Below, piece after piece: positions 1 through 60,462 of a DNA stretch of 60,462 bases. This DNA comes from Candidatus Rifleibacteriota bacterium (GTDB lineage Bacteria; Muiribacteriota; Ozemobacteria; Ozemobacterales; Ozemobacteraceae): assembly GCA_012517355.1 (NCBI GenBank), contig JAAYVD010000056.1, forward strand, positions 1-60,462, given 5' to 3'. Within the stretch, counting starts at the first letter, position 1, and each line of letters begins with the position of its first letter. A model generated the notes under the pieces. It ran no database searches. It had not been told where the DNA came from and saw only the letters and a program-made list of their open reading frames with translations. The position numbers and the translations under genes are program-made.

Positions 1-136
1 GAGACAGATGCACACCTACAGCTTCTTTCGGACCTTCGGTCTTCCTCCGGCCCTTGCCACCTCGGTGTTGGATTCCCTCCATCAGGGGCTCCAGGATAGG
101 ACTTTCACCTCCAGTCTGTTGGTCATAGCCACGCAC
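1..136 (-). ncRNA. 5' end of a probable group II intron (partial)
   Basis: Read on the minus strand, this segment starts with GTGTGTGCG, containing the GTGYG motif that marks group II intron 5' ends. About 25 bases later comes GGAGGTGAAAGTCC, followed by GGAGGAAGACCGAAGGTCCG, an arrangement that I recall from domain I of bacterial group II introns. It runs off the left edge, so the maturase and domains V/VI are not visible. The 5' boundary could be 136, 138 or 140. A perfect hairpin lies immediately 5' of it, which fits introns that insert behind terminator-like hairpins. The call rests on motif recall, not on a folded model. Confidence 0.55.
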
Positions 137-140
137 ACAC

Positions 141-171
141 ATGATACCGAATGCTGCGCATTCGGTATCAT
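141..171. repeat. perfect 14-bp inverted repeat, likely intron target hairpin
   Basis: ATGATACCGAATGC (141-154) and its exact reverse complement (158-171) are separated by a 3-base loop. It has no U-tract. It directly abuts the probable intron 5' end and merges on its other side into a P2-type element. Confidence 0.8.
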
Positions 172-222
172 GTCCCCGGAATTACGCCGGAATTACGCCC
201 GGAATTACGCGGAATTCGTCCC
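166..222. repeat. P2-type palindromic element with triplicated unit
   Basis: TCATGTCCCCGGAATT opens the segment and GGAATTCGTCCCC closes it, with three near copies of GGAATTACGCC in between. The same ATGTGTCCCCGAAA / TTCGGGGACACAT vocabulary recurs at 35359-35418 and 47599-47659. It resembles REP elements of the kind mobilised by RAYT transposases, but no such transposase lies in this window. Confidence 0.55.
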
Positions 223-231
223 CTGGTGGGC

Positions 232-2112
232 TCAGGTGGCGGGCGGGGCGGGCTCCGGGGCAACCGGGGCGGCGGTTGCGAGGCCGACGACCTCGAAGGC
301 CTCGACTTCCCCGCGCCGGCCCTTGACCTGCATGGGGCCGCGGGAATCGACCCGGAACACGCCGGGCGGCAGGTTGTCCTTCACCCAGCCGGTGACGAGG
401 ATTTCGCCGGAGCGAGCCAGCGATTCGAGGCGGGCGGCGACGTTCACGGTGTCGCCGAGCAGGGTGTATTCCTGGTGGACCTCGGAGCCGACGTTGCCGA
501 CGACGACCTCGCCGCCGTTGATCCCGATGCCGATCTCGCGGATGGGGAAATCGCCGACCGCCTGTCCCTCGGCCCGCAGCTTCACCAGGGCCTGCCGGAT
601 GGCCAGGGCGGCACGCACCGCCTGTTCGGACTCCTTCCCGGTGGCGATGGGCACCCCGAAGAAGGCCATCAGGCCGTCGCCGATGTATTTGTCGAGCACG
701 CCGCCATGGTCGAAGATGATCTGGGTGACGGCGTTGAAGTAGGTGTTGAGGAAGGTGATGACCTCCTCGGGCTGGAGTTCCTCGCAGATCCGGGTGAAGC
801 CGCGCACGTCGGCGAACAGCACCACCGCGTTGCGGCGGGCACCGCCGAGGGCGATGGCCTCGGGGTGTTCGAGCAGCTGGTTGAGGAGGTTGGGCGAGAC
901 ATACCGGTGGAACAGGCGGGCGATGGTGTTCTTCTCCCGCCGCAGGAACAGGGTGTCGAGGGTGGTGGCGCAGATCCAGCCCAAGCCGAGGGCGGCCCAC
1001 AGATCGAACATGTTGAGGAACAGACCCGACGAGACGAACAGCCACAGGACCAGGGGCAGGACGGCCAGGGCGGCGGGGATGACCCACAGCAGCGCCCGTT
1101 CGGGCTTCCGCCACCCGGAAAAGACGGCGGTGCCGACGGCCAGCGCCAGCAGCAGGGCCCACCAGGTCGGACCCGACCACTCGCGAGGCAGGCGGTTGGT
1201 GAACAGGTTCTGCAACACGTGGGCGTGGATCTCCACCCCCGGCATGTCGCCCTTGGGGGAGAACGGCGTGTGGAAGCTGTCGCGGAACTCCTCGGCGGTG
1301 CCGCCGACCAGCACGCACTTGTCGCGGAAGGCTTCGTTGGGCACCTTCCCGGCCAGGATGTCGGCGACGGAGTAGGTGGGGATGGAGCCCGGCTTCCCCA
1401 AAAAGCCGATCAGCGACAGCCCGGTGTGGTCGAGGGGCAGGGTGATGGGGGAAAGGCCGGCGAGGCGTGGCAGGACGAGATACGAGCGGTGGTATTCGAC
1501 GTCCTGCGGCGTGCGGCCGATGTCGGCCAGATACATGGCCAGGGCGAGGGAGACGCGGGTAGGCAGCTCGCCCTTGGGGGCGTAGAGGCGGGTGCGCCTG
1601 ATGAAATGGTCGCCGTCGAGGGGCATGTCGACGAAGCCTTCGGAGAAGGCTTCCCCCCGGAAGAAGGAGCGGCCCTCGATCCAGATGCGGGAGAAGACCT
1701 CGTCGTTCTTCAGGTAGCAGTTGGTGACGACCCGGCCGGACTGGCGGGCAGCCTCGCGCAGGGCCTGATCTTCGGCGGGATCGCCCGGCTGGTCGAAGGT
1801 GATGTCGAACCCGATGTGGCGGGCGCCCATGGCGGTCAGGGTGGTGACCAGGCGGGCATGGATCTCGCGGCTGAGGCGGGGCCGGTCGCCCCGGAGGGTG
1901 CGCAGGGTCTGGTTGTCGATGCCGGCGATGACGACCTGGGGGTTGAGGACGGTGCCGTCGCCGACGGTGGCCCCGAAGGGGCCGTTGAGGCTCCAGAGGC
2001 GGTCGAGGGCCCAGGAGGTGAGCAGGCCTCCCTTGGAAAGGAGGAGCAGGAGGGCCATCAAGGCGGCGGCGAGCAGGGCCATGGCCAGATACTGGGACAG
2101 GGTTCTCTTCAT
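232..2112 (-). CDS. CHASE2-domain adenylate/guanylate cyclase
   Basis: This 626-residue membrane protein should make cAMP or cGMP in response to an extracytoplasmic signal. It has an N-terminal membrane anchor (about 8-26), a CHASE2 sensor region (about 55-320), three close hydrophobic segments (about 325-410) and a class III cyclase domain (about 430-600). The cyclase metal-binding aspartates are seen in FADVRGFT and YIGDGLMAFF. I start it at the ATG at 2112, preceded by AAGGTG; the longer open frame upstream only reads through a P1 repeat. It follows the two pilin-like genes in the same direction, so it may belong to that unit, although the repeat separates them. The effector and the nucleotide made cannot be told from sequence. 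Confidence 0.9.
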   Translation of the reverse strand: MKRTLSQYLAMALLAAALMALLLLLSKGGLLTSWALDRLWSLNGPFGATVGDGTVLNPQVVIAGIDNQTLRTLRGDRPRLSREIHARLVTTLTAMGARHIGFDITFDQPGDPAEDQALREAARQSGRVVTNCYLKNDEVFSRIWIEGRSFFRGEAFSEGFVDMPLDGDHFIRRTRLYAPKGELPTRVSLALAMYLADIGRTPQDVEYHRSYLVLPRLAGLSPITLPLDHTGLSLIGFLGKPGSIPTYSVADILAGKVPNEAFRDKCVLVGGTAEEFRDSFHTPFSPKGDMPGVEIHAHVLQNLFTNRLPREWSGPTWWALLLALAVGTAVFSGWRKPERALLWVIPAALAVLPLVLWLFVSSGLFLNMFDLWAALGLGWICATTLDTLFLRREKNTIARLFHRYVSPNLLNQLLEHPEAIALGGARRNAVVLFADVRGFTRICEELQPEEVITFLNTYFNAVTQIIFDHGGVLDKYIGDGLMAFFGVPIATGKESEQAVRAALAIRQALVKLRAEGQAVGDFPIREIGIGINGGEVVVGNVGSEVHQEYTLLGDTVNVAARLESLARSGEILVTGWVKDNLPPGVFRVDSRGPMQVKGRRGEVEAFEVVGLATAAPVAPEPAPPAT

Positions 2113-2155
2113 GGGATCACCTTGGGTGGAGCGTTGGCGCGACGTGGCGCGGGGG

Positions 2156-2345
2156 GGGGAAGCCCTTCCGACCTTCGGTCGGCCGGGTCGCGGTCTGGAG
2201 ACCGCTCCCTCCGATGTGGGATGGGCAATGCCGCCCCGACCGGCGGCTTCGGGTCGGTCGGCCTCCTGGCGATGCGCAAAACGGGCGTTTCGCGCGGCCA
2301 GCCGTGGCGGCACAGGGAAAGCCCTTCCGACGCCGTGCCGGTCGG
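2156..2345 (+). repeat. P1 palindromic element, compound copy
   Basis: The core GATGCGCAAAACGGGCG... (about 2270-2295) is followed by GCCGTGGCGG and then CCCTTCCGACGCCGTGCCGG, matching the P1 order seen at 4986-5083. A second, rearranged half copy lies at 2156-2260. It fills the gap between the long prepilin gene and the cyclase gene. Confidence 0.8.
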
Positions 2346-2346
2346 G

Positions 2347-3768
2347 TCACGGAATGCGGTCCTCGAGGGTGAGCAGGGTCTGCTTCAGGTCGGCCACCTG
2401 CTGGATGAGGCCGGTGAGGCCTTCGTTGCCGCCGTACCAGGCTTTCAGGGAAGTCATGGACTGGCAGACCTGGCGCTCCTGGCGGAGGGCATCGACGAAG
2501 AAGGGTTGCTGGCCTTCGAACGTCTCGACGTATTTCCGGAGGCGCTCCTGCAGGAGGGTGAGGCCGTCGCCCAGGGTGCCCTGGCGATCGAGGACGATCA
2601 GTCCGATCTTCTCGAGGTCGATGATGCGGCGGATGGTGGACGGGATGCGGCGGTCGGGGAAGGCTCCCTGGTAGGGTGCGGACAGCAGGGCGGAATACTC
2701 GGTTTCGGCGTCGGAGAAGGTGTCGAGCAGCCGTTCCATCTCGAGCGAGGCGGACCAGCAGCGGCTTTTCAGCCGTTGGCGGGCGGCGTACAGGCGGCTA
2801 CCCATGGTGGCCTGGGAGAAGGAGGCGGAAAGCAGTCGGGTGACCGCCGGCCGCAGGCGGGCGGCGGCGTTGAACAAGGTGGAGGCCTTCTGCTCCTGGA
2901 GCTGGGCGACCCGTTCCTGCCACAGGGCGCCGGTCTGTTTGTCCTGAAGGGAACCGGAGGACATGAACTGATCGCGCTTCTGCCGGGCCTCGGCCAGGGC
3001 GGTGTCATACCCGGACCGAATCCGCCGGGCCTGGAGGGTGAAGTAGGTGAGGTCGCCGACCGCCTTGACCACCTCCCGGTCGCCGCCACCGTTCCAGGCG
3101 AGGAAGGAATCGAAGGGGGGCGGGGTGGGGGTGGCGTCGGAGGCCAGCCACATCCAGAGGGCAAATCCGGCGATCTCCTCGGTGGGGGCGGACAGCAGGG
3201 CGGGGTCGAGGGAGGTGAAGGTCGCCCGGCTCACGCCGCGAAGGTATTGGGAAAGGGTGTAGGAGTTGGGGTTGCCGCTGTGGTCGGTCCAGGTGACGTC
3301 GACCACCACTTCGATCAGGTTGGTGTAGGGCTGGCCGGAATCGGGGTTGGTGGGAACGTCGAGGCGGCACTCCACCTGGCAGCGGAAATCCTTCAGCTGG
3401 CGGTAGGCGGCTTCCGCCTCGGGGACGATGGGCTGGTCTTCGTCCCGCGTGAGGTAGCTGAAATTGATGGTGTTCTCGAGCAGGTCAAAGTAGGGGGACT
3501 GTCCATCGACGACCGGCCTGGCCTCGCCGGTGGCGGAGGCGATCAGCTGGTCGAGGAAGAACGGGTTCTCCTGAACGCGGGTGTTGATGTCTTCGAGCAC
3601 TTTCTGGGCCACGAACATGGCGGTGAAATGTTCGGCGCTGAACTGCTCGCCGCGGGTCCCCGACTGCCGGAAGGTCAGGATGAGGGGGAGGGCGGCGGCC
3701 ACGAGGATGGCCAGGGCGATGACCACCTCCAGGAGGGTGAAGGCCCGTCGGGTGAGGGTGCCAGGCAT
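2347..3768 (-). CDS. long prepilin-like protein, type IV pilus/type II secretion minor component
   Basis: This 473-residue protein begins with a type III signal (prepilin) motif: basic MPGTLTRRA, then FTLLEVVIALAILVAA with the conserved Glu at +5, and a hydrophobic stretch to about residue 27. A prepilin peptidase would cleave before the Phe. The residue before the cut is Ala, not the usual Gly. The rest is a soluble domain I do not recognise, far longer than a major pilin (150-200), so a minor pseudopilin or GspI/PilV-like role is inferred. The ATG overlaps the stop of the upstream PilX-like gene (TGATG), implying translational coupling. Its C-terminal end borders a P1 repeat. Confidence 0.8.
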   Translation of the reverse strand: MPGTLTRRAFTLLEVVIALAILVAAALPLILTFRQSGTRGEQFSAEHFTAMFVAQKVLEDINTRVQENPFFLDQLIASATGEARPVVDGQSPYFDLLENTINFSYLTRDEDQPIVPEAEAAYRQLKDFRCQVECRLDVPTNPDSGQPYTNLIEVVVDVTWTDHSGNPNSYTLSQYLRGVSRATFTSLDPALLSAPTEEIAGFALWMWLASDATPTPPPFDSFLAWNGGGDREVVKAVGDLTYFTLQARRIRSGYDTALAEARQKRDQFMSSGSLQDKQTGALWQERVAQLQEQKASTLFNAAARLRPAVTRLLSASFSQATMGSRLYAARQRLKSRCWSASLEMERLLDTFSDAETEYSALLSAPYQGAFPDRRIPSTIRRIIDLEKIGLIVLDRQGTLGDGLTLLQERLRKYVETFEGQQPFFVDALRQERQVCQSMTSLKAWYGGNEGLTGLIQQVADLKQTLLTLEDRIP

Positions 3769-4943
3769 CAGCTGCCCTTTTCCCGGCCACCGCCGCCCGG
3801 ACCGCCCTTCGGACGGCCATCATTTCCCTTTTCGTCGCGGTCGTCGCCGCCTTTGTCACGGCCATCATCGCGATCGTCGTCACGGTCGTCGTCACGGTCG
3901 TCGTCACGGTCGCGTCCGCCGCGGCTCCAGCCGACCCCTTTGCCGGGGCGGTCGTTGAAGTCCCAGAGATCGCCGAGGTCGAAGCCGGCCACGTCCCCCT
4001 GCTCCAGGTCGCCGTCTTCCTGCTCGAAGTTCTTGTTGATGGCTTTCAGGGCGGCGGTCAGCTTGCCAATCGCCTCGGGGTATTTGCGGTCGGCGAGGGC
4101 GGCGGCGTACTCGGCGAACCCCTTTTCGAACTTCCCCAGCTTGGCGGAATGCTCGTCGGGATCGGGAATGTTCTTCTTCAGCCAGTCCTTGAAGGGCTTT
4201 TCGAAATCCTTCCCTTTCGGGCTGACGATGGGGGCGAAGGGGGGGAGGACGAGCGGGGTGACGGCGACCGGGACCCCCACCGCGGCGGTGGGAGTCACGG
4301 ACTGGACGTTGACCGCAAAGGGGGCTTTGGGGGAGGAATCGACGGGGGCGAGGCCCAGGTTGGCCATCACCCGGTCGGTGGGCACGACCTTGCGGATGCC
4401 GTTGGCCACCTCTTCCGCCTTCTTCTTCTTCTGGGACCGTTCGGTGAGGATCTGTTCGATACGGTCGGTGAACGGCGTAGTGACGGTGGTGCCCGGGGAA
4501 GGCGCCTCGTCGGGTTCGAGCTCCACCCGGGTGACGGGCATCCCCATGGCCAGGCCGCCCAGCAGCCCGTGGTCGTATTTGATGCGCCAGAAGAAGCACC
4601 GGCGGGTGGTCCTGAACGAGGCGCGGATCCAGAGATCGGCGTGGAAGGTCCGGCCGGGGGTGTCCTGGATGAAATAGTCCCAGGTTCCCCCGCCGTAGGG
4701 CAGGTCGGCCTCGGCCTTGGGGCCGGCAGCGAACCACCTCTTCTCCCACGGTTGGGCGAGCAGCCGCGACATCAGAAGGTTCATGCCCGCCTCGCCGATG
4801 TACTGGGTGCGGAGGTGGGCGTCGGAGAATTCGAGTTGCCGCTGGACTCCCCGCATCAGGTGCATGATGGTGAGACCGGCGAGAAACAGGACGACCAGGA
4901 TGACGAACACCACGCCGATGGCGATACCACGTCGGGAAGGCAT
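3768..4943 (-). CDS. PilX/GspK-like membrane-anchored pilus assembly protein with Asp/Arg-rich tail
   Basis: This 391-residue protein opens with MPSRRGIAIGVVFVILVVLF, a PilX-N type start with one transmembrane helix (about 6-28). The following stretch ends in YIGEAGMNLLMSRLL, as in PilX/GspK family proteins. The middle is Pro/Val rich. The last 50 residues are a hydrophilic run of RDDD units and Gly/Lys/Arg, encoded by a short tandem repeat at about 3860-3912. I use the ATG at 4943, which has GGAGG six bases upstream; the longer frame reads a P1 repeat. It overlaps the next prepilin gene by one base. The exact minor-pilin class is uncertain. Confidence 0.75.
   Translation of the reverse strand: MPSRRGIAIGVVFVILVVLFLAGLTIMHLMRGVQRQLEFSDAHLRTQYIGEAGMNLLMSRLLAQPWEKRWFAAGPKAEADLPYGGGTWDYFIQDTPGRTFHADLWIRASFRTTRRCFFWRIKYDHGLLGGLAMGMPVTRVELEPDEAPSPGTTVTTPFTDRIEQILTERSQKKKKAEEVANGIRKVVPTDRVMANLGLAPVDSSPKAPFAVNVQSVTPTAAVGVPVAVTPLVLPPFAPIVSPKGKDFEKPFKDWLKKNIPDPDEHSAKLGKFEKGFAEYAAALADRKYPEAIGKLTAALKAINKNFEQEDGDLEQGDVAGFDLGDLWDFNDRPGKGVGWSRGGRDRDDDRDDDRDDDRDDGRDKGGDDRDEKGNDGRPKGGPGGGGREKGS
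3860..3912. repeat. tandem microsatellite encoding RDDD repeats
   Basis: The plus strand repeats GTCGTCACG and GTCACGGTCGTC about four times. On the minus strand this gives the (R/D)DDD tail of the PilX-like protein. Such a tract can change copy number by slippage in multiples of three without breaking the frame. Confidence 0.8.
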
Positions 4944-4985
4944 GCCGGACCTCCAGGCTGGGGTTCGGGGACAGCGGGCAGGCGC

Positions 4986-5083
4986 CCGGCCGGAGGGCCC
5001 CTTTGCGGTGCGCGAAACGGGCGTTTCGCGCCGCCATCCGTGTCGGCAAAGGGGCACTTCCGACGTCGTGTCGGTCGGCCGGG
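4986..5083 (+). repeat. P1 palindromic element, best-preserved copy
   Basis: An outer stem CCCCTTTGC (4998-5006) pairs with GCAAAGGGG (5046-5054). Inside it, GCGCGAAAC (5010-5018) pairs with GTTTCGCGC (5023-5031) around a GGGC loop, followed by a CCG...CGG stem. A third hairpin, CCGAC-GTCGT-GTCGG (5060-5074), follows. Flanking CCCGGCCGG and CGGCCGGG are also complementary. It lies between the FecR lipoprotein gene and the PilX-like gene and is used here as the reference copy. Confidence 0.9.
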
Positions 5084-5112
5084 CGCGCCGCCGCGCCAGG
5101 GTGGGAATCAGG

Positions 5113-5766
5113 TCAGTTGCCGCCGGTCTGGAAGTACTGCACCGCTCCGGCATCGCTCAGGTAGCTGTCGGCCAGGGCGTTGAACGGCTCGGGGCCCTGC
5201 AGTCCCTGTTCGGTCGCGACCGCGCGCTGGAGAGCGGGCACGTCGACGGACTTGCCGGAGGCCTTGTCGACGAAGCCGACCAGGCCTTCACCCACGGTAA
5301 GGGTGGTGGCGGCATCGGTGACCTCCACCTTGAAGGTGGTGCCCTTGATGCTGGCGATGGCGCGGTTGGTCTCGACCTCGAACTTCTTGGCGCCTTCCTT
5401 GTCCTTCTCGACGTAGAAGTAGGCGATGCCTTCGGCCAGACGGGTGTAGACGACCTTCTGCGAGGTCTGGACCACCTTGATGGGCTGGATCTCGAACCGG
5501 GAGTTGGGCATGACGCGGGTGACGGCGCCAGTTGCGAAGCGGATCACGGCCTCACCGGCCTCCGAGGTCTTGACCACGTCGCCCTCGAACAGGGCCAGGC
5601 GGCCCTCGACCTTGGCGAAGTCGGGGGCGGCAGCCTTCTTCACGAACGCCTCGCCCTTTTCGACCTTCTCGACGAAGCCGAGGGGCTCGGTAGTCGCCTG
5701 GTTGCCACAGCCGACGGTCACCGACACGGCCAGAACCAACAACACCAGCAGTTTCATCCGGGACAT
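5113..5766 (-). CDS. FecR-domain lipoprotein
   Basis: This 217-residue protein starts MSRMKLLVLLVLAVSVTVGC, a lipoprotein signal peptide with the lipidated Cys at about 20. The body matches the FecR/peri-plasmic sensor fold: GDVVKTSEAGEAVIRFATG, then FEVETNRAIASIKGTTF, the usual GT-F-V pattern of FecR proteins. The start at 5766 has a strong GGAGGT site; an upstream in-frame ATG at 5799 lacks one. It sits 29 bases after the short prepilin gene in a run that begins with a sigma/anti-sigma pair whose anti-sigma partner also carries a FecR-like region. A role in envelope sensing is inferred. Confidence 0.85.
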   Translation of the reverse strand: MSRMKLLVLLVLAVSVTVGCGNQATTEPLGFVEKVEKGEAFVKKAAAPDFAKVEGRLALFEGDVVKTSEAGEAVIRFATGAVTRVMPNSRFEIQPIKVVQTSQKVVYTRLAEGIAYFYVEKDKEGAKKFEVETNRAIASIKGTTFKVEVTDAATTLTVGEGLVGFVDKASGKSVDVPALQRAVATEQGLQGPEPFNALADSYLSDAGAVQYFQTGGN

Positions 5767-5795
5767 ACAGACCTCCTTCATGGGTGGATTGTGGA

Positions 5796-6335
5796 TCACA
5801 GGTCTTCCTCGGCGCCCGTGTTCTGCAGGCGCACGAAGTTCAACAGGGAGAAATCGCCCTTGCCGCCGCGCAGCTGGGCCGAGATGAGGACAGCCCCGCG
5901 GCTGTAGGTGGTGAAGTTCAGCTTGAGGACGTTCTGCATGAGGGTCTTCGGCGAACCGGGGGCGGGCTCGAGCGGATCGCGGACGACGGTCATGGCCTTG
6001 TAGATGGTCCGTTCCTCCTCCTGGGAGAGGCGGGGATCCTTTTCCAGGTAGACCATGCGCAGGTCGTTGACGGCATCTTTGAACACCAGGTAGGGCATGG
6101 TCGTGCCGGGCGGCGGCGCCACCACCTCGATGCCCTCCTGCAGGTAGCGATAGAGGTTGACCAGCCCCTTGCGGGCTTCGGTCTGCAGGATCAGGCGTTT
6201 GGACAGGTTCTCGGACGGCCGGCCGCGGAAGGTCTGGAAGGCCATGATCACCAGGCCCATGGCGGTGCTGAAGATGGCCAGGGCGATCATCAGTTCGACC
6301 ATGGTCAGGGCGCGGCGGCGCGGCTGGTTGGGCAT
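5796..6335 (-). CDS. type II secretion/type IV pilus prepilin-like protein
   Basis: This 179-residue protein starts MPNQPRRRA, then LTMVELMIALAIFSTAMGLV, a prepilin signal with Glu at +5 and one hydrophobic helix. As in the longer prepilin downstream, Ala rather than Gly precedes the cut site. The remaining domain includes a conserved-looking NLYRYLQEGIEVV and a beta-rich C-terminus, as in GspJ/PilW-like minor pseudopilins. The ATG lies two bases after the anti-sigma gene stop, so it is part of the same transcript. The substrate and which secretion machine it serves are not shown here. Confidence 0.85.
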   Translation of the reverse strand: MPNQPRRRALTMVELMIALAIFSTAMGLVIMAFQTFRGRPSENLSKRLILQTEARKGLVNLYRYLQEGIEVVAPPPGTTMPYLVFKDAVNDLRMVYLEKDPRLSQEEERTIYKAMTVVRDPLEPAPGSPKTLMQNVLKLNFTTYSRGAVLISAQLRGGKGDFSLLNFVRLQNTGAEEDL

Positions 6336-6337
6336 GG

Positions 6338-7300
6338 TCAGCGTTCTCCGATCCAGATCTGGGTTGGAGGAAGGCCGAGGTCGGGGTCGGTGAAGGGGTT
6401 GAAGGCTTCCGGTTCGGAAACCTCGCCGGAGGGGGAGATGCGCACCTGCTGCAGGGCGATCACGTCGACGGGGTGGGCCCCGCCCAGGATCCGCACCTTC
6501 CCATCGGCCACCGCGAGGACAGCGTCGGCTGGGGTGGCGGGGGAAGCCCGGTCGGGCGACACGGGGGTCGCGGGGGCCGAGGTGATCGCGAGGGTTGAGG
6601 TGGTCGCGATGGTCGCGGGGCCAGGAGGGGAGGCGGAGCCGGACAGGTCGAGCCGCCAGGTCGTGCCGACGAGTTCCAACGCGGAGCGCTGGCCGAACCC
6701 GAGCCGGAAGGGGATGGGGGTGCGGCTTTCCCAGTGGCAGCACAGGCGGCCTTCCTCCTGGCGGAGGGCCACCCCGCGGTCGTCGAGGGCGTCGAGGGCG
6801 ATCCGGCCGGGGCCGCCCCAGATGCGGAGCACGCGGCCGGCGGGGGTGGTGAGGGCGGCCTCGCCCTTGGTCTCGAGGGAGAGCAGGCCACCCTCGAGGG
6901 TGGCCTGGCGGAGGTGCTTGACGGAGAAGGGCAGGGGAGCCGGGTTCCGCCCCCGCCCGAGGAGGACCAGGAACAGCAGGGCGACCAGGCCGAGGGCGGG
7001 GGCCAGGAACGGCTGGCCGGCGAACAGGTTCCGCAGGCGGGCACCGAGGGAGGAGCCGGCCGGGGCGGCGGGAGCGGCGGCGGCCGTCAGACGGTCGCGC
7101 AGGCGGGCGGGCAGGGCGGGATCGCGGCTGGCGGACAGTGGCCGGTGCAGGCGTTCCAGGTCGGCCACGAAGGCCCGGCAGGCGGGGCATTCGCGCTCAT
7201 GGGCGGGGTCGGGCGCGCCGGTTCCCTCCGGCGCCGGTTCCCCGTCGAACCGGGCGCTGGCGGCCAGGCGGAAGGCGGTGCAGGCGTCGTGTCCGTTCAT
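6338..7300 (-). CDS. anti-sigma factor: zinc-finger domain, transmembrane helix, FecR-like domain
   Basis: This 320-residue protein is the partner of the ECF sigma gene directly upstream, with a 4-base ATGA overlap. Residues 30-45 contain HERECPACRAF, the HxxxCxxC zinc motif of anti-sigma domains. One transmembrane helix follows at about 103-120 (FLAPALGLVALLFLVLL). The periplasmic part contains FecR-type strands (LETKGEAALTTPAGRVLRIW) and a Pro/Ala/Thr-rich linker before a final strand set. It should hold the sigma factor at the membrane until an outside signal arrives. The signal is unknown. Confidence 0.85.
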   Translation of the reverse strand: MNGHDACTAFRLAASARFDGEPAPEGTGAPDPAHERECPACRAFVADLERLHRPLSASRDPALPARLRDRLTAAAAPAAPAGSSLGARLRNLFAGQPFLAPALGLVALLFLVLLGRGRNPAPLPFSVKHLRQATLEGGLLSLETKGEAALTTPAGRVLRIWGGPGRIALDALDDRGVALRQEEGRLCCHWESRTPIPFRLGFGQRSALELVGTTWRLDLSGSASPPGPATIATTSTLAITSAPATPVSPDRASPATPADAVLAVADGKVRILGGAHPVDVIALQQVRISPSGEVSEPEAFNPFTDPDLGLPPTQIWIGER

Positions 7301-7845
7301 GGCCGGACATACTCCCGCAGGAGCTGGCGGGCGCGATAGATGTCGGCCGCCACCTGGTTGACGGAACGCTCGGTCAGGTGGGCGATCTGGGCATAGGTGA
7401 GGTCGAGGCATTCCCGCATCAGGAAGGGGACCTTCAGTTCGACGGGCACGGCGAGCAGGGCGCGGTCGATCTCCTCGAGCGAGACCTGCCGGTCCGCCGC
7501 GGCGGCCGGGTCGGGGGCGGCCGGCGGGGGAGGCGGAGGGGCGCGCCGGGTTTCCGACTGCCGGCGGCGCAGCATCTGCAGCCCGTGGTTGCGGGCGATC
7601 CGGTAGATCCATCCGGTCACGGTTCCGACCTCCGCGTTCTGCTGCCCGGCCTTGGCGACGACGGTGGCGAAGGTTTCCTGGAGGGCGTCCTCCGCGTCGG
7701 CCGCCTGGCCCAGCAGGCGATGCAAAAACCCGAGGATCCGGGGTCCGAGCAGGTCGACCAGCCGTCGCAGCCCCTGGGGGTGGCCCTGCCGGAACTGTCG
7801 CAGGGCCTCCTGCGCTTCCTGTTCGAGCCTGTCGGGTGTCTCCAC
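7297..7845 (-). CDS. RNA polymerase sigma factor, ECF family
   Basis: This protein of about 182 residues has a sigma region 2 with the classic DAEDALQETF and GWIYRIARNHGLQ. After a Pro/Ala-rich linker comes region 4 (LTYAQIAHLTERSVNQVAADIYRARQLL), a helix-turn-helix for the -35 element. I place the start at the GTG at 7845, the first plausible start before the conserved helix; TTG at 7848 is equally possible and neither has a strong ribosome site. The frame stays open further upstream but runs into the glutaredoxin gene. The sigma/anti-sigma pair heads the pilin-like genes, so it probably controls them. Confidence 0.85.
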   Translation of the reverse strand: METPDRLEQEAQEALRQFRQGHPQGLRRLVDLLGPRILGFLHRLLGQAADAEDALQETFATVVAKAGQQNAEVGTVTGWIYRIARNHGLQMLRRRQSETRRAPPPPPPAAPDPAAAADRQVSLEEIDRALLAVPVELKVPFLMRECLDLTYAQIAHLTERSVNQVAADIYRARQLLREYVRP

Positions 7846-7885
7846 CAAGATAGATGCTTCCCGGCCCCGGTTTATTTGGAAATAT

Positions 7886-8158
7886 TCATGGGCGGGCGGG
7901 GGCCAGGGCGGCCAGGCCCCTGACCCGGGCCTGGAGGGACGGGGTGAAAGCCCCCCAGACCGCCTGGCCACACCGCTCGACGACGGGAACGATGTCGATC
8001 CCGCCGGTCAGCCGCAGGGCCACCTGCCAATCGGCGTCGCTGGCGTCGACGTCGTGGTTCCGGTAGGGGATACCCTCCTGGTCGAGCCAGGACAGCAGGT
8101 TCACACAGTGGGGACACCAGGTCACGGTGTAGACCTCGAGCGGGGTGTGGGGGGGCAC
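7886..8158 (-). CDS. glutaredoxin-like protein
   Basis: This 90-residue protein starts at a GTG (8158) with AAGGAGG nine bases upstream. It opens VYTVTWCPHCVNLLSWLDQ, the beta strand and CxxC redox motif of glutaredoxins, then has DVDASDADWQVALRLTGG and IDIVPVV with the conserved cis-Pro region, and ends in a helix. It would reduce disulfides or mixed disulfides in the cytoplasm. The WCPHC motif is seen in NrdH/YruB-type small glutaredoxins. It lies 40 bases before the sigma factor gene in the same direction but need not be functionally tied to it. Confidence 0.85.
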   Translation of the reverse strand: MPPHTPLEVYTVTWCPHCVNLLSWLDQEGIPYRNHDVDASDADWQVALRLTGGIDIVPVVERCGQAVWGAFTPSLQARVRGLAALAPARP

Positions 8159-8391
8159 GGGGCCTCTCCTCCTTGGGAAATCGAGCTTTCCTTTGTGATA
8201 CCATGGGGGGAAACCTCTCGGCAAGCGAACCGGGGGGGGAAGCGTCGCGATCCCCCCGGCGATGCGGCGCGGAAATCCCTGTCCGAGGTGTGGCATGCGC
8301 GTGACCCTGTCCCGGAATCAGGTGAAAGTTCCCCGGAAGTCGAGCCGGACCGTGTCCGTCGAAATGGCCCGGGGCTGACGCAGGAGAGCGC

Positions 8392-9360
8392 ATGGATCCC
8401 CTGACGCAACTCTGGGTCTGGAAGGGCCTCCGGTTCCTGATCGGGTGGGGGGTGACCATCGGGGCCGGCTGGTTTGGCCTCTGGTACGGCCGGCGGCTCC
8501 AGGCCGCGGGCACCACCCTGGCCGACCTGTCGCGTCGCGAAAGCATCAGCTGGAAACGGCTGGCCGGGCTTTCCGTGCTGCTGGGGGGGACCTACCTGGC
8601 GGCCCGGGACTGGGCCGGGCTCGAGACCTTCCTCAAGCCCATCTCCCGGTTCCGGGTGCAGTTCGCGATGATCACCCTGCGCTCGCTGCTGGTCTTTTTG
8701 GGCACCACCCAGTGGGTGATCGGCCGCGAGGACCGCCGGCTGCGCCGGACCCTGGTGCTGGTCGCCATCTCGTGCCTGGTGATGACGGGGGTGGAACTGC
8801 TCACCCTGTGGCCGATGGTGTCGACCCTCGGCAACCCCGAACTCGACCGGCATTCCGGGGTGGTGCTGCAGTCGACCGGGTATTCCTGCGCGCCGTGCAG
8901 CCTGGCGACGGTGGCCCGGCTGTACGGGCGGGTGATTCCCGAGCGGGATTCGGCCCTGGCCATGGAGGCCGGCATGAACGGGACGAGCTGCGACGAGATG
9001 GCAGGCGGGGCCCGGGTGCTCGGTTTCCCGGAGGCCAGGCCCGTCACCACGACCCTGGAGGCGCTCGCCGCCGCCGACCTGCCGGTGTTGATCAGCATCG
9101 AGTTCGGCGGGGTCAGGAACCTGCACGCGGTGGCCCTGGTCGGCCTGTCCTCGACGACGGTCTTCCTGGCCGACCCGCTGGTCGGGTTGTGTGCCATGCC
9201 CCATGACCGGTTCCGCGCCCGCTGGGACGGCGAAGCGGTGCTGCTGGGCCGGCCGACCTTCGCGGCCACGGCGCCGGTGACTCTGTCGGGTTTTTCCCCC
9301 GCCGCCTTCAAGGCCCTCAGTCTCGGCCTCGAGCCCGCCCGGCCGCCCGCCCGGAAATGA
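8392..9360 (+). CDS. membrane protein with C39-like cysteine peptidase domain
   Basis: This 322-residue protein has four or so hydrophobic segments in its first half (about 15-30, 55-70, 92-108, 118-137). From about 155 on comes a C39-like domain: QSTGYSCAPCSLATVARLYG carries the oxyanion Gln and catalytic Cys, NLHAVALVGL the His and FLADPLVG the Asp. C39 domains usually cleave double-glycine leaders and are fused to ABC exporters; here there is no ABC domain, only the membrane anchor. The ATG has GGAG upstream. It is divergent from the glutaredoxin gene and convergent with the PP2C-like gene. The substrate is unknown. Confidence 0.8.
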   Translation: MDPLTQLWVWKGLRFLIGWGVTIGAGWFGLWYGRRLQAAGTTLADLSRRESISWKRLAGLSVLLGGTYLAARDWAGLETFLKPISRFRVQFAMITLRSLLVFLGTTQWVIGREDRRLRRTLVLVAISCLVMTGVELLTLWPMVSTLGNPELDRHSGVVLQSTGYSCAPCSLATVARLYGRVIPERDSALAMEAGMNGTSCDEMAGGARVLGFPEARPVTTTLEALAAADLPVLISIEFGGVRNLHAVALVGLSSTTVFLADPLVGLCAMPHDRFRARWDGEAVLLGRPTFAATAPVTLSGFSPAAFKALSLGLEPARPPARK

Positions 9361-9384
9361 CGGCCGGGTCGGCCGGTCAGGGTC

Positions 9385-10239
9385 TCAGCGGACCCGGCGC
9401 CAGGCGATCAGGAACAGGGAGCCGACGGCCAGGAAGGCGGCACCGACGACGGCGAGGGGCTTCCAGAGGGGGATGGAATGGCGGCGGTCGATCTCGACCG
9501 AAACGACCCGGTCAGGGGGAAACCGCTGCTGCAGGTCGCGAGGCAGGAAGCGGGCCAGGACCATGGTGCGGTCGTCGCCGTCGTAGCGTTGGGAGGCCCG
9601 CTGGAACAGCCCTTCGGCGATGTCGTCCGGCTCGCTGGCCACCGCGCCGGCGACCCGGGCCACCTCGTCGAGCGGCTGCGAGGCCAGCAGGCCCTCCGAG
9701 AACAGCATCACCCAGTCGCCCACGGTGATGGGCACCGGGCCGTGGACCTGGGGGTCATCGAGCGGCGGTCGGGCGGCGACCGGGGCCCGGGCGGTCACCA
9801 CGGCGGAGGAACCCCTGCCCTCGTGGGTCAGCATGGGCAGGCCGCGGGGCTCGAGCCCCCAGGCGGTGCCGCCGACCTTGGCCAGCAGGCCACCGGTGCC
9901 GGCGTTGGCCAGCACGAGCTGGCCCTCCACCACCACGGCGGCGGCGACGTCGATGCCGCAGGTGGGATCGACCTGGCCGGCCACCTGGCGTTCCCGCACC
10001 AGGCGGTGGGCTTCGGCGAAGATGCCCCGCAACCGGTCGGGGGTGTCGGCCGGGCGGCCGTAGAGGGGCAGCCGCAGCAGTTCCCGTTCCAGGTGGGTGG
10101 CGAGGGCATGGGCCAGGTCGCGGCCGCCGGGGCCGCGGCCGTCGACGAGGAGCAGGACCCCCTGGTCCTCGCGGACGACCAGGACGTCCTGGTTCTCGCC
10201 GCGGATGGTTCCCGGTTCGGACCGCTGCCAGACGAGCAT
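9385..10239 (-). CDS. PP2C-like serine/threonine phosphatase with C-terminal membrane anchor
   Basis: This 284-residue protein shows the PP2C motif order: RGENQDVL near residue 15, LLVDGRGPGG near 33, ANAGTGG near 113, GDWVMLFSEGLL near 175 and YDGDDRTMVLARF near 225. These hold the metal-binding acidic residues, although the usual DG(M/V)GG is altered to DGRGPGG. A hydrophobic helix near 258-275 (LAVVGAAFLAVGSLFLIAW) would anchor it facing the cytoplasm. It lies 13 bases after the PilB-like ATPase gene, so it may reverse phosphorylation of a pilus or secretion component; this is inference from position. Confidence 0.75.
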   Translation of the reverse strand: MLVWQRSEPGTIRGENQDVLVVREDQGVLLLVDGRGPGGRDLAHALATHLERELLRLPLYGRPADTPDRLRGIFAEAHRLVRERQVAGQVDPTCGIDVAAAVVVEGQLVLANAGTGGLLAKVGGTAWGLEPRGLPMLTHEGRGSSAVVTARAPVAARPPLDDPQVHGPVPITVGDWVMLFSEGLLASQPLDEVARVAGAVASEPDDIAEGLFQRASQRYDGDDRTMVLARFLPRDLQQRFPPDRVVSVEIDRRHSIPLWKPLAVVGAAFLAVGSLFLIAWRRVR

Positions 10240-10252
10240 GGCGGTCTCCGCC

Positions 10253-13200
10253 TCAGGCGGAGGGCCGGCCGCCGGGGGCCTTGCGGTCGAGCAGGCGTTC
10301 GAAGGCGCTCTTGAGCGAGACGACCTTTTCGGCCACGTCGAGCAGGCCCTTGGTGCGCAGGCCCGACATCAGGGTCTCGGCGAAGACGAGCTTGACCTTG
10401 GGATGGGACGGCCCGATGTAGCCGGCGGCGCGGTCGTCGGACAGGATCCAGTAGAGGAGCCGGTCGCAGTAGGGGACCCAGTTCGAGAAGTCGGAGAAGT
10501 CGTCGTAGGCGCTGAGTTTGGCGATGACGATCTGGGGCACATACTCGATCTGGTTGGCGGCGTTGTAGTACATGCGGTCGGTCTCGGGGACGATCGGGGC
10601 GACCTTGAGATTGGGCAGGGTGACCTTGAAGCGGGCCTTGCCGAAATGGGAAACGGCGATCTTCTCGCCGAGGGAGGTCCATTTCGTCGAGGTGTCGCGC
10701 AGTTCCTGGGAGAACGAGAACAGGCTCTTTTGAAAGATCTCGTCGGTCTTGACGGCCTCGTAGGCGTTCTCGATGGCCATGAAGGGCGAGTGGTTGAACA
10801 GGGTGCCGAGCATGAACCCGAGGCCGTTGGCGAGGAAGTGGCGGCGGGTGAGCTGGAAGGGGGCCTGGGCCTCCTCCCACTGGAGCTTTTCGCGCACCAG
10901 CCAGAAGGTGGCTTCCCGGGCCATTTCGAGAGCGTTGGGGGCGCGCCACAGGTCGATCATCTCGGCGAATTCCCAGGCCTTGAACCGGCCGGGGTAGGCA
11001 TTCTCGAAGATCTGGTACAGGTTCTGGTTGAACAGGTCGAGCAGCTTGGCCAGGCCGTAGTGGTGGAAGTCCTGCAGGCTGATGCGGCGGGGGATCTCCT
11101 CGCCGGGCAGGGTGAGCCGGGTCTCGACGAGCCAGCGGGTGGCGGCCTTGGCGGTCTCGTGCCGGTCGTCACGGAACCAGATCAGGGCCTCCTCGTCGGC
11201 GAACTGCCAGGGCTGGAAGACGTCGGGGTAGACGGCCTGCACGAACTTGTAGACCGAGTTGCCGTATTTCTGCACGAGCGGTTCGAGCCCGCATTCCCGG
11301 ATGACCTCGAGGGTGAGCAGTTGGGGCAGGTCGCCGCGGCTGCAGCCGAGGCGGGTGGTCATCAGCCAGTCGAGCGCTTCGCGGGTGCGCTCCTCGAGGG
11401 GGCCCTGGGCGAGCCAGGCCTCGGTCTCGCCGAACTGCCAGGGGCGGAACCGTCCCGGCATCGCCAACTCGACCAGGGCGGACAGGCTTCCCTTCGCCCA
11501 TTCGACGACCTGGTCGAGGCCGAACTGGGAACAGAACTCGCGGGTGAACGAGGCGGGGAGCTTGTCGGGAACCACGCCCTGCCGGGCCAGGGCCTTCAGG
11601 CCCTCGCCGACCATGACGCGGGCGAACAGGCGGGCGGAGTCCTCCTGGGCGAACAGGAAGTCGGGCAGGCGGCCCTCCTTGTCGAGGACCGACTTCCAGA
11701 TTTCGGCAATGTCGTCCTCGCCCAGGTTTTCGGGCAGGCGGCCGAACTTCTTCTCGAACCCCTCGCGGGACCGGTCGAGCCCGAGCAGCTGCAGGCACTC
11801 CTGCACCTGCACGGACGGCATCTGCAGGCGGCGGCCGAGTTCGTCGTCGTCGAAGAACAGGAACTCGTCCTCGATGCTCCGGAAGATGGTCTTCATGACC
11901 GGGTCGTTGGGATCGATGCCGGAGGCGGCGGCCGGCGCCGGCTGGGAAACCTGGAGGCCCTCCCCCCCGGCGGGGGCGGCGCCGGAAGCGGTGGTGATGA
12001 TGAGGGGAACGCCCGCGCCGGCGGCGGCCATCTTGCCGAGGCGGGCGGCCATGGCGGCGGCCTGGGCGTTCAGATACTGGCCCTCGTCGTCGGAGGGGGT
12101 GACGTAGAGAACCTCCTCGAGGGTGGTCAGGCCGTCGAACGCCTTCGCGAGGGCGATCTCGCGGAGGGTCTTCATGCCCTCGAGGCGGGCGACGCGCTTG
12201 ATGGCGATCTCGGTGCCGCCTTCCATGATGACGTCGCGCAGCGACGGGGTGATGATCATGGTCTCGTAGGAGCCGAGGCGGCCGTAGGCGCCGGTCTGGT
12301 TGCATTCGCGGCAGCCGGCGCCTTTGAAGAACTTGGCGCTCATCACCTTGCCGGCCGACAGTTTCAGGCGCTGCAGGGTCTTCTGGGAGGGCCGGTATTC
12401 GGTGCGGCACTTGGGGCAGATGCGGTGCAGGAGCTTCTGGGCGACGACGACGCGCAGGGCGGCGCAGACGAGGTAGGGCGGCACGCCCATGTTGATGAGG
12501 CGGTTGATGCTGGCGGGGGCGTTGTTGGTGTGCAGGGTCGACAGCACCTTGTGGCCGGTCAGCGAGGCGCGGAAGGCGATGTCGGCGGTCTCGAGGTCGC
12601 GCACCTCGCCGACCAGGACGATGTCGGGATCCTGGCGCAGGGCGGCGCGGAGGCCCTGGGCGAAATCGAGGCCGATCTTCTCGTTGGTCTGCACCTGGGT
12701 GATGCCGTCGATGCGGTATTCGATGGGGTTCTCGATGGTGAAGATGTTGATCTCGGTGCTGTTGAAGTATTTCAGCATGCCGAACAGGGTGGTCGTCTTG
12801 CCGGCGCCGGTGGGGCCGGTGACCAGGATCAGGCCGTAGGGTTCGTCGAGGGCGCCCTTCAGGCGGTTGAGGTCCTCGGGCAGGAAGCCGATGTTGTCGA
12901 GGTCGAAGGCGGCCTCGCGCTGCAGGATGCGCAGCACGGCCTTTTCACCGAGCAGGCTGGGCACCGTGCTGACGCGGAAGTCGATGTCCTTGTTCTCCAT
13001 GCGCACCTTGAGCCGGCCGTCCTGGGGCAGCCGGCGTTCCGCGATGTCCATGTGGGACAGGATCTTGATGCGGCTGATGAGGGGGGCGAGCAGGCTCTTG
13101 GGGCCGGTCATGGCGTCCTGGAGGGTGCCGTCGACGCGGAACCGCACCAGCAGGATCTCTTCGCGCGGTTCAACGTGGATGTCGGAGGCGCGTTTGAGGA

Positions 13201-13771
13201 TGGCCTGTTTGAAGACGGCGTTGAGGAACTGGACGACCGGGCCCTCCTCGGAGGTGCGGCGCACCAGGTCGGTGCCGTCGTCGGAACCGCCACCCATCAG
13301 GCTTTCATCGCCGGCGACCTGGAACCCTTCCCACGAATAGAGCTGCTTGATGCTCAGCTCGATCTGGCTGCGCGGGGCGATCAGCACGTCGAGCTTGCAC
13401 TGGGTCAGGAAGGCGATCATGTCCTTGGCCATGATGTCGAAGGGGTCGGCCATGACGATGGTGAGCTTGTTCCCCGACTTCTTGAAGGGGATGACCTTGT
13501 ACTGCTTGGCCTGGTATTCGGGGATCAGTGACAGGATCTTGGCGTCGATCTTGGTGTTGGTCAGATCGACCACCGACACGTCGAGGAACTCGGCCCACAG
13601 GTCGAGCATGTCCTTTTCGGTGAGGAAGCCGAGGCGGATCAGGATGTCCTCGAGCCGTTCGAGGGTCTGCGCCTGGATGTTCTGGGCCTTCTCGAGCTGT
13701 TCCTCGGTGAGGATGTTCTTCGACAGCATCAACTCCTCGATGCTGTGCTTGGCGGCGGTGGTGGTGGGCAT
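10253..13771 (-). CDS. PilB/GspE-family secretion ATPase with long C-terminal repeat domain
   Basis: This 1172-residue protein contains a full PilB/GspE ATPase followed by about 600 extra residues. Residues 1-150 are the N-terminal MshE/GspE domain. The ATPase core has Walker A GPTGAGKTT (319-327), Walker B IVLVGEVRD (384-392), the His box TGHKVLSTLHTNN and a zinc site CPKC (452) / CREC (487). The tail has at least three units of about 78 residues, each with a P-x-x-F-x-(P/A)-W-(Q/E)-F motif at 771-780, 848-857 and 926-935. GGGAGGAACC precedes the ATG. It probably powers pilus or type II secretion assembly; normal family members have 500-600 residues, so the tail is unusual. Confidence 0.9.
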   Translation of the reverse strand: MPTTTAAKHSIEELMLSKNILTEEQLEKAQNIQAQTLERLEDILIRLGFLTEKDMLDLWAEFLDVSVVDLTNTKIDAKILSLIPEYQAKQYKVIPFKKSGNKLTIVMADPFDIMAKDMIAFLTQCKLDVLIAPRSQIELSIKQLYSWEGFQVAGDESLMGGGSDDGTDLVRRTSEEGPVVQFLNAVFKQAILKRASDIHVEPREEILLVRFRVDGTLQDAMTGPKSLLAPLISRIKILSHMDIAERRLPQDGRLKVRMENKDIDFRVSTVPSLLGEKAVLRILQREAAFDLDNIGFLPEDLNRLKGALDEPYGLILVTGPTGAGKTTTLFGMLKYFNSTEINIFTIENPIEYRIDGITQVQTNEKIGLDFAQGLRAALRQDPDIVLVGEVRDLETADIAFRASLTGHKVLSTLHTNNAPASINRLINMGVPPYLVCAALRVVVAQKLLHRICPKCRTEYRPSQKTLQRLKLSAGKVMSAKFFKGAGCRECNQTGAYGRLGSYETMIITPSLRDVIMEGGTEIAIKRVARLEGMKTLREIALAKAFDGLTTLEEVLYVTPSDDEGQYLNAQAAAMAARLGKMAAAGAGVPLIITTASGAAPAGGEGLQVSQPAPAAASGIDPNDPVMKTIFRSIEDEFLFFDDDELGRRLQMPSVQVQECLQLLGLDRSREGFEKKFGRLPENLGEDDIAEIWKSVLDKEGRLPDFLFAQEDSARLFARVMVGEGLKALARQGVVPDKLPASFTREFCSQFGLDQVVEWAKGSLSALVELAMPGRFRPWQFGETEAWLAQGPLEERTREALDWLMTTRLGCSRGDLPQLLTLEVIRECGLEPLVQKYGNSVYKFVQAVYPDVFQPWQFADEEALIWFRDDRHETAKAATRWLVETRLTLPGEEIPRRISLQDFHHYGLAKLLDLFNQNLYQIFENAYPGRFKAWEFAEMIDLWRAPNALEMAREATFWLVREKLQWEEAQAPFQLTRRHFLANGLGFMLGTLFNHSPFMAIENAYEAVKTDEIFQKSLFSFSQELRDTSTKWTSLGEKIAVSHFGKARFKVTLPNLKVAPIVPETDRMYYNAANQIEYVPQIVIAKLSAYDDFSDFSNWVPYCDRLLYWILSDDRAAGYIGPSHPKVKLVFAETLMSGLRTKGLLDVAEKVVSLKSAFERLLDRKAPGGRPSA

Positions 13772-13787
13772 GGTTCCTCCCGTTGGA

Positions 13788-14558
13788 TCAGTCTGAACCG
13801 GTCACGACCTCGACCCGGTAGGTGCGGCGTTCCAGGCTTCGGCCCCGGTCCTGGAACAGGGGGCGGGCGTAGAGGTGCATGACGACGTGGCCGGCGCGCT
13901 TGGCCAGGAAGCTGTAGGTGACGGTGCGGTCGGTGCGGCGCTCGCTGTGGAGGTCGACCCGGTTGTCGTTGTATTCGTAGTCGATCTCCCACTGGACGGC
14001 CTTCCGGTCGAGGAATAGGGGAAGGTCGAGCTCGAAGGCCTGCATCAGCCTGACCTTCACCAGCTGGCCGGGCACGATCTTGGGCGGGGCCAGCCGGATG
14101 CGGGCGGCGTTGCTCATCAGGAACCGGGGCTGGGTCATGACCATGCCGACGACCTTGTAGATGCCCTGCGGCAGCGGGCACAGGAGGCGGTCGGTGGTCG
14201 TCCAGGCCAGCTGGTACGTCTCGGGGTACCGGGGCCGGATCGGGATGCTGTGCGGGGCCTCGGCCCAGCGCTTGCCCTGCGACCAGCGAAAGATCTGCCA
14301 CTCGTTGTGCCAGACGGCCAGGTCGAACCGCTGGCCGGTGGCGAACGGCAGGTTGACCGTCTTGTCGGTCTTGTTGCGGATGGTGATGGTGAAGGTCGCG
14401 GTCCCGCCGGCGGTCACCTCGGCCGTTTCAGGGGCGATGCGGATCTCGAGATCGTGGGGGTTGACATACTCCCATTTCCGCAGGCCCAAGGAGGGAAGGG
14501 GGGTGACCAGGCAGGCCACCAACAGGAGGAAGAGAGCGGCTCGTCTCATGCCCCGCAT
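13788..14558 (-). CDS. secreted BsuPI-type protease-inhibitor-like protein
   Basis: This 256-residue protein starts with a signal peptide (MRGMRRAALFLLLVACLVTP). Residues 35-140 resemble the BsuPI intracellular protease inhibitor domain: NKTDKTVNLPFATGQRFDLAV, WQIFRWSQGKRW, and LPQGIYKVVG. The last 70 residues are beta-rich (YSFLAKRAGHVVMHLYARP), loosely like chagasin/I42 inhibitors; this second match is weak. It lies 16 bases before the PilB-like gene in the same direction. The start could also be the ATG at 14549; neither has a clear ribosome site. BsuPI-like domains also occur in proteins with no proven inhibitor activity. Confidence 0.65.
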   Translation of the reverse strand: MRGMRRAALFLLLVACLVTPLPSLGLRKWEYVNPHDLEIRIAPETAEVTAGGTATFTITIRNKTDKTVNLPFATGQRFDLAVWHNEWQIFRWSQGKRWAEAPHSIPIRPRYPETYQLAWTTTDRLLCPLPQGIYKVVGMVMTQPRFLMSNAARIRLAPPKIVPGQLVKVRLMQAFELDLPLFLDRKAVQWEIDYEYNDNRVDLHSERRTDRTVTYSFLAKRAGHVVMHLYARPLFQDRGRSLERRTYRVEVVTGSD

Positions 14559-14575
14559 GATACACTACCGTCCTG

Positions 14576-15001
14576 ATGAACGCAAAGGAACCAGCCGGTC
14601 GCGCAGGGCCGGGTCATGGGCTGCACCCGCTGTCCCGGACGATCATCGCGATCCTTCGCGCCATCCCGGCAGGCCGGGTCGTTTCCTACGGACTGGTAGC
14701 CGGCCTGGCGGGGCACCCCGGGGCGGCCCGCCAGGTCGCCCGGCTGTTGCATGCCTGCTCCGACCGGCACGATCTGCCGTGGCATCGGGTGATCAATGCC
14801 CGGGGTGGCATCTCCCTGCCCGGCGCCGGTGGCGACCTGCAGCGGGCCCTGCTGGAAGCCGAAGGGGTGGGGTTTCTCGCCGACGGCCGGATCGACCTGG
14901 GCCGCCACCTCTGGCTCCCCCCCGCGGTCTCCGGGTCTCCCCGGCTGCCCGCAGGGCCGGTGCTGCCCCGGGTCAGTTCTCGAAATGGACGAAATCGATG
15001 A
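14576..15001 (+). CDS. alkyltransferase-like protein (ATL), MGMT homologue without the active Cys
   Basis: This 141-residue protein matches the DNA-binding domain of O6-alkylguanine-DNA alkyltransferase: GRVVSYGLVAGLAGHPGAARQVARLL holds the helix-turn-helix with the arginine finger. The active-site motif reads PWHRVI, where true alkyltransferases have PCHRV. A Trp at this place defines ATL proteins, which bind alkylated guanine and hand it to nucleotide excision repair. The start is 17 bases from the divergent protease-inhibitor gene and has no visible ribosome site. Its 3' end overlaps the convergent scramblase-like gene by 29 bases. Confidence 0.85.
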   Translation: MNAKEPAGRAGPGHGLHPLSRTIIAILRAIPAGRVVSYGLVAGLAGHPGAARQVARLLHACSDRHDLPWHRVINARGGISLPGAGGDLQRALLEAEGVGFLADGRIDLGRHLWLPPAVSGSPRLPAGPVLPRVSSRNGRNR

Positions 15002-15548
15002 GCAGGGTGGCGGCGATCAGCAGGGATTGTCGCTGGCCCTCCCAGGTCGAGGGGCAGGTGACGGTGAAATTGTCGGCGTCGGTGAAGGCTTCCTTGAAGA
15101 ACCCCGACCACCGCTTGTGGATCTCGCCCCGTTTCACCCCGTTTTCCATGATGTTGAAGGTCCAGGGGGAAAAGATGGGTCCGACGATCTGGAACACGGT
15201 GCGGTGGGCGGCGTCCTCGATGATGTAGTTCCGTTCGAGGAGCGAGAACTTCCGCTGGATCGCCCCCAGGTATTTCTTCTTGCCGTCGCGGATCTCGAGG
15301 CGGTGCAGGATGAAGGCGAACTCCTTGTTCAGGAACATCAGGTAGTTGCCGTCGCGGTCGGTGACGTCCATCTCGAAGGGGCGGGCGCCCTTGAGGAAGT
15401 TGCGGGCCAGCCACCCGCTCAATTCGCGGGCTTCCGCCATGGTGCGGTTGTTCGCATCGTAGACGGTATAGCGGTTTTCGGTCTCCCAGCCGAGGATGGC
15501 CTCGGCCAGTTCCTTGTGCTGCCGGACATAGAAGGTGACGTCGCCCAT
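14973..15548 (-). CDS. phospholipid scramblase/LURP-one-related protein
   Basis: This 191-residue protein resembles the tubby-like beta-barrel family of scramblases and LURP-one proteins. It has repeated short strand pairs: NRYTVYDANNR, PFEMDVTDRDGNYLMFL, KYLGAIQRKFSLLERNYIIED and FQIVGPIFSPWTFNI. The usual C-terminal hydrophobic stretch is short (LLIAATLLIDFVHF). AGGAGGT precedes the ATG at 15548; the longer frame upstream lacks support. Its function in bacteria is unproven; membrane lipid binding is possible. It overlaps the ATL gene tail to tail and is divergent from the M48 peptidase gene. Confidence 0.7.
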   Translation of the reverse strand: MGDVTFYVRQHKELAEAILGWETENRYTVYDANNRTMAEARELSGWLARNFLKGARPFEMDVTDRDGNYLMFLNKEFAFILHRLEIRDGKKKYLGAIQRKFSLLERNYIIEDAAHRTVFQIVGPIFSPWTFNIMENGVKRGEIHKRWSGFFKEAFTDADNFTVTCPSTWEGQRQSLLIAATLLIDFVHFEN

Positions 15549-15646
15549 TCGCGGTGACCTCCTGGCGATGGCCGGATCCGCGACCGGCACAGAGAGCCGG
15601 CGCCGCCCGGGTTTCCTGCATGATAATATGGAAAGGGAGGAATGTC

Positions 15647-16747
15647 ATGGAGCAGTTTCCCGCCACCATTTTCGGCCCCGGCGACCTCGGCCGGCAATCT
15701 GCCGGCACGGTGGCGGTGGCCCACGAAGGCCTGCTGGTGGAGATGCCCGGCCTCGGCACCCTGACCATGGACTACGGCGGCCTCGACCTCAGCCGGGGCG
15801 GCTTCGACGACCTGGCCATCGTGGTGGCGGGGCGCGACCAGGGAGGCCAGGACCTGTCGCTGCACCTGACTGACGAGGGGTTCCTGCAGGCCCTGATCTG
15901 TCTCGGGCCGGTGGAACTGCGACCCGCTCTCGCCCGGCTCCGGCGCGAGGGGGAACGCACCCGGCGCTCCTGGTGGACCTGGGGGTTGGCCCTGGCCGCC
16001 TGCGTGGTCGGCGGCTTCCTGTGCCTCAACCTGATGGCCGGGGCGGTGGCGGGCCTGGTTCCGGTGGCGGCCGAGGTGTCGCTGGGCCAGGCGGTGGCCG
16101 ACGGGCTGGGCGAGAAGGGGAAGGTCCTGGCCTCGGGCCCGGCGGTGGCAGCGGTGACCGGCGTCTGGCAGGCGGTGTCCCGCGGCCTGCCGGCCTCGCC
16201 CTACGTGTTCCGGGTGCGGGTGGTCGAGTCGCCGCAGGTGAACGCCCTGGCCGCCCCGGGCGGTCAGATCGTCGTCTTCACCGGCCTGGTCGACCGGCTG
16301 GAGAGCCCCGAGGAGCTGGCGGGCATCCTGGCCCACGAGGCGGCCCACTGCCTGAAGCGGCACGGGTTGCGGCAGATCGTCAAGGCGCTGGGGATCAGCG
16401 CGGTGATGGCCATCCTCGTCGGCGACCCGGGCGGCCTCGGGCGCATGGCCCGCGACCTGGGTTCCCGCATGTTCCTGTTGTCCTACAGCCGCGAAGACGA
16501 GCGGGAGGCCGACCGCCTGGCGGTCGAGATCCTGCGGCGGGCCTCGATCGACCCGTCGCGCTTTCCGGAGTTCTTCCGCCGGCTCGACCGGGAGGAAAAA
16601 CTGCCGGAAGTGCTGAGCATCATCTCGACCCATCCCTCGCACGGGGAACGCGACCGGGAGCTGCGGGCCCTGATGCGGCCCGAGGACGCCTCCCTGCCGC
16701 GTCTGCCCGTTCCCTGGCCCACACGGAAGTCCCGCCCGGGACCGTGA
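15647..16747 (+). CDS. membrane-anchored M48-family metallopeptidase
   Basis: This 366-residue protein has an N-terminal soluble region (1-105), one transmembrane helix (about 110-135) and an M48 peptidase domain. The zinc site is HEAAH in LAGILAHEAAHCLKRHG, with the third ligand Glu in REDEREADRLAVEIL and a later STHPSHGER motif, as in YggG/LoiP/BepA-type peptidases. A role in envelope protein quality control is likely. GGGAGGAATGTC precedes the ATG; GATAAT at 15622 may be a -10 box. Repeat-rich DNA follows its stop. Confidence 0.88.
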   Translation: MEQFPATIFGPGDLGRQSAGTVAVAHEGLLVEMPGLGTLTMDYGGLDLSRGGFDDLAIVVAGRDQGGQDLSLHLTDEGFLQALICLGPVELRPALARLRREGERTRRSWWTWGLALAACVVGGFLCLNLMAGAVAGLVPVAAEVSLGQAVADGLGEKGKVLASGPAVAAVTGVWQAVSRGLPASPYVFRVRVVESPQVNALAAPGGQIVVFTGLVDRLESPEELAGILAHEAAHCLKRHGLRQIVKALGISAVMAILVGDPGGLGRMARDLGSRMFLLSYSREDEREADRLAVEILRRASIDPSRFPEFFRRLDREEKLPEVLSIISTHPSHGERDRELRALMRPEDASLPRLPVPWPTRKSRPGP

Positions 16748-16763
16748 CCCCGGCCGGCCTGGA

Positions 16764-16800
16764 CATTCCAGGTTCGATTCCGGGTTCGATTCCAGGTCCG
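16764..16800. repeat. short tandem repeat of GGTTCGATTCC
   Basis: The unit (A/G)GGTTCGATTCC(G/A) occurs twice with flanking partial copies, just after the M48 gene. It looks like a tRNA T-arm sequence but has no acceptor, D or anticodon arms, so I treat it as a plain repeat. Confidence 0.6.
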
Positions 16801-16849
16801 GCCCTTTCCCAGGCGGGCCGGAAGGGCGCGGACCGACGCCGGGAGGGGG

Positions 16850-16939
16850 GAGGGCCCCTTCGCGCTGCGACAAGCGGGCGTTTCGCGCCGCCATCCATGG
16901 TGGCCACGGGGAAGCCCTTCCGACATCGTGCCGGTGGGG
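16850..16939 (+). repeat. P1 palindromic element
   Basis: It shows the P1 order: GGGCCCCTTCGCGCTGCG, AAGCGGGCGTTTCGCGCC, GCCATCCATGGTGGC, then CTTCCGACATCGTGCCGG. It sits between the convergent M48 peptidase and pyrI genes, ending at the pyrI stop. Confidence 0.85.
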
Positions 16940-17419
16940 TCAGAACTTCAGGGTGGTCCCCAGCTCGGCCTGGCCGAAATGGCGTTCGCAGTAGTTGCAG
17001 CGGAAGGTCCGGGTCTCGCGGTCCACCAGGTGGAAGCAGGTGCCCGATCCCCGCTCGTGGTTGGTGATACAGTTCGGGTTGGGACAGCCGAGGAGGTCGT
17101 CGATCAGCTCCGGGGCCTCGAGGACGACCTTTTCGGCCACCCGGAAATCGCGCACCCGCTTCACCGTGACCCCCGGCGAGACCAGCGACAGGTGCTGCAG
17201 GAACCGGCGCGGCAGCTCGGCCGCCTGGATCTTGATCAGGTCCTTGCGTCCCAGGCGCCGGCTGGTGCAATGCAGGCCGAGGGTGATGACCACGGTATCG
17301 AGTTCGCGGTGCTGGCGGACCAGGTTCAGGATGCGGATCCCGGTGCCGGTCGGGATGTGGTCGATGACGAACCCGTTCTCGATCTTGGGAATCAGCAGGA
17401 CCTTTTCGGCGGGGCTCAT
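16940..17419 (-). CDS. pyrI: aspartate carbamoyltransferase regulatory subunit
   Basis: This 159-residue protein is the allosteric regulatory chain of aspartate transcarbamoylase, which carries nucleotide sites and docks on PyrB through a zinc domain. The N-terminal allosteric domain has IENGFVIDHIPTGTGIRIL. The zinc domain has four cysteines: CPNPNCITNHE and FRCNYCERHF. The length matches E. coli PyrI (153). The ATG overlaps the pyrB stop by four bases, so the two chains are coupled. The last codons abut a P1 repeat. Confidence 0.96.
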   Translation of the reverse strand: MSPAEKVLLIPKIENGFVIDHIPTGTGIRILNLVRQHRELDTVVITLGLHCTSRRLGRKDLIKIQAAELPRRFLQHLSLVSPGVTVKRVRDFRVAEKVVLEAPELIDDLLGCPNPNCITNHERGSGTCFHLVDRETRTFRCNYCERHFGQAELGTTLKF

Positions 17420-18333
17420 GGCAGACCTCCGAGCAGCAGGGACAGGATGGCCTGGCGCATCGCGAGCCCGTATCCGACCTGGGCAAAGTAGGCGGCGTGC
17501 GGGGTGGCATCGACGTCGGGGGCGATCTCGGTGACCCGCGGCAGCGGGTGCATGACCCGCAGGTGGGCCGGGGCGTTCGCCAGGGCGGCGCGGTCGAGCC
17601 GGTAGGAGTCCTTCACCTTCTCGTATTCGAGGGGGTCGGGGAAGCGCTCGCGCTGGATGCGGGTCATGTAGACGACGTCGCAGGTGCGGACGGCCTCGTC
17701 CAGGCTGGTGGTCTCGCGGGCCGCCACCGGCCGTTCCGCCGCGTCCCGCACATACTCCGGCAGCCGCAGGCTCTCGGGGGACACGAACAGGAATTCGACG
17801 CCGGCGAACCGGGCCAGGGCATGGACCAGGGAATGGACGGTCCGGGAATACTTGAGGTCGCCGACCAGGGCGATGCGCAGTCCGTCGATCCGGCCGAACA
17901 GGTGCTGCAGGGTATACAGGTCGAGCAGGGTCTGGGTGGGATGCTGGTTGGCGCCGTCCCCCGCGTTGATCACCGGCAGGCGCGACACCTCGGCGGCCAG
18001 CCGGGCCGCCCCTTCGCGCGGGTGCCGGATGACGATGGCGTCGCAGTACTGCTCGACCGTTCTGATCGTGTCGGCCAGGGATTCGCCCTTGGCCACCGAG
18101 GTGCCCGCGACCTCGGAGAAGCCGATGGTGCGGCCCCCCAGCCGCAGCATCGCCGCCTCGAAACTCAGGCGGGTGCGGGTGCTGGGTTCGTAGAACAGCA
18201 CGCCGAGCAGGCGGCCCTCCAGCAGCCGGCACCGGCCGGCGGCCGGCAAAGCCTCGATCCGGCCGGCCAGGTCGATGAACTCCCGGATCTGGGCGGGCGA
18301 CAGGTCCTCCACCGAGATCAGGTCACGCTTCAT
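17416..18333 (-). CDS. pyrB: aspartate carbamoyltransferase catalytic subunit
   Basis: This 305-residue enzyme joins carbamoyl phosphate and aspartate, the first committed step of pyrimidine synthesis. It shows FYEPSTRTRLSFEAAMLRLGG (carbamoyl phosphate site), GTSVAKGESLADT (the 80s loop), INAGDGANQHPTQTLLDLYT and HPLPRVTEI (the 240s region). The length equals the family norm. The ATG has GGGAGG upstream. With pyrI it forms a two-gene operon. I see no PyrR site or pyrBI-type attenuator in the short leader. Confidence 0.97.
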   Translation of the reverse strand: MKRDLISVEDLSPAQIREFIDLAGRIEALPAAGRCRLLEGRLLGVLFYEPSTRTRLSFEAAMLRLGGRTIGFSEVAGTSVAKGESLADTIRTVEQYCDAIVIRHPREGAARLAAEVSRLPVINAGDGANQHPTQTLLDLYTLQHLFGRIDGLRIALVGDLKYSRTVHSLVHALARFAGVEFLFVSPESLRLPEYVRDAAERPVAARETTSLDEAVRTCDVVYMTRIQRERFPDPLEYEKVKDSYRLDRAALANAPAHLRVMHPLPRVTEIAPDVDATPHAAYFAQVGYGLAMRQAILSLLLGGLP

Positions 18334-18435
18334 GCCAGGGACCTCCCGGCCGGGGCGATGGACCGAGGCCCAGGGTCGATGCCGATGCTCTGTTCATCGT
18401 TGTCTCCGCGAAGGGCGAGATGGTGGCCGGCGCGA

Positions 18436-18465
18436 ACTATAGCAGAGACGGGCGGCCATTGTCCA
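18436..18465 (-). promoter_or_regulatory. candidate promoter for pyrBI
   Basis: On the minus strand TGGACA (18465-18460) and TATAGT (18441-18436) are 18 bases apart. It overlaps the last codons of the upstream SpoIIE gene and lies about 100 bases before pyrB. Confidence 0.4.
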
Positions 18466-21400
18466 ACCCCGGGGGGCCGGCGGGTGCCGCTTCCAGGACC
18501 GCCATGGTGACGTCGTCTTCCCAGGCCCGTTCCCGGCAGAAGGCCCGCAGGTGGGAAAAGACCCGGTCGAGGAGGGCTTCGGCGCCGAGGCCGGAACTTC
18601 CCTCCAGCAGCCTCTCCAGGGCATCGAACGAGAACCTCCTGCCCTCGGGGTCGGCCGCCTCGACGATGCCGTCGGTGAACAGCACCAGCCGCGAGCCGGG
18701 GGGGAAGGGAACCACCTGGTCGGTGTAGGGCTTGCGGGCCCGGATCCCGAGCGGCAGCCCGGGATGTTCGAGCCGGCGGACGGGCTGGCCGGGAACCACC
18801 AGGAAGGGGAAGACGTGGCCGGCGTTGCTGAAGCGGAGAGTGCCGTCGGGGGCCAGCAGACCCATCTGGCCGGTCATCGCCTTGGTCTTGCGCAGGTGGT
18901 CGCGGAACAGGCCGCCCATGCCCGTGAGAACCGCCGCGGGGGAAGGGGTGCCGGCCCGCACGAGGTGCCCGAAGGCCGACTTGGCCATCGCCACCACCAG
19001 GGCCGCCGACACCCCGTGGCCGGTGACGTCGCCGATGAAGAAGGCCAGGGAGCCGTCAGGGGTCGCCACCGCGTCGAAGTAGTCGCCGCCGACCTCCTGG
19101 GTGGTGCGGCTCCGGCCCCGGAAGGCGCCCGCCGCCCCGCTCACCGGTCCGGCCGGGAACAGCCGGGCCTGGATGACGCTGGCGACCTCCAGTTCCTCCA
19201 TGGTTTCCAGCGTCTGGTTGAAGGCGGTGGCCAGGTCGCCCCATTCGTCGCCGGTGCCGACGGTGATGCGATGGTCGAAGGCCCGGGCTTCCATGGCCTG
19301 CACCCCGGCCATCAGCGCCCGGGCGGGGACCAGCACCCCCTCGCGCAGCCGCCAGGCGATCACCAGCAGCAGCACCGACAGCAGGGCCAGCGCCCCCGCC
19401 AGTTGCCCGCGGATGCCGGCCACGCGGTCGGCCAGGGGGGCATAGGGCTCGACCGCGAACAGGAAGTAGTTGGCCATGTTCCGGCAGGCGAAGGCGGCCA
19501 CCAGCACCCGCTCACCGGCCAGGGTGGTGACCCCACCGCGCAGCAGCCGGGGCGGTTCCAGCCGGTTGCCCCAGGAGGCCAGCAGCGGGGGCCGTTCCCC
19601 CGCGGGGAAGGCGAACCCGGCCTGGGAACTCTGCGCGTAGAACCGGATCCGGGCCCCCGCCATCCCCTCCGCCTGCAGGGGCCCGTTCGCGAACAGGTCG
19701 CGCAGGAAGGCCATTTCCACCCCCATCATGTGCTGGACCCCATACAGGCCGTAGGCCCCGTGCCCATCGGGGCCCTCCAGGACATCGACGTACATCTGCA
19801 GCCCGTTCTTCCCGGAGCCGGCCGCTGAGAACTGCCCGAGCATGGAGAGCATCCGCTTCATCAGGTCGCCTCCCGCGGTTTCGAACAGGCCGCCGTACAG
19901 CAGGGAGGCGGTGTCCTCCTCCTGCGAGCCGGGCGGCGGGGGGAGCCCGAGGACGTCCTGGTTGTAGCGGTTCACCAGCGACTTGCCGAGGTTGGCCATG
20001 ATCTTCGTCAGGTCGTCCGCGCTGTTCACCCGGAACGACCACAGGTCCTCGATGCACGCTGCGTCGGTGGAGATCCTCATCATCACTTCGGTTTCGTAGG
20101 GGAGCGGGAAGCGCCCCACTTCGAGGGAATCCTGCAAGGCCTGCCGGCGCCGCTCCCGGGGCAGCAGGGAAAATGGCCGATAGAACGGCCCCATGTGGGA
20201 GAACCGGCGCAAGATGGCCCCCGCCGTGCTGATGACGAAGCAGTTGTCGAACTTGCACGACAGTTCCATGACCGCCAGCTCATCGAGCAGCCGATCGAGG
20301 CTGTGGTGATCGTGCTCGAAGGCCCCGATGACCCGACGGAACTCCGCCTGGCGCTGGCGCAGGACGACGGGAAACCGGTTGTCGACATGGATCAGGGCCT
20401 GACCGAGCCGCTCCAGTTCACCTGCTTCGAGCGAGGCGGTCAGGGTGTCGGTGAACCGGGTCCAGAACAGGAGCGTGACGAGGAGGGGAATACCGGCGGC
20501 CAACCCGAGAGAGGCGGGCAGGAAGCCGGCAAGCGGGAGACGGCGGCCGGTGTCCCCCACCCCGCGCCAGACGGCGATCGGCAGCCACAGGCACAACAGC
20601 CCCAGGCTGGCGGCCGGCAGAACGGGGGCGGCGGGGGGCACGATCCCGATCGCCAGGGTCGGCCCGGCGGTCGGGATGGCCAGGGCCAGCGAGCCGTCGG
20701 CCAGCCGGACCGGCTCCCCGCTGCGGACCGCGGCGCGGGCCAGGCGCCGGGCGCCGGCGAGGGACAGGCCGGCCGGGAGCCGGCTCTGCCGGGCTTCCTG
20801 GCGATTGAGGAAGCCGACCCGCCAGCCCTCCCGGCGCAGGCCCAGCAGCGAGAGTTGCATCAGGAGGTCGGGGGGAACCCGCCGCAGGTCGACGAGCAGC
20901 ATCAGGTGGTCGACGCATCCCTCCGGCACGTCGGTGCCGGGCGCCGCGACGCGGTATCCGACCCAGGTCGGGTGGAAGTAGAGGAAGATCTCCCGGTAGG
21001 CCGGGTGGTGGACGCCGAACCGGTCGAGTTCGTGGCTGTCGCCTTTTTCGATGAGGGCGGGCCAGGGGGCTCCCGGCAGGGGGCTCTGCCAGAGGACGGC
21101 GCCGTGGCGGTCGAACAGGGAGAGGGAACAATGGCCTCCGCGCAGGCCGGGCAGGAGGCGGGCCAGTTGGCCGAACCACCGGTCGGCCCCTCGGCGATGC
21201 GCGAAACTGCCGTTTCCCACCTCCATCCGTGACGGCAAAGGGGAAGCCCTTCCGGCATCCTGTCGGTCGGGTCCGCGGAGGATGCGCCATCCTGGCGCCC
21301 GCGGCCCACTTCCGACATCCTGTCGGTCGGGCCGGAGCGCCTTCCCGTGAAGGCGGGGCAGGAGGTTCCGCGCCAGGCGGCCGAAGGCGGGCACCAGGTT

Positions 21401-21550
21401 CGCGTCGGCCAGGGCCGTCTCCAGGCGGGTCGCCAGGTGGCGGCGCGCCTGCTCCTGGGCCTGCCGGGCCTGCCATCCCGCCCACCACCAGCTGGCGGCC
21501 AGCTGCAGCGCGGCCAGGACGAGGAGCCCGCCGAGGCGTCGCGCGCTCAT
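18437..21550 (-). CDS. SpoIIE-family protein phosphatase, membrane sensor type (contains P1 insert)
   Basis: This 1037-residue protein has an N-terminal transmembrane helix (about 7-27), a large extracytoplasmic region, a second hydrophobic segment near 310-370, another near 715-740 followed by a HAMP-like linker, and a C-terminal PP2C/SpoIIE domain. Metal-binding acids are in GGDYFDAVA, FIGDVTGHGVSAAL, LVLFTDGIVEAAD and WEDDVTMAVLEA. Such proteins usually dephosphorylate anti-anti-sigma (STAS) proteins. Residues about 70-121 are encoded by a P1 repeat that keeps the frame open. Its ATG overlaps the stop of the second SpoIIE gene by four bases. No STAS or anti-sigma kinase partner lies nearby. 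Confidence 0.88.
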   Translation of the reverse strand: MSARRLGGLLVLAALQLAASWWWAGWQARQAQEQARRHLATRLETALADANLVPAFGRLARNLLPRLHGKALRPDRQDVGSGPRAPGWRILRGPDRQDAGRASPLPSRMEVGNGSFAHRRGADRWFGQLARLLPGLRGGHCSLSLFDRHGAVLWQSPLPGAPWPALIEKGDSHELDRFGVHHPAYREIFLYFHPTWVGYRVAAPGTDVPEGCVDHLMLLVDLRRVPPDLLMQLSLLGLRREGWRVGFLNRQEARQSRLPAGLSLAGARRLARAAVRSGEPVRLADGSLALAIPTAGPTLAIGIVPPAAPVLPAASLGLLCLWLPIAVWRGVGDTGRRLPLAGFLPASLGLAAGIPLLVTLLFWTRFTDTLTASLEAGELERLGQALIHVDNRFPVVLRQRQAEFRRVIGAFEHDHHSLDRLLDELAVMELSCKFDNCFVISTAGAILRRFSHMGPFYRPFSLLPRERRRQALQDSLEVGRFPLPYETEVMMRISTDAACIEDLWSFRVNSADDLTKIMANLGKSLVNRYNQDVLGLPPPPGSQEEDTASLLYGGLFETAGGDLMKRMLSMLGQFSAAGSGKNGLQMYVDVLEGPDGHGAYGLYGVQHMMGVEMAFLRDLFANGPLQAEGMAGARIRFYAQSSQAGFAFPAGERPPLLASWGNRLEPPRLLRGGVTTLAGERVLVAAFACRNMANYFLFAVEPYAPLADRVAGIRGQLAGALALLSVLLLVIAWRLREGVLVPARALMAGVQAMEARAFDHRITVGTGDEWGDLATAFNQTLETMEELEVASVIQARLFPAGPVSGAAGAFRGRSRTTQEVGGDYFDAVATPDGSLAFFIGDVTGHGVSAALVVAMAKSAFGHLVRAGTPSPAAVLTGMGGLFRDHLRKTKAMTGQMGLLAPDGTLRFSNAGHVFPFLVVPGQPVRRLEHPGLPLGIRARKPYTDQVVPFPPGSRLVLFTDGIVEAADPEGRRFSFDALERLLEGSSGLGAEALLDRVFSHLRAFCRERAWEDDVTMAVLEAAPAGPPGLDNGRPSLL
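21188..21333 (+). repeat. P1 palindromic element inside the first SpoIIE gene
   Basis: It contains GATGCGCGAAACTGCCGTTT, CCATCCGTGACGGCAAAGGGG and two tandem 3' halves (TTCCGGCATCCTGTCGG and TTCCGACATCCTGTCGG). Read on the minus strand it adds about 50 residues, including PDRQDAGRASPLPSRMEVG, between the N-terminal helix region and the sensor. No stop codon arises in this frame. Confidence 0.85.
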
Positions 21551-24500
21551 GCGCCCTCTCCGATGTCGAGCAGCACGAGGGTCTGATCATCCTCGGGCGT
21601 GGACTGGCCAGCCCAGTCCTCGCACCGGCGCAGGAGTTCGCGGATGGCCTCCTCGGGCCGGCGGTCGCGCAGGTCCCGCGCAGCCTGGGCGAAACGGTCG
21701 TAGCCGAAGGGCTCGGCGGCGGCGTCGTGGGCCTCGATCAGGCCGTCGGTGTAGAGATACAGGCGCCCCCCGGCGGAAAACTCCAGGGTTCCCCCCTGGT
21801 ACCGGGCATTTTTGCGGGCCCCGAGCGGGTAGCCGGGCACCCCGGCGGCCACCGTTTCCCCGGAGGCCAGAACCGCCAACGGGTAGTTGTGTCCCGCGCA
21901 GGCGTAGCGCACCGCCCGGCGGCCGGGATCGAACAAGCCGACCCAGAGCGACATCGGCTTGGCGCGGCCGGCCTGGTCGAGCAACCCCTGGTTCATCGCG
22001 GCCAGGATGGCGGCCGGGTCGGCCAGTGGGGCGGCCATGGCCAGCAGCGCCTTGGCCGAGGCCCCGACCAGGGCGGCGGCGATCCCGTGGCCGGCCACAT
22101 CACCGATGGCCAGCACGACCGTGCCGTCCGGGCGCAGGAACCAGTCATGGTGGTCGCCCCCGAGGTCGGTGGCGGTGCGACAGGCGCCCGCCAGCCGCCA
22201 GCCCGGCCCGGCCAGCCCTTCCCCCGGCCAGAGGGCTTCCTGCACCGAGCGGGCGACCTGCAGTTCCTCCAGGCGGGTCATGACCTGGTTGAACCGGTCG
22301 GCGACGGTGGCCAGCTCGGCCAGCCGGCCGGACACCACCTGGTGCCGGAACTCGCGGCGGCGGAGGGCTTCCAGCCCGCGTTGCAGACCGGTGATGGGGG
22401 TGAGCAGGAACCCGGAGGTGAGCGCGGCGACGGCGCCCGCGAACAGCAGCATGAGGACGGCCAAAAACCCCGCCTGCACCGTGAGTTCGCGGGTGGCGGC
22501 CTGGATCGTCCGGTACGGCCGGGCCAACATCAGGACGTAGCCGTCGAGCAGGGTTCCCCGCACCGCGCTGAGCAGCCAGGTCTCGCGGCCGACGCGCGCC
22601 ACCTCGTGCTGGGGAAGGCCGGTCGAGGCGGCCAGGTCGCGCAGCCGGCGCAGGGTGTGGTCGAGGCCGGCGGCGCGGCGGGGAAAGGCCGGCCACTGGC
22701 CTCCGGGGATGAGGGGCAGGGCGGCCAGTCGGACGGCGTCGGCCGACCGGGCGGGCCATTCCCGCAGCAGCCGTCGCAGGTAGCGGATCTGGCCGATGCG
22801 GGCCTGGTGGACGCAGAACAGGATGGCGCGGAAGGGGTCGGAGGCGGCGGCCCCGGCGGCCGGCGAGTCGGCGCGGGTGGCGGGAGAGGGGGCGGGGGAG
22901 GTGGCGGGGGAAGTGGGCGAACCGGCAGGGAAAGCAGGCGCGGGGCTGGAGGAACCGGACGGACCTGGCGAACCCTCGGCAGCAGCAGCCAAGGGAGCGG
23001 GGAAACCGGACGGACCTGGCGAACCCGCGGCGCCGGCAGGCAAGGGGACGGGGTTGGCGAGCAGGCCGGGAGAACCGGCAGGCGAGGTGCCACGGAAGGC
23101 GGGTGGGGAACTTGCCACAGCCGCCTTGGGCACGGGTTGGGACAGGAGGTCGAAATAGGTGAACATGGCATCCGGCCCGACCTGGTTCTTCTGGAACCGC
23201 CCCCGTTGGCTGAACCACTCGTAGGGCTTGTGGGTCTCGGCCACGATGCCCGCCATGGTGTTTCCCGTGCTGCCGGAGGGCCTTTCGAAACGGCCGTTGC
23301 AGGAGCGCAGGATGTTGCCGGCCAGGAGGCGGATGACCTCGGGGGCTTTGCCCTGGTCCGGGTTTGGGGCCTGGCCGGCCTGCCCACGGGCCCGGCGCGA
23401 ACCGGGCGTGGCGCGCCGCCTTCCGCGGCGGTCGGGGGGTGTTTCCGACCGCGTGTCGGCCGGCTCCGGCCCATCGCCCTGATAGAAGGCGGGGTTCCCC
23501 TCCTGGTCGGTGAGCGCGAGCTGGCTGACCAGGTGCCGCTGGCGTCGCGCGAAGGCGGCCAGGGGCCGGAGCAGGCGGGGGGCCTCGGCCAGGGGCGCGT
23601 CGGCAAGGGCCGCGAGGGCCTGCCGGTATCGGCGCAGGAGGGGGGCGTATTCCGAGGACAGGTCCTGGTCGATGCGCATCAGCGATTCGAGGTGGGCCTC
23701 CTTGAACTGCTCGACCAGCAGGTGCTCGCGGTTGTCCCGGTCGATCAGGACGGTGGCCAGGAAGACGGCCAGGGGAATGCCGCCCCCGACCAGGAACTGC
23801 AGCACCAGGCGCGTGCGGAGCGACCGGAGGGGCGACAGCAGCCAGCCCAGGGCCAGGACCGCGACCGCCCCGCTGGCCAGGCGGGCCCGCCAGGAGCGGT
23901 AGGAGGTGGCCGGGACCGGAGCCTGCCGGGCGAGCCCGAACAGCACCGATCCGTTGGCGGCCAGGTGCAGGACCAGCGGCCGGCCCTCGAAGGCGGTCAC
24001 CGGTTGGCCGGGCGACAGCTCCTGCAGCAGGCGGGCGAGCGAGGCGGGGAAGGAGGTGCCCGGCGGGCGCAAGGTTCCCGGCTCGACCGGGTCGATCCAC
24101 CCCACCTGGAACCGGCTCCCCGTCAGGGCGGCGGTGCGGGCCACCGCCCGGTCGAGCGTGGCCGTGGGGGTGGTGGCCGCCCGGTGAAGGAAAACCACGA
24201 AATGCCCGGTCACCCGGCCCATCCGGTCGCGCAGGGTCCAGCAGCCTCCCCAGGTGCGGCGGTCGCCGTTCAGCAGGTCGACCAGCAGCCCGGGCGAGGC
24301 CCGCATCAGGTCAGGGGCCTGGGGGTTGCCGGCGAACCCCTGGATGATCTTGGCGGGAACCCGGGCCCGGGCATCGAGGACGGCCTGCAGGAACCGTTGC
24401 GAAGCCACCTGCATGGCGGTGGGGCGGCCGGGCACCGCCACCCTCTTTCCGTCCGCGTCGTAGAGGAAGAGGTCGAAGACGCCGGGCCAGCCGCGATGCA

Positions 24501-24786
24501 GTTCCTGCACCCGGCGGGCAAACCGCCGGGGGCTCCAGGCCAGGGTCGCCAGCCGGTCGAACAGGGTGGTGAACGCGGTCGCCAGGTCGCCGCGGGCGGC
24601 GGTCTGGGTCAGGATCTCCCGCAGGGTCTGGACCTCGGCCTGGTGCGCGGCGGCGCCCGCCGTCTCCTCGAAGTGGGCCAGCAGCCCAAGCCCGAGCAGG
24701 AGGGGAACGCCGAGAAAGACGGCGGCCTGGACCAGCCAGGAACCTGGCCGGAACGGGGCGGGCGGGGTCGCGCCGGAAGGGGCCAT
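21547..24786 (-). CDS. SpoIIE-family protein phosphatase, membrane sensor type (contains P1 insert)
   Basis: This 1079-residue paralogue of its downstream neighbour has an N-terminal transmembrane helix (about 18-38), an extracytoplasmic sensor, further hydrophobic segments (about 310-330, 345-362, 760-785), a HAMP-like segment and a C-terminal SpoIIE phosphatase. Key motifs are GGDHHDWF, AIGDVAGHGIAAAL, YLYTDGLIEAHD and EDDQTLVLL. Residues near 440-466 come from a P1 repeat, and about 560-650 is a long Pro/Ser/Ala/Gly linker with PSPATS-like runs. It probably acts on a STAS-domain switch protein. The ATG at 24786 lacks a clear ribosome site. Confidence 0.88.
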   Translation of the reverse strand: MAPSGATPPAPFRPGSWLVQAAVFLGVPLLLGLGLLAHFEETAGAAAHQAEVQTLREILTQTAARGDLATAFTTLFDRLATLAWSPRRFARRVQELHRGWPGVFDLFLYDADGKRVAVPGRPTAMQVASQRFLQAVLDARARVPAKIIQGFAGNPQAPDLMRASPGLLVDLLNGDRRTWGGCWTLRDRMGRVTGHFVVFLHRAATTPTATLDRAVARTAALTGSRFQVGWIDPVEPGTLRPPGTSFPASLARLLQELSPGQPVTAFEGRPLVLHLAANGSVLFGLARQAPVPATSYRSWRARLASGAVAVLALGWLLSPLRSLRTRLVLQFLVGGGIPLAVFLATVLIDRDNREHLLVEQFKEAHLESLMRIDQDLSSEYAPLLRRYRQALAALADAPLAEAPRLLRPLAAFARRQRHLVSQLALTDQEGNPAFYQGDGPEPADTRSETPPDRRGRRRATPGSRRARGQAGQAPNPDQGKAPEVIRLLAGNILRSCNGRFERPSGSTGNTMAGIVAETHKPYEWFSQRGRFQKNQVGPDAMFTYFDLLSQPVPKAAVASSPPAFRGTSPAGSPGLLANPVPLPAGAAGSPGPSGFPAPLAAAAEGSPGPSGSSSPAPAFPAGSPTSPATSPAPSPATRADSPAAGAAASDPFRAILFCVHQARIGQIRYLRRLLREWPARSADAVRLAALPLIPGGQWPAFPRRAAGLDHTLRRLRDLAASTGLPQHEVARVGRETWLLSAVRGTLLDGYVLMLARPYRTIQAATRELTVQAGFLAVLMLLFAGAVAALTSGFLLTPITGLQRGLEALRRREFRHQVVSGRLAELATVADRFNQVMTRLEELQVARSVQEALWPGEGLAGPGWRLAGACRTATDLGGDHHDWFLRPDGTVVLAIGDVAGHGIAAALVGASAKALLAMAAPLADPAAILAAMNQGLLDQAGRAKPMSLWVGLFDPGRRAVRYACAGHNYPLAVLASGETVAAGVPGYPLGARKNARYQGGTLEFSAGGRLYLYTDGLIEAHDAAAEPFGYDRFAQAARDLRDRRPEEAIRELLRRCEDWAGQSTPEDDQTLVLLDIGEGA
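22855..23115. repeat. low-complexity GC-rich tract encoding Pro/Ser/Gly/Ala linker
   Basis: Irregular repeats such as AACCGGACGGACCTGGCGAACC occur twice (about 22957 and 23004), within runs of GGCGGG and GGGGGA. They encode SPGPSG-type repeats in the second SpoIIE protein. The copy number may vary between strains. Confidence 0.7.
23389..23467 (+). repeat. P1 palindromic element inside the second SpoIIE gene
   Basis: A diverged copy: GCGCGAACCGGGCGTGGCGCGCC, GCCTTCCGCGGCGG, TTTCCGACCGCGTGTCGG. On the minus strand it encodes PADTRSETPPDRRGRRRATP, in the same reading frame as the copies in the other SpoIIE gene and in the dehydratase gene. Confidence 0.75.
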
Positions 24787-24890
24787 CGCCGCGGGCGTCC
24801 TCCTCCTCTCCCCGGCATTCGTGTCGTTCCATGATAGTCCAGCGGCGGGCGAATCTCCAGTGCACCTCTGGGAGGATCAGGGAAGGCAAA

Positions 24891-24978
24891 CCCGACCGGC
24901 ACGATGTCGGCCATCTCTCCTTCCACCGCCACGGCTGGCCGTGCGAAACGCCGGTTTCGCACGACGCAAAGGACTCTC
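24891..24978 (-). repeat. P1 palindromic element, reverse orientation
   Basis: Read on the minus strand it gives CCTTTGCGTCGTGCGAAACC, GGCGTTTCGCACG, GCCAGCCGTGGCGG and GGCCGACATCGTGCCGG, the P1 order. It lies between trpB and the second SpoIIE gene and is the only clear copy in this orientation. The rest of 24787-25014 shows nothing else. Confidence 0.8.
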
Positions 24979-25014
24979 CGCTTCCCTGCCCGTAGCGGGC
25001 GGCTGTCTCCCCGG

Positions 25015-26256
25015 TCAGCCCGGCCTGGAGGTGTTCCAGCGGGCCCGCATCTCCTCGACGGTGTAGCCGTAGCGCTCGGTGACGAAGTCGATGTCCTTGT
25101 CACCGCGGCCGCTGAGGTTGACCAGGATCGACTGGTACTTCTTGTCCTGGGCGAGCTTGAGGGCATAGGCCACGGCGTGCGCGCTTTCGAGGGCGGGAAT
25201 GATGCCCTCGGTGCGGCTCAGCAGGTAGAAGGCCTCGAGGCAGTCACGGTCGTCGATGGTGACGTAGGTGATGCGGCCGGCATCCTTGAGGTGGCAGTGC
25301 TCGGGGCCGACGCCGGGGTAGTCGAGACCGCTGGCGATCGAGTAGACCGGGGCCGGCTGGCCCTCCTTGTCCTGCAGCAGGTAGCACTTGAAGCCGTGGA
25401 TGACGCCGGGGGTGCCGTAGGTCATGGTGGCGGCGTGGTCGCCGGTCTTGAACGAACGGCCGGCCGGCTCGACCCCGTAGAGGGCGGAGGAATCCTCGAG
25501 GAAGGCGGAGAACAGGCCGATGGCGTTGCTTCCCCCGCCGACGCAGGCGACGACGTTGTCGGGCAGTTCCCCGGTCATCTCGAAGAACTGCTCGCGCGCT
25601 TCGATGCCCACCACCCGCTGGAACTCGCGCACCAGCATGGGGAAGGGGTGCGGCCCGACCACCGAGCCGATGCAGTACAGGCTGGTCTCGGGCTGGGCCA
25701 GGTAGGCGGTGAAGGCCGAGTCGACGGCCTCCTTCAAGGTGCGCAGGCCGGCGGTGACCGGCACCACGGTGGCGCCGAGCAGTTTCATGCGGACGACGTT
25801 GGGATGCTCCTTGGCGATGTCGACCTCGCCCATGTGGATCTCGCACTCGAGCCCGAAGTAGGCGGCCGCGGTGGCCAGGGCCACCCCGTGCTGGCCCGCC
25901 CCGGTCTCGGCGATCAGCTTACGCTTGCCCATGAACTTCGCCAGCAGGCCTTCCCCCATGCAGTGGTTGAGCTTGTGGGCGCCGGTGTGGTTCAGGTCCT
26001 CCCGCTTCAGGTAGATGCGGGCCCCGCCGAGGGTGTTCGACAGGCGTTCGGCGAAGTAGACCGGGGTGGGCCGGCCCTGGAAGTGCTTGCGGATGGAGCG
26101 CAGCTCCGAGATGAACCGGTGCGACTTGGAAATGGTCAGGTAGGCGTGGGTGATGTCCTTGAACTGCTCCACCAGCTGGGGAGGCAGGTAGGCGCCCCCG
26201 TATTCGCCGAAGCGGCCCTGGGCGTCGGGAACGGTCTTGAAGTAGTCGGAAGGCAT
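25015..26256 (-). CDS. trpB: tryptophan synthase beta subunit
   Basis: This 413-residue PLP enzyme makes tryptophan from indole and serine. The PLP lysine lies in [13 protein letters not shown], the catalytic Glu region in [19 protein letters not shown], and the phosphate loop in GGGSNAIG. It starts [13 protein letters not shown], as in TrpB1-type enzymes. GAAAGGAG precedes the ATG. No trpA or other trp gene is adjacent, so it is an isolated copy here; whether trpA lies elsewhere cannot be seen. Confidence 0.96.
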
Positions 26257-26301
26257 GCGTGGCTCCTTTCGGGCGGCGGCCCGGGGCAGGCCGCGGGGAT
26301 G

Positions 26302-26322
26302 CCGGCCACGGTACCGTGCCGG
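26302..26322. other. GC-rich stem-loop upstream of trpB
   Basis: CCGGCCACGG and CCGTGCCGG pair almost perfectly around a TA centre in the 128-base gap between the histidine kinase gene and trpB. It may end the htpX transcript or influence trpB; there is no U-tract. Confidence 0.35.
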
Positions 26323-26384
26323 GGCCGGGAAGTCAACGGAGCCCGGAACCTTTCAGCCAACCCGGCGGCGAGGGCGCGGGGCAC

Positions 26385-27851
26385 TCACGCCAGGGGCAGG
26401 CGCACCGAGAAGGTCGACCCCTTCCCCACCTCGCTGGTCACCCCGACCGTGCCGCCGTGCAGTTCCACGATCTTCTTGACGATGGCCAGCCCCAGGCCGG
26501 TGCTTTTCTCGCCGTCGGTCGGCCGCACGCTCGTCTTGCCGAACTCCTTGAACAGCCTGGGCAGCTCGTCGGGGGGGATCCCCGCCCCCTGGTCGGCCAC
26601 CCACAGGTGCAGCTGGCCGCCGTCGGCGCGGGCGCCGAGGGTGACGGTGGTTCCCTTGGGGGAGAACTTGGCGGCGTTGGTCAGGAGGTTGTCGAGCACC
26701 TGCTGCAGGCGCCGGGGGTCGACCGACAGAGGGGGCAGGCCGTCGGCGATCTCGCGCCGCAGGGCGATCTGCTTGCGCTGGGCCAGCAGGGAATGGTGCT
26801 CGAAGGTCTCGGCCAGCAGCGGTCCGGGATCGACCGTCTCGCGGGTGATCTGCACCTGTCCCGACTCGATGGCACTGAGGTCGAGCAGGTCGTTGACCAT
26901 GCCCAGCATGCGGGTGGCCGCCGCCCGCATGCGGCCGAAGATGCGGGTGCGCTGGGCCGGGTCGTTCACCAGGTCGGGGTCTTCGAGCATGTCCAGGAAG
27001 CTGACCACCAGCGCCAGGGGGCTGCGCAGGTCGTGGGCGGCGATGCCCAGGAACCGGTTCTTGAGCGAGTTCAGTTCGACGAGGCGCTGGTAGGCCATGG
27101 TGCGCTCGACGATGATCGAGAGGTTGTCGGCGACCCGGGTGAACAGTTCCTGGTGGAGGCTCTGGTAGGTGGCGGTGCGAAAACTGGAGAAGAAGAGGAA
27201 CCCGATGGGCCGCCCCCCCGCCCGCAACGGGCAGGTCAGGCTGGCCCGCACCCCCTCCTCCACGATGAGCCGGGTCGACGCGGACCGGGGGTGCTCCGCG
27301 AGGTAGGCTTCGAGATCGTTGAGGATGCGGGGCTGGCCGGTTTCGATGATGGCCTGCAGGCTGCTGCCGGCCAAAGGCGCGCGGAAGTCGCGTCCGAGGA
27401 GGACCTGGGGGGCGGCGGAACGGGCCCAGATCGAGCGGACCCACGGCCCGCCCCCCTCCGCGGCCTTCTGGTCCTCCTCGATCAGGGAAACCCCGATGCG
27501 GTCGTAGGGGATGTGCCGGTGGAACCCTTCGTAGACCCCGTCGAGGACATCGTCCAGGGTGGCGTTGGCGGTCAGGCGGGCGGTCAGTTGCAACAGGTCG
27601 GCACTGGCCTCAGCCCTTCGCTGCAGGGTTTCCGCGGCCTGCCGGATGGCTTCCAGGCGGCCACAGGCATGGCAGGCCGGTTCCAACCGCACGGGGAGGT
27701 CGAAACGTCCCGTGGCCAGGTGGTCGAGGGCCTCCCGGCAGGGGCCGAAATCGTGGGGGCAGGGCTGACGGTCCGCGGCGGGACTCGTGGCGTTCTCTGC
27801 CAGGGGCGGCTGTCCGGAGGGGGGGGAGCCCGCGCGATCGGCCGGGGTCAC
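26385..27851 (-). CDS. GAF-domain sensor histidine kinase
   Basis: This 488-residue cytoplasmic kinase has a Cys-rich N-terminus (CPHDFGPC and CHACGRL, about 28-65), a GAF domain (about 80-245), a HisKA dimerisation domain with the phospho-acceptor His in AAHDLRSPLALVVSFL, and an HATPase domain with VLDNLLTNAAKFSP (N box), VADQGAGIPPDEL (G1) and GLGLAIVKKIVELHGG (G2). The start is a GTG whose GTGA overlaps the htpX stop by four bases; the longer open frame runs back into htpX. No response regulator is adjacent. The Cys pairs could bind metal or sense redox state, which is inference. Confidence 0.9.
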   Translation of the reverse strand: MTPADRAGSPPSGQPPLAENATSPAADRQPCPHDFGPCREALDHLATGRFDLPVRLEPACHACGRLEAIRQAAETLQRRAEASADLLQLTARLTANATLDDVLDGVYEGFHRHIPYDRIGVSLIEEDQKAAEGGGPWVRSIWARSAAPQVLLGRDFRAPLAGSSLQAIIETGQPRILNDLEAYLAEHPRSASTRLIVEEGVRASLTCPLRAGGRPIGFLFFSSFRTATYQSLHQELFTRVADNLSIIVERTMAYQRLVELNSLKNRFLGIAAHDLRSPLALVVSFLDMLEDPDLVNDPAQRTRIFGRMRAAATRMLGMVNDLLDLSAIESGQVQITRETVDPGPLLAETFEHHSLLAQRKQIALRREIADGLPPLSVDPRRLQQVLDNLLTNAAKFSPKGTTVTLGARADGGQLHLWVADQGAGIPPDELPRLFKEFGKTSVRPTDGEKSTGLGLAIVKKIVELHGGTVGVTSEVGKGSTFSVRLPLA

Positions 27852-28699
27852 TGGTTCCCCCCCGCCAACGCCATCAGGCGGTTGATCCGCTCCTGCATGG
27901 GCGGGTGGGTGGAGAACAAGCTCATCAGCCCGCCGCCGCTGAAGGGGTTGGCGATGAACATGTGGGAAGTGGCCGGTTCGGCGCTGGCCATCGGCCGGGC
28001 GGCAATGCCCTGCTGCAGCCGGGCGAGGGCGCTGGCCAGCCACCGCGGGTTGCCGCAGAAGCGGGCTCCAGTCTCGTCGGCCAGGTATTCCCGGCTGCGG
28101 GAGATGGCCATCTGGATGAGCAGGGCGACGATGGGGGCCAGGATGACCATCACCAGGCCCAGCAGGGGGTTACCCCGTTCGTCGTCGTTGCGGCCGCGGC
28201 CCAGGCCGCCCCACATCACCATCCGCGACAGGAAGGACAGCGAGCCGGCCAGCACCGCCACCAGGGTCGACAGCAGCACGTCGTAGTTGGCGATGTGCGC
28301 GATCTCGTGGGCCAGCACCCCCGTCAGTTCCTCCGGGGTCAGGATGGCGAGGATGCCCTCGGTGACCGCGACGGCGGCATGCGACGGTCCGCGTCCCGTG
28401 GCGAAGGCGTTGGGGGACATGGAAGGGATGATGTAGATGGCCGGCATGGGGATTCCCGCCTGGCGGGAGAGATCCTGCACGAGGTCAAACAAGGTCGGGA
28501 ACTGTTCGGGGTGGGCCCGGCGCGCCCCATACATGGCCAGAACGATGGAATCGGAGAACCAGTAGCTGATGAAGGACATCCCGGCCGAGATGACCAGCGC
28601 GATGACCAGGCCCTGTTGCCCGCCGAGGGTCTCCCCGACGAACAGGGTCAGGCCGATGAGCAGGGCCAGCAGGACATAGGCTTTGATGGCGTTCGACAT
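27848..28699 (-). CDS. htpX: HtpX-type membrane zinc metalloprotease
   Basis: This 283-residue M48B protease degrades misfolded membrane proteins. It has two N-terminal transmembrane helices (about 7-26 and 31-50), the zinc site HEIAH in LAHEIAHIANYDVLL, two more hydrophobic segments, and the third ligand Glu in SREYLADETGARF, ending with STHPPMQERINRL. The length matches E. coli HtpX (293). GAGGAG precedes the ATG. It is translationally coupled to the histidine kinase gene, so envelope stress may regulate both. Confidence 0.95.
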   Translation of the reverse strand: MSNAIKAYVLLALLIGLTLFVGETLGGQQGLVIALVISAGMSFISYWFSDSIVLAMYGARRAHPEQFPTLFDLVQDLSRQAGIPMPAIYIIPSMSPNAFATGRGPSHAAVAVTEGILAILTPEELTGVLAHEIAHIANYDVLLSTLVAVLAGSLSFLSRMVMWGGLGRGRNDDERGNPLLGLVMVILAPIVALLIQMAISRSREYLADETGARFCGNPRWLASALARLQQGIAARPMASAEPATSHMFIANPFSGGGLMSLFSTHPPMQERINRLMALAGGNQ

Positions 28700-28753
28700 G
28701 GCTTTCTCCTCGAGGGTGGCTCGTGCTCGCGACCCTCCGATCTTTTCCTGATT

Positions 28754-28782
28754 ACTTTAGCAAATCCCCTGCCAGGTGGAAA
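28754..28782 (-). promoter_or_regulatory. candidate promoter for htpX
   Basis: On the minus strand TTTCCA (28782-28777) and TAAAGT (28759-28754) are spaced by 17 bases, in the only AT-rich part of the upstream region. Each box matches four of six consensus bases. Confidence 0.4.
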
Positions 28783-29117
28783 TCGCAACGGGGGGAACAG
28801 GCGCCGCGCAGGGTCTGGGAAAACCAGAAAACCCGTCCCGGCAGGGGGCGGACACGGGGGTCCGGCCCTCCCGGAAACGCAAGGGTTGCTGGAAGCCGTC
28901 CCGGCGCACAGCCGTCTGCCTTCATCGCGGATCCTGGGGGAAGGCCCCCTTGCCATGCGCGAGAATGGGGTGGCGCGCCGCCATCCGTGGCGGCCGGGCT
29001 CCCGGACCGCGACGGGTGGCCGGACCGACCACGCCGCCCGCGTCACTTTTGGGACCTGCGACGTCGCACCCCTCCCGGAGAAGCGGCCTTTTTCCGGCGT
29101 GGCGAACGGCGCGGCGA
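28783..29117. other. intergenic region with one diverged P1 element
   Basis: No gene is supported here. A P1 copy lies at about 28943-29028 (CCCCCTTGCCATGCGCGAGA, then GGCGCGCCGCCATCCGTGGC, then CGGACCGCGACGGGTGGCC). The rest is GC-rich, with no further structure that I can name. Open frames across it have no ribosome sites or recognisable domains. Confidence 0.6.
28943..29028 (+). repeat. P1 palindromic element, diverged
   Basis: It keeps the GCGATGCGCGA-like start (GCCATGCGCGAGAATGGGGT), the GCGCCGCCATCCGTGGCGG stem and a weakened third hairpin. It lies between htpX and the promoter of the glycine-zipper protein gene. Confidence 0.7.
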
Positions 29118-29146
29118 TTGACACCCCCCCGGACCATCCCTATAAT
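29118..29146 (+). promoter_or_regulatory. perfect sigma-70 consensus promoter
   Basis: TTGACA (29118-29123) and TATAAT (29141-29146) match the consensus at all twelve positions with the ideal 17-base spacer. The expected start is near 29153, leaving a leader of about 58 bases before the glycine-zipper protein gene. Confidence 0.9.
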
Positions 29147-29211
29147 TGGAATAAGTTGTACCGATCATCCGCCGAAATCCGCATCAGTTCAGAAATCTTG
29201 GAGGTGGCCAC

Positions 29212-30753
29212 ATGTTTCGCAACCGAGGACAGCTCAGGCTGACATCCCTCCTGACCGTGCTCTTCTTCGTGCTGTCGACCCTGGGTGCCTACGCCGAGAC
29301 CGTAACCCCGGTCTCCTCGGCCCAGAACGTCGACCTCGCCGGCCTGTTCGGCTCGAACCCGACCGTGGGCCTGCTGAACGGGAACATCAGCACCCTCGAA
29401 AACTCGCTGCAGCAGATCCAGCAGACGGCCGCCCCCCTGTATTCCAAGCTGGCCCCCTCCAACATGGAGACCATGTCGATCGCCGAGCGCGTCAAGGCGA
29501 TCGTCGGCAATACGAAAGACATGGTCAAGATGGGCGCCGAGACCTACAAAGGCCAGGTCAACGAGTGGAATGCCGCGCACGGCATCACCCCCGACACCAC
29601 CTTCGAAGGCGAACTGGGCGTCGGTCTCAACGAACTGGGCGTGCAGGCCGGCCAGCTCCCCCTCGGCGGCAAGGGTGACGTGGCGGTCGGCAAGCTGAAG
29701 GGCATCATCGAGGCCATCAAGGCCAAGCTCGGCGCCATCATCAACATGATCAAGGCCAAGCTCGTGGCCCTGGCCCAGAAGATCGGCCTGCTCAAGAAGA
29801 AGACCACCGACGAGTCCAAGGGTCCCGCCAAGGAACAGGAAGGCTATGCCCAAGCCCCGGTGGCTGACGTGCAATATGCCGACACGTTCGCCGGCAAGCT
29901 GGCGAAGGGCGTTTCCGAAGGCACCCAGAACGCCAAGCAGTCCCTGAAGAACAGCTTCTCGTTCACCAACCTCGCCGTCACCACCACGGTCGCGGTCGGC
30001 ACCAACCTGGCCATCGACATGATCAACGGCGAGAGACCCTCGCTCGGCAAGGCCGTCAAGGCCGTCGCCTCCGTCGAGTTCGCCGGCAGCGTGGTCGGCT
30101 CCGCCCTGGGCGCCGCCGGCGGCCAGTTCGCCGGAACCCTGGTCAAGACCTTCATGCCCGGCCCCATCGGCGCCATCGCCGGCTCGCTCCTGCCCGTCAT
30201 GTTCGGGTCGGCGGCCGGCCAGATGGGCTCCTCGATCGCCAGCGACCTCAAGCGCGGCACCTTCTCCCTCTCCAAGGCCTGGAAGCAGATCGACAAGGTC
30301 GACCTGGTCGGCTCCTCGATCGGCTCCACCATCGGGATGGCCCTGGGCGCCCCCATTCCCATCATCGGGCCCATCATCGGCGGCATCGTGGGCGGCCTGA
30401 TCGGCAGCAAGATCGCCAAGTGGGTCACCGGCGGGTTCAAGACGGGGAACTTCAACGTCCTCAACCGGGGAACCTCTTTCACCCCCGACATCCCCAAGAG
30501 CGGCGTCACGATCGGCGAAGGCTCCGGCCTGGGCATCTACAACGGCGGGTCCATCGGCTCGGGCCTGACCCCGACCGGCGATGTCAAGCAGGTCTCCGGG
30601 AACCTGCAGCAGGTCGAGCAGCAGTATTACCAGACCTACATGCAGTACAACAAGCTGGTCGAAGCCGGCAAGACCGACGAGGCCAAGAAGGTCTTCAACA
30701 ACCTGAAGGTCCTGTCCGACCAGTACAACTCCCTGAAGAGCCAGGCCAAGTAA
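29212..30753 (+). CDS. abundant secreted glycine-zipper protein of unknown function
   Basis: This 513-residue protein starts with a signal peptide (MFRNRGQLRLTSLLTVLFFV, cut near AYA|ET). Residues about 30-200 are helical and Lys/Ala rich, about 255-400 hold repeated Gly/Ala/Ser-rich hydrophobic segments (GSALGAAGGQFAG, GSTIGMALGAPIPIIGPII, GGIVGGLIGSK) typical of glycine zippers, and the last 60 residues look coiled-coil (Gln/Tyr/Lys rich). I do not recognise the family. A perfect promoter, a GGAGGTGG ribosome site and a strong terminator suggest a highly expressed single gene, perhaps a surface or pore-forming component. Confidence 0.85.
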   Translation: MFRNRGQLRLTSLLTVLFFVLSTLGAYAETVTPVSSAQNVDLAGLFGSNPTVGLLNGNISTLENSLQQIQQTAAPLYSKLAPSNMETMSIAERVKAIVGNTKDMVKMGAETYKGQVNEWNAAHGITPDTTFEGELGVGLNELGVQAGQLPLGGKGDVAVGKLKGIIEAIKAKLGAIINMIKAKLVALAQKIGLLKKKTTDESKGPAKEQEGYAQAPVADVQYADTFAGKLAKGVSEGTQNAKQSLKNSFSFTNLAVTTTVAVGTNLAIDMINGERPSLGKAVKAVASVEFAGSVVGSALGAAGGQFAGTLVKTFMPGPIGAIAGSLLPVMFGSAAGQMGSSIASDLKRGTFSLSKAWKQIDKVDLVGSSIGSTIGMALGAPIPIIGPIIGGIVGGLIGSKIAKWVTGGFKTGNFNVLNRGTSFTPDIPKSGVTIGEGSGLGIYNGGSIGSGLTPTGDVKQVSGNLQQVEQQYYQTYMQYNKLVEAGKTDEAKKVFNNLKVLSDQYNSLKSQAK

Positions 30754-30777
30754 CCGCCTCCGTTCCCGATCCTTCCC

Positions 30778-30803
30778 GAAACCCCCGCTCCGGCGGGGGT
30801 TTC
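30778..30803 (+). terminator. intrinsic terminator of the glycine-zipper protein gene
   Basis: GAAACCCCCGC and GCGGGGGTTTC form a perfect 11-bp stem around a TCCG loop closed by C-G, a UNCG-type stable tetraloop. It is followed by TTC, 25 bases after the stop codon. Confidence 0.85.
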
Positions 30804-31122
30804 TTCATCCCGTCAGACGCCTGCCGACCCTCCCGGGCCCGGGGCGGGAGTCTCTGCAGGACCGGCGGGTGTGTCGGCCAGGCCCTCACGGCAAACGCAC
30901 CGGAAATCTGAGATGCAAGGCCTGGACGGCCCGCGAAGCGGGCGGGCGGCCGAACGCTGGGCGTGCGGCATGCAGACAGACAACAGGGGTCCAGGGGCCT
31001 GTGGCCCCTGGCGAGATGGTCGGGAGGAGCGGAGTTCCTCCCGCTCTGAACGGGTTTCCCTATGGTTTGCGTTCGACCTGGCCAGGCCCTGGGAAGAACC
31101 CCACGGGGCCGGGATACCGGGG
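30804..31122. other. intergenic region with two consecutive hairpins
   Basis: No gene is supported. Two stem-loops follow each other: CCAGGGGCC-TGT-GGCCCCTGG (30991-31011) and CGGGAGGA-7-TCCTCCCG (31021-31043). A TATAAT at 31123-31128 without a good -35 partner probably serves the transglycosylase gene that follows. Minus-strand open frames here are not credible genes. Confidence 0.6.
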
Positions 31123-31162
31123 TATAATAATGAGGAATACGCATTCGTCATAGGAGGCGCCG

Positions 31163-32008
31163 ATGTCGCGTTTTCTGTTGCTGGTGGCCCTGGTCGTCGT
31201 GGTTCTCGCCGGTTCCCCCCTCCTGGTGGCGGCCGGTTCCCCGTTCGCCGATGACACCCTGCAGACCGGGAAGACCGGCCAGGGCGGCGAGTCCGGCGGC
31301 CGGTTCGAGCCGGTTCCCCCCGACGAACCCCCGCCCACCACAGGCACTCCCGAAACGCTCGCCCCCAAGCCTCCCGACCTGTTGCCGCCACCCGAGCCTG
31401 GCCAGAAAGGCGTCACCGCCGGCTCGAAGGATTTCCCCAAGTGGTTCGCCGACGCCCTTGCCAAGGCCGAAGGCTGGGGATTCCCTACCGTGGTGAACCG
31501 CTACGGAAAGACGATCACCCCCCAGGATTTCTTCAAGGCCATCGTCTGGATCGAGAGCAACGGCGTCATGAAGCACACCAACGGCGCGATGGTCACCAGC
31601 TGCGTTGGGGCCATGGGCTTCTCCCAGCTGATGCCCGCCACCGCCCGGGGGCTGGGCGTCAACCCCCGCGACCCCGCCCAGAACCTCAAGGGCGGCGTCC
31701 TGCTGCTGAACCAGATCTTCGAGGTCGATGCGGTGAAGGAGGCCCAGGGCGAGGAAAAGCTGATCAAGGCCGTGGTGGCCTACAACGCCGGCCCCTACTC
31801 CAAGCTCCTCAGGAAATCCTGGGCCGAACTGCAGAATGGCAAGGCCCGCGAGCCCATCGGCTACGGGCTGAAGCTCAAGATGTGCCTCGGCCTCGAACTG
31901 ACCGCCCCCGAACGGCAACTGGTCTCGAAGATGTTCGGGGTCAAGCTCGCCAAGGTCGATGCCTTCGCGGCGAACGAGTTCTATTCCCCCGCCAACGGGC
32001 TGCTCTGA
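31163..32008 (+). CDS. secreted lytic transglycosylase (SLT family)
   Basis: This 281-residue protein cleaves peptidoglycan glycan strands. It has a signal peptide (about 1-24), a Pro/Gly/Thr-rich linker to about 90, and an SLT domain with the catalytic Glu in IVWIESNG, then [20 protein letters not shown] and [20 protein letters not shown] precedes the ATG, with a TATAAT box at 31123-31128. It lies 23 bases before a second secreted protein gene, so the two are probably co-transcribed. A role in wall remodelling or in opening the wall for an envelope machine is likely. Confidence 0.9.
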
Positions 32009-32031
32009 CCCTTCGAGGAGACGGATCCCCC

Positions 32032-32670
32032 ATGCGCCGGTTGCCTTTCTTCGTCCTGGCCCTGTGCCTGCTCGTCGCCGCGGTGCCGCCCGCCGGCGCC
32101 GAACCCGTGACCGTTCCCTCGCCTCTTCCGGCCGGAAGCCCCGCTGCCGGTGAGCCGGCCGCCGCCCCCCAGGGCGGCAACGATCCCCTGGTGCCGCCCC
32201 GCGACAAGGTCGCCTCCTTCCAGCTCGACCTCGGTTCTCTCGGCACCCTGCTGCTCGTCGAGGGCAAACGGGAGGGGGCGACGGGGCACTTCGACGAGCT
32301 CGTGCTCGCGTCGGGAAGCGTCCTGACCCCCGTGCTGAAGACCGAGGGCCGATGCCTGGTCGGGACGGCGGTCGGGGAATTCACCGCGCCCGGGGCGAAG
32401 GATGCGGTGCTGACCCTCGACACGGGAGGCGCTGGCGGATTCGTCGATCTGGTGCTGCTGGCGGTCATCAAGGGGAAGGTGGTCACCCTCTGGGAGGCCG
32501 AAGCCGTCAAAGGCGGCCGGGCCACGTTCGAGGACCGCACCGGCGACGGCCGGCCCGAGCTGGTCGTCCGGCGTCTCGCCGAAGACATGGCCACCGGCGA
32601 GGTGTCGCCAGAGACCGAGGTCTACCTTTTCCAGGACGGGAAGGTAACCGGGCCTGTCGAGGGGAAGTAA
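32032..32670 (+). CDS. small secreted protein with FG-GAP-like motif
   Basis: This 212-residue protein has a signal peptide (MRRLPFFVLALCLLVAAVPP, cut near AGA), a Pro/Ala linker and a beta-rich domain. One stretch, FEDRTGDGRPELVV, resembles the calcium-binding DxDxDG-like loop of FG-GAP/integrin repeats, which often precede beta strands in secreted proteins. I do not recognise a full family. It follows the transglycosylase gene by 23 bases. GAGGAG lies upstream of the ATG at a slightly long distance. Function is unknown. Confidence 0.75.
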   Translation: MRRLPFFVLALCLLVAAVPPAGAEPVTVPSPLPAGSPAAGEPAAAPQGGNDPLVPPRDKVASFQLDLGSLGTLLLVEGKREGATGHFDELVLASGSVLTPVLKTEGRCLVGTAVGEFTAPGAKDAVLTLDTGGAGGFVDLVLLAVIKGKVVTLWEAEAVKGGRATFEDRTGDGRPELVVRRLAEDMATGEVSPETEVYLFQDGKVTGPVEGK

Positions 32671-32951
32671 CCCCCCTCGCCGCGGCCGGGGACCTGCCTG
32701 CCCACGGGCGTTTGGGGGATTGTTGAGCCTGACCCTGACCGGCGGCGTCGGCAAGATTTCCCTGGTGATTTTCGTCCATCTCGAGAAATCCCAGGCGGAA
32801 GACGGACGGGAATACCGCGGCAGGAAGAAAGAAGCGGAGACGCCTGCCGGGAGGGGGCGACAACAGCCCGGCGGAACCTGGGGCCAAGAGTCCTTGATTT
32901 TCCGGGCCCGACTGCCGCGAATCCCCGCCAGGCCGGCCTGTCCCCTCAAGG

Positions 32952-33992
32952 TCAGCCCAGGGTCTCCTCGATGTAGGCCAGCATCAGGTCGCGGGTGGCC
33001 AGCAGGCCCTTGACATGGGTTCGCTCGTTGCCGTGGGAGGCGGAGACGCCGGGGCCGATCAGGCCGACCCGGATGTTGTGACCGGCCGCCAGGGCGGCCG
33101 AGCCGTCGGAGCCGTAGAACGGGAAGACGTCGAGCTTGTGGGACAGCCGGCCGTCGCGGGCCAGGCGGGCCAGGGCCTGCCGCATCCCGTAGTCGTACGG
33201 TCCCGAGGAGTCCTTGACGCAGATCGAGACCGAGAACTCGTCGCCGGCAACATTCCGGCCCACCACCCCCATGTCGACCACCAGCATCTCGAGCGCGCTG
33301 GCGGGGAAACCGGCCGCGGCTCCGTGGCCGACCTCCTCGTAGTTCGAGAAGAAGAAGCAGACCGGCAGCTTCTTCAGCCGGGCCGCCCCGAGGCGCAGGA
33401 AGCCGTCCATCAGGACGGCACAGCCGGCCTTGTCGTCGAGGAAGTGCGTCTTGACGAAGCCGCTCCCGGTATACTGGAAGTGGGGGTCGAACAGCACGTA
33501 GTCGCCGATGCCGATGCCGAGGTTTTCGGTGTCCTTCTTCGACGACACCTCGGCGTCGAGGCGGATGTACATGTTCTCGGGCTTGCGTTCCAGCGTTCCC
33601 GCCTCCTTGTTGACGTGGGCGGCCGGGTTCTGCAGGATGAGGGTCCCCGAAAACCGTTGGCCCGCGCCCGTCACCACGGTCACGTAGTTTCCCTCGAAGG
33701 AGGGCAGCAGGGGCCCGCCGATCTTGGTGAACGCCAGGTGGCCGTCGCCGTTGATGCCGCTGACCATCGCCCCCAGGGTATCGACATGACCGCTGACGAC
33801 CAGCCGGGGCTGGGGGTGGTTGCCCACCACCAGCCCCCCCTTGTTGGTCACCGTCGCCTTGATGCCGGCGGCCTCGGCCAGCCGCTTCACGTGGGCGATG
33901 GCTTCGAAGGTGAAGCCTGACGGGGAAGGGATCGCGACCAGGTCCTGCAGGAGGTCGACCACGCGCTCGCGCTTGAGGGGACGGACTGCCAT
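32952..33992 (-). CDS. M42-family metallo-aminopeptidase/glucanase-like peptidase
   Basis: This 346-residue protein has the M42 metal site: VVSGHVDTLGAMV (His, Asp), FLDDKAGCAVL (bridging Asp), NYEEVGHGAAAG (catalytic and ligand Glu), VVDMGVVG (Asp) and GNERTHVKGL (His). These enzymes form large tetrahedral cytoplasmic complexes that trim peptides. The length is normal. AAAGGAAAT precedes the ATG at 33992; the longer frame upstream reads through a P1 copy. It is separated from the ThiS-like gene by that repeat, so co-regulation with the oxidoreductase genes is doubtful. Region 32671-32951 holds no gene I can support. Confidence 0.9.
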   Translation of the reverse strand: MAVRPLKRERVVDLLQDLVAIPSPSGFTFEAIAHVKRLAEAAGIKATVTNKGGLVVGNHPQPRLVVSGHVDTLGAMVSGINGDGHLAFTKIGGPLLPSFEGNYVTVVTGAGQRFSGTLILQNPAAHVNKEAGTLERKPENMYIRLDAEVSSKKDTENLGIGIGDYVLFDPHFQYTGSGFVKTHFLDDKAGCAVLMDGFLRLGAARLKKLPVCFFFSNYEEVGHGAAAGFPASALEMLVVDMGVVGRNVAGDEFSVSICVKDSSGPYDYGMRQALARLARDGRLSHKLDVFPFYGSDGSAALAAGHNIRVGLIGPGVSASHGNERTHVKGLLATRDLMLAYIEETLG

Positions 33993-34117
33993 GTGGGGAT
34001 TTCCTTTCGGTGGATTGACCGGGGCCGGGCCCCCCGGACACCTGGTCGGAGACGGGCCGGTTCCGACTATACCGAAAGTGGAGCCGCGGGGGAAGGGGCC
34101 TGTTGTCACCGGTAGGG

Positions 34118-34197
34118 CTCCCATGCCCAGGTGGAAAAGGGTGTTTCGCCGCCATCGGTGGCGGCAAAGGGGCCCTTCCGACACCGTGCCGGGCGGG
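34118..34197 (+). repeat. P1 palindromic element
   Basis: GGTGGAAAAGGGTGTTTCGCC, GCCATCGGTGGCGGCAAAGG and CCCTTCCGACACCGTGCCGG follow the P1 order, ending at the stop codon of the ThiS-like gene. Confidence 0.8.
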
Positions 34198-34395
34198 TCA
34201 GCCGCCGCTGATGAGGTGGATGATCTCCACATCGGAACCGTCGGGCACCTGGCGGTTGCCGTATTCGTCGCGCGGGATGTAGACCCCGTCGACCTTGACG
34301 ATCAGCAGCGGGAAATTGAACTTCATGGCATGGATGACGTCGGTGACGGTCATGCCCTCGCGATACTTGATCTTTTCCCCGTTCACTTTCAACAT
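34198..34395 (-). CDS. ThiS/MoaD-like sulfur carrier protein
   Basis: This 65-residue ubiquitin-fold protein ends in HLISGG; the C-terminal Gly-Gly is adenylated and thiocarboxylated by a ThiF/MoeB-type E1 enzyme. It starts MLKVNGEKIKY with an early strand and has VKVDGVYIPRDEYGNRQVPDG, as in ThiS. GGAGATG precedes the ATG. It lies 89 bases after the ThiF-like gene and within reach of an AOR-family gene, so its sulfur may go to the pterin cofactor of that enzyme instead of thiamine; this is inferred from neighbours. Confidence 0.85.
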   Translation of the reverse strand: MLKVNGEKIKYREGMTVTDVIHAMKFNFPLLIVKVDGVYIPRDEYGNRQVPDGSDVEIIHLISGG

Positions 34396-34484
34396 GGGAA
34401 GTCATCTCCTTTCGGTTTCCTGGTCCGGGGCGGGCGCTCGGACCGGTGCTGGCCGACCCGGACCGGCCCGGACCAGGGCCCCAT

Positions 34485-35348
34485 TCACCGGCCCGGCTCC
34501 TGCCCCCGGTCCGCCCCCGCCCCCCGGGCGAGCTCCAGCCGGCCGATCTGGCTGTCGCGGCCAAGCAGGATTTCCATGACCTGGTTGGCCTGCAGCAGGG
34601 CCACCACCCCGACCCGGGGGGCCATCAGGCCGCGATGGGGGCCGGCCTCGGCGAGATCGTCGCCGCACACGTAGAGAGAGCCGCTGCGGCGGGTGTGCAG
34701 CAGATCGTTGCGGCCCCAGCCGGCCATCCCGAGTCCCATGACCAGAGGTTTTTCCGGGAACTCGCGCATGACCGCCTCGACCAGCATGGCCTTCTGGTCG
34801 GCCCGGTCGAAAGCCTCGACGAGCACGTCGGCCCGGCCGAACAGGGCGGCGACATTGTCGGGGGTGACCCGCACGGGATGCGGGTCGACCCGGACCGCCG
34901 GGTTGATCCGGCCCAGGGTGGCGGTCAGGGCGTCGACCTTGCGTTGGCCGATCTGGTCGATGAAGAACTGCTGCCGGTTGAGGTTGCTGGGCTCGACCAC
35001 GTCGAAATCGGCCAGGACCAGGGTGCCCACCCCGACGCGGGCGAGGGCCACCGCGACGGTCGAGCCGAGGCCGCCGCAGCCGGCGATGCCGACCACCGCC
35101 CGTTTCAGCCGGGCCTGCACCCCGGGGGTGTGACGGGCAGCCATCAACACATCCAGTTCCTCGGCGGTGGGGATCTCGCCCCGCCGGATCAGCACCAGAT
35201 GGTCGCCTTCCTGCAGCCGGGTAGCCGTGGCCACCGGGAACCCGTTGCAGATGAACACATCGGCGGCGGGTTTGTACAAGGCCGACACCAGGGCCACGGT
35301 GGCGTCAGCCTCCACCTCGACCGGCCGCTCGTTGACGAAGACGTTCAC
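34485..35348 (-). CDS. ThiS-ThiF fusion: E1-type adenylyltransferase
   Basis: This 287-residue protein has an N-terminal ubiquitin-like ThiS domain (about 1-62, VNVFVNERPVEV... LVLIRRG) without a Gly-Gly end, then a ThiF/MoeB fold: VGIAGCGGLGSTVAVAL (ATP loop), LADFDVVEPSNLNRQQF (Arg and Asp of the adenylation site) and FDRADQKAMLVEA. Zn-binding CxxC pairs of MoeB are absent, as in short anaerobe ThiF proteins. I start it at the GTG at 35348 since the ThiS strand begins there, but no ribosome site precedes it; a P2 element ends about ten bases upstream. It should activate the adjacent small ThiS-like protein. Confidence 0.8.
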   Translation of the reverse strand: MNVFVNERPVEVEADATVALVSALYKPAADVFICNGFPVATATRLQEGDHLVLIRRGEIPTAEELDVLMAARHTPGVQARLKRAVVGIAGCGGLGSTVAVALARVGVGTLVLADFDVVEPSNLNRQQFFIDQIGQRKVDALTATLGRINPAVRVDPHPVRVTPDNVAALFGRADVLVEAFDRADQKAMLVEAVMREFPEKPLVMGLGMAGWGRNDLLHTRRSGSLYVCGDDLAEAGPHRGLMAPRVGVVALLQANQVMEILLGRDSQIGRLELARGAGADRGQEPGR

Positions 35349-35358
35349 GTCAGGGGAA

Positions 35359-35418
35359 TTACGGGGACACAGGACCAAACAGCCGGATTTCCCGCAAAAA
35401 AGTCATGTGTGCCCGAAA
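35359..35418. repeat. P2 palindromic element
   Basis: TTACGGGGACACAGGAC (35359-35375) and GTCATGTGTGCCCGAAA (35402-35418) are imperfect inverted repeats. The second arm differs by one base from the arm at 47643-47659. It sits just upstream of the ThiS-ThiF start codon. Confidence 0.75.
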
Positions 35419-35426
35419 CTTCCTGG

Positions 35427-35454
35427 CAGGGGCGGCCACGAGGGGCCGCCCCTG
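35427..35454 (-). terminator. strong GC hairpin between the AOR gene and the ThiS-ThiF gene
   Basis: CAGGGGCGGCC and GGCCGCCCCTG form a perfect 11-bp stem with a 6-base loop. It may end or weaken the ferredoxin-AOR transcript. There is no U-tract, so partial read-through to the ThiF-like gene is possible. Confidence 0.45.
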
Positions 35455-35469
35455 CGGGAGCGTGGACAG

Positions 35470-35551
35470 CCCCTTTGCGATGCGCGAACCTAGCGTTTCG
35501 CGCCGCCATCCGTGACGGCAAGGGGGCACTTCCGACGTCGCGGCGGTCGGG
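35470..35551 (+). repeat. P1 palindromic element
   Basis: CCCCTTTGCGATGCGCGAAC, TAGCGTTTCGCGCCGCC, ATCCGTGACGGCAAGGGGG and TTCCGACGTCGCGGCGG follow the reference copy closely. It lies between the AOR gene and the ThiS-ThiF gene. Confidence 0.85.
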
Positions 35552-35575
35552 AGGGCAGTCGGACACGGGGCCGGC

Positions 35576-37774
35576 CTATTTCAGGTGCGGCTTGACCACC
35601 TCGACCACCTCGGGCAGGTCGATGCGACAGCGCTTGAGGGTCTCGAGGGTGGGCACGCCGTTGGGGGTCCAGCCGCGGCGTTTGTAAACGGCGTCCATCA
35701 GCTTCTGGTAGCGGTCTTCGCGGTATTTCCGGTGGAGGGCGATCTTTTCCTCGACGGTCTTGCCGGCGGGATCGACGCCGATCAGCTCCTTCAGCTGCTT
35801 GTCATACCGTTCCTGGCGCGACTCGTACTCTTCCTTCGTCACGGGGCCCTGCGAGCGGTAGGGCGGCACGTCGTGCTGGCGCAAACCCTTCCCCATGCGG
35901 ATGTTGAAGACGCGCTGGAACTGGTAGACCGTCTCGGACATGGCGATCAGGCCATCCTTTGTAAGGGTGCGGCCGGTGATACCGGTGAAGACGTCGCAGT
36001 AGTTCTGCACGTGCTCGGGCACCTTGGCAGCTTCGAGCGGCGGGTGCTGGTGGTTGTCGGGCGGTTCGACGTCGTTCCAGGGCAGCTTGCAGAACCCGTT
36101 GAGCCCGAACCAGGTGCGGAACAGGGGGAAGTAATAGAGGGCCTCGGCCTTGTTCTCAAAGGACGGGATCTGGTTGTTGACCATGTCCATGAAGATCAGC
36201 CAGGCTTCATCGTGTTGCGGGCCCTTGTTGGTGAGGGCGTAGCCGCCCTGCTGGGCCAGCGACTCCTTGGACATGTACTGGCTGTATTCCAGGCCCTTCA
36301 CTTCCATGCCGATGTCCCTGATCAGTTGCGGGTCGCCGTATTTCTTCGCGATGAATTCCTCTTTCATCTTCGCGATGCCCTGGCCGACGGTGACCCCGAA
36401 GCCGCTGCCGCGAGCCATCTGATGGAGCAGTTCGAGTTGTGACTCGGCATTGCCCCAGGTCAGGTCGAGGCCGCCGGTGCGCTCCTTGTTCAGGATGCCG
36501 CGCTGGAAGCACTCCATGACGAAGGCGCAGGAGGTGCCGAAGCTGATGGTATCGATGCCGTAGGTGTCGCAATAGAAGTTGGCCTCGAGCAGCCAGTCGG
36601 GGTCGAAGATGCCGCAGTTGGCGGCGCAGCCGGCGGCCGTCTCGTATTCGGGGCCATCGACGGTGACGATGTGGCCCTTGTAGGGGCCGGTCTTTACGAC
36701 GTGACCGTCGGCGCCCTTGCTGCACTGCATCGAACAGCCGTACCAGCAGCCGTCGGGAATGCCCTGGGTGAACCGCTCGTCCCAGATCCAGGAGGCGATC
36801 TTCTTGGTGTCGGGGTGGTTGCCAAACTGAAAATTGTGGACCGGCAGCAGGTCGTAGTTGTCCATGATCTCGACGAGATGGGCGGTTCCCTGGCGGCGCA
36901 TCTTGCACTGCTTGAGGTCGTGGTCGGCCAGTTCCTTGTGCATCTTGATGCCGGCCTTGGCCACGCGATCGAGATCAGCGGGCTTGTTCATGTCACCCTT
37001 GATGGGTGGGGCATGGACGACGAGGGCCTTCAGCTTCTTGTCGCGGAAGACGGTGCCGATGCCGCCACGGCCGGCCTGCTTGAGGCGGGCGGCCTGGCGC
37101 CGCACGTCGAACCAGCTGAAGTTGAGACAGCCGATGAGGGCGTGATCGGCCCCCTGGCCGGCGGCGACGACCGAGACGTTGCGAAGATCGGCGTGGTCCT
37201 TCGCGTACATGTGGGTGAACTGCTCGGCGGCCACGTGGCTGTTGGCATCTTCGTGCGGGGCTTCCTCGATGATCACCTTGCCGGCCTGGCCGTCGATCAC
37301 GATGATGCACTGGGTGGAGGCCTTGCCCTGGATCTCGATGGCATCGAAGCCGCTGAACTTCATCAGGGGTCCGAAGTAGCCACCGACGTTGGAATCGATG
37401 GGAATGCCGGTGGTGGGGGAAAGGGACACGACGAGGGATTTCCCCGAGCCGGGATACTGGGTATTGCCGCCCAGGGGCCCCGGACTGATGATGATCTCGT
37501 TTTCGGGGTCGTTCCATTTCGTGGTGGGCTTGATGGCGTTCCAGAGATACCAGAGGCCGAACCCGCGGCCACCGATGAAGAGGTCTTTCATCTGCTGGGT
37601 GACGGCTTTTTCCTTGATCTCGAGGGTGGTCAGGTTCACGTAGAGGGTGCGGTTGGTGTAGCCCTGGTCAGCCTGGCGGGGCGTGAACGTCCATTCCTTC
37701 AGGACCTTGTGGGCCTTCCGCATCTCGGGAACCTTGTCGTGGTAGGCGGTGCGCTTGGTGTAATCGTAAGCCAT
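35576..37774 (-). CDS. tungsten-type aldehyde:ferredoxin oxidoreductase family enzyme
   Basis: This 732-residue protein belongs to the AOR family, which uses a bis-pterin tungsten (or molybdenum) centre and one [4Fe-4S] cluster, often to oxidise aldehydes to acids with ferredoxin. N-terminal family motifs are visible: FIGGRGFGLWYLW, PENEIIISPGPLGG, GKSLVVSLSPTTG and NVGGYFGPLMKFSG. Cluster cysteines are in CWYGCSMQC, with a further Cys near the C-terminal third. It is longer than Pyrococcus AOR (605), with extensions at both ends, so its substrate may differ; BamB-like enzymes are also possible. GGAGAAG precedes the ATG. It follows the polyferredoxin gene by 29 bases. Confidence 0.92.
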   Translation of the reverse strand: MAYDYTKRTAYHDKVPEMRKAHKVLKEWTFTPRQADQGYTNRTLYVNLTTLEIKEKAVTQQMKDLFIGGRGFGLWYLWNAIKPTTKWNDPENEIIISPGPLGGNTQYPGSGKSLVVSLSPTTGIPIDSNVGGYFGPLMKFSGFDAIEIQGKASTQCIIVIDGQAGKVIIEEAPHEDANSHVAAEQFTHMYAKDHADLRNVSVVAAGQGADHALIGCLNFSWFDVRRQAARLKQAGRGGIGTVFRDKKLKALVVHAPPIKGDMNKPADLDRVAKAGIKMHKELADHDLKQCKMRRQGTAHLVEIMDNYDLLPVHNFQFGNHPDTKKIASWIWDERFTQGIPDGCWYGCSMQCSKGADGHVVKTGPYKGHIVTVDGPEYETAAGCAANCGIFDPDWLLEANFYCDTYGIDTISFGTSCAFVMECFQRGILNKERTGGLDLTWGNAESQLELLHQMARGSGFGVTVGQGIAKMKEEFIAKKYGDPQLIRDIGMEVKGLEYSQYMSKESLAQQGGYALTNKGPQHDEAWLIFMDMVNNQIPSFENKAEALYYFPLFRTWFGLNGFCKLPWNDVEPPDNHQHPPLEAAKVPEHVQNYCDVFTGITGRTLTKDGLIAMSETVYQFQRVFNIRMGKGLRQHDVPPYRSQGPVTKEEYESRQERYDKQLKELIGVDPAGKTVEEKIALHRKYREDRYQKLMDAVYKRRGWTPNGVPTLETLKRCRIDLPEVVEVVKPHLK

Positions 37775-37803
37775 GTCGCTCTTCTCCTTTGCGGGGCGGG
37801 TCG

Positions 37804-38208
37804 TCAGGCGGGCAGGCCGGCGTGGTCGGCCTCGGCCATCTGCAGGGCGCCCTTGGGGCAGTTTTTCACGCACTGGCCGCAAGACACGCACTTGAAGGGC
37901 ACGGTCTGACCGTGGGCGCGACGCATCGACTGGGTGGGGCAGAAGCCGACGCACATGAAACACCCGACGCAGGCATTCTTGTCGATCATGACGATGCCCG
38001 CCTTGTTGCGGGAGAGTGCCTGCACCGGGCAAACGGCGATGCACTGGCCGCACTGGTTGCAGACGTTGATCTCGTACCCCGCGTCCTTCTTCGTCACGCG
38101 AATCGCGGAAAACTGGGGATCGTCGTTCTTGAAGAACGTCTGGGCGCAGACCTTCTCGCAGGCCCTGACGCCCTCGCACTTGGTGACATCCGGCTTCACG
38201 AACTTCAT
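37804..38208 (-). CDS. polyferredoxin, probable AOR electron-transfer subunit
   Basis: This 134-residue iron-sulfur protein has three CxxCxxCxxxC motifs (CNQCGQCIAVC, CVGCFMCVGFC, CVSCGQCVKNC) and an N-terminal KCEGVRACEKVC, enough for four [4Fe-4S] clusters. It resembles CooF/HycB/BamC-like subunits that pass electrons between a catalytic subunit and a partner. It heads the oxidoreductase unit, 29 bases before the AOR gene, and probably forms a complex with it. GGAAAGGAGCCGAC precedes the ATG. A weak TTGACT box is seen upstream on the minus strand. Confidence 0.92.
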   Translation of the reverse strand: MKFVKPDVTKCEGVRACEKVCAQTFFKNDDPQFSAIRVTKKDAGYEINVCNQCGQCIAVCPVQALSRNKAGIVMIDKNACVGCFMCVGFCPTQSMRRAHGQTVPFKCVSCGQCVKNCPKGALQMAEADHAGLPA

Positions 38209-38362
38209 GTCGGCTCCTTTCCCATCCCCCGATCTGCCAGGATCAGAGGAACGCTCCTATCTTGCCCGAGGCGGGGAACCAAGTCAAGAAACAGGATGCG
38301 TGCCCGGCCCATACCGGGGGGGGGACATGATAGAATAGGAGTACTCGCCTGGAGGGAACGGT

Positions 38363-39214
38363 ATGAGAATGCGTCGCCTGGGTTCGGTATTGCTCGTCGC
38401 CCTGCTGGTTTTCGGGGCATGGAACGTCTTCCCGGCCCAGGCCGGAACCGCCGACCCCTTTGCCGACCCGGTGGTCGTGGACAAGCAAGCCGATTCCGGG
38501 CAGAGCCCGGGCTCTGCACCCACCCCAGGGAAGGAGTCCACCCCCGCGGCCGCCCCGGTGGCAAAAAAGGCCGCCGCGGGCTCCTACACCGTCGTCCGCG
38601 GTGACTGCCTGTGGAACATCGCCAAGCGCTTCCTGGGGGATGGCAGCCGCTACTGGGACATCGTCGAAGCCAACAAGGCGAGGTATCCGAGCATCGCCAA
38701 GAACCCCAACCTGATCTACCCGGGATGGGTCCTGACCATCCCCGGCACCAGCGGTTCCCTCTCCTCAACCTCCTCTTCCAAACCGTCGAGTTCCTCGAAG
38801 CCCTCGACGTCCAGTTCCTTCACGCCCAACACCAGCGTGCCGGCTCCTTCGTCCGGAGCCAAGGGACCGAAGGCCCTCTACACCTGGCTGCAGCGGGCCG
38901 GCCTGTCCGGCGAGAACCTGCGGCTCGCCTGGGCCATCGGCATGGGCGAATCGGGCGGGAACCCCCGCGCCTACAACGGCAACTCCCGCACCGGCGACAA
39001 GTCCTACGGCCTGTTCCAGATCAACATGATCGGGAACCTCGGGCCGGCGCGCCTGAAGCAGTACAACCTGAAATCCTACGAAGACCTGTTCGACCCCGAG
39101 ACGAACATCCGGGTCATGATCAAGATGAGCAACAACTGCACCAACTGGCAACCCTGGAGCGTCTACAAACGGGGAACCTACAAGAAGTTCCTCGGCAGCT
39201 ACCCGCCACGGTAA
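38363..39214 (+). CDS. secreted LysM protein with lysozyme-like transglycosylase domain
   Basis: This 283-residue protein has a signal peptide (about 1-28), a linker, a LysM domain (about 74-130, YTVVRGDCLWNIAKRFLGDG to LIYPGWVLTIPG), a Ser/Lys-rich linker and a C-terminal lysozyme-like fold. The catalytic Glu is in GMGESGGNPRAYNG, followed by SYGLFQINMIGNLG. It should bind and cut peptidoglycan. A TAGAATA -10-like box lies at 38331 and TGGAGGGAACGGT precedes the ATG. It is divergent from the ferredoxin gene. Confidence 0.9.
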   Translation: MRMRRLGSVLLVALLVFGAWNVFPAQAGTADPFADPVVVDKQADSGQSPGSAPTPGKESTPAAAPVAKKAAAGSYTVVRGDCLWNIAKRFLGDGSRYWDIVEANKARYPSIAKNPNLIYPGWVLTIPGTSGSLSSTSSSKPSSSSKPSTSSSFTPNTSVPAPSSGAKGPKALYTWLQRAGLSGENLRLAWAIGMGESGGNPRAYNGNSRTGDKSYGLFQINMIGNLGPARLKQYNLKSYEDLFDPETNIRVMIKMSNNCTNWQPWSVYKRGTYKKFLGSYPPR

Positions 39215-39252
39215 TCGGGCGCGGCCCAAGGGCTCCTGATGGTGCGCCCGCG

Positions 39253-39606
39253 ATGACCGAGGCCCCCTCGCCTCCCCCCGCTTCGCGGGAAAGCGGTCTG
39301 CTTCGACCCGTGGTGGCCGGGGTCGCCCTCATCGAGGGAGTGACTGCCCTCTTCCGGTTCGGCCTGGGCCTCGAGTCGACGCGCGACACCGCCGCAACGG
39401 TCGGCCGCCTGACCGGCGGCATCCGCATCCATCACGGATACATCGGGGTGCTGCTCCTGCTGATCGCCCGGCGGCTGGTGCGGGAAGGCCCGGCCCGGCG
39501 CTGGGCCCTGATTCTCGGGTGGTCCCTCGCCCTGTCGGACCTGATCCATCATTTCGTGGTCCTCTGGCTGGCGACGGGCTCCCCCCAGTTCGACCTGGTG
39601 TATTGA
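39253..39606 (+). CDS. small hydrophobic membrane protein, function unknown
   Basis: This 117-residue protein has three hydrophobic segments, about 23-40, 60-78 and 87-108, with the motif RIHHGYIG before the second and LIHHFVVLW in the third. The paired histidines within membrane segments could bind metal or haem, but I do not recognise the family. It lies 38 bases after the LysM gene and is convergent with the lipid kinase gene. There is no good ribosome site before the ATG, so the start is unsure. Confidence 0.6.
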   Translation: MTEAPSPPPASRESGLLRPVVAGVALIEGVTALFRFGLGLESTRDTAATVGRLTGGIRIHHGYIGVLLLLIARRLVREGPARRWALILGWSLALSDLIHHFVVLWLATGSPQFDLVY

Positions 39607-39615
39607 GGCCCCCCG

Positions 39616-40545
39616 TCAGACCAGGGCGAGGGCCCGAGGCAGGAGGCCGATCTCGGCGGGCAGGAACCCGCGCGGATCGCCGTCGTATTCCACCTCGGGA
39701 GCCTCCGGGCAGGGAAGGATCTCCAGGTGGCGGCCGAACAGGGGGGGGAAGCGGCGCGTGATGCGCCCGGTGTAGACCTGGGGCAGCAGGGCCAGCAGCC
39801 GGGCCTTCGTCAGGGAATGCAGGGCCAGCACGTAGAACCGGCCGTCGTCAGGCGCGATGTCGACCGCCAGTTTGATGCCGGAGGCGACCCGTGGCCCTTT
39901 GCCGACGAACAGGTTGAACAGCCGGGGAAAGGCGAGGTCGTGACCGTCCAGGCGCAACCGGAAGGTCGGGGTGCCGTAGCGGGCGATGGCGCCGACGAGG
40001 GAAAGCAGGGTGCCAGGCAGGTCGCCGAACCGCCGGCGCAGCCCGGAATTGGCTCCCCGGGCCACGGCCGCCCCCAGGCCGAAATTCGCACAGCAACTGA
40101 ACACGCGGGTCACCGTCGGCCCGTCAGGGAAGACCCGGTGGGTGATACGGCAGACGTCGATCCGGCGGCGGCGGTTCGCCACCAGCCGATCGAGGGCCGT
40201 CTCCAGGGCGAGGGGGATGCCGTGATTGCCGCAGAAATCCGGGCTGGTGCCGGTGTAGAGCACCCCGAAGGCGGCCCTCCCCTGCTCGTCGCCCGGCCCG
40301 AACAGGCCGTTGATGACGTCGTTGATGGTGCCGTCACCGCCGACGGCAACCACGGTGTCGAACCCGCGCCCGACGGCCTCCCGGGCGAGGTCGGCCGGGT
40401 CCCCGTCTTTCGTGGTCAGGGCGAAGTCGAAGGCGAGCCGCCGCCGGCGCAAACCGTCAAACAGGGCGGGCCAGACCTCCCGCGACCGGAAGGAGCGCGA
40501 CGAGGGATTCATGACGAGGAACAGACGCGAGGCGGGAGTGGTCAC
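39616..40545 (-). CDS. diacylglycerol kinase-family lipid kinase
   Basis: This 309-residue protein has the DAGK catalytic fold: FLVMNPSSRSF at the start, VVAVGGDGTINDVINGLFG (the GGDGT nucleotide site) and GVLYTGTSPDFCGNHGIP, then a beta-sandwich C-domain ending in the EYDGDP region. The family includes diacylglycerol, sphingosine, ceramide and YegS-type lipid kinases. The start is a GTG at 40545 without a clear ribosome site; the ATG at 40512 would remove part of the first strand. It lies downstream of the ketosynthase/oxoamine synthase operon in the same direction, so it might phosphorylate that lipid product. Confidence 0.85.
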   Translation of the reverse strand: MTTPASRLFLVMNPSSRSFRSREVWPALFDGLRRRRLAFDFALTTKDGDPADLAREAVGRGFDTVVAVGGDGTINDVINGLFGPGDEQGRAAFGVLYTGTSPDFCGNHGIPLALETALDRLVANRRRRIDVCRITHRVFPDGPTVTRVFSCCANFGLGAAVARGANSGLRRRFGDLPGTLLSLVGAIARYGTPTFRLRLDGHDLAFPRLFNLFVGKGPRVASGIKLAVDIAPDDGRFYVLALHSLTKARLLALLPQVYTGRITRRFPPLFGRHLEILPCPEAPEVEYDGDPRGFLPAEIGLLPRALALV

Positions 40546-41008
40546 AGGCGTTGCCAGGTGGCTGCCGAGCGGTCTGGCCGGCGGGGCCGGGAACCCACAG
40601 CCAGCCTCCCACGCCCCGGGGGTCGCTGCAACCGGGCCTCCGCTGCCACATTGATCAGGATGCCCCTTTCGCCAATTCCCCCGCGTCCCCCCTTCCCCTT
40701 CACGTCTTCGAAGTGAAAACGGTTGGCCTGTCGCACCAGGGACACAGTTCCCTCCCGCGTTCCGATCGCCCGCTCCCCCATGCGGTCAGCCACCTGCCGC
40801 CCCCTCGGTCCGGATGCCCCACGCCACTTCCCACACCTCCCCATTTGAAACTCCAGCATTTCGACTGACGCATCAATGGCCCTTTCATCATCCACCCATA
40901 GATTCTGATAGTGCCGATCGTGCTGGCGACTCCCTTCCCCTCTTTCTCCCATTCCCCTGCCATCCTCGAGGTTTCTGTCGCAATGCGGAAATCTCCACCA
41001 TTCCCCCT
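40546..41008. other. 463-base region without a convincing gene
   Basis: This stretch is less GC-rich than its surroundings and strongly strand-asymmetric, with pyrimidine-rich plus-strand runs such as CTCCCTTCCCCTCTTTCTCCC. Short open frames exist on both strands, but none has a ribosome site or a recognisable domain. It could be a decayed gene or a long 3' region between the radical SAM and lipid kinase genes. Confidence 0.5.
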
Positions 41009-42304
41009 TCAGGTCTCCGGGTAGAGGCCCAGCCGCTGGTACAGCCGGGTGGGCTTCCCCTTTTTCCAGGTGGGAACCAGCTTCTCGGTGAGGTGGCGGG
41101 GAAGCGGGGTGGTGGTCAGGCCGTTCTCCTGAAGGGTGCGGTGGATGGAGGATGCCTCGGTGGCGCAGAGCCAGCAGGTGCCGGGCCGGGGGAAGTGCCG
41201 TCGCATGCGGGCAAAGATCGTCTTGAACTCCTCCTGCTGGACGTTGCCGAACGAGACGTTGAGGAATTCGCAGGGTTGCACCTCGCCGTTGGCGTTGAGA
41301 TAGAACCGGTCGATGCCGCCCGCCGTGCAGCCGAAATGCGTGGGCTGTTCCTCGAACACCTGGACCGAGGCCGAGGTGGCTTTGGCGAAGGTGCCGGGGC
41401 CGTTGTGCTCGAGATGGAACCGGCACAGGCGGTCGATCTTCTCGCGGGCCGCGATCATCTCGTCCTGGCGGCCGAGCCAGGCGCCGGCCGACTTCCCGTG
41501 GATGATCTGGACAAAGGCGCACCGCCATTCCTGGGCGATGGCCATGATGCGTTCGAGTCCGCCCTGCTCGACGAGTTCGGCGGTGGGGCAGCTGTTGAGG
41601 GCGACCGTGATGCCCGCCTCCCGGAACATCCGGGCGGCGTCGCGGGCGATGCCGAACGACCCGGGAAGGCCGGTGAAGCGGTCGTAGCTGGCTTCATCGG
41701 GGGTGTGCAGGGAGATCATGACGCCGTAGACCCCGGCCTCCTTCAGGCGCCGTGCCTTGTCGGGCGTGAGGAGGTGACCGGTGGTGTTGACCCAGATCTC
41801 GCGCCGTCCGTCGAAGGCGGTCAGCAGGTCGAGCAGGCGGTCGAACCGGAGGAGCGGCTCCCCGCCCTCGATGTCGAACATGGTGACGCCGAGATCCTGC
41901 ATCTCCCGGGCCGTTTTCGTCAGCAACCCGATCTCGAGATCGGCGCCTGTGTCGTTGCGCTGGTAGCAGTGGGGACAACGGTAGCCGCAAGCCTTGGTCA
42001 TCGAGAAGACCACGGTCAGGGGGCCGGGGTCGGGGCGCCGGAACTTGTCGATCGATTCCCAGAAGGCCGGCGAAGGGTAGGCGGGCAGGTAGAGCTGTAA
42101 TTTGTACAAACTCCCGGTTTGTACCACCTTGTTCCGGACCATCGGTTTCAGGAGCAGGATCAGCCGCCAGATCAGGCGGGCAAACCGGATCGGGCAGATC
42201 TCGCCGCGGAACAGTGCCAGAAGATACCGGAAGAACACGTGCAGCATCAGGCGGACATAGAACAGGCCCTTGGCCGTTCCGGTCAGGAACCGGGGTTCGT
42301 TCAT
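41009..42304 (-). CDS. radical SAM enzyme with SPASM-like C-terminal cysteines
   Basis: This 431-residue protein has an amphipathic or membrane-associated N-terminus (about 10-55), then the radical SAM motif CGYRCPHCY (Cys 106, 110, 113) and EGGEPLL near 147. The C-terminal third holds more cysteines (FGCTAGG, VQPCEFLN, CWLCATE), suggesting an auxiliary Fe-S cluster as in SPASM proteins. AGGAGGT precedes the ATG, which overlaps the SDR gene stop by four bases. It is the last gene of the ketosynthase operon and could modify the lipid chain or head group by radical chemistry; the exact reaction is unknown. Confidence 0.88.
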   Translation of the reverse strand: MNEPRFLTGTAKGLFYVRLMLHVFFRYLLALFRGEICPIRFARLIWRLILLLKPMVRNKVVQTGSLYKLQLYLPAYPSPAFWESIDKFRRPDPGPLTVVFSMTKACGYRCPHCYQRNDTGADLEIGLLTKTAREMQDLGVTMFDIEGGEPLLRFDRLLDLLTAFDGRREIWVNTTGHLLTPDKARRLKEAGVYGVMISLHTPDEASYDRFTGLPGSFGIARDAARMFREAGITVALNSCPTAELVEQGGLERIMAIAQEWRCAFVQIIHGKSAGAWLGRQDEMIAAREKIDRLCRFHLEHNGPGTFAKATSASVQVFEEQPTHFGCTAGGIDRFYLNANGEVQPCEFLNVSFGNVQQEEFKTIFARMRRHFPRPGTCWLCATEASSIHRTLQENGLTTTPLPRHLTEKLVPTWKKGKPTRLYQRLGLYPET

Positions 42305-43395
42305 GGGGTGACCTCCTGTGGCAGGAACTGGTACCGGCGCCACCAGCGGACGGTCTTGCGGACCGCCCGTGACAGCGGGGTGAAGGACGTGAAACCGAAC
42401 GCACGCTGCACCTTGTCGACGGCATAGACGTTGTCGGCGGCGAACATGGTGAGCCGCGCCCGGGTGAACAGGGGCGGGGAGGCAGCGCCGGCCAGGGTAT
42501 ACAGGAATTCGAGCAGGATGGCCAGCGGCAGGAGCAGGGCCGGCGGGAAGGGGACGGGCTGCGGGCGGCCGAGCGCCTGGCAGAACAGCGACCAGAAGGC
42601 ATCCATGAGGGGGACGTCGGGCTGGCCCGCGTTGAAGACGTGGAGGCCGGTCGGTTGGTGTTCGGCAATGGTCAGGACGAGGCGGGCCAGGTCCTCCACG
42701 AAGATGACGTGGAACCGGTTGCGTCGCGATCCTGGCATGAGGGGAACCCCACTCAGGACGGTCTGGCAGTATTCGAACGGGCCGGCGTGGAACTCGCGAG
42801 GCCCGAAGACCCAGACGGGGCGCACGACCGTGAGGTCGATCCCACGCCCCTCGGCTTTGCTCATCACCGCTTGTTCGGCCAGGGTCTTGGTCAGGCGGTA
42901 GTGGTTCATCGCCGAGGGCAGCCACGATTCGAGCGGGTAGGGCAGCAACGGCCGGTAGGGAGCAGCCTCGTCCTTGGGGATGGGGCAATCCTCCTCGCCC
43001 AGCACCGCGTTGCTGCTGATCAGGATCAGCCGCGGAGGGCGGGCCGGCGACCCGGAGCCGACCGGCTCCACAGCCCGCGGCAGGGCGTGGGGAGGGGGGG
43101 CCATCGCTTCCACCAGATGCAGGCTGCCTTCGACGTTGGCCGCGAAGAACTCGGGATAGCTTCCCCAGTCGGAGACCTTCCCGGCAGCGTGGATGACGAG
43201 ATCGAAGCGTGGAACCACGGCGTCGAGCAGGCCCCGGTCGGCGAGGTCGCCTTCCAGGATCTCGACGGGATAGCGGTCCAGGAACCGGCGGGACGAGGTC
43301 TTCCGCACCAGGGCGGTGACCCGGTGCCGGCGGCAGAAGACCTTGACCAGGTGGCTGCCGATGAAGCCCGCCGCGCCCGTGATCAGCACCTTCAT
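42301..43395 (-). CDS. NAD(P)-dependent extended SDR (3-beta-HSD/epimerase family)
   Basis: This 364-residue protein has the Rossmann motif TGAAGFIGSHL at residues 6-16, ILEGDLADRG, VIHAAGKVSDWG and the active-site pair in HYRLTKTLAEQ (YxxxK). A hydrophobic segment near 285-302 (ALLLPLAILLEFLYTLAG) suggests membrane association. Extended SDRs of this type reduce or oxidise 3-keto/hydroxy groups. In Caulobacter a similar SDR (CerR) sits beside serine palmitoyltransferase and an ACP and acts in sphingolipid synthesis. It overlaps both neighbours by four bases. Confidence 0.88.
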   Translation of the reverse strand: MKVLITGAAGFIGSHLVKVFCRRHRVTALVRKTSSRRFLDRYPVEILEGDLADRGLLDAVVPRFDLVIHAAGKVSDWGSYPEFFAANVEGSLHLVEAMAPPPHALPRAVEPVGSGSPARPPRLILISSNAVLGEEDCPIPKDEAAPYRPLLPYPLESWLPSAMNHYRLTKTLAEQAVMSKAEGRGIDLTVVRPVWVFGPREFHAGPFEYCQTVLSGVPLMPGSRRNRFHVIFVEDLARLVLTIAEHQPTGLHVFNAGQPDVPLMDAFWSLFCQALGRPQPVPFPPALLLPLAILLEFLYTLAGAASPPLFTRARLTMFAADNVYAVDKVQRAFGFTSFTPLSRAVRKTVRWWRRYQFLPQEVTP

Positions 43396-44843
43396 GGGGA
43401 CGGCCCGTCGAGGTGGAGTTTCCCCTTCAGGTCTTCGAGGACCGACAGGAGCAGGTCGAGGTCGGCGCGCGTGTGGGTGGAGGACAGCGACAATCGCAGG
43501 CGGGCCCGGCCGCGGGCCACCGCGGGGAAGGTGACCGGGGTGACGTAGAGGCCACGTTCGTGCAGTTCGCGGCAGGCGAGGCGGAGCTTGTGCTCGTCAG
43601 GAATGAGGACGGGGATGATCGCGGTCGTGGAGCCGAGGGTGTCGAACCCGAGCCGGTGGAGCCCGTCGAGGAGGTAGGCGGTGTTGGCCTGCAAGGCCTG
43701 CCGGGGGGCCGGGTCCTCTTCGAGGAGGCGGAACACCTCGATCAGGCCGGCCACGGTCGGGGCAGGGAGGCTGGTCGAAAAGATGTAGGAACGGGCGAAA
43801 TGGCGCACGTATTCGACCACCTCGCGGCGGCCGGTGAGGTAGCCGCCCAGGCCGGCCGGGGCCTTCGACAGGGTGCCGATCGTCAGGTCGATCTTCCCTT
43901 CCAGGCCGAACACCTCGGCAGTGCCGCGGCCGGTCGGCCCGACGATGCCGAGGGCGTGGGCCTCGTCGATGAGCAGGCGGGCGCCGTGGCGCCCGGCCAA
44001 GGCGGCCAGGCGGTCGAGGGGCGCGAGGTCGCCGTCCATGCTGAAGACGCCGTCGGTGACGATCAGCCGGCCGAGGAAATGCTTCCCGGCCTTGCGCAGC
44101 AAGGCCTCGAGCGCCTCGGGATCGTTGTGGGGGAAGTATTTCAGGGTTCCCTCGCTCAATTGCACCCCGTCGATGATCGAGGCGTGGGCATACAGGTCGG
44201 CCAGGGCCACGTCGCGCGGCCCGAGCAAGGCCTGGATGGTGCCGACATTGGCGTGATAGCCGGAGGGGAAGAGGCAGGCCGCCTCGCAGCGGTAGAACCG
44301 GGCGATGCGCGCCTCGAGCTCGAGGTGCAGATCGGAAGTGCCGCTCATCAGGGCCACCGAACCGGAACCGTAGCCGTGGGTGGCCGCCGCGCGCCGGGCC
44401 GCCTCGACGACCCGCGGGTGGGTCGCCAGGCCCAGGTAGCTGTTCGACGCGAACAGGATCATCTCGCGCTCCGCGCCGGTCTGTGGATCGCGCACCCGGA
44501 CACGGTTGCCGCAGGCGGTGGTGAGGACCCGCCGGTAGAAATACCCGCCCGCGTCCTGGACGGCCTGCAGCCGGGGCAGGAAGGCTTGGGCCTTGGCGAA
44601 CAGGTCGGGGCTGTCAGGGGGAGGTTCGTACAGGGCCTCGGTGGTGGCCGGCCCGCCGCCTGCTCCCATGAGCGGGTCTTCGGCAGAGTGAGGGCCACCC
44701 GCAACATTCCCCGCCGCGACGCTTTCCTTCTGGCCTGCGGCGGGTCGGGGGTCACCCGCCTCGTTGCCCAGGGGGCGATCCCCGGGGTCGGGGGCCGGGG
44801 GCATTCCAGGCACGGGACCTGGGGTGACGGGCTTTCCGGTCAT
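43392..44843 (-). CDS. alpha-oxoamine synthase family PLP enzyme (AONS/KBL/serine palmitoyltransferase-like)
   Basis: This 483-residue enzyme condenses an amino acid with an acyl thioester and releases CO2. PLP-site features are visible: FASNSYLGLATHP, GSVALMSGTSDLH, the stacking His at 220 (LYAHAS), DEAHALGIVG (Asp 293, His 296) and the PLP Lys 327 in TIGTLSKAPAGLGGYL. An extra 70-90 residues at the N-terminus are Gly/Pro/Ala-rich. It has GGAGGTTGCC before the ATG and overlaps both neighbours by four bases. With an ACP, ketosynthase and dehydratase in the operon and no other biotin genes, a long-chain keto-amine (sphingoid-like) product is more likely than biotin. The amino acid used cannot be told. 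Confidence 0.85.
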   Translation of the reverse strand: MTGKPVTPGPVPGMPPAPDPGDRPLGNEAGDPRPAAGQKESVAAGNVAGGPHSAEDPLMGAGGGPATTEALYEPPPDSPDLFAKAQAFLPRLQAVQDAGGYFYRRVLTTACGNRVRVRDPQTGAEREMILFASNSYLGLATHPRVVEAARRAAATHGYGSGSVALMSGTSDLHLELEARIARFYRCEAACLFPSGYHANVGTIQALLGPRDVALADLYAHASIIDGVQLSEGTLKYFPHNDPEALEALLRKAGKHFLGRLIVTDGVFSMDGDLAPLDRLAALAGRHGARLLIDEAHALGIVGPTGRGTAEVFGLEGKIDLTIGTLSKAPAGLGGYLTGRREVVEYVRHFARSYIFSTSLPAPTVAGLIEVFRLLEEDPAPRQALQANTAYLLDGLHRLGFDTLGSTTAIIPVLIPDEHKLRLACRELHERGLYVTPVTFPAVARGRARLRLSLSSTHTRADLDLLLSVLEDLKGKLHLDGPSP

Positions 44844-45940
44844 GCGGCAACCTCCTGGAGGGCGGCCAGGGCTTCGATCAGTCCCTGCGCCGAACCTGAA
44901 ATGGAAATGCCGACCGGCCGGAGATCGAGTCCCAGCCAGCAGATCAGCGCCCGGCCGTCCGCCGTGAAGGTTTCGACGGTGAGCTTCCCGTCGGACGCGG
45001 TCGTCACCCGGCAGGTGATGCCGGACAACCCGGTCGCGGCAGCGGCGCCGTACGTCTCCCCGGGGAATGGCTGGCGATCCAGCTCCGGGAGGGGCATTGC
45101 TGCCGGGTCGCTTCCTGGCACCCCCGTCGGAACCCGTTCTGGCATCCCTGGCGCACCCTGTTCTGGCATTCCCGTCACATCGGGCCCCTTCACCCCGGAG
45201 GAGACGGTTGCCAGGCTGTCCGCCTGGGGCCCCGCGGCCAGGCGCGAACCTGGCTTGGCGGGCGGCCTGCCAGGGCAGCCAGGACCCATGGCCGACCTCG
45301 TGTCGGTCGGCCCGGCGCCGACCAGGGGAACCGGCCGCTCGTAGCCGGCGGCTCCCCAGGGCAGGGTGTAGCCGCCGCCGCGGCCGAGCAGGGTGAGGCC
45401 CGCCGCCTGCAGGGCGAGATCGCCAAGGACGCAGGCGGCCGCCCGGTCGGGCCCCAGACAGGCCAGGGAGGCCGGCCGCGGGGCGATCCCCGTCCAGGCG
45501 AAGACCGCCTCGGCAGGAGAGAAGCGCCAAACCTGCAGGTCGGCCTGGAAGGTGGGTCCGTGCCGCAGGATGGCCGGATAGAGATTCCGGCGGGGCCAGG
45601 CGAGGACCGGTGGGGTTGTCGCCCGGGGCGGGGGGCCGGCGAGGGAATGCCGGCCGGTGGCCGCGGTGGCGGAGAACAGCGGCCGGCCTGCCCCGTCGCG
45701 GGCCTCGAAACGGGTCGGGGTGCGGGCGTATTCCACCTCGCGTTCGCGGCCCTTGCGGAGCATGAGGGGAGCTTCCAGGCGGAGATCGGCCAGGCCGCCA
45801 TCCGCCACCGGGGTGACGCCATCGGTGACCAGTTCCAGGAGCGACTCGGCGAGGACGACGAACGGGACGAAGGGGGTTCCCTCCAGCTGGTGATCAGCCA
45901 GGTAGGGGTCGGTGGCGAGCGAGAACAGGCGTTTGCCCAT
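44840..45940 (-). CDS. polyketide-synthase-type dehydratase (double hotdog), contains P1 insert
   Basis: This 366-residue stand-alone protein matches PKS dehydratase domains. The HxxxGxxxxP motif is exact (His 17, Gly 21, Pro 26 in DHQLEGTPFVP), ILRHGPTFQ marks the second hotdog, and the Asp-x3-Gln pair is at Asp 184/Gln 188 in LGDLALQAAG. It should dehydrate a beta-hydroxyacyl chain carried on the neighbouring ACP. Residues about 210-237 derive from a P1 repeat and the region to about 290 is low complexity, so the second half is interrupted but in frame. It starts six bases after the ACP gene. Confidence 0.8.
   Translation of the reverse strand: MGKRLFSLATDPYLADHQLEGTPFVPFVVLAESLLELVTDGVTPVADGGLADLRLEAPLMLRKGREREVEYARTPTRFEARDGAGRPLFSATAATGRHSLAGPPPRATTPPVLAWPRRNLYPAILRHGPTFQADLQVWRFSPAEAVFAWTGIAPRPASLACLGPDRAAACVLGDLALQAAGLTLLGRGGGYTLPWGAAGYERPVPLVGAGPTDTRSAMGPGCPGRPPAKPGSRLAAGPQADSLATVSSGVKGPDVTGMPEQGAPGMPERVPTGVPGSDPAAMPLPELDRQPFPGETYGAAAATGLSGITCRVTTASDGKLTVETFTADGRALICWLGLDLRPVGISISGSAQGLIEALAALQEVAA
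45229..45311 (+). repeat. P1 palindromic element inside the dehydratase gene
   Basis: GCGGCCAGGCGCGAACCTGG, TTGGCGGGCGGCC and GCCGACCTCGTGTCGGTCGG match P1, with a diverged middle. On the minus strand it encodes PTDTRSAMGPGCPGRPPAKP, the same frame as the P1 segments in both SpoIIE proteins. Confidence 0.75.
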
Positions 45941-45946
45941 CGGCGG

Positions 45947-46201
45947 CTACTTGGGCAGCGACTCGAAATAGTCGGCGATGGCGTTGATCGAGGTGAACCG
46001 CTTCAGCTCAGAATCGTCGATCATGAGGTCGAGGCGGTCTTCGATGAAGTTGACGACCTGGATGGCCTTGAGGCTGTCGAGGCCGAGCGCGAACAGGTTG
46101 TCGCCGTACCGTTCGGGGGGGATGCGGAGCCGGGTGACGGTGGCGATGGCTTCGAGGACGATGGTGACCAGTTCGTCGCGGGTCAGGGCGGGCCGTTTCA
46201 T
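45947..46201 (-). CDS. acyl carrier protein
   Basis: This 84-residue four-helix protein has the phosphopantetheine serine in FALGLDSLKAIQVV (the GLDSL motif, Ser about 43). The charge pattern is less acidic than fatty-acid ACPs, as in specialised ACPs. It carries the growing chain for the ketosynthase, dehydratase and possibly the oxoamine synthase. It overlaps the ketosynthase gene end by four bases and is followed by the dehydratase gene. Confidence 0.93.
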   Translation of the reverse strand: MKRPALTRDELVTIVLEAIATVTRLRIPPERYGDNLFALGLDSLKAIQVVNFIEDRLDLMIDDSELKRFTSINAIADYFESLPK

Positions 46202-47463
46202 GCCGATCTCCTCGTGGTGGCGTGGGGGTTGCGGCCGTAGACGACGGCCATGTGGGTGCCGGCGAAGCCGAAGTTCAGGAAGAGCATGGTGCCGATCCCG
46301 TATCCGGCATAGGCCCGGGCGTCGTAGTAGGCATTGGCCCGGATGCGGGGGTCGGGTTCGAACACGTTCCGCACCTCGGGCACGCGGCTGTCACGCAGGC
46401 AGGTCAGGGCCAGGGCCCCTTCGCTGACGGCCTGGACCCCGAAGGTGGATCCCAGAAAGCTCTTGAAGGCGAACAGCGGAACGCGCCGCACGTCGTCGCC
46501 CATGATCTCGCACAGGGCTTCCGATTCGTACGGATCGCAGGCGGGGGACCCGGAGGCCGAGCCGGCCACGAAATCGATGGCCGAGGGCGGCAGGTTCGCG
46601 TCGTCGAGGGCATCGCGGATCGACAGCAGGATGTCGGCGGGGGAAGGCTTGACGAAGTCGGCCGACCCGTTCGAAAGGCCGAATCCCAGGATGCGGCCGT
46701 ACCAATCGGGGTGGGCCTCCCCCTCGCGCTCGAGGACGAAACAGCCGGCCGCCTCGGCCACCACCAGGCCGTCACGGGTGCGGCAGTAGGGGCGACAGGC
46801 GGTGGCGGGGTCGTCGTTGCGATGCGACAGCACCCGGATCTTGTTCCACAGGTGGAAGGTGCCGGTCTCGAGGCAGACGTCGACCCCAACGACGATCGCC
46901 CGGTCGACCACGCCGGTCTTGATCAGCCGGTCGGCCTGCAGGACGGCGTTGAGCGAACTGGAACACGACGAACTGACGAACCAGCACGGGCCCTTGATGC
47001 CGAACAGATCGGCAAGGCGGGCCGGCAGGTAGCTGTTCATGCCGTGGATCAGGGAGGTGATCTTGTACAAATGATTCAGGAAGTAGTCCTTGACCAGGCC
47101 GGCCACCTCCAGATAGTTGCCGAGGCTGCTGGCCACCAGGAGGGCGGTGCGGCGGGGCTGCCGCCGGATAGCCTCGGCGATGCCGGCCTCGGCGATCGCC
47201 TCCTGGACCACGTAGACGGCGGCCTTGACATAGTCCTGGCGCAGGTCCTCCTCGCTCATGCGTGAGACGAGCCCGGGGGGGAGGATGCTCCAGGGAATGG
47301 GGGGAACCAGCCCGGCGAACCCGGTGCGGGTCTGCGGGGGAAGTTCGAACCGCTCGATCGGCCGGATGCCGGTCTTCTTTTCCGCGAAGAGGCGGACGTT
47401 CTCTTCCCGTCCGATGCCAGCCGACGAGATCAGGCCAATGCCGGAAACCACCGTGCTTCCCAT
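46198..47463 (-). CDS. beta-ketoacyl synthase homologue with Cys but no catalytic histidines
   Basis: This 421-residue thiolase-fold protein aligns with FabF/KAS II. The nucleophile Cys 167 lies in FVSSSCSSSLNAV and Lys 334 in FAFKSFLGS is kept. The His of the NAHGT motif is replaced by Ser 302 (VAGSASGSP) and the His of the KSxxGH motif by Ser 339. Without both His it may not decarboxylate malonyl-ACP; it could act as an acyltransferase, a priming enzyme or a partner subunit. GGAGAGG precedes the ATG at 47463. It is the first gene of the six-gene operon and has its own promoter. Confidence 0.85.
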   Translation of the reverse strand: MGSTVVSGIGLISSAGIGREENVRLFAEKKTGIRPIERFELPPQTRTGFAGLVPPIPWSILPPGLVSRMSEEDLRQDYVKAAVYVVQEAIAEAGIAEAIRRQPRRTALLVASSLGNYLEVAGLVKDYFLNHLYKITSLIHGMNSYLPARLADLFGIKGPCWFVSSSCSSSLNAVLQADRLIKTGVVDRAIVVGVDVCLETGTFHLWNKIRVLSHRNDDPATACRPYCRTRDGLVVAEAAGCFVLEREGEAHPDWYGRILGFGLSNGSADFVKPSPADILLSIRDALDDANLPPSAIDFVAGSASGSPACDPYESEALCEIMGDDVRRVPLFAFKSFLGSTFGVQAVSEGALALTCLRDSRVPEVRNVFEPDPRIRANAYYDARAYAGYGIGTMLFLNFGFAGTHMAVVYGRNPHATTRRSA

Positions 47464-47509
47464 GCGAACCTCTCCCCAGAGCCGGAATCCACGGCCCCTG
47501 CTCCATCCC

Positions 47510-47538
47510 ATTGTCGATCCCCCCTGCAGGGAAGTCAA
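47510..47538 (-). promoter_or_regulatory. promoter of the ketosynthase operon
   Basis: On the minus strand TTGACT (47538-47533) and GACAAT (47515-47510) have a 17-base spacer. These match five and four of six consensus bases. The start codon is about 47 bases further on. Confidence 0.55.
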
Positions 47539-47568
47539 GAAATGTGCACCAGGGTCCTTCCACGAGAA

Positions 47569-47667
47569 GCGGAGTTTCGGGGACAGAGTTTCGCAAAGTT
47601 TCGGGGACACATGACATTATTGGGCAAAATCTGGACAATCAAGTCATGTGTCCCCGAAATCCCGAAA
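47569..47667. repeat. P2 palindromic element
   Basis: TTTCGGGGACACATGAC (47599-47615) and its exact reverse complement (47643-47659) form 17-bp arms around a 27-base AT-rich loop. Shorter GTTTCGGGGAC (47578) and CCCGAAATC copies flank it. It lies between the two divergent promoters of the biosynthetic locus. Confidence 0.9.
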
Positions 47668-47675
47668 TCCCTGGT

Positions 47676-47704
47676 TTGACAGGGGGCGGGGGTGGGGCTA
47701 GGAT
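47676..47704 (+). promoter_or_regulatory. promoter of the UbiA-OYE-MMPL unit
   Basis: TTGACA (47676-47681) and TAGGAT (47699-47704) are spaced by 17 bases. The -35 box is perfect and the -10 box matches five of six bases counting TAxxAT-type positions loosely. It points to the prenyltransferase gene 50 bases on. Confidence 0.6.
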
Positions 47705-47754
47705 GAGGGCCAATTTGAGAGAGGAACGGGGCTCCCGGCGGGTCCCGCCAGGCG

Positions 47755-48744
47755 ATGGACGGCGCGGCAGTGAAGCGGTTTTTGTGGGCCTACGTCAAGA
47801 CGATGCGGCTGTATTATGCCTTCATCACGGGCATCGCCGGCTGGATCGGGGTTTCCTTCTACCATCACCTGATCGAGCGGGCGGGCGGCACGGTGACGAC
47901 CGAGACGTATCAACGCAGCGTGTTCATCCTGGTCATCCTGTTCGCCAGCTGGGGCATCAACCAGGTCTTCAACGACTGGCTGGGCCTCGAGGAGGACCGC
48001 ATCAACGCCCCCAACCGTCCGATGGTCACCGGCGAACTCGACGTCCGGTGGGCGCTGACCCTGTCAGGGTCGCTGATGGCGGCGGCGGCGGTGCTCACCT
48101 GGTTTTTGAACCCGGCCGCCCTCGTGCCCATGCTGCTGGGGTTCGTGCTGAACTTCGTCTACAACTACAGCAAGGCCTGGGGGTTGTGGGGAAACGTCAT
48201 CTTCGGCCTGATGATCGCCAACTGCACGGTCTACGGCTTCCTGGCCGCCGGACCCACCCCGATCCCGTTCGTCACCACCAACCGCCTCTGCACCGTCCTG
48301 CTGGTCGCCGTGATGAACGGCCTGATGACCTACTACACCTACTTCAAGGATTACGAGGGCGACAAGGCGGCCGGCAAGGACACCTTCATCGTCCGGCACG
48401 GCATCGAGACCGCCCGCAAGGTCGGCATCGTCGGGGCGTTCCTGCCGACCCTCGCCTTTTTGTTCGTGCGCATGATGGGATGGTTCCCCTTCGAGATCAC
48501 CCATTACTTCCTGTATTGCGCCACGATGACCCTCTTCCTGCAGATCTGGACGGCGGTGCGCTTCTACAACCACCCGGTGGGACCGAAGGCCTATTTTTCC
48601 AACGCCACCAACTTCCGGGCCTGCGCCTGCGGCCAGGTGACCTTCATCTCGATCTTCAACGGCCCGCTCGCCCTCTACCTGTTCAGCTTCACCTACGTCT
48701 TCATCGGGTTCCTGTTCGGTTTCCACGAAGATGACAAGGGCTGA
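47755..48744 (+). CDS. UbiA-family membrane prenyltransferase
   Basis: This 329-residue integral membrane protein has about eight or nine hydrophobic helices. The two Asp-rich motifs that bind prenyl diphosphate through Mg2+ are seen as NDWLGLEEDRINAPNRP (near 65-82) and YFKDYEGDKAAGK (near 200). UbiA enzymes attach prenyl chains to aromatic or lipid acceptors for quinones, haem or lipids. The start could also be a GTG at 47770; neither has a strong ribosome site. It overlaps the next gene by 14 bases. The acceptor is unknown; the neighbouring ketosynthase operon could supply it. Confidence 0.9.
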   Translation: MDGAAVKRFLWAYVKTMRLYYAFITGIAGWIGVSFYHHLIERAGGTVTTETYQRSVFILVILFASWGINQVFNDWLGLEEDRINAPNRPMVTGELDVRWALTLSGSLMAAAAVLTWFLNPAALVPMLLGFVLNFVYNYSKAWGLWGNVIFGLMIANCTVYGFLAAGPTPIPFVTTNRLCTVLLVAVMNGLMTYYTYFKDYEGDKAAGKDTFIVRHGIETARKVGIVGAFLPTLAFLFVRMMGWFPFEITHYFLYCATMTLFLQIWTAVRFYNHPVGPKAYFSNATNFRACACGQVTFISIFNGPLALYLFSFTYVFIGFLFGFHEDDKG

Positions 48745-50137
48745 CCACCCCGCCTTCCGGCCCCTCGCCCTCGCGCGGGTCACCCTCCCCCACCGGATCG
48801 TCCGCGCGGCCACCTACGACAATCTCGCCACGCCCGATGGCAGGCCGACCGCGGACCAGGGCGACCTGTTCGCCCGCCTGGCCGCCGGGGGGGCCGGAAC
48901 CATCATCACCGGGTTCGCCTACGTCTCGCGGCAGGGTCGGGCCATGCAGGCCGGCCAGGCCGGCATCGATGCCGACGACAAGATCGAACCCTGGCGAAGG
49001 GTGCTGGAACCGGTGCGCCGGGCCGACCCCGGGGCGAAAGTGTTCCTGCAGATCGCCCACACCGGCCGGCAGACGATCAGCCGTGCCACCGGCCGGCCGG
49101 TGGTCGGCGCCGGGCCGGTGCGGTGCACCTACTTCCTGTCGCCGGTGCGGACCCTGACCGAAGCCGAGGTGCGGGCGAAGGTGGAAGAATTCGTGCGGGC
49201 GGCGGAGCGGGCCCAGCGGGCCGGTTTTGACGGGGTACAGGTGCATGCCGCCCACGGCTACCTGGTCCACCAGTTCCTGTCGCCCCACACCAACCGGCGC
49301 CACGACGCCTACGGGGCCGACCCTCTCCGGTTCCTGCGCGAGATCGTGGCAGGCATCCGGGAACGGACCTCCCTGGCCGTCCTGCTCAAGCTGAGCGGGG
49401 CCGAGGATCAGCCACGCGGGCTGACCATCGACCGGGTCGTCGGGTATGCCCGGGCCATCGACGGGTGGGGCGTCGACGCGCTCGAGATCAGTTACGGCAC
49501 CATGGAGATCCCCTTCAACATCATCCGGGGCGGGCACCCGGTCGACGTCGCCTTGCGCCACAACTTCCTGTTCACCCGGTTCGGCGCCCCGTTCATCCGG
49601 TTCTTCCGGCAGTTCGTCTATCCATGGTACAAGAGACGGTTCATCGCCTATGCCGACCTGTACAACCTGGGCAACGCACGCCGGATCAAGCAGGCGGTCC
49701 GGACCCCGGTGTTGGTCACGGGTGGGGTCCGCAGCGGCGACCAGATCCGCCGGGTGCTGGAAGAGGACGGTCTCGACGGAGTGACCCTCTGCCGCCCGTT
49801 CATCCGGGAACCGGACCTGGTGCGGCGACTGCAGGACGACCCGCGGTGGCGGTCGTCCTGCGTCAGCTGCAACCTCTGCACCGTGCTGTGCGACAGCCCC
49901 CACCCCCTGCGGTGCTGGCTCGGCGACCCCGCCGCGGCCGGGGGGGGCGGCGACCGCCCCCACGCCTCACGCGCGGCGGTTGCTGAGCCCGGCGAGCCAC
50001 CCGCGAACCGAGGAGACGCCCTGACCCACCCCCCGGCCGCGTCCGATGACGACCCTGGCCATTCAGGGGAGCACCACGGCCCTTCCGACCGCAAGGCGGA
50101 CGGGGCGCGGGGAGGCCCGGCGACGTGTTCGTCGTAG
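48731..50137 (+). CDS. Old-Yellow-Enzyme-family NADH:flavin oxidoreductase
   Basis: This 468-residue protein has an FMN TIM barrel: VQVHAAHGYLVHQFLSPHTN with the substrate-binding His pair, GADPLRFLREIV, GVDALEISYGT and VLVTGGVRSGDQI (phosphate loop). CVSCNLCTVLC near 380 could bind an Fe-S cluster, as in the larger 2,4-dienoyl-CoA reductase-type members, but the second flavin domain is missing. The last 70 residues are low complexity and include a P1-like fragment. It overlaps the UbiA gene by 14 bases and the MMPL gene by 13. It probably reduces an enone or double bond of the locus product. Confidence 0.85.
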   Translation: MTRADHPAFRPLALARVTLPHRIVRAATYDNLATPDGRPTADQGDLFARLAAGGAGTIITGFAYVSRQGRAMQAGQAGIDADDKIEPWRRVLEPVRRADPGAKVFLQIAHTGRQTISRATGRPVVGAGPVRCTYFLSPVRTLTEAEVRAKVEEFVRAAERAQRAGFDGVQVHAAHGYLVHQFLSPHTNRRHDAYGADPLRFLREIVAGIRERTSLAVLLKLSGAEDQPRGLTIDRVVGYARAIDGWGVDALEISYGTMEIPFNIIRGGHPVDVALRHNFLFTRFGAPFIRFFRQFVYPWYKRRFIAYADLYNLGNARRIKQAVRTPVLVTGGVRSGDQIRRVLEEDGLDGVTLCRPFIREPDLVRRLQDDPRWRSSCVSCNLCTVLCDSPHPLRCWLGDPAAAGGGGDRPHASRAAVAEPGEPPANRGDALTHPPAASDDDPGHSGEHHGPSDRKADGARGGPATCSS

Positions 50138-52386
50138 AGTATCTCGCCGCCCTCTGCCAGGACCTGGCCGACCGGTTCGCCCGGCCCATCGGGGTCGTGC
50201 TCGCGTTCGTGTTCCTCGTCTTCGGGCCGTCCCTGCTGCCGCTCAGGATCAACAACACGCTGGCCACCCTGCTCGAGGAGGGCACCCCCGAGGAGGCGCT
50301 CGACCGGTCGGTCAAGCAGGTGTTCGGCGACCTCGACGAGATCCTGATCCTGGTCTACTCGCATCCCGACCTGTTCACCCCCGCCAACCTCACCGTGGTC
50401 AAGACGATGACCGACCGGGTGGCGGCCATCGAGGGAGTCCGAGACTGTTTTTCCCTGTCGACGACCCCCTTCTTCCGCAACGTTTCCGAGGGGGGGGAAA
50501 CGGTCCTGCACACGGCCCCGCTGCTCGAGGTCATCCCCACCGATACGGTGGCCCTGCGGCAGCTCCGGCGCGACGCGCTCGACAACCGGCTGTTCGTCAA
50601 GAACATCGTCTCCCCCGACGGCCGGACGGCCGCCCTCAACATCGTCTTCGAGCCCGATGTCGAGCCCTTCCGCAAGGAGGCCATCGTTCGCGAGATCCGT
50701 CACCTGATGCGCGAGCAGCCCGTGCCGGCGGGGGGCCGGTTCGAACTGACGGGGATGCACGCCTTCATGGAGATCACGGGCGCGACCATGCAGCGCGACG
50801 TCGAGGTGTTCAGCGCCCTGTCGCTGCTGGTACTGTTCTTCGCCCTCCAGTTCCTGTTCCGCTCCTTCGTGCTGGCGGGCGTGGGGCTGCTGGCCGCCGT
50901 GGTCGCCAACGGCCTGCTCTTCGTCACCCTGCACCTGCTGGGCCGGATGTTGTCGATCTCGACCACCCCCGTACCCGCCATCACCATGGGCCTGGCGCTG
51001 GCCTATTCCCTGCACTTCCTCGTGGCGAAGCACGAGGGGCACCTCGACGACCCGCACGAGGTGCGGGAGATCTTCATCGGGGCGTTCTTCTCGGGCCTGA
51101 CCTCGGTCATCGGGTTCCTCTCGCTCTGCCTGAACCCGATCCCGACCCTGCAGGATTTCGGCCTCTACGCGGCGATCGGGACCTTCTTCGCGGGCTGGAC
51201 CGCCCTGTTCGTCACCTACCCCGTCCTGCGGGCGGTGCCGCACCCCCCGCACCCGAAGTTCGCCCGGCGGTTCAAGTTCCTGCTGCGCTTCGCCACGGCG
51301 CGGTTCCGCGGGGCCATCCTGGCCGTGGCCCTCCTGTTCCTGCTGGCGGGTGGCCTGATCCCGCGCATGGAGGTGCAGACCGATTACTACCGGTATTACC
51401 TGACCTCCTCGCCCATGACCCGGGCGGTCGATTTCGTCAACCGGTCGGTCGGCGGCCAGTATCCGATCGTCGTCGAACTCGACACCGGGCGGCCGGAAGG
51501 GGCGCACGAGGCCCGGGTGCTGCAGTTCATCGCCCGGTTCAAGGCCCGGTTCGAACAGGTGGAAGGGGTCGACAAGGTCATCACCTGGCTCGACCTGCTG
51601 AACGAAGGCTGCCGCGCCTTTGCCGACACGCCGGCCGCCACCTGGTACGACGATCCGGCGAAGGTGGCCCAGGTCGCCATGGTGGTCCATGACGCCAACC
51701 CGTCCCTGAACGGGTATTACGTCAACGACCGGGCCGACAAGACCCTGCTGTTCGTGCGCACCAGCCACATCAACTCGGCCAGCTTCGCCTCCATCCACCG
51801 CGGCATCCGGGAGTTCCTCGCCGCCGAGGGCCCGGCCGGGGTGTCGTGGAAGGTGGGCGGCACCTACCTGCGCTGCGTGCAGTCGGCCGACCGCATGGCC
51901 GTTTCCCAGTTCGAGGGAACCTTCTGGGAGATCATCGTGCTGTTCGGGTCGGCCTTTTTCATCATCCGCTCGGTGCGGCTGACGGTCATCGCCTTCCTGG
52001 CCAATCTGCTGCCCATCTTCGGCGTCTACGGTCTGCTCAGCCTGCTCGGGGAGACCCTGAACATGGGCACCACGATGATCGCCGCCATCTCGCTCGGCAT
52101 CGGGGTCGACGACACCATCCACTACGTCGTCCGCTACCTGGCCGCCTACCGGAAGCACCGCAAGGTCGTGGCCGCCACGAAGGAGGTCATCCGCTCCACC
52201 GGCGTCTCGATGTTCCTGGCCGCCTCGATGATCGCCCTGTCCTTCCTGACCCTGGCGTTCAGTTCGATCAAGCCCATCTACCAGCTCGGCGTCTACACCG
52301 TCGTGACGATGGCCCTCTGCTTCGCCGCCAACATGCTCCTCGTCCCCGTCCTGATCTCCCGCTGGATGCGCCCCGGAAAAGAATGA
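50125..52386 (+). CDS. RND/MMPL-family membrane transporter
   Basis: This 753-residue protein has the two-halves RND layout: transmembrane helix 1 (about 20-38), a periplasmic domain, helices 2-6 (about 225-380), then helix 7 (about 398-415), a second periplasmic domain and helices 8-12 (about 600-745). GIGVDDTIHYVVRYLAAYRKH in the second half carries the acidic proton-relay motif. Two-half, SSD-like proteins of this size export lipids or hopanoids (HpnN, MmpL). The start is a GTG with GGGAGG upstream. It is the last gene of the UbiA unit, so it is the likely exporter of the lipid made here. Confidence 0.88.
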   Translation: MFVVEYLAALCQDLADRFARPIGVVLAFVFLVFGPSLLPLRINNTLATLLEEGTPEEALDRSVKQVFGDLDEILILVYSHPDLFTPANLTVVKTMTDRVAAIEGVRDCFSLSTTPFFRNVSEGGETVLHTAPLLEVIPTDTVALRQLRRDALDNRLFVKNIVSPDGRTAALNIVFEPDVEPFRKEAIVREIRHLMREQPVPAGGRFELTGMHAFMEITGATMQRDVEVFSALSLLVLFFALQFLFRSFVLAGVGLLAAVVANGLLFVTLHLLGRMLSISTTPVPAITMGLALAYSLHFLVAKHEGHLDDPHEVREIFIGAFFSGLTSVIGFLSLCLNPIPTLQDFGLYAAIGTFFAGWTALFVTYPVLRAVPHPPHPKFARRFKFLLRFATARFRGAILAVALLFLLAGGLIPRMEVQTDYYRYYLTSSPMTRAVDFVNRSVGGQYPIVVELDTGRPEGAHEARVLQFIARFKARFEQVEGVDKVITWLDLLNEGCRAFADTPAATWYDDPAKVAQVAMVVHDANPSLNGYYVNDRADKTLLFVRTSHINSASFASIHRGIREFLAAEGPAGVSWKVGGTYLRCVQSADRMAVSQFEGTFWEIIVLFGSAFFIIRSVRLTVIAFLANLLPIFGVYGLLSLLGETLNMGTTMIAAISLGIGVDDTIHYVVRYLAAYRKHRKVVAATKEVIRSTGVSMFLAASMIALSFLTLAFSSIKPIYQLGVYTVVTMALCFAANMLLVPVLISRWMRPGKE

Positions 52387-52509
52387 CCCATCCCGTTTTT
52401 CCGATCCCCTTCAGGCGGATCATTGAAAACAGGATGGTGGCGCCATGTTCGGCGGTGCCACCTTGCTCGTCCATACCCCGGGCGAAGGGCGGGGGGGGGG
52501 GGTGACCCT

Positions 52510-52538
52510 TTCCCAAAAGGGTGCCCTCGGGGTAGAAT
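52510..52538 (+). promoter_or_regulatory. candidate promoter for the papain-like protein gene
   Basis: TTCCCA (52510-52515) and TAGAAT (52533-52538) have a 17-base spacer. A small hairpin CCCTTT-CCCA-AAAGGG (52506-52521) overlaps the -35 box and could be an operator or be fortuitous. Confidence 0.45.
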
Positions 52539-52572
52539 GCAGGCAGAGAATCAGCCAACCGGAGGTGCTGCG

Positions 52573-53721
52573 ATGCGTCGAACCCTGTTCCTGCTGGGAA
52601 TGGTCCTGGCCCTGTCGAGTTCCGCCTGGGCCCTGATCGGGATCCCCTGCGACCCCGAACGGGACTTCACCGAGGTCGTGCTGCTCGACCATTGGAAGCA
52701 GCTTCCCCACAAGAACCAGGAGGAATCGAAGGCCCGCGTCGACGAGGTCAATGCGAAGCTGGGCCGGGCCGCCTGGAAGTACGACCCGACCCCCAACCAT
52801 TCGGTCTACGAGTGCCTGAGCTACGGGGCCTCGACGATCGCCGACTGGTGGGCCCTCGAGATAGGCTGGAAGCTCGACTCCTACAAAAGCTACGCCCACG
52901 GCGGCACCGAACACGGGTTCAACCCGCGCAAGCTCGAGGTCCGCTACCGCCAGCGCACCAAGGGCAACCCGCTGCACTACGCCCAGGTCGGCCTCAAGGC
53001 CGGCGACCGCTGCCCGATCACCGGGGAATGGGTTCCCATCAGGCCTTCCGGCTATGCCCGTTTGCTGGTGGAACGGGAGCCCGACTCCATCGTCGACAAG
53101 GTCGATGGCATCACCCATGTCTACAAGAGCATTGACTACCCGATGGAGGGCGAGTGGTACTGGGTGGTCTCGAAGAACCACGACAAGAAGGGCGTGGAAG
53201 AGAAGCTGAAGCAGGCGCTGGCCGATCACGGCCCGCTCTACGTGCAGTACGAGATGCCCAACAAGCACCTGCTGTTCGGCACCCACGGGCCGGTGGTGAT
53301 CGGCTGGGGCAAGCTGGCCAACGGTTCCACCGTCTTCATCTGCCACGATTCCTACGGGAACTTCGACAAGACCCACAAGCAGGACGACCAGGGCGCCAAC
53401 GCCTACCGCTACGTGACCGCCAGCGAGATCGACGAGGCCATCGTCTTCCCGCACCGGCCGGTGGTGCAGGCGGTCCGGGCGGGGGAGGGTGTCCGCGTGG
53501 CCTTCCGGAACCGGGCGGGCAAGCCGTTGCGGGTGCGCAAGGCCCGGTATCTCGACGCCGCCGGGAAGGAGCACGAGATGGACCTGGCCCAGCGCGGGGC
53601 CTACCTGATTCCGGCCGGGGCGGTGAAGGGGGCGACCGTCACGGTCGTCGTCGAGGCCGATTACTACATGGCCAAGGGGGGGAAGGGCTACCGCATCACG
53701 GTGCCGATCTCCAGCCGCTGA
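52573..53721 (+). CDS. secreted papain-like cysteine peptidase homologue
   Basis: This 382-residue protein has a signal peptide (MRRTLFLLGMVLALSSSAWA). The central domain resembles C1-type peptidases: a candidate nucleophile Cys in YECLSYGASTIADWW, the His in FGTHGPVVIGWG, and VFICHDSYGNF where papain has NSWG, so the third residue would be Asp. A beta-rich tail (about 295-382) follows. Because the Gln and Cys context is imperfect it may be an inactive relative. GGAGGTGCTGCG precedes the ATG. It has its own promoter and stands alone between the exporter and the helicase genes. Confidence 0.65.
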   Translation: MRRTLFLLGMVLALSSSAWALIGIPCDPERDFTEVVLLDHWKQLPHKNQEESKARVDEVNAKLGRAAWKYDPTPNHSVYECLSYGASTIADWWALEIGWKLDSYKSYAHGGTEHGFNPRKLEVRYRQRTKGNPLHYAQVGLKAGDRCPITGEWVPIRPSGYARLLVEREPDSIVDKVDGITHVYKSIDYPMEGEWYWVVSKNHDKKGVEEKLKQALADHGPLYVQYEMPNKHLLFGTHGPVVIGWGKLANGSTVFICHDSYGNFDKTHKQDDQGANAYRYVTASEIDEAIVFPHRPVVQAVRAGEGVRVAFRNRAGKPLRVRKARYLDAAGKEHEMDLAQRGAYLIPAGAVKGATVTVVVEADYYMAKGGKGYRITVPISSR

Positions 53722-53844
53722 CCCTTTCCAAGACCACGATTCCAGGCGGGACCGCAACCCATGCATGACCACCGGGCGGCGGTCCCGCTGCCTTCGGAAA
53801 CCGGACCTTCCCTCGGCTCCGGCGCCGGTTTTGCCGAGGGGCTG

Positions 53845-53952
53845 GCCCACCCGCGGCTCCCCGGCGCTGCGTTGTCCCCCCCCCCTGGCCGGGACGGGAC
53901 TCCAGGCATGCCGGCGGTGGGGTCCTTCGGACATCGCGCCGGTCGCCCCGTC
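53845..53952 (+). repeat. diverged P1-like element
   Basis: GGGGTCCTTCGGACATCGCGCCGGTCG keeps the third P1 hairpin, and CCCACCCGCGGCTCCCCGG with GGCCGGGACGGGACTCC are remnants of the first part. It fills most of the gap before the helicase-nuclease gene. The match is weak. Confidence 0.45.
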
Positions 53953-53966
53953 CGGGGAGGGCGCCG

Positions 53967-56900
53967 ATGAGCCTGGCGGGGGATTTCGAGCGGCTGAACG
54001 ACCAGCAGCGGAGGATCGTCCGCGGCTTCACCGGCCCTTCCCTGGTGCTGGCGGGTCCCGGAACGGGAAAGACCCGCACCATCGCCGTGCTGCTCGGCAA
54101 ACTGCTCGAGGAAGGGCTGCGCATGAAGGAGTGCCTGGCCCTGTCGTTCTCCGACAAGGCGGCCACCGAGCTACGCGAGCGGGTGCTGGCCTACCATCCC
54201 CATGGCTTCGACGAATGCTGGATCTCCACCTTCCACTCGTTCTGCGCCCGGCTGCTGCGCGAGCAGTTCCACCGGGTGGGCATCCATCCGGAGTTCAAGC
54301 TGCTGACGGGCTTCAAGGAAGCGCTGCTGCTCGCCGGTCTGACCGCCCGGCTGGCCCCCGAGACGTTTCCCGTGTTCGGACCGGTGCTCCGGAAACGCGG
54401 GTTCCAGCAGGAGGTGCTGACCTTCATCTCCCTGCTGAAATCGAACCTGGTCACCCCCGCGGACCTGGAAGCCGCTCTCGCCGAAGAGCCGCCACCAGGA
54501 ACTTTCCAGGCCGGGAGAGCCCGGCGACAGGATGCCCGTTCCGAATCCACTGGACCGGACACGGGATTTCCGGGGCGTTGCGTACCAGGCCACCGGATTT
54601 CCCAGGATTCCCCGCGCCTGAATTCCCCGCTGAACTCGCGAAATCCAGGTCCTCCGAAGAACCGGGCTTCCCCGGATTCCAGTCCGACGGGATCCCCCTC
54701 CCCGCAGCCGGTCGAGCCTGCCCTGTCACCACGGGCGGCCGCCCGCCTGCGCGACCTGCTGGCTCTCTACCGGGCCTACGAGGAAGAACGCGAACGCGCC
54801 GGCTATCTCGATTTCCGCGACCTGATCCGGCTGGCCATCGAAGTGGTGGCCGATCCCGAGGCGGCACGGCTCTACCGGGAGAAATTCCGGGTGGTGCTGA
54901 TCGACGAGTTCCAGGACACCGACCCGGCGCAGTTCCACCTGCTGTCGCTGCTGCAGCGCGGGGTGGACAAGCCACGGGTGATGGTCATCGGCGACCCCCG
55001 CCAGAGCATCTACCGGTTCCGGGGGGCCAACCCGGGCATGATGGGCCGGCAGGGCGCCTTCCGCAAAACCTTCCGGACCCGGGTGTTCCCCCTCGGCATC
55101 AACTACCGCAACGCTCCGGTCATCCTCGCGGCCGCCGAGCGCCTGGCCTGGCACGACCGGGAGGCGGCGGCCGGGGAAGGGCGACTCGATCCCCGCAGCG
55201 GCCGGACGGGGTTCGTCGAGGTGCACGCGGCCCCCGACGAACTGGGCGAGGCCAGGCTGATCGCCCGCCGCGTGGCTTCGTTGCTGGTCTACGGGGCCCA
55301 CCGCCGGTTCGCCCCCGAGGACGTGGCCATCCTGGTGCGCAACAACTACCAGATCGACCTGCTGAGCGAGGCCCTGCGCGCCCTGCACGTGCCGTTCCGC
55401 ATCGCCGCCGACATGAAATTCTTCCGGTCGGAAGAGGTGACGACCCTCATCTCGCTGCTGAAGGCGGCCGGCACCGAGGGCGAGGCCCGCGAGGAAGCCC
55501 TGCGCCGCGCGTTTGCCTCGCCGCTTTTCCACATGGACCCTCTCTGGGTGCAGGGAACCCTGGCCCGCCTGGGCCCCGGCGGCCGGCTGGCCGATGTCCT
55601 CGACCGGCTGCTCGACCAGGCCACCGCCCGTCCGGCGGGGCTTCCCCGACCCGACGGGGAGGAGATCCCCGCGACGGAGACCTGGCGCGGGCCGCCCGTC
55701 TCCTCTTGCCCAGGACGCGGTTCCGCTCCCCGCGCCGAACCGCCGGCCGACCTGCCGGCGGGCCTGGGGACGCAAGCGGCGGCCGTCCCCCGGGACGGCG
55801 CGGGTCCCTTCCCCGATACCGGCCCCGCCGGGGATGGCCCGGACGGGCCGTTCGCCGATTCGGTCCGGCGGGCGATCGGGTTCGCCGAGACCTGGCGCAT
55901 GCTGCAGGACAGCCGGCAGCTGCCGGTGACCACCGCCCTGGCCCGGTTGCTGCTGACGGTGCGGGAGTCGTTGCAGGATCCGGCGGCCCCCGCGGCCCGG
56001 CATGTCTTCCTGCTGCGCGGCATGGTCGCCGACTTCGCCGAGATCTGGGCCCGCCAGCACGGCGCCGAGCCCCTGCTGCAGGACCTGCTGCCCGACCTCG
56101 ACGAGCTGCTGACCTACTACGCCTCGACCCTGGAGGAGACGCGCGAAGGCAGCGAGGGCGGGGTGCGGGTCATGACCGTCCACCAGTCGAAGGGGCTGGA
56201 GTTCCCGGTGGTGGTGGTCGGGGGGCTGTGCGAAGGGGTCTTCCCCGTGGAGATGCGCGAGGACCGCCTGTTGCCGGGCGATGGCCTGCGGGCCCTGCAG
56301 GCCCGCCTCGACGCCGCCGGCCGGCCGGTTCCCTTCTTCAACCCCTATCCGACCGACGCCGAGGATCACCTCGAGGAGGAACGGCGGCTGTTCTTCGTGG
56401 CCCTCACCCGGGCCCAGGAAGGGCTGATCCTGACCTGGCCCCAACGGGTGGGCACCGACCTCGTCCCGCCCGCCCCCTTCCTGCAGGAGATCGGCGTTCC
56501 CCCCACCGCCGCCGCCCCCGACGGACGCCCGTTGTCGCTGAGCGAACTGCGGGTGCGGCTGGCCGGACTCACCCGCGACGAGCTGGTGACCCTGGAAGCC
56601 CTGTGGCTGGCCCGGCAACCCCCGGCCCCCGGAGACGGAACCGGCGGCGTTCCTGGCCGGGAATTCCCCAGGCCGGCAGCGGCCGGGAGCAGCCATCCCG
56701 ACAGCCACCCCGACGGCCATCACGCGCTGGGGATGCCGCCCGCCGACGGGGCCAGGGTCAAGGCGGAGAGCGGGGATGCCGGCGGCGGATCAGGGGAACG
56801 GGAGCCAGGGAGGCCGGAACCGGACCTGCCCGAACCGGGATGGTCGGCACCGGCGATGGCGGAGCCAACGGCCCGGACCGCGGTGACGCCCGTTGGCCGC

Positions 56901-58070
56901 GGCGCTTCGGAGCCTGTCCACCAGGCGATGGCCAGGCCAACGGCCCGGAACCCGGTGACCCCGGTTCCTGGGCCGGCCGATCCCGTCGCGGCGGCGGCCG
57001 CCTTTTTCGAACGGCTGCGACCCGCCCCGCCGCCACCGCACCAGTTCGACCAGGTGGCCCTCCCGGAGGGGTTCCGATTCACGCCCTACGCCATCCAGGC
57101 CTACCTGGAATGCCCGCGCCGGTTCTTCCTCAAGCACCTGCTGCGGGTGCGCGACCCCGCCGACGCCCACGACGCGGCGCTGGCCTTCGGCCGGGCCCTG
57201 CACGCCTGCCTGGAGCAGCTGCACCGTTCCGGTTCGCCCTGGGCGGGCGGGAACCGGCCCCCGGCCGAGGCGATCGACGCGCTCTGGCAACGTTTCGGGG
57301 AACCCGAGCTGGCCCACCTTGGCCCGCTGGTGAGGGCGGGCCGCCGGGCCCGGGCCCGGCAGGCGCTCGACTGGTATGTGGCCGCCGTCTTCGAGCACGG
57401 CCAGGTGCCGGCGGGCGCCCGGCCCCTGGTCGAGGCGGGGTTCGAGTTCAGCCTGGGCGGCTTCCGGTGCGGCGGGCGATTCGACCGGGTGGTCGAGACC
57501 ACCGACGGGAACGGGGCCTGGATCATCGACTACAAGACCTCGTCCACCACCCGTTCGAGCGCCACCCTCCTGGAGCGGGCGTTTCCCGCCGAAGGCGGAC
57601 TGGGACGGGAGATCCAGATGCCCTTCTACCTGCTGGCAGCCCGCCGGCTCGGCAGCCTGCGCCTGGCCGGGCCGGACGGCGCGGCCACCCGCCTCGATCT
57701 CTCCCTCGACCGGCCCGCCGTGGTCACCCTCTACCTTGGAAAGGATCCGTACGGGAAAAAGTGGCGGGAGATGCAGGCGGGGTTCCTGCGGTCAGCCGCC
57801 CTGAACCTGGGCGGAGGACCGGCCTGGGGCCTGGAGATCGACGCCGGACGGTTCGACCGGTTCGAGGCCGACCTCGGCGAACTGCTCGCCCGCATCGCCG
57901 GCGACCGCACCTTCGACTGCCGGCCAACCAACGACCCCGAGGCCTCGACCTGTCTCACCCGGTCCTGCGAGTTCGTGGCCTTCTGCCAGGAACGGCTCGC
58001 CGTGCTGCGCGACCAGCCGTTCGGGGCCGGCCCCCGCCCTGACGACGAGGAGGCCGACCCTGGCCGTTGA
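53967..58070 (+). CDS. UvrD-family helicase fused to RecB/AddB-type nuclease
   Basis: This 1367-residue protein is a superfamily 1A helicase: Walker A LAGPGTGKTRT near 30, TFHSFCARLLR, VVLIDEFQDTDPAQF (motif II), MVIGDPRQSIYRFRGA (III), VMTVHQSKGLEFPVVVV (V) and RRLFFVALTRAQEG (VI). After low-complexity linkers comes a PD-(D/E)xK nuclease: AYLECPRRFF, GGRFDRVVE and WIIDYKTSS, with CLTRSCEFVAFC completing an AddB-like four-Cys Fe-S site. It probably processes double-strand ends as in AddAB/AdnAB. Two linkers (about 175-250 and 890-1010) hold short repeats. It is two bases from the next helicase gene, its likely partner. Confidence 0.92.
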   Translation: MSLAGDFERLNDQQRRIVRGFTGPSLVLAGPGTGKTRTIAVLLGKLLEEGLRMKECLALSFSDKAATELRERVLAYHPHGFDECWISTFHSFCARLLREQFHRVGIHPEFKLLTGFKEALLLAGLTARLAPETFPVFGPVLRKRGFQQEVLTFISLLKSNLVTPADLEAALAEEPPPGTFQAGRARRQDARSESTGPDTGFPGRCVPGHRISQDSPRLNSPLNSRNPGPPKNRASPDSSPTGSPSPQPVEPALSPRAAARLRDLLALYRAYEEERERAGYLDFRDLIRLAIEVVADPEAARLYREKFRVVLIDEFQDTDPAQFHLLSLLQRGVDKPRVMVIGDPRQSIYRFRGANPGMMGRQGAFRKTFRTRVFPLGINYRNAPVILAAAERLAWHDREAAAGEGRLDPRSGRTGFVEVHAAPDELGEARLIARRVASLLVYGAHRRFAPEDVAILVRNNYQIDLLSEALRALHVPFRIAADMKFFRSEEVTTLISLLKAAGTEGEAREEALRRAFASPLFHMDPLWVQGTLARLGPGGRLADVLDRLLDQATARPAGLPRPDGEEIPATETWRGPPVSSCPGRGSAPRAEPPADLPAGLGTQAAAVPRDGAGPFPDTGPAGDGPDGPFADSVRRAIGFAETWRMLQDSRQLPVTTALARLLLTVRESLQDPAAPAARHVFLLRGMVADFAEIWARQHGAEPLLQDLLPDLDELLTYYASTLEETREGSEGGVRVMTVHQSKGLEFPVVVVGGLCEGVFPVEMREDRLLPGDGLRALQARLDAAGRPVPFFNPYPTDAEDHLEEERRLFFVALTRAQEGLILTWPQRVGTDLVPPAPFLQEIGVPPTAAAPDGRPLSLSELRVRLAGLTRDELVTLEALWLARQPPAPGDGTGGVPGREFPRPAAAGSSHPDSHPDGHHALGMPPADGARVKAESGDAGGGSGEREPGRPEPDLPEPGWSAPAMAEPTARTAVTPVGRGASEPVHQAMARPTARNPVTPVPGPADPVAAAAAFFERLRPAPPPPHQFDQVALPEGFRFTPYAIQAYLECPRRFFLKHLLRVRDPADAHDAALAFGRALHACLEQLHRSGSPWAGGNRPPAEAIDALWQRFGEPELAHLGPLVRAGRRARARQALDWYVAAVFEHGQVPAGARPLVEAGFEFSLGGFRCGGRFDRVVETTDGNGAWIIDYKTSSTTRSSATLLERAFPAEGGLGREIQMPFYLLAARRLGSLRLAGPDGAATRLDLSLDRPAVVTLYLGKDPYGKKWREMQAGFLRSAALNLGGGPAWGLEIDAGRFDRFEADLGELLARIAGDRTFDCRPTNDPEASTCLTRSCEFVAFCQERLAVLRDQPFGAGPRPDDEEADPGR
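54490..54720. repeat. low-complexity insert in the helicase 1A domain
   Basis: Imperfect copies of GGATTTCC, GAATTCCCCGC and TTCCCCGGATTCC are strung together and read in frame as a Pro/Ser/Gly/Arg-rich stretch between motif Ia and the region before motif II. It is probably decayed repeat DNA within the gene. Confidence 0.6.
56853..56966. repeat. 42-bp direct repeat in the helicase-nuclease linker
   Basis: The unit GCGATGGC(G/C)(G/A)(A/-)GCCAACGGCCCGGA occurs at 56853-56894 and 56925-56966, 72 bases apart, so the frame is kept. It encodes AMAEPTARTAVTPV and AMARPTARNPVTPV in the linker before the nuclease domain. Confidence 0.75.
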
Positions 58071-58072
58071 CC

Positions 58073-60462
58073 ATGCCCAAGACTGACCCTTCCTCGAACC
58101 GGCCCGACCATCCCGCATCGCCCGTGGGACCGGGCCAGCCGCCCTCCACGGTCGAACCCACCGCCCCGACCGCGGCCGCCCCTTCCCCCCCGCCCGGGTC
58201 CTTGACGCCGGGCACCGCCTCCCCAGCCACCCCGCCGGCGCCCACCCTGACGCCAGAGCAACGCCTCGCCATCGAGGCGCCGCCGGCCGGCCGGTTGAAG
58301 ATCGTGGCCGGGGCCGGGTCGGGCAAGACCGAGGTGCTGACCCGCCGCGTCGCCGCCCTGCTGGCCCAGGGCGTGGCCCCCAGGGAACTGGTGGCCGTGA
58401 CCTACACGCGCAAGGCGGCCGCCGAGATGAAACAGCGGCTGGTCGAGAAGCGGGGCCTGTCGCCGCGCCTGTTCCACGAGATGGAGGTCAACACCTTCCA
58501 CGGGTTCCTGTCGCGGCTCCTGCGGCGCGACCCGTTCGCCGCCGGCCTCGACGGCGCCGACGCCACCGTCACCGAGACCGCCCGCCAGCTGTTGCTCGAG
58601 GAGGTGCGGGAAGCCTTTGAGGTTGCCTTCGTCGACCGCCTGGTCAGCCCCGACGAAGGGTTCGAACCGACCGAAGCGCAGGCGCTGGTCCGCGAGTTCC
58701 CCCGCGCCCTCGGCCAGATCCGGCGTTTCCTGCTGGGCCCGGCCGATTTCCAGGCGGCGGTCCGGCGGGCGGTGGCGGTCAGGGGCGGGCCCCTGACCGC
58801 CACCGAGGAGCGGGTGCTCGACTGGCTGCACCGCTTCTACGCCCTGTATCTGAACGCCCTGGGCGAACGACACCTGATGGACTTCGACGAGATCCTCCTG
58901 CGCGGCGAGGCGCTGGTGCGGGAGTGGCAGGAGTCAGGCCTGGCGGCCGGGCCGCGCGTCTTCTTGATCGACGAGTTCCAGGACAACAACCGCGAGCAGC
59001 TGCACATCATCGAACGCATCCTCGCCGGCCGGGACGGCCACCTGACGGTGGTGGGCGATTTCCGCCAAAGCATCTACCGGTTCCAGGGGGCCGACGTCAC
59101 GACCTTCGTGGAGTTTTCGGGCGACACCGAGGTCATCCTGCGCGAGAACTTCCGCTCCTGCCGCGAGGTGGTCGATCTGGCCAACGCCTTCATCGCGCCG
59201 ACCCTGCCCGCCAGCCTGCCCCCCGAGCATCTCGACCAGACCTCCCGCCGAGGCCCTTCCCCACGCCCCCTGCCCATCGCCTGCCTGCTGACCGATTCCG
59301 AGCACCCCCGCGCCCAGGCCGCCCCCATCGCGGCCCTGATCAGACACCTGGTCGACGGCGGGCTGTGGCTCGACAAGGCGGACCGGCCGCTGACCTTCGG
59401 CGACGTGGCCGTCATCGTGCCCTCCATCAGGCGGTTGCCCGCCTCGTTCGAAGACCCCTTCCTGGAACTGGGCATCCCCTACCAGATGTCGGGCGGCCTG
59501 GGGTTCTACGACCGCTGCGAGGTGGCCGAGCTGGTCGCCTTTCTCCGCCTGCTGGTCAACCCCTACCACGACCACTCGCTGGTGAAGATCCTGACCGGGC
59601 CGCTGTTCGGCCTGACCGATTCGGAACTGGCCGCCCTGGCCCTGGAGCGGCGCCCCCGCCCGGCGGACGGCGAGCGCGAGCCCTTGTGGGTCCGGCTGGA
59701 GGAACGGCGCCGGACCGACCCCGACCGCCTTCCCGAGCGGGCCCACCGGTTCACCCGGTTCTTCGCCGACCTGCGGACGCACAGCCTGACCATGGGCGTG
59801 CTCGACCTCGCCTACCACCTGATCGAGGAGGCGGGGTTCCGCGAGTACGTGGCCGGACAGCGCAACGAGCTGCGACGCCGCCGCATGGAGAACAACCTGG
59901 CGAAATTCCTGGCGGTGGTGCGGGCCTTTGAGCAGAGCGGGGTGTTCACCACCCTGCGCGACTTCCTGGCCTGGCACGACCGGGTCCTGGGCTCCGAGAT
60001 CGAGGAAGAGGAAGCCGGGCTGGGACTCGACGAGCGGGGGGCGGTCAAGATCATGACCATCCACAAGGCCAAGGGACTCGAGTTTCCGCTCGTCATCCTT
60101 CCCGATCTGAAAGGCCACCAGTACCGGGCCGGCGACCGCATCCGTTTCAGCCGCGAGGAAGGGCTGCTCGTGCGGCCTCCCGGCAAGGGGGCCCCGCACC
60201 CCCCGTGCCAGGCGTTCCATGCCCGCGAGCGCGCCGCTGCCGAGGCGGAAGACAGGCGGAAGCTCTACGTCGCCTTCACCCGCGCCGAGGAGATGCTGGT
60301 CATCACGGGCAAACAGCGCCTGGCCGAGGTCGCGCCGGAGCCGTTGCAATTCGTGGGAACCTGGCTGAAGGCGAACCCCCGCGCCGGCCAGGTCCGGCCC
60401 CTGACCGACGCCCCGGCCGTCGGGGCGGCCTGGCTGGCCGCCGGGGCCCGACCCGCGCCGGC
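58073..60462 (+). CDS. UvrD-family helicase (partial, cut by window edge)
   Basis: At least 796 residues are encoded before the window ends. After a Pro/Ala/Ser-rich N-terminus (about 60 residues) come LTPEQRLAIEAP, Walker A IVAGAGSGKTEVL, AVTYTRKAAAEM (Ia), VFLIDEFQDNN (II), VVGDFRQSIYRFQGAD (III), IMTIHKAKGLEFPLVIL (V) and LYVAFTRAEEML (VI). The rest, possibly a second RecB-type nuclease, is out of view. It starts two bases after the helicase-nuclease gene, so the pair resembles AddAB or AdnAB end-processing complexes. The ATG lacks a close ribosome site; coupling to the upstream gene is likely. Confidence 0.9.
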   Translation, partial: MPKTDPSSNRPDHPASPVGPGQPPSTVEPTAPTAAAPSPPPGSLTPGTASPATPPAPTLTPEQRLAIEAPPAGRLKIVAGAGSGKTEVLTRRVAALLAQGVAPRELVAVTYTRKAAAEMKQRLVEKRGLSPRLFHEMEVNTFHGFLSRLLRRDPFAAGLDGADATVTETARQLLLEEVREAFEVAFVDRLVSPDEGFEPTEAQALVREFPRALGQIRRFLLGPADFQAAVRRAVAVRGGPLTATEERVLDWLHRFYALYLNALGERHLMDFDEILLRGEALVREWQESGLAAGPRVFLIDEFQDNNREQLHIIERILAGRDGHLTVVGDFRQSIYRFQGADVTTFVEFSGDTEVILRENFRSCREVVDLANAFIAPTLPASLPPEHLDQTSRRGPSPRPLPIACLLTDSEHPRAQAAPIAALIRHLVDGGLWLDKADRPLTFGDVAVIVPSIRRLPASFEDPFLELGIPYQMSGGLGFYDRCEVAELVAFLRLLVNPYHDHSLVKILTGPLFGLTDSELAALALERRPRPADGEREPLWVRLEERRRTDPDRLPERAHRFTRFFADLRTHSLTMGVLDLAYHLIEEAGFREYVAGQRNELRRRRMENNLAKFLAVVRAFEQSGVFTTLRDFLAWHDRVLGSEIEEEEAGLGLDERGAVKIMTIHKAKGLEFPLVILPDLKGHQYRAGDRIRFSREEGLLVRPPGKGAPHPPCQAFHARERAAAEAEDRRKLYVAFTRAEEMLVITGKQRLAEVAPEPLQFVGTWLKANPRAGQVRPLTDAPAVGAAWLAAGARPAP

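Follow-up and report, generated by a model that had tools for sequence, protein, structure and literature searches.

Most of the known sphingolipid genes come from Proteobacteria and Bacteroidota. In the rhodobacterial and Caulobacter systems they comprise acpR-aasR-spt with cerR and bcerS, and CpgB is a lipid kinase of the DAGK fold (PMC9386255, PMC11087976, PMC10331486). Serine palmitoyltransferases (SPTs) that use a dedicated acyl carrier protein (ACP) have already been described (PMC9386255), as have bacterial sphingoid and ceramide kinases of the DAGK fold (PMC10331486). Ketosynthase (KS) domains of the non-elongating KS0 type carry a His-to-Ser replacement in the HGTGT motif (PMC4661987).

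The window analyzed here is a stretch of 60,462 nucleotides from a metagenome-assembled genome (96% complete) of the family Ozemobacteraceae (Riflebacteria). We infer, with a probability of about 0.62, that one of its loci makes a sphingoid-type amino-lipid that would be sent to the cell envelope. What was observed is the gene content, the catalytic residues kept or lost, the phylogeny of the alpha-oxoamine synthase (AOS), and a UbiA-rSAM-kinase-AOS-SDR association that crosses phyla; the substrates, the order of the steps and the product are inferred.

Organization of the locus

The original prediction had placed a six-gene operon at 41009-47463, and its genes were all found there on the minus strand, each with a Pfam assignment scoring above the cut-off. 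The features of the locus, beginning with these six, are as follows.

46198-47463, minus strand: KS, FabF-like ketosynthase homologue, 421 aa (Pfam ketoacyl-synt)
45947-46201, minus strand: ACP, acyl carrier protein with an LGLDSL phosphopantetheine site, 84 aa (Pfam PP-binding, sequence)
44840-45940, minus strand: DH, stand-alone PKS-type dehydratase (double hotdog), 366 aa (Pfam PKS_DH_N, motifs)
43392-44843, minus strand: AOS, PLP alpha-oxoamine synthase, 483 aa (Pfam Aminotran_1_2, phylogeny)
42301-43395, minus strand: SDR, extended, HpnA/OleD/CerR-like, YxxxK present, 364 aa (Pfam Epimerase)
41009-42304, minus strand: rSAM, radical SAM/SPASM enzyme, 431 aa (Pfam Radical_SAM and SPASM)
39616-40545, minus strand: DAGK/YegS-type lipid kinase with a GGDGT motif, 463 bases after rSAM
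47755-48744, plus strand: UbiA-family prenyltransferase (profile similarity, conserved in relatives)
48731-50137, plus strand: OYE-like NADH:flavin oxidoreductase, next to UbiA in relatives too
50125-52386, plus strand: RND/MMPL (HAE3-type) exporter, conserved in relatives

Four-base overlaps (ATGA) were observed at the KS/ACP, DH/AOS, AOS/SDR and SDR/rSAM junctions, and a 6-base gap separates ACP from DH. The gap had been correctly anticipated, whereas the overlaps, claimed for five of the six genes, occur at four of the five junctions. The operon is real and not the result of chance, since the same gene order recurs in six other Ozemobacteraceae genomes. The UbiA, OYE-like and RND/MMPL genes (47755-52386) lie upstream of the operon and diverge from it; in one sister genus all ten genes are collinear, and in the relatives the DAGK gene directly follows rSAM. 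The six genes had been regarded as the functional unit, a delimitation that proved too narrow, as the genes for the DAGK-type kinase, UbiA, OYE and RND proteins also belong to it.

Distribution and the cross-phylum core

The synteny search proposed at the outset detected the order KS-ACP-DH-AOS-SDR-rSAM-DAGK in these six genomes (seven with the window), with identities to the window of 62-72% for AOS, 60-63% for KS and 61-71% for rSAM; the ACP homologues in syntenic loci are 56-65% identical, and the KS of the G003 locus is cut by the contig end. Within the Riflebacteria the locus is confined to the Ozemobacteraceae. Its marker gene is rSAM, orthologues of which were present in 10 genomes of Riflebacteria and 7 of the order Victivallales. 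Of 37 relatives, 9 had both UbiA and rSAM, one had UbiA only and one rSAM only (Fisher p 8e-7, a value that ignores kinship); UbiA is located far from rSAM in G003, G007 and G014. A plasmid search for rSAM relatives rendered weak matches only. One of these, from Haliovirga (25%), has a KAS III-type gene and an MMPL transporter in its vicinity, but no AOS.

A core consisting of UbiA-rSAM-lipid kinase-(ThiL-like)-AOS-SDR recurs in the Victivallales, which belong to an unrelated phylum, and KS, ACP and DH are all absent from it. In the Victivallales-order genome L115, UbiA, rSAM, lipid kinase, ThiL-like, AOS and SDR genes are collinear within 6.4 kb, with identities to the window of 52% for AOS, 61% for UbiA, 47% for rSAM and 40% for DAGK. 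In the Victivallales loci L118 and L119, the same accessory genes accompany an AOS that falls inside the SPT clade (99/97) and has SerpalmtaseCFB as its best model (481-493 bits). The KS-ACP-DH set is an Ozemobacteraceae front end and not part of the cross-phylum core. In sister genomes it is swapped for another ACP-AOS-KS cassette, in which the KS is canonical (C-H-H) and a DH is lacking; chain building may therefore matter there.

An alternative that we consider unlikely is that the locus yields a secreted amino-polyketide and not a membrane lipid, with KS, ACP and DH providing a short chain, AOS adding an amino acid, SDR, rSAM and OYE acting as tailoring enzymes, and the RND protein exporting the product. 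AOS enzymes do occur in polyketide clusters, the AOS branch of Methylocystis and Thioclava plasmids lies beside the window clade (97/97), and the KS of the sister cassette is canonical. However, the window KS has neither catalytic His, the locus contains no AT, thioesterase, PPTase or AMP-ligase, and the core shared across phyla does entirely without KS, ACP and DH. The lipid kinase and the RND/MMPL exporter in the locus also speak against a polyketide product.

Ketosynthase, dehydratase and oxoamine synthase

Alignment to FabF structures revealed that the window KS keeps the active-site Cys167 and Lys334, and that its catalytic His residues are replaced by Ser302 and Ser339 (C-S-S, in place of the Cys-His-His triad of condensing FabF and type II PKS ketosynthases). 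Among the window KS and five homologues, Cys was conserved in 6/6 sequences, and both His positions (FabF H303/H340) were Ser or Thr in 6/6. Since both catalytic His residues are replaced in all of them, the KS is probably a KS0-like acyl-loading enzyme or acyltransferase, and not the chain builder that had been predicted. AmcF was considered as an acyltransferase precedent and dropped, given that the published AmcF is a working KS. It is quite improbable that the KS condenses and elongates a chain despite the missing canonical His: the protein is well conserved (60-63% identity), with Cys and Lys334 kept, and adjoins a DH with intact catalytic motifs, but the residues that drive decarboxylation are the ones lost, the His-to-Ser change in HGTGT is regarded as non-elongating (PMC4661987), and the SDR is the sole adjacent candidate ketoreductase. 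An acyl-loading role is therefore preferred for the KS.

The DH has the double-hotdog fold and the HxxxGxxxxP, GPxxQ and DxxxQ motifs of PKS dehydratases; its versions HxxxGxxxxP, YPxxxxHGPxxQ and DLxxQ are intact and invariant in 7 aligned sequences of ∼30% identity, and the Foldseek matches listed were PKS/FAS dehydratase regions. AlphaFold models were of low confidence (pLDDT 55 and 59); that of rSAM was poor, and its structural matches were generic rSAM proteins only.

The window AOS, encoded in the same operon as the dedicated ACP, displays the AOS fold with the PLP Lys and the catalytic His/Asp/Arg set, as SPT does (His220, Asp293, His296, Lys327 and Arg450, aligned with the SPT residues). 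No NCBIfam model passed its cut-off (bioF, 385 of 426 bits; kbl, 369 of 460; SPT-CFB, 322 of 640), nor did the curated SPT models (322 of 640, 301 of 500 and 231 of 670). The phylogeny against SPT, AONS and KBL that had been called for placed the enzyme in its own clade (OZ), outside BioF, KBL, ALAS and SPT sensu stricto, where it groups with other rSAM-linked AOS enzymes. The AU test rejected OZ+BioF (p 0.013); OZ+SPT as an exclusive clade gave p 0.036, with the window AOS outside the SPT clade, and OZ+KBL was not rejected (p 0.099). No bioB scored above the cut-off in the 96% complete genome (best, 90 of 225 bits). A BioF role was therefore discarded, because the AOS forms its own clade, OZ+BioF is rejected and bioB is missing. 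That the AOS is a housekeeping BioF or 2-amino-3-ketobutyrate CoA ligase (KBL) lying in the operon by accident is extremely improbable: bioF gave the top NCBIfam score, the best PDB matches are KBL enzymes and grouping with KBL is tolerated, but besides the subthreshold scores and the case against BioF there is an ACP in the same operon and synteny across two phyla.

The original interpretation holds in part. The window AOS is on the SPT side of the oxoamine synthase family, and homologous Victivallales loci include an SPT-clade enzyme, but the window AOS itself falls outside that clade. For this reason, and because OZ+KBL was not rejected, the amino acid used may not be serine.

Proposed pathway and comparison with known systems

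In the sphingoid-type pathway that we favor, the His-less KS would take an acyl chain from fatty acid synthesis and transfer it via its Cys to the dedicated ACP. The PKS-type DH would convert 3-hydroxyacyl-ACP into trans-2-enoyl-ACP, the weakest step of the scheme. The AOS would carry out a decarboxylative condensation between this acyl- or enoyl-ACP and an amino acid (most likely serine), giving a 3-keto sphingoid base, which with a 2-enoyl donor would carry a 4,5-trans double bond formed without oxygen; the well-known route to a 4,5-unsaturated base is the sphingolipid delta-4 desaturase. The SDR, which we propose as the ketone reductase, is homologous to the extended SDR beside acpR-spt in Sphingomonas, with only 25.6% identity. 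The base or its N-acyl form would be phosphorylated by the DAGK-type kinase. Counting against the scheme as a whole, neither an N-acyltransferase nor an acyl-ACP synthetase is among the locus genes. The lipid would then be tailored by UbiA, the radical SAM/SPASM enzyme and the OYE-like flavoprotein, in reactions not yet nameable, and exported by the RND/MMPL protein.

The rSAM protein contains CxxxCxxC, a C-terminal SPASM Cys set and two N-terminal helices. The profiles most similar to UbiA are archaeal-type prenyltransferases, including geranylgeranylglycerol-phosphate geranylgeranyltransferase; an archaeal-type ether lipid was rejected, as the genome lacks PcrB/GGGP synthase. No precedent for rSAM or UbiA reactions in sphingolipids was found in the literature searched, and, as predicted, neither was a match of the whole operon to a known biosynthetic cluster nor an SPT-like/ACP/SDR locus with its own dehydratase and rSAM.

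The recurrence of the gene core in an unrelated phylum points to a bacterial lipid pathway of a type not yet described. A wider, tentative and rather doubtful proposal is that Riflebacteria and Victivallales share an undescribed sphingoid lipid class modified by a UbiA-type transferase and radical SAM/SPASM enzyme, with the acyl-loading KS and PKS-type DH of Ozemobacteraceae leading to the 4,5-trans-unsaturated base without oxygen and, in the ThiL-like lineages, two serial kinases that could supply UbiA with a lipid diphosphate. With the locus described here, sphingoid-type lipids would extend to both groups and be tied to radical SAM and UbiA chemistry, and an oxygen-free and testable route to an unsaturated base would be available. 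The rSAM protein is a clean marker by which producers can be sought.

Among known systems, the KS resembles KS0 domains in the His-to-Ser change of HGTGT, with no condensation expected (PMC4661987), and differs from them in being stand-alone, keeping Cys, losing both His residues and sharing an operon with genes for an ACP and for an oxoamine synthase. The plasmid loci of Methylocystis and Thioclava (ACP, AOS, AMP-ligase, KS and PPTase) share the ACP-AOS pair and the neighboring AOS branch (97/97); unlike the window, they have AMP-ligase, PPTase, class III aminotransferase and acyl-CoA dehydrogenase, and UbiA, rSAM and lipid kinase are absent from the stretch examined. The Bacteroides finegoldii SPT (700 bits, above the 640 cut-off) adjoins a diacylglycerol-kinase-family gene, a pairing similar to that of the window, and the AOS of two Victivallales rSAM loci groups with the Bacteroides SPT branch (92/90); however, no ACP, KS, DH, UbiA or rSAM is annotated adjacent to the Bacteroides gene, and the window AOS forms a separate clade. 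Caulobacter-type genes likewise combine a dedicated ACP by an SPT-like PLP enzyme with an SDR-type reductase and a DAGK-fold lipid kinase. In contrast to them, AasR (acyl-ACP synthetase) and bCerS (ceramide synthase) are absent from the genes of the window locus, the locus alone being considered; its ACP is accompanied by a PKS-type DH and by a KS without the two His residues, its AOS lies outside the SPT clade, and it adds UbiA, rSAM/SPASM, OYE and RND genes.

The operon and its flanking genes

The original prediction of a six-gene biosynthetic operon held exactly in position; it lies on the minus strand, with genes for a ketosynthase (KS), an acyl carrier protein (ACP), a dehydratase (DH), an alpha-oxoamine synthase (AOS), an SDR and a radical SAM protein (rSAM). 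Four-base overlaps (ATGA) were found at the KS/ACP, DH/AOS, AOS/SDR and SDR/rSAM junctions, and a 6-base gap between ACP and DH. Profile searches of the operon proteins gave Pfam matches to ketosynthase, ACP, PKS dehydratase N-terminal domain, class I/II PLP enzyme, NAD-dependent epimerase-type SDR, and radical SAM with SPASM. LGLDSL is present in the ACP, YxxxK in the SDR and CxxxCxxC in the rSAM. The GC3 of the locus genes (0.83-0.91) is consistent with the coding style of the window. Taken as a whole, we read this as a lipid locus that is conserved and whose core is of sphingoid type (probability about 0.6). It lies among the following features:

34485-38179 (-): aldehyde:ferredoxin oxidoreductase adjoining a ThiS/ThiF-like protein, likely a tungsten-enzyme cluster
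39616-40545: DAGK/YegS-type lipid kinase (DAGK), downstream of rSAM
41009-47463 (-): KS-ACP-DH-AOS-SDR-rSAM operon
47755-52386 (+): UbiA, OYE-like flavoprotein and RND/MMPL exporter, upstream of the operon and divergent
53967-58070 (+): PD-(D/E)XK nuclease domain fused to a UvrD-type helicase, AddA/RecB-like

Distribution and shared core

The closest named relatives of the rSAM gene belong to Candidatus Ozemobacter and other Candidatus Riflebacteria MAGs, and a genome search placed these and the window in one family. The rSAM occurred in 10 of 40 genomes of the phylum, all Ozemobacteraceae. In genus g4 (G005, G012, G017) UbiA-OYE-RND-KS-ACP-DH-AOS-SDR-rSAM-DAGK all run in one direction; there, and likewise in G004, a ThiL-like kinase follows DAGK. 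A LolA-like gene lies close to three other loci (G003, G007, G014). Ozemobacter sibiricus (G001) and G002 retain SDR-rSAM and UbiA-OYE-RND (66-82% identity), as does G001 the DAGK (63%), with a different ACP-AOS-KS set in place of KS-ACP-DH-AOS. This cassette lacks DH, its AOS and KS are 35-37% and 25-28% identical to those of the window, and its KS is canonical (HGTGT and GH motifs). In G004, the ACP and AOS of this divergent kind sit on a separate contig.

Outside the phylum, among 48 genomes from one Victivallales order, seven carry the rSAM at E < 1e-100, each with UbiA immediately upstream. DAGK and the ThiL-like gene are present in six of these loci, the seventh (L117) stopping at a contig end, and AOS and SDR follow or flank the loci on contigs of sufficient length. 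One locus (L115) has the order UbiA-rSAM-DAGK-ThiL-AOS-SDR within 6.4 kb, its AOS being 52% and its UbiA 61% identical to those of the window. Because of this content, the cross-phylum core is the set of UbiA, rSAM, DAGK, ThiL-like, AOS and SDR enzymes, and KS, ACP and DH are a front end belonging to Ozemobacteraceae. A distant rSAM homologue (25%) on a Haliovirga abyssi plasmid (L088:5845-8147) adjoins a KAS III-type protein, with an MMPL transporter nearby, and is perhaps a further radical SAM lipid locus.

The oxoamine synthase and its proposed acyl supply

The window AOS scored below every NCBIfam cut-off, and its PLP-site residues are intact in the alignment. In the best tree, seven window-type AOSs formed one clade (support 100/100), nearest to the Victivallales rSAM-linked AOSs (93/94) and then to AOSs from polyketide loci in Methylocystis and Thioclava (97/97). 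Serine palmitoyltransferases (SPTs) formed a separate clade (99/97), which included the AOSs of two Victivallales loci (L118, L119) that likewise combine UbiA, rSAM, kinase and SDR genes. A grouping with KBL survived the topology test (AU p 0.099). BioF and ALAS were placed elsewhere; grouping with BioF was ruled out (AU p 0.013) and bioB was not found in the host genome (7.1 Mb, 184 contigs, 96% complete), so that the AOS is distinct from BioF, and the firm grouping with BioF that would have counted against the original prediction is not seen. Serine has an even chance of being its amino acid substrate.

Elsewhere in the host genome, a thymidylate-kinase-like NTPase, a second AOS and a second DAGK are consecutive (G000:C143, L052:5653-8602), possibly a second sphingoid pathway; at least five further Ozemobacteraceae genomes carry an orthologue of this AOS, at 69-88% identity. 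A further AOS-like domain (G000:C95, L053:7962-9791), with catalytic Lys, His and Asp apparently replaced and SFGQAAG where FSK is expected, is judging by these residues probably a dead AOS, perhaps employed as a sensor. The N-terminal part fused to it, ∼170 residues long, carries a DLSQSG motif; on visual inspection this part resembles PilZ, and it has no Pfam match. On the IncP plasmid pPNP1 of Pseudomonas sp. JS425 (L066), a fatty acyl-AMP ligase-SDR-ACP-SPT set, whose SPT exceeds its NCBIfam cut-off (618/500), lies between IS5-family transposase copies and is perhaps a mobile sphingolipid cassette.

Alignment with FabF structures showed that the window KS retains Cys167, with Ser302 in place of the HGTGT His and Ser339 in place of the KSxxGH His; both positions are Ser or Thr in all six aligned sequences. 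A KS with the Cys and without the His residues could still carry an acyl chain and hand it over. The HGTGT His-to-Ser change is taken as a mark of the non-elongating KS0 (PMC4661987). Since the ACP-dependent SPTs of Rhodobacteria require a dedicated acyl-ACP synthetase, AasR (PMC9386255), and the genes of this locus include no such enzyme, the KS may stand in for AasR, loading the dedicated ACP. We rather favor this KS0-like loading role.

The DH step is the least secure of the proposed pathway. DH homologues are only 28-31% identical, yet the catalytic motifs DHxxxGTPFVP, YPxxxxHGPxxQ and DLxxQ are among the invariant columns of their alignment, and each of the 50 matches listed by Foldseek for the low-confidence DH model (pLDDT 55) was a PKS or FAS entry containing a dehydratase domain. 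By analogy with SPT chemistry, DH acting ahead of AOS would give a sphingoid base with trans unsaturation at C4-C5; this enoyl route is a tentative, rather doubtful proposal.

Proposed tailoring and comparison with sphingolipid pathways

The SDR is homologous to the Sphingomonas reductase adjoining acpR-spt (25.6% identity, E 2e-9), and bacterial DAGK-fold kinases phosphorylate ceramide and dihydrosphingosine (PMC10331486). UbiA retains NDxxxxxxDxxNAPxRP and KDxxGDxxxG. In the predicted structure of the rSAM, residues 9-32 and 38-55 form two N-terminal helices, which perhaps serve membrane binding. The window AOS passes no curated SPT model and falls outside the SPT clade, and, unlike the Caulobacter-type sphingolipid locus, the window locus is missing two of that locus's parts. 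It is with the bacterial sphingolipid pathway that the likeness lies, and we propose that the window locus works in the same way.
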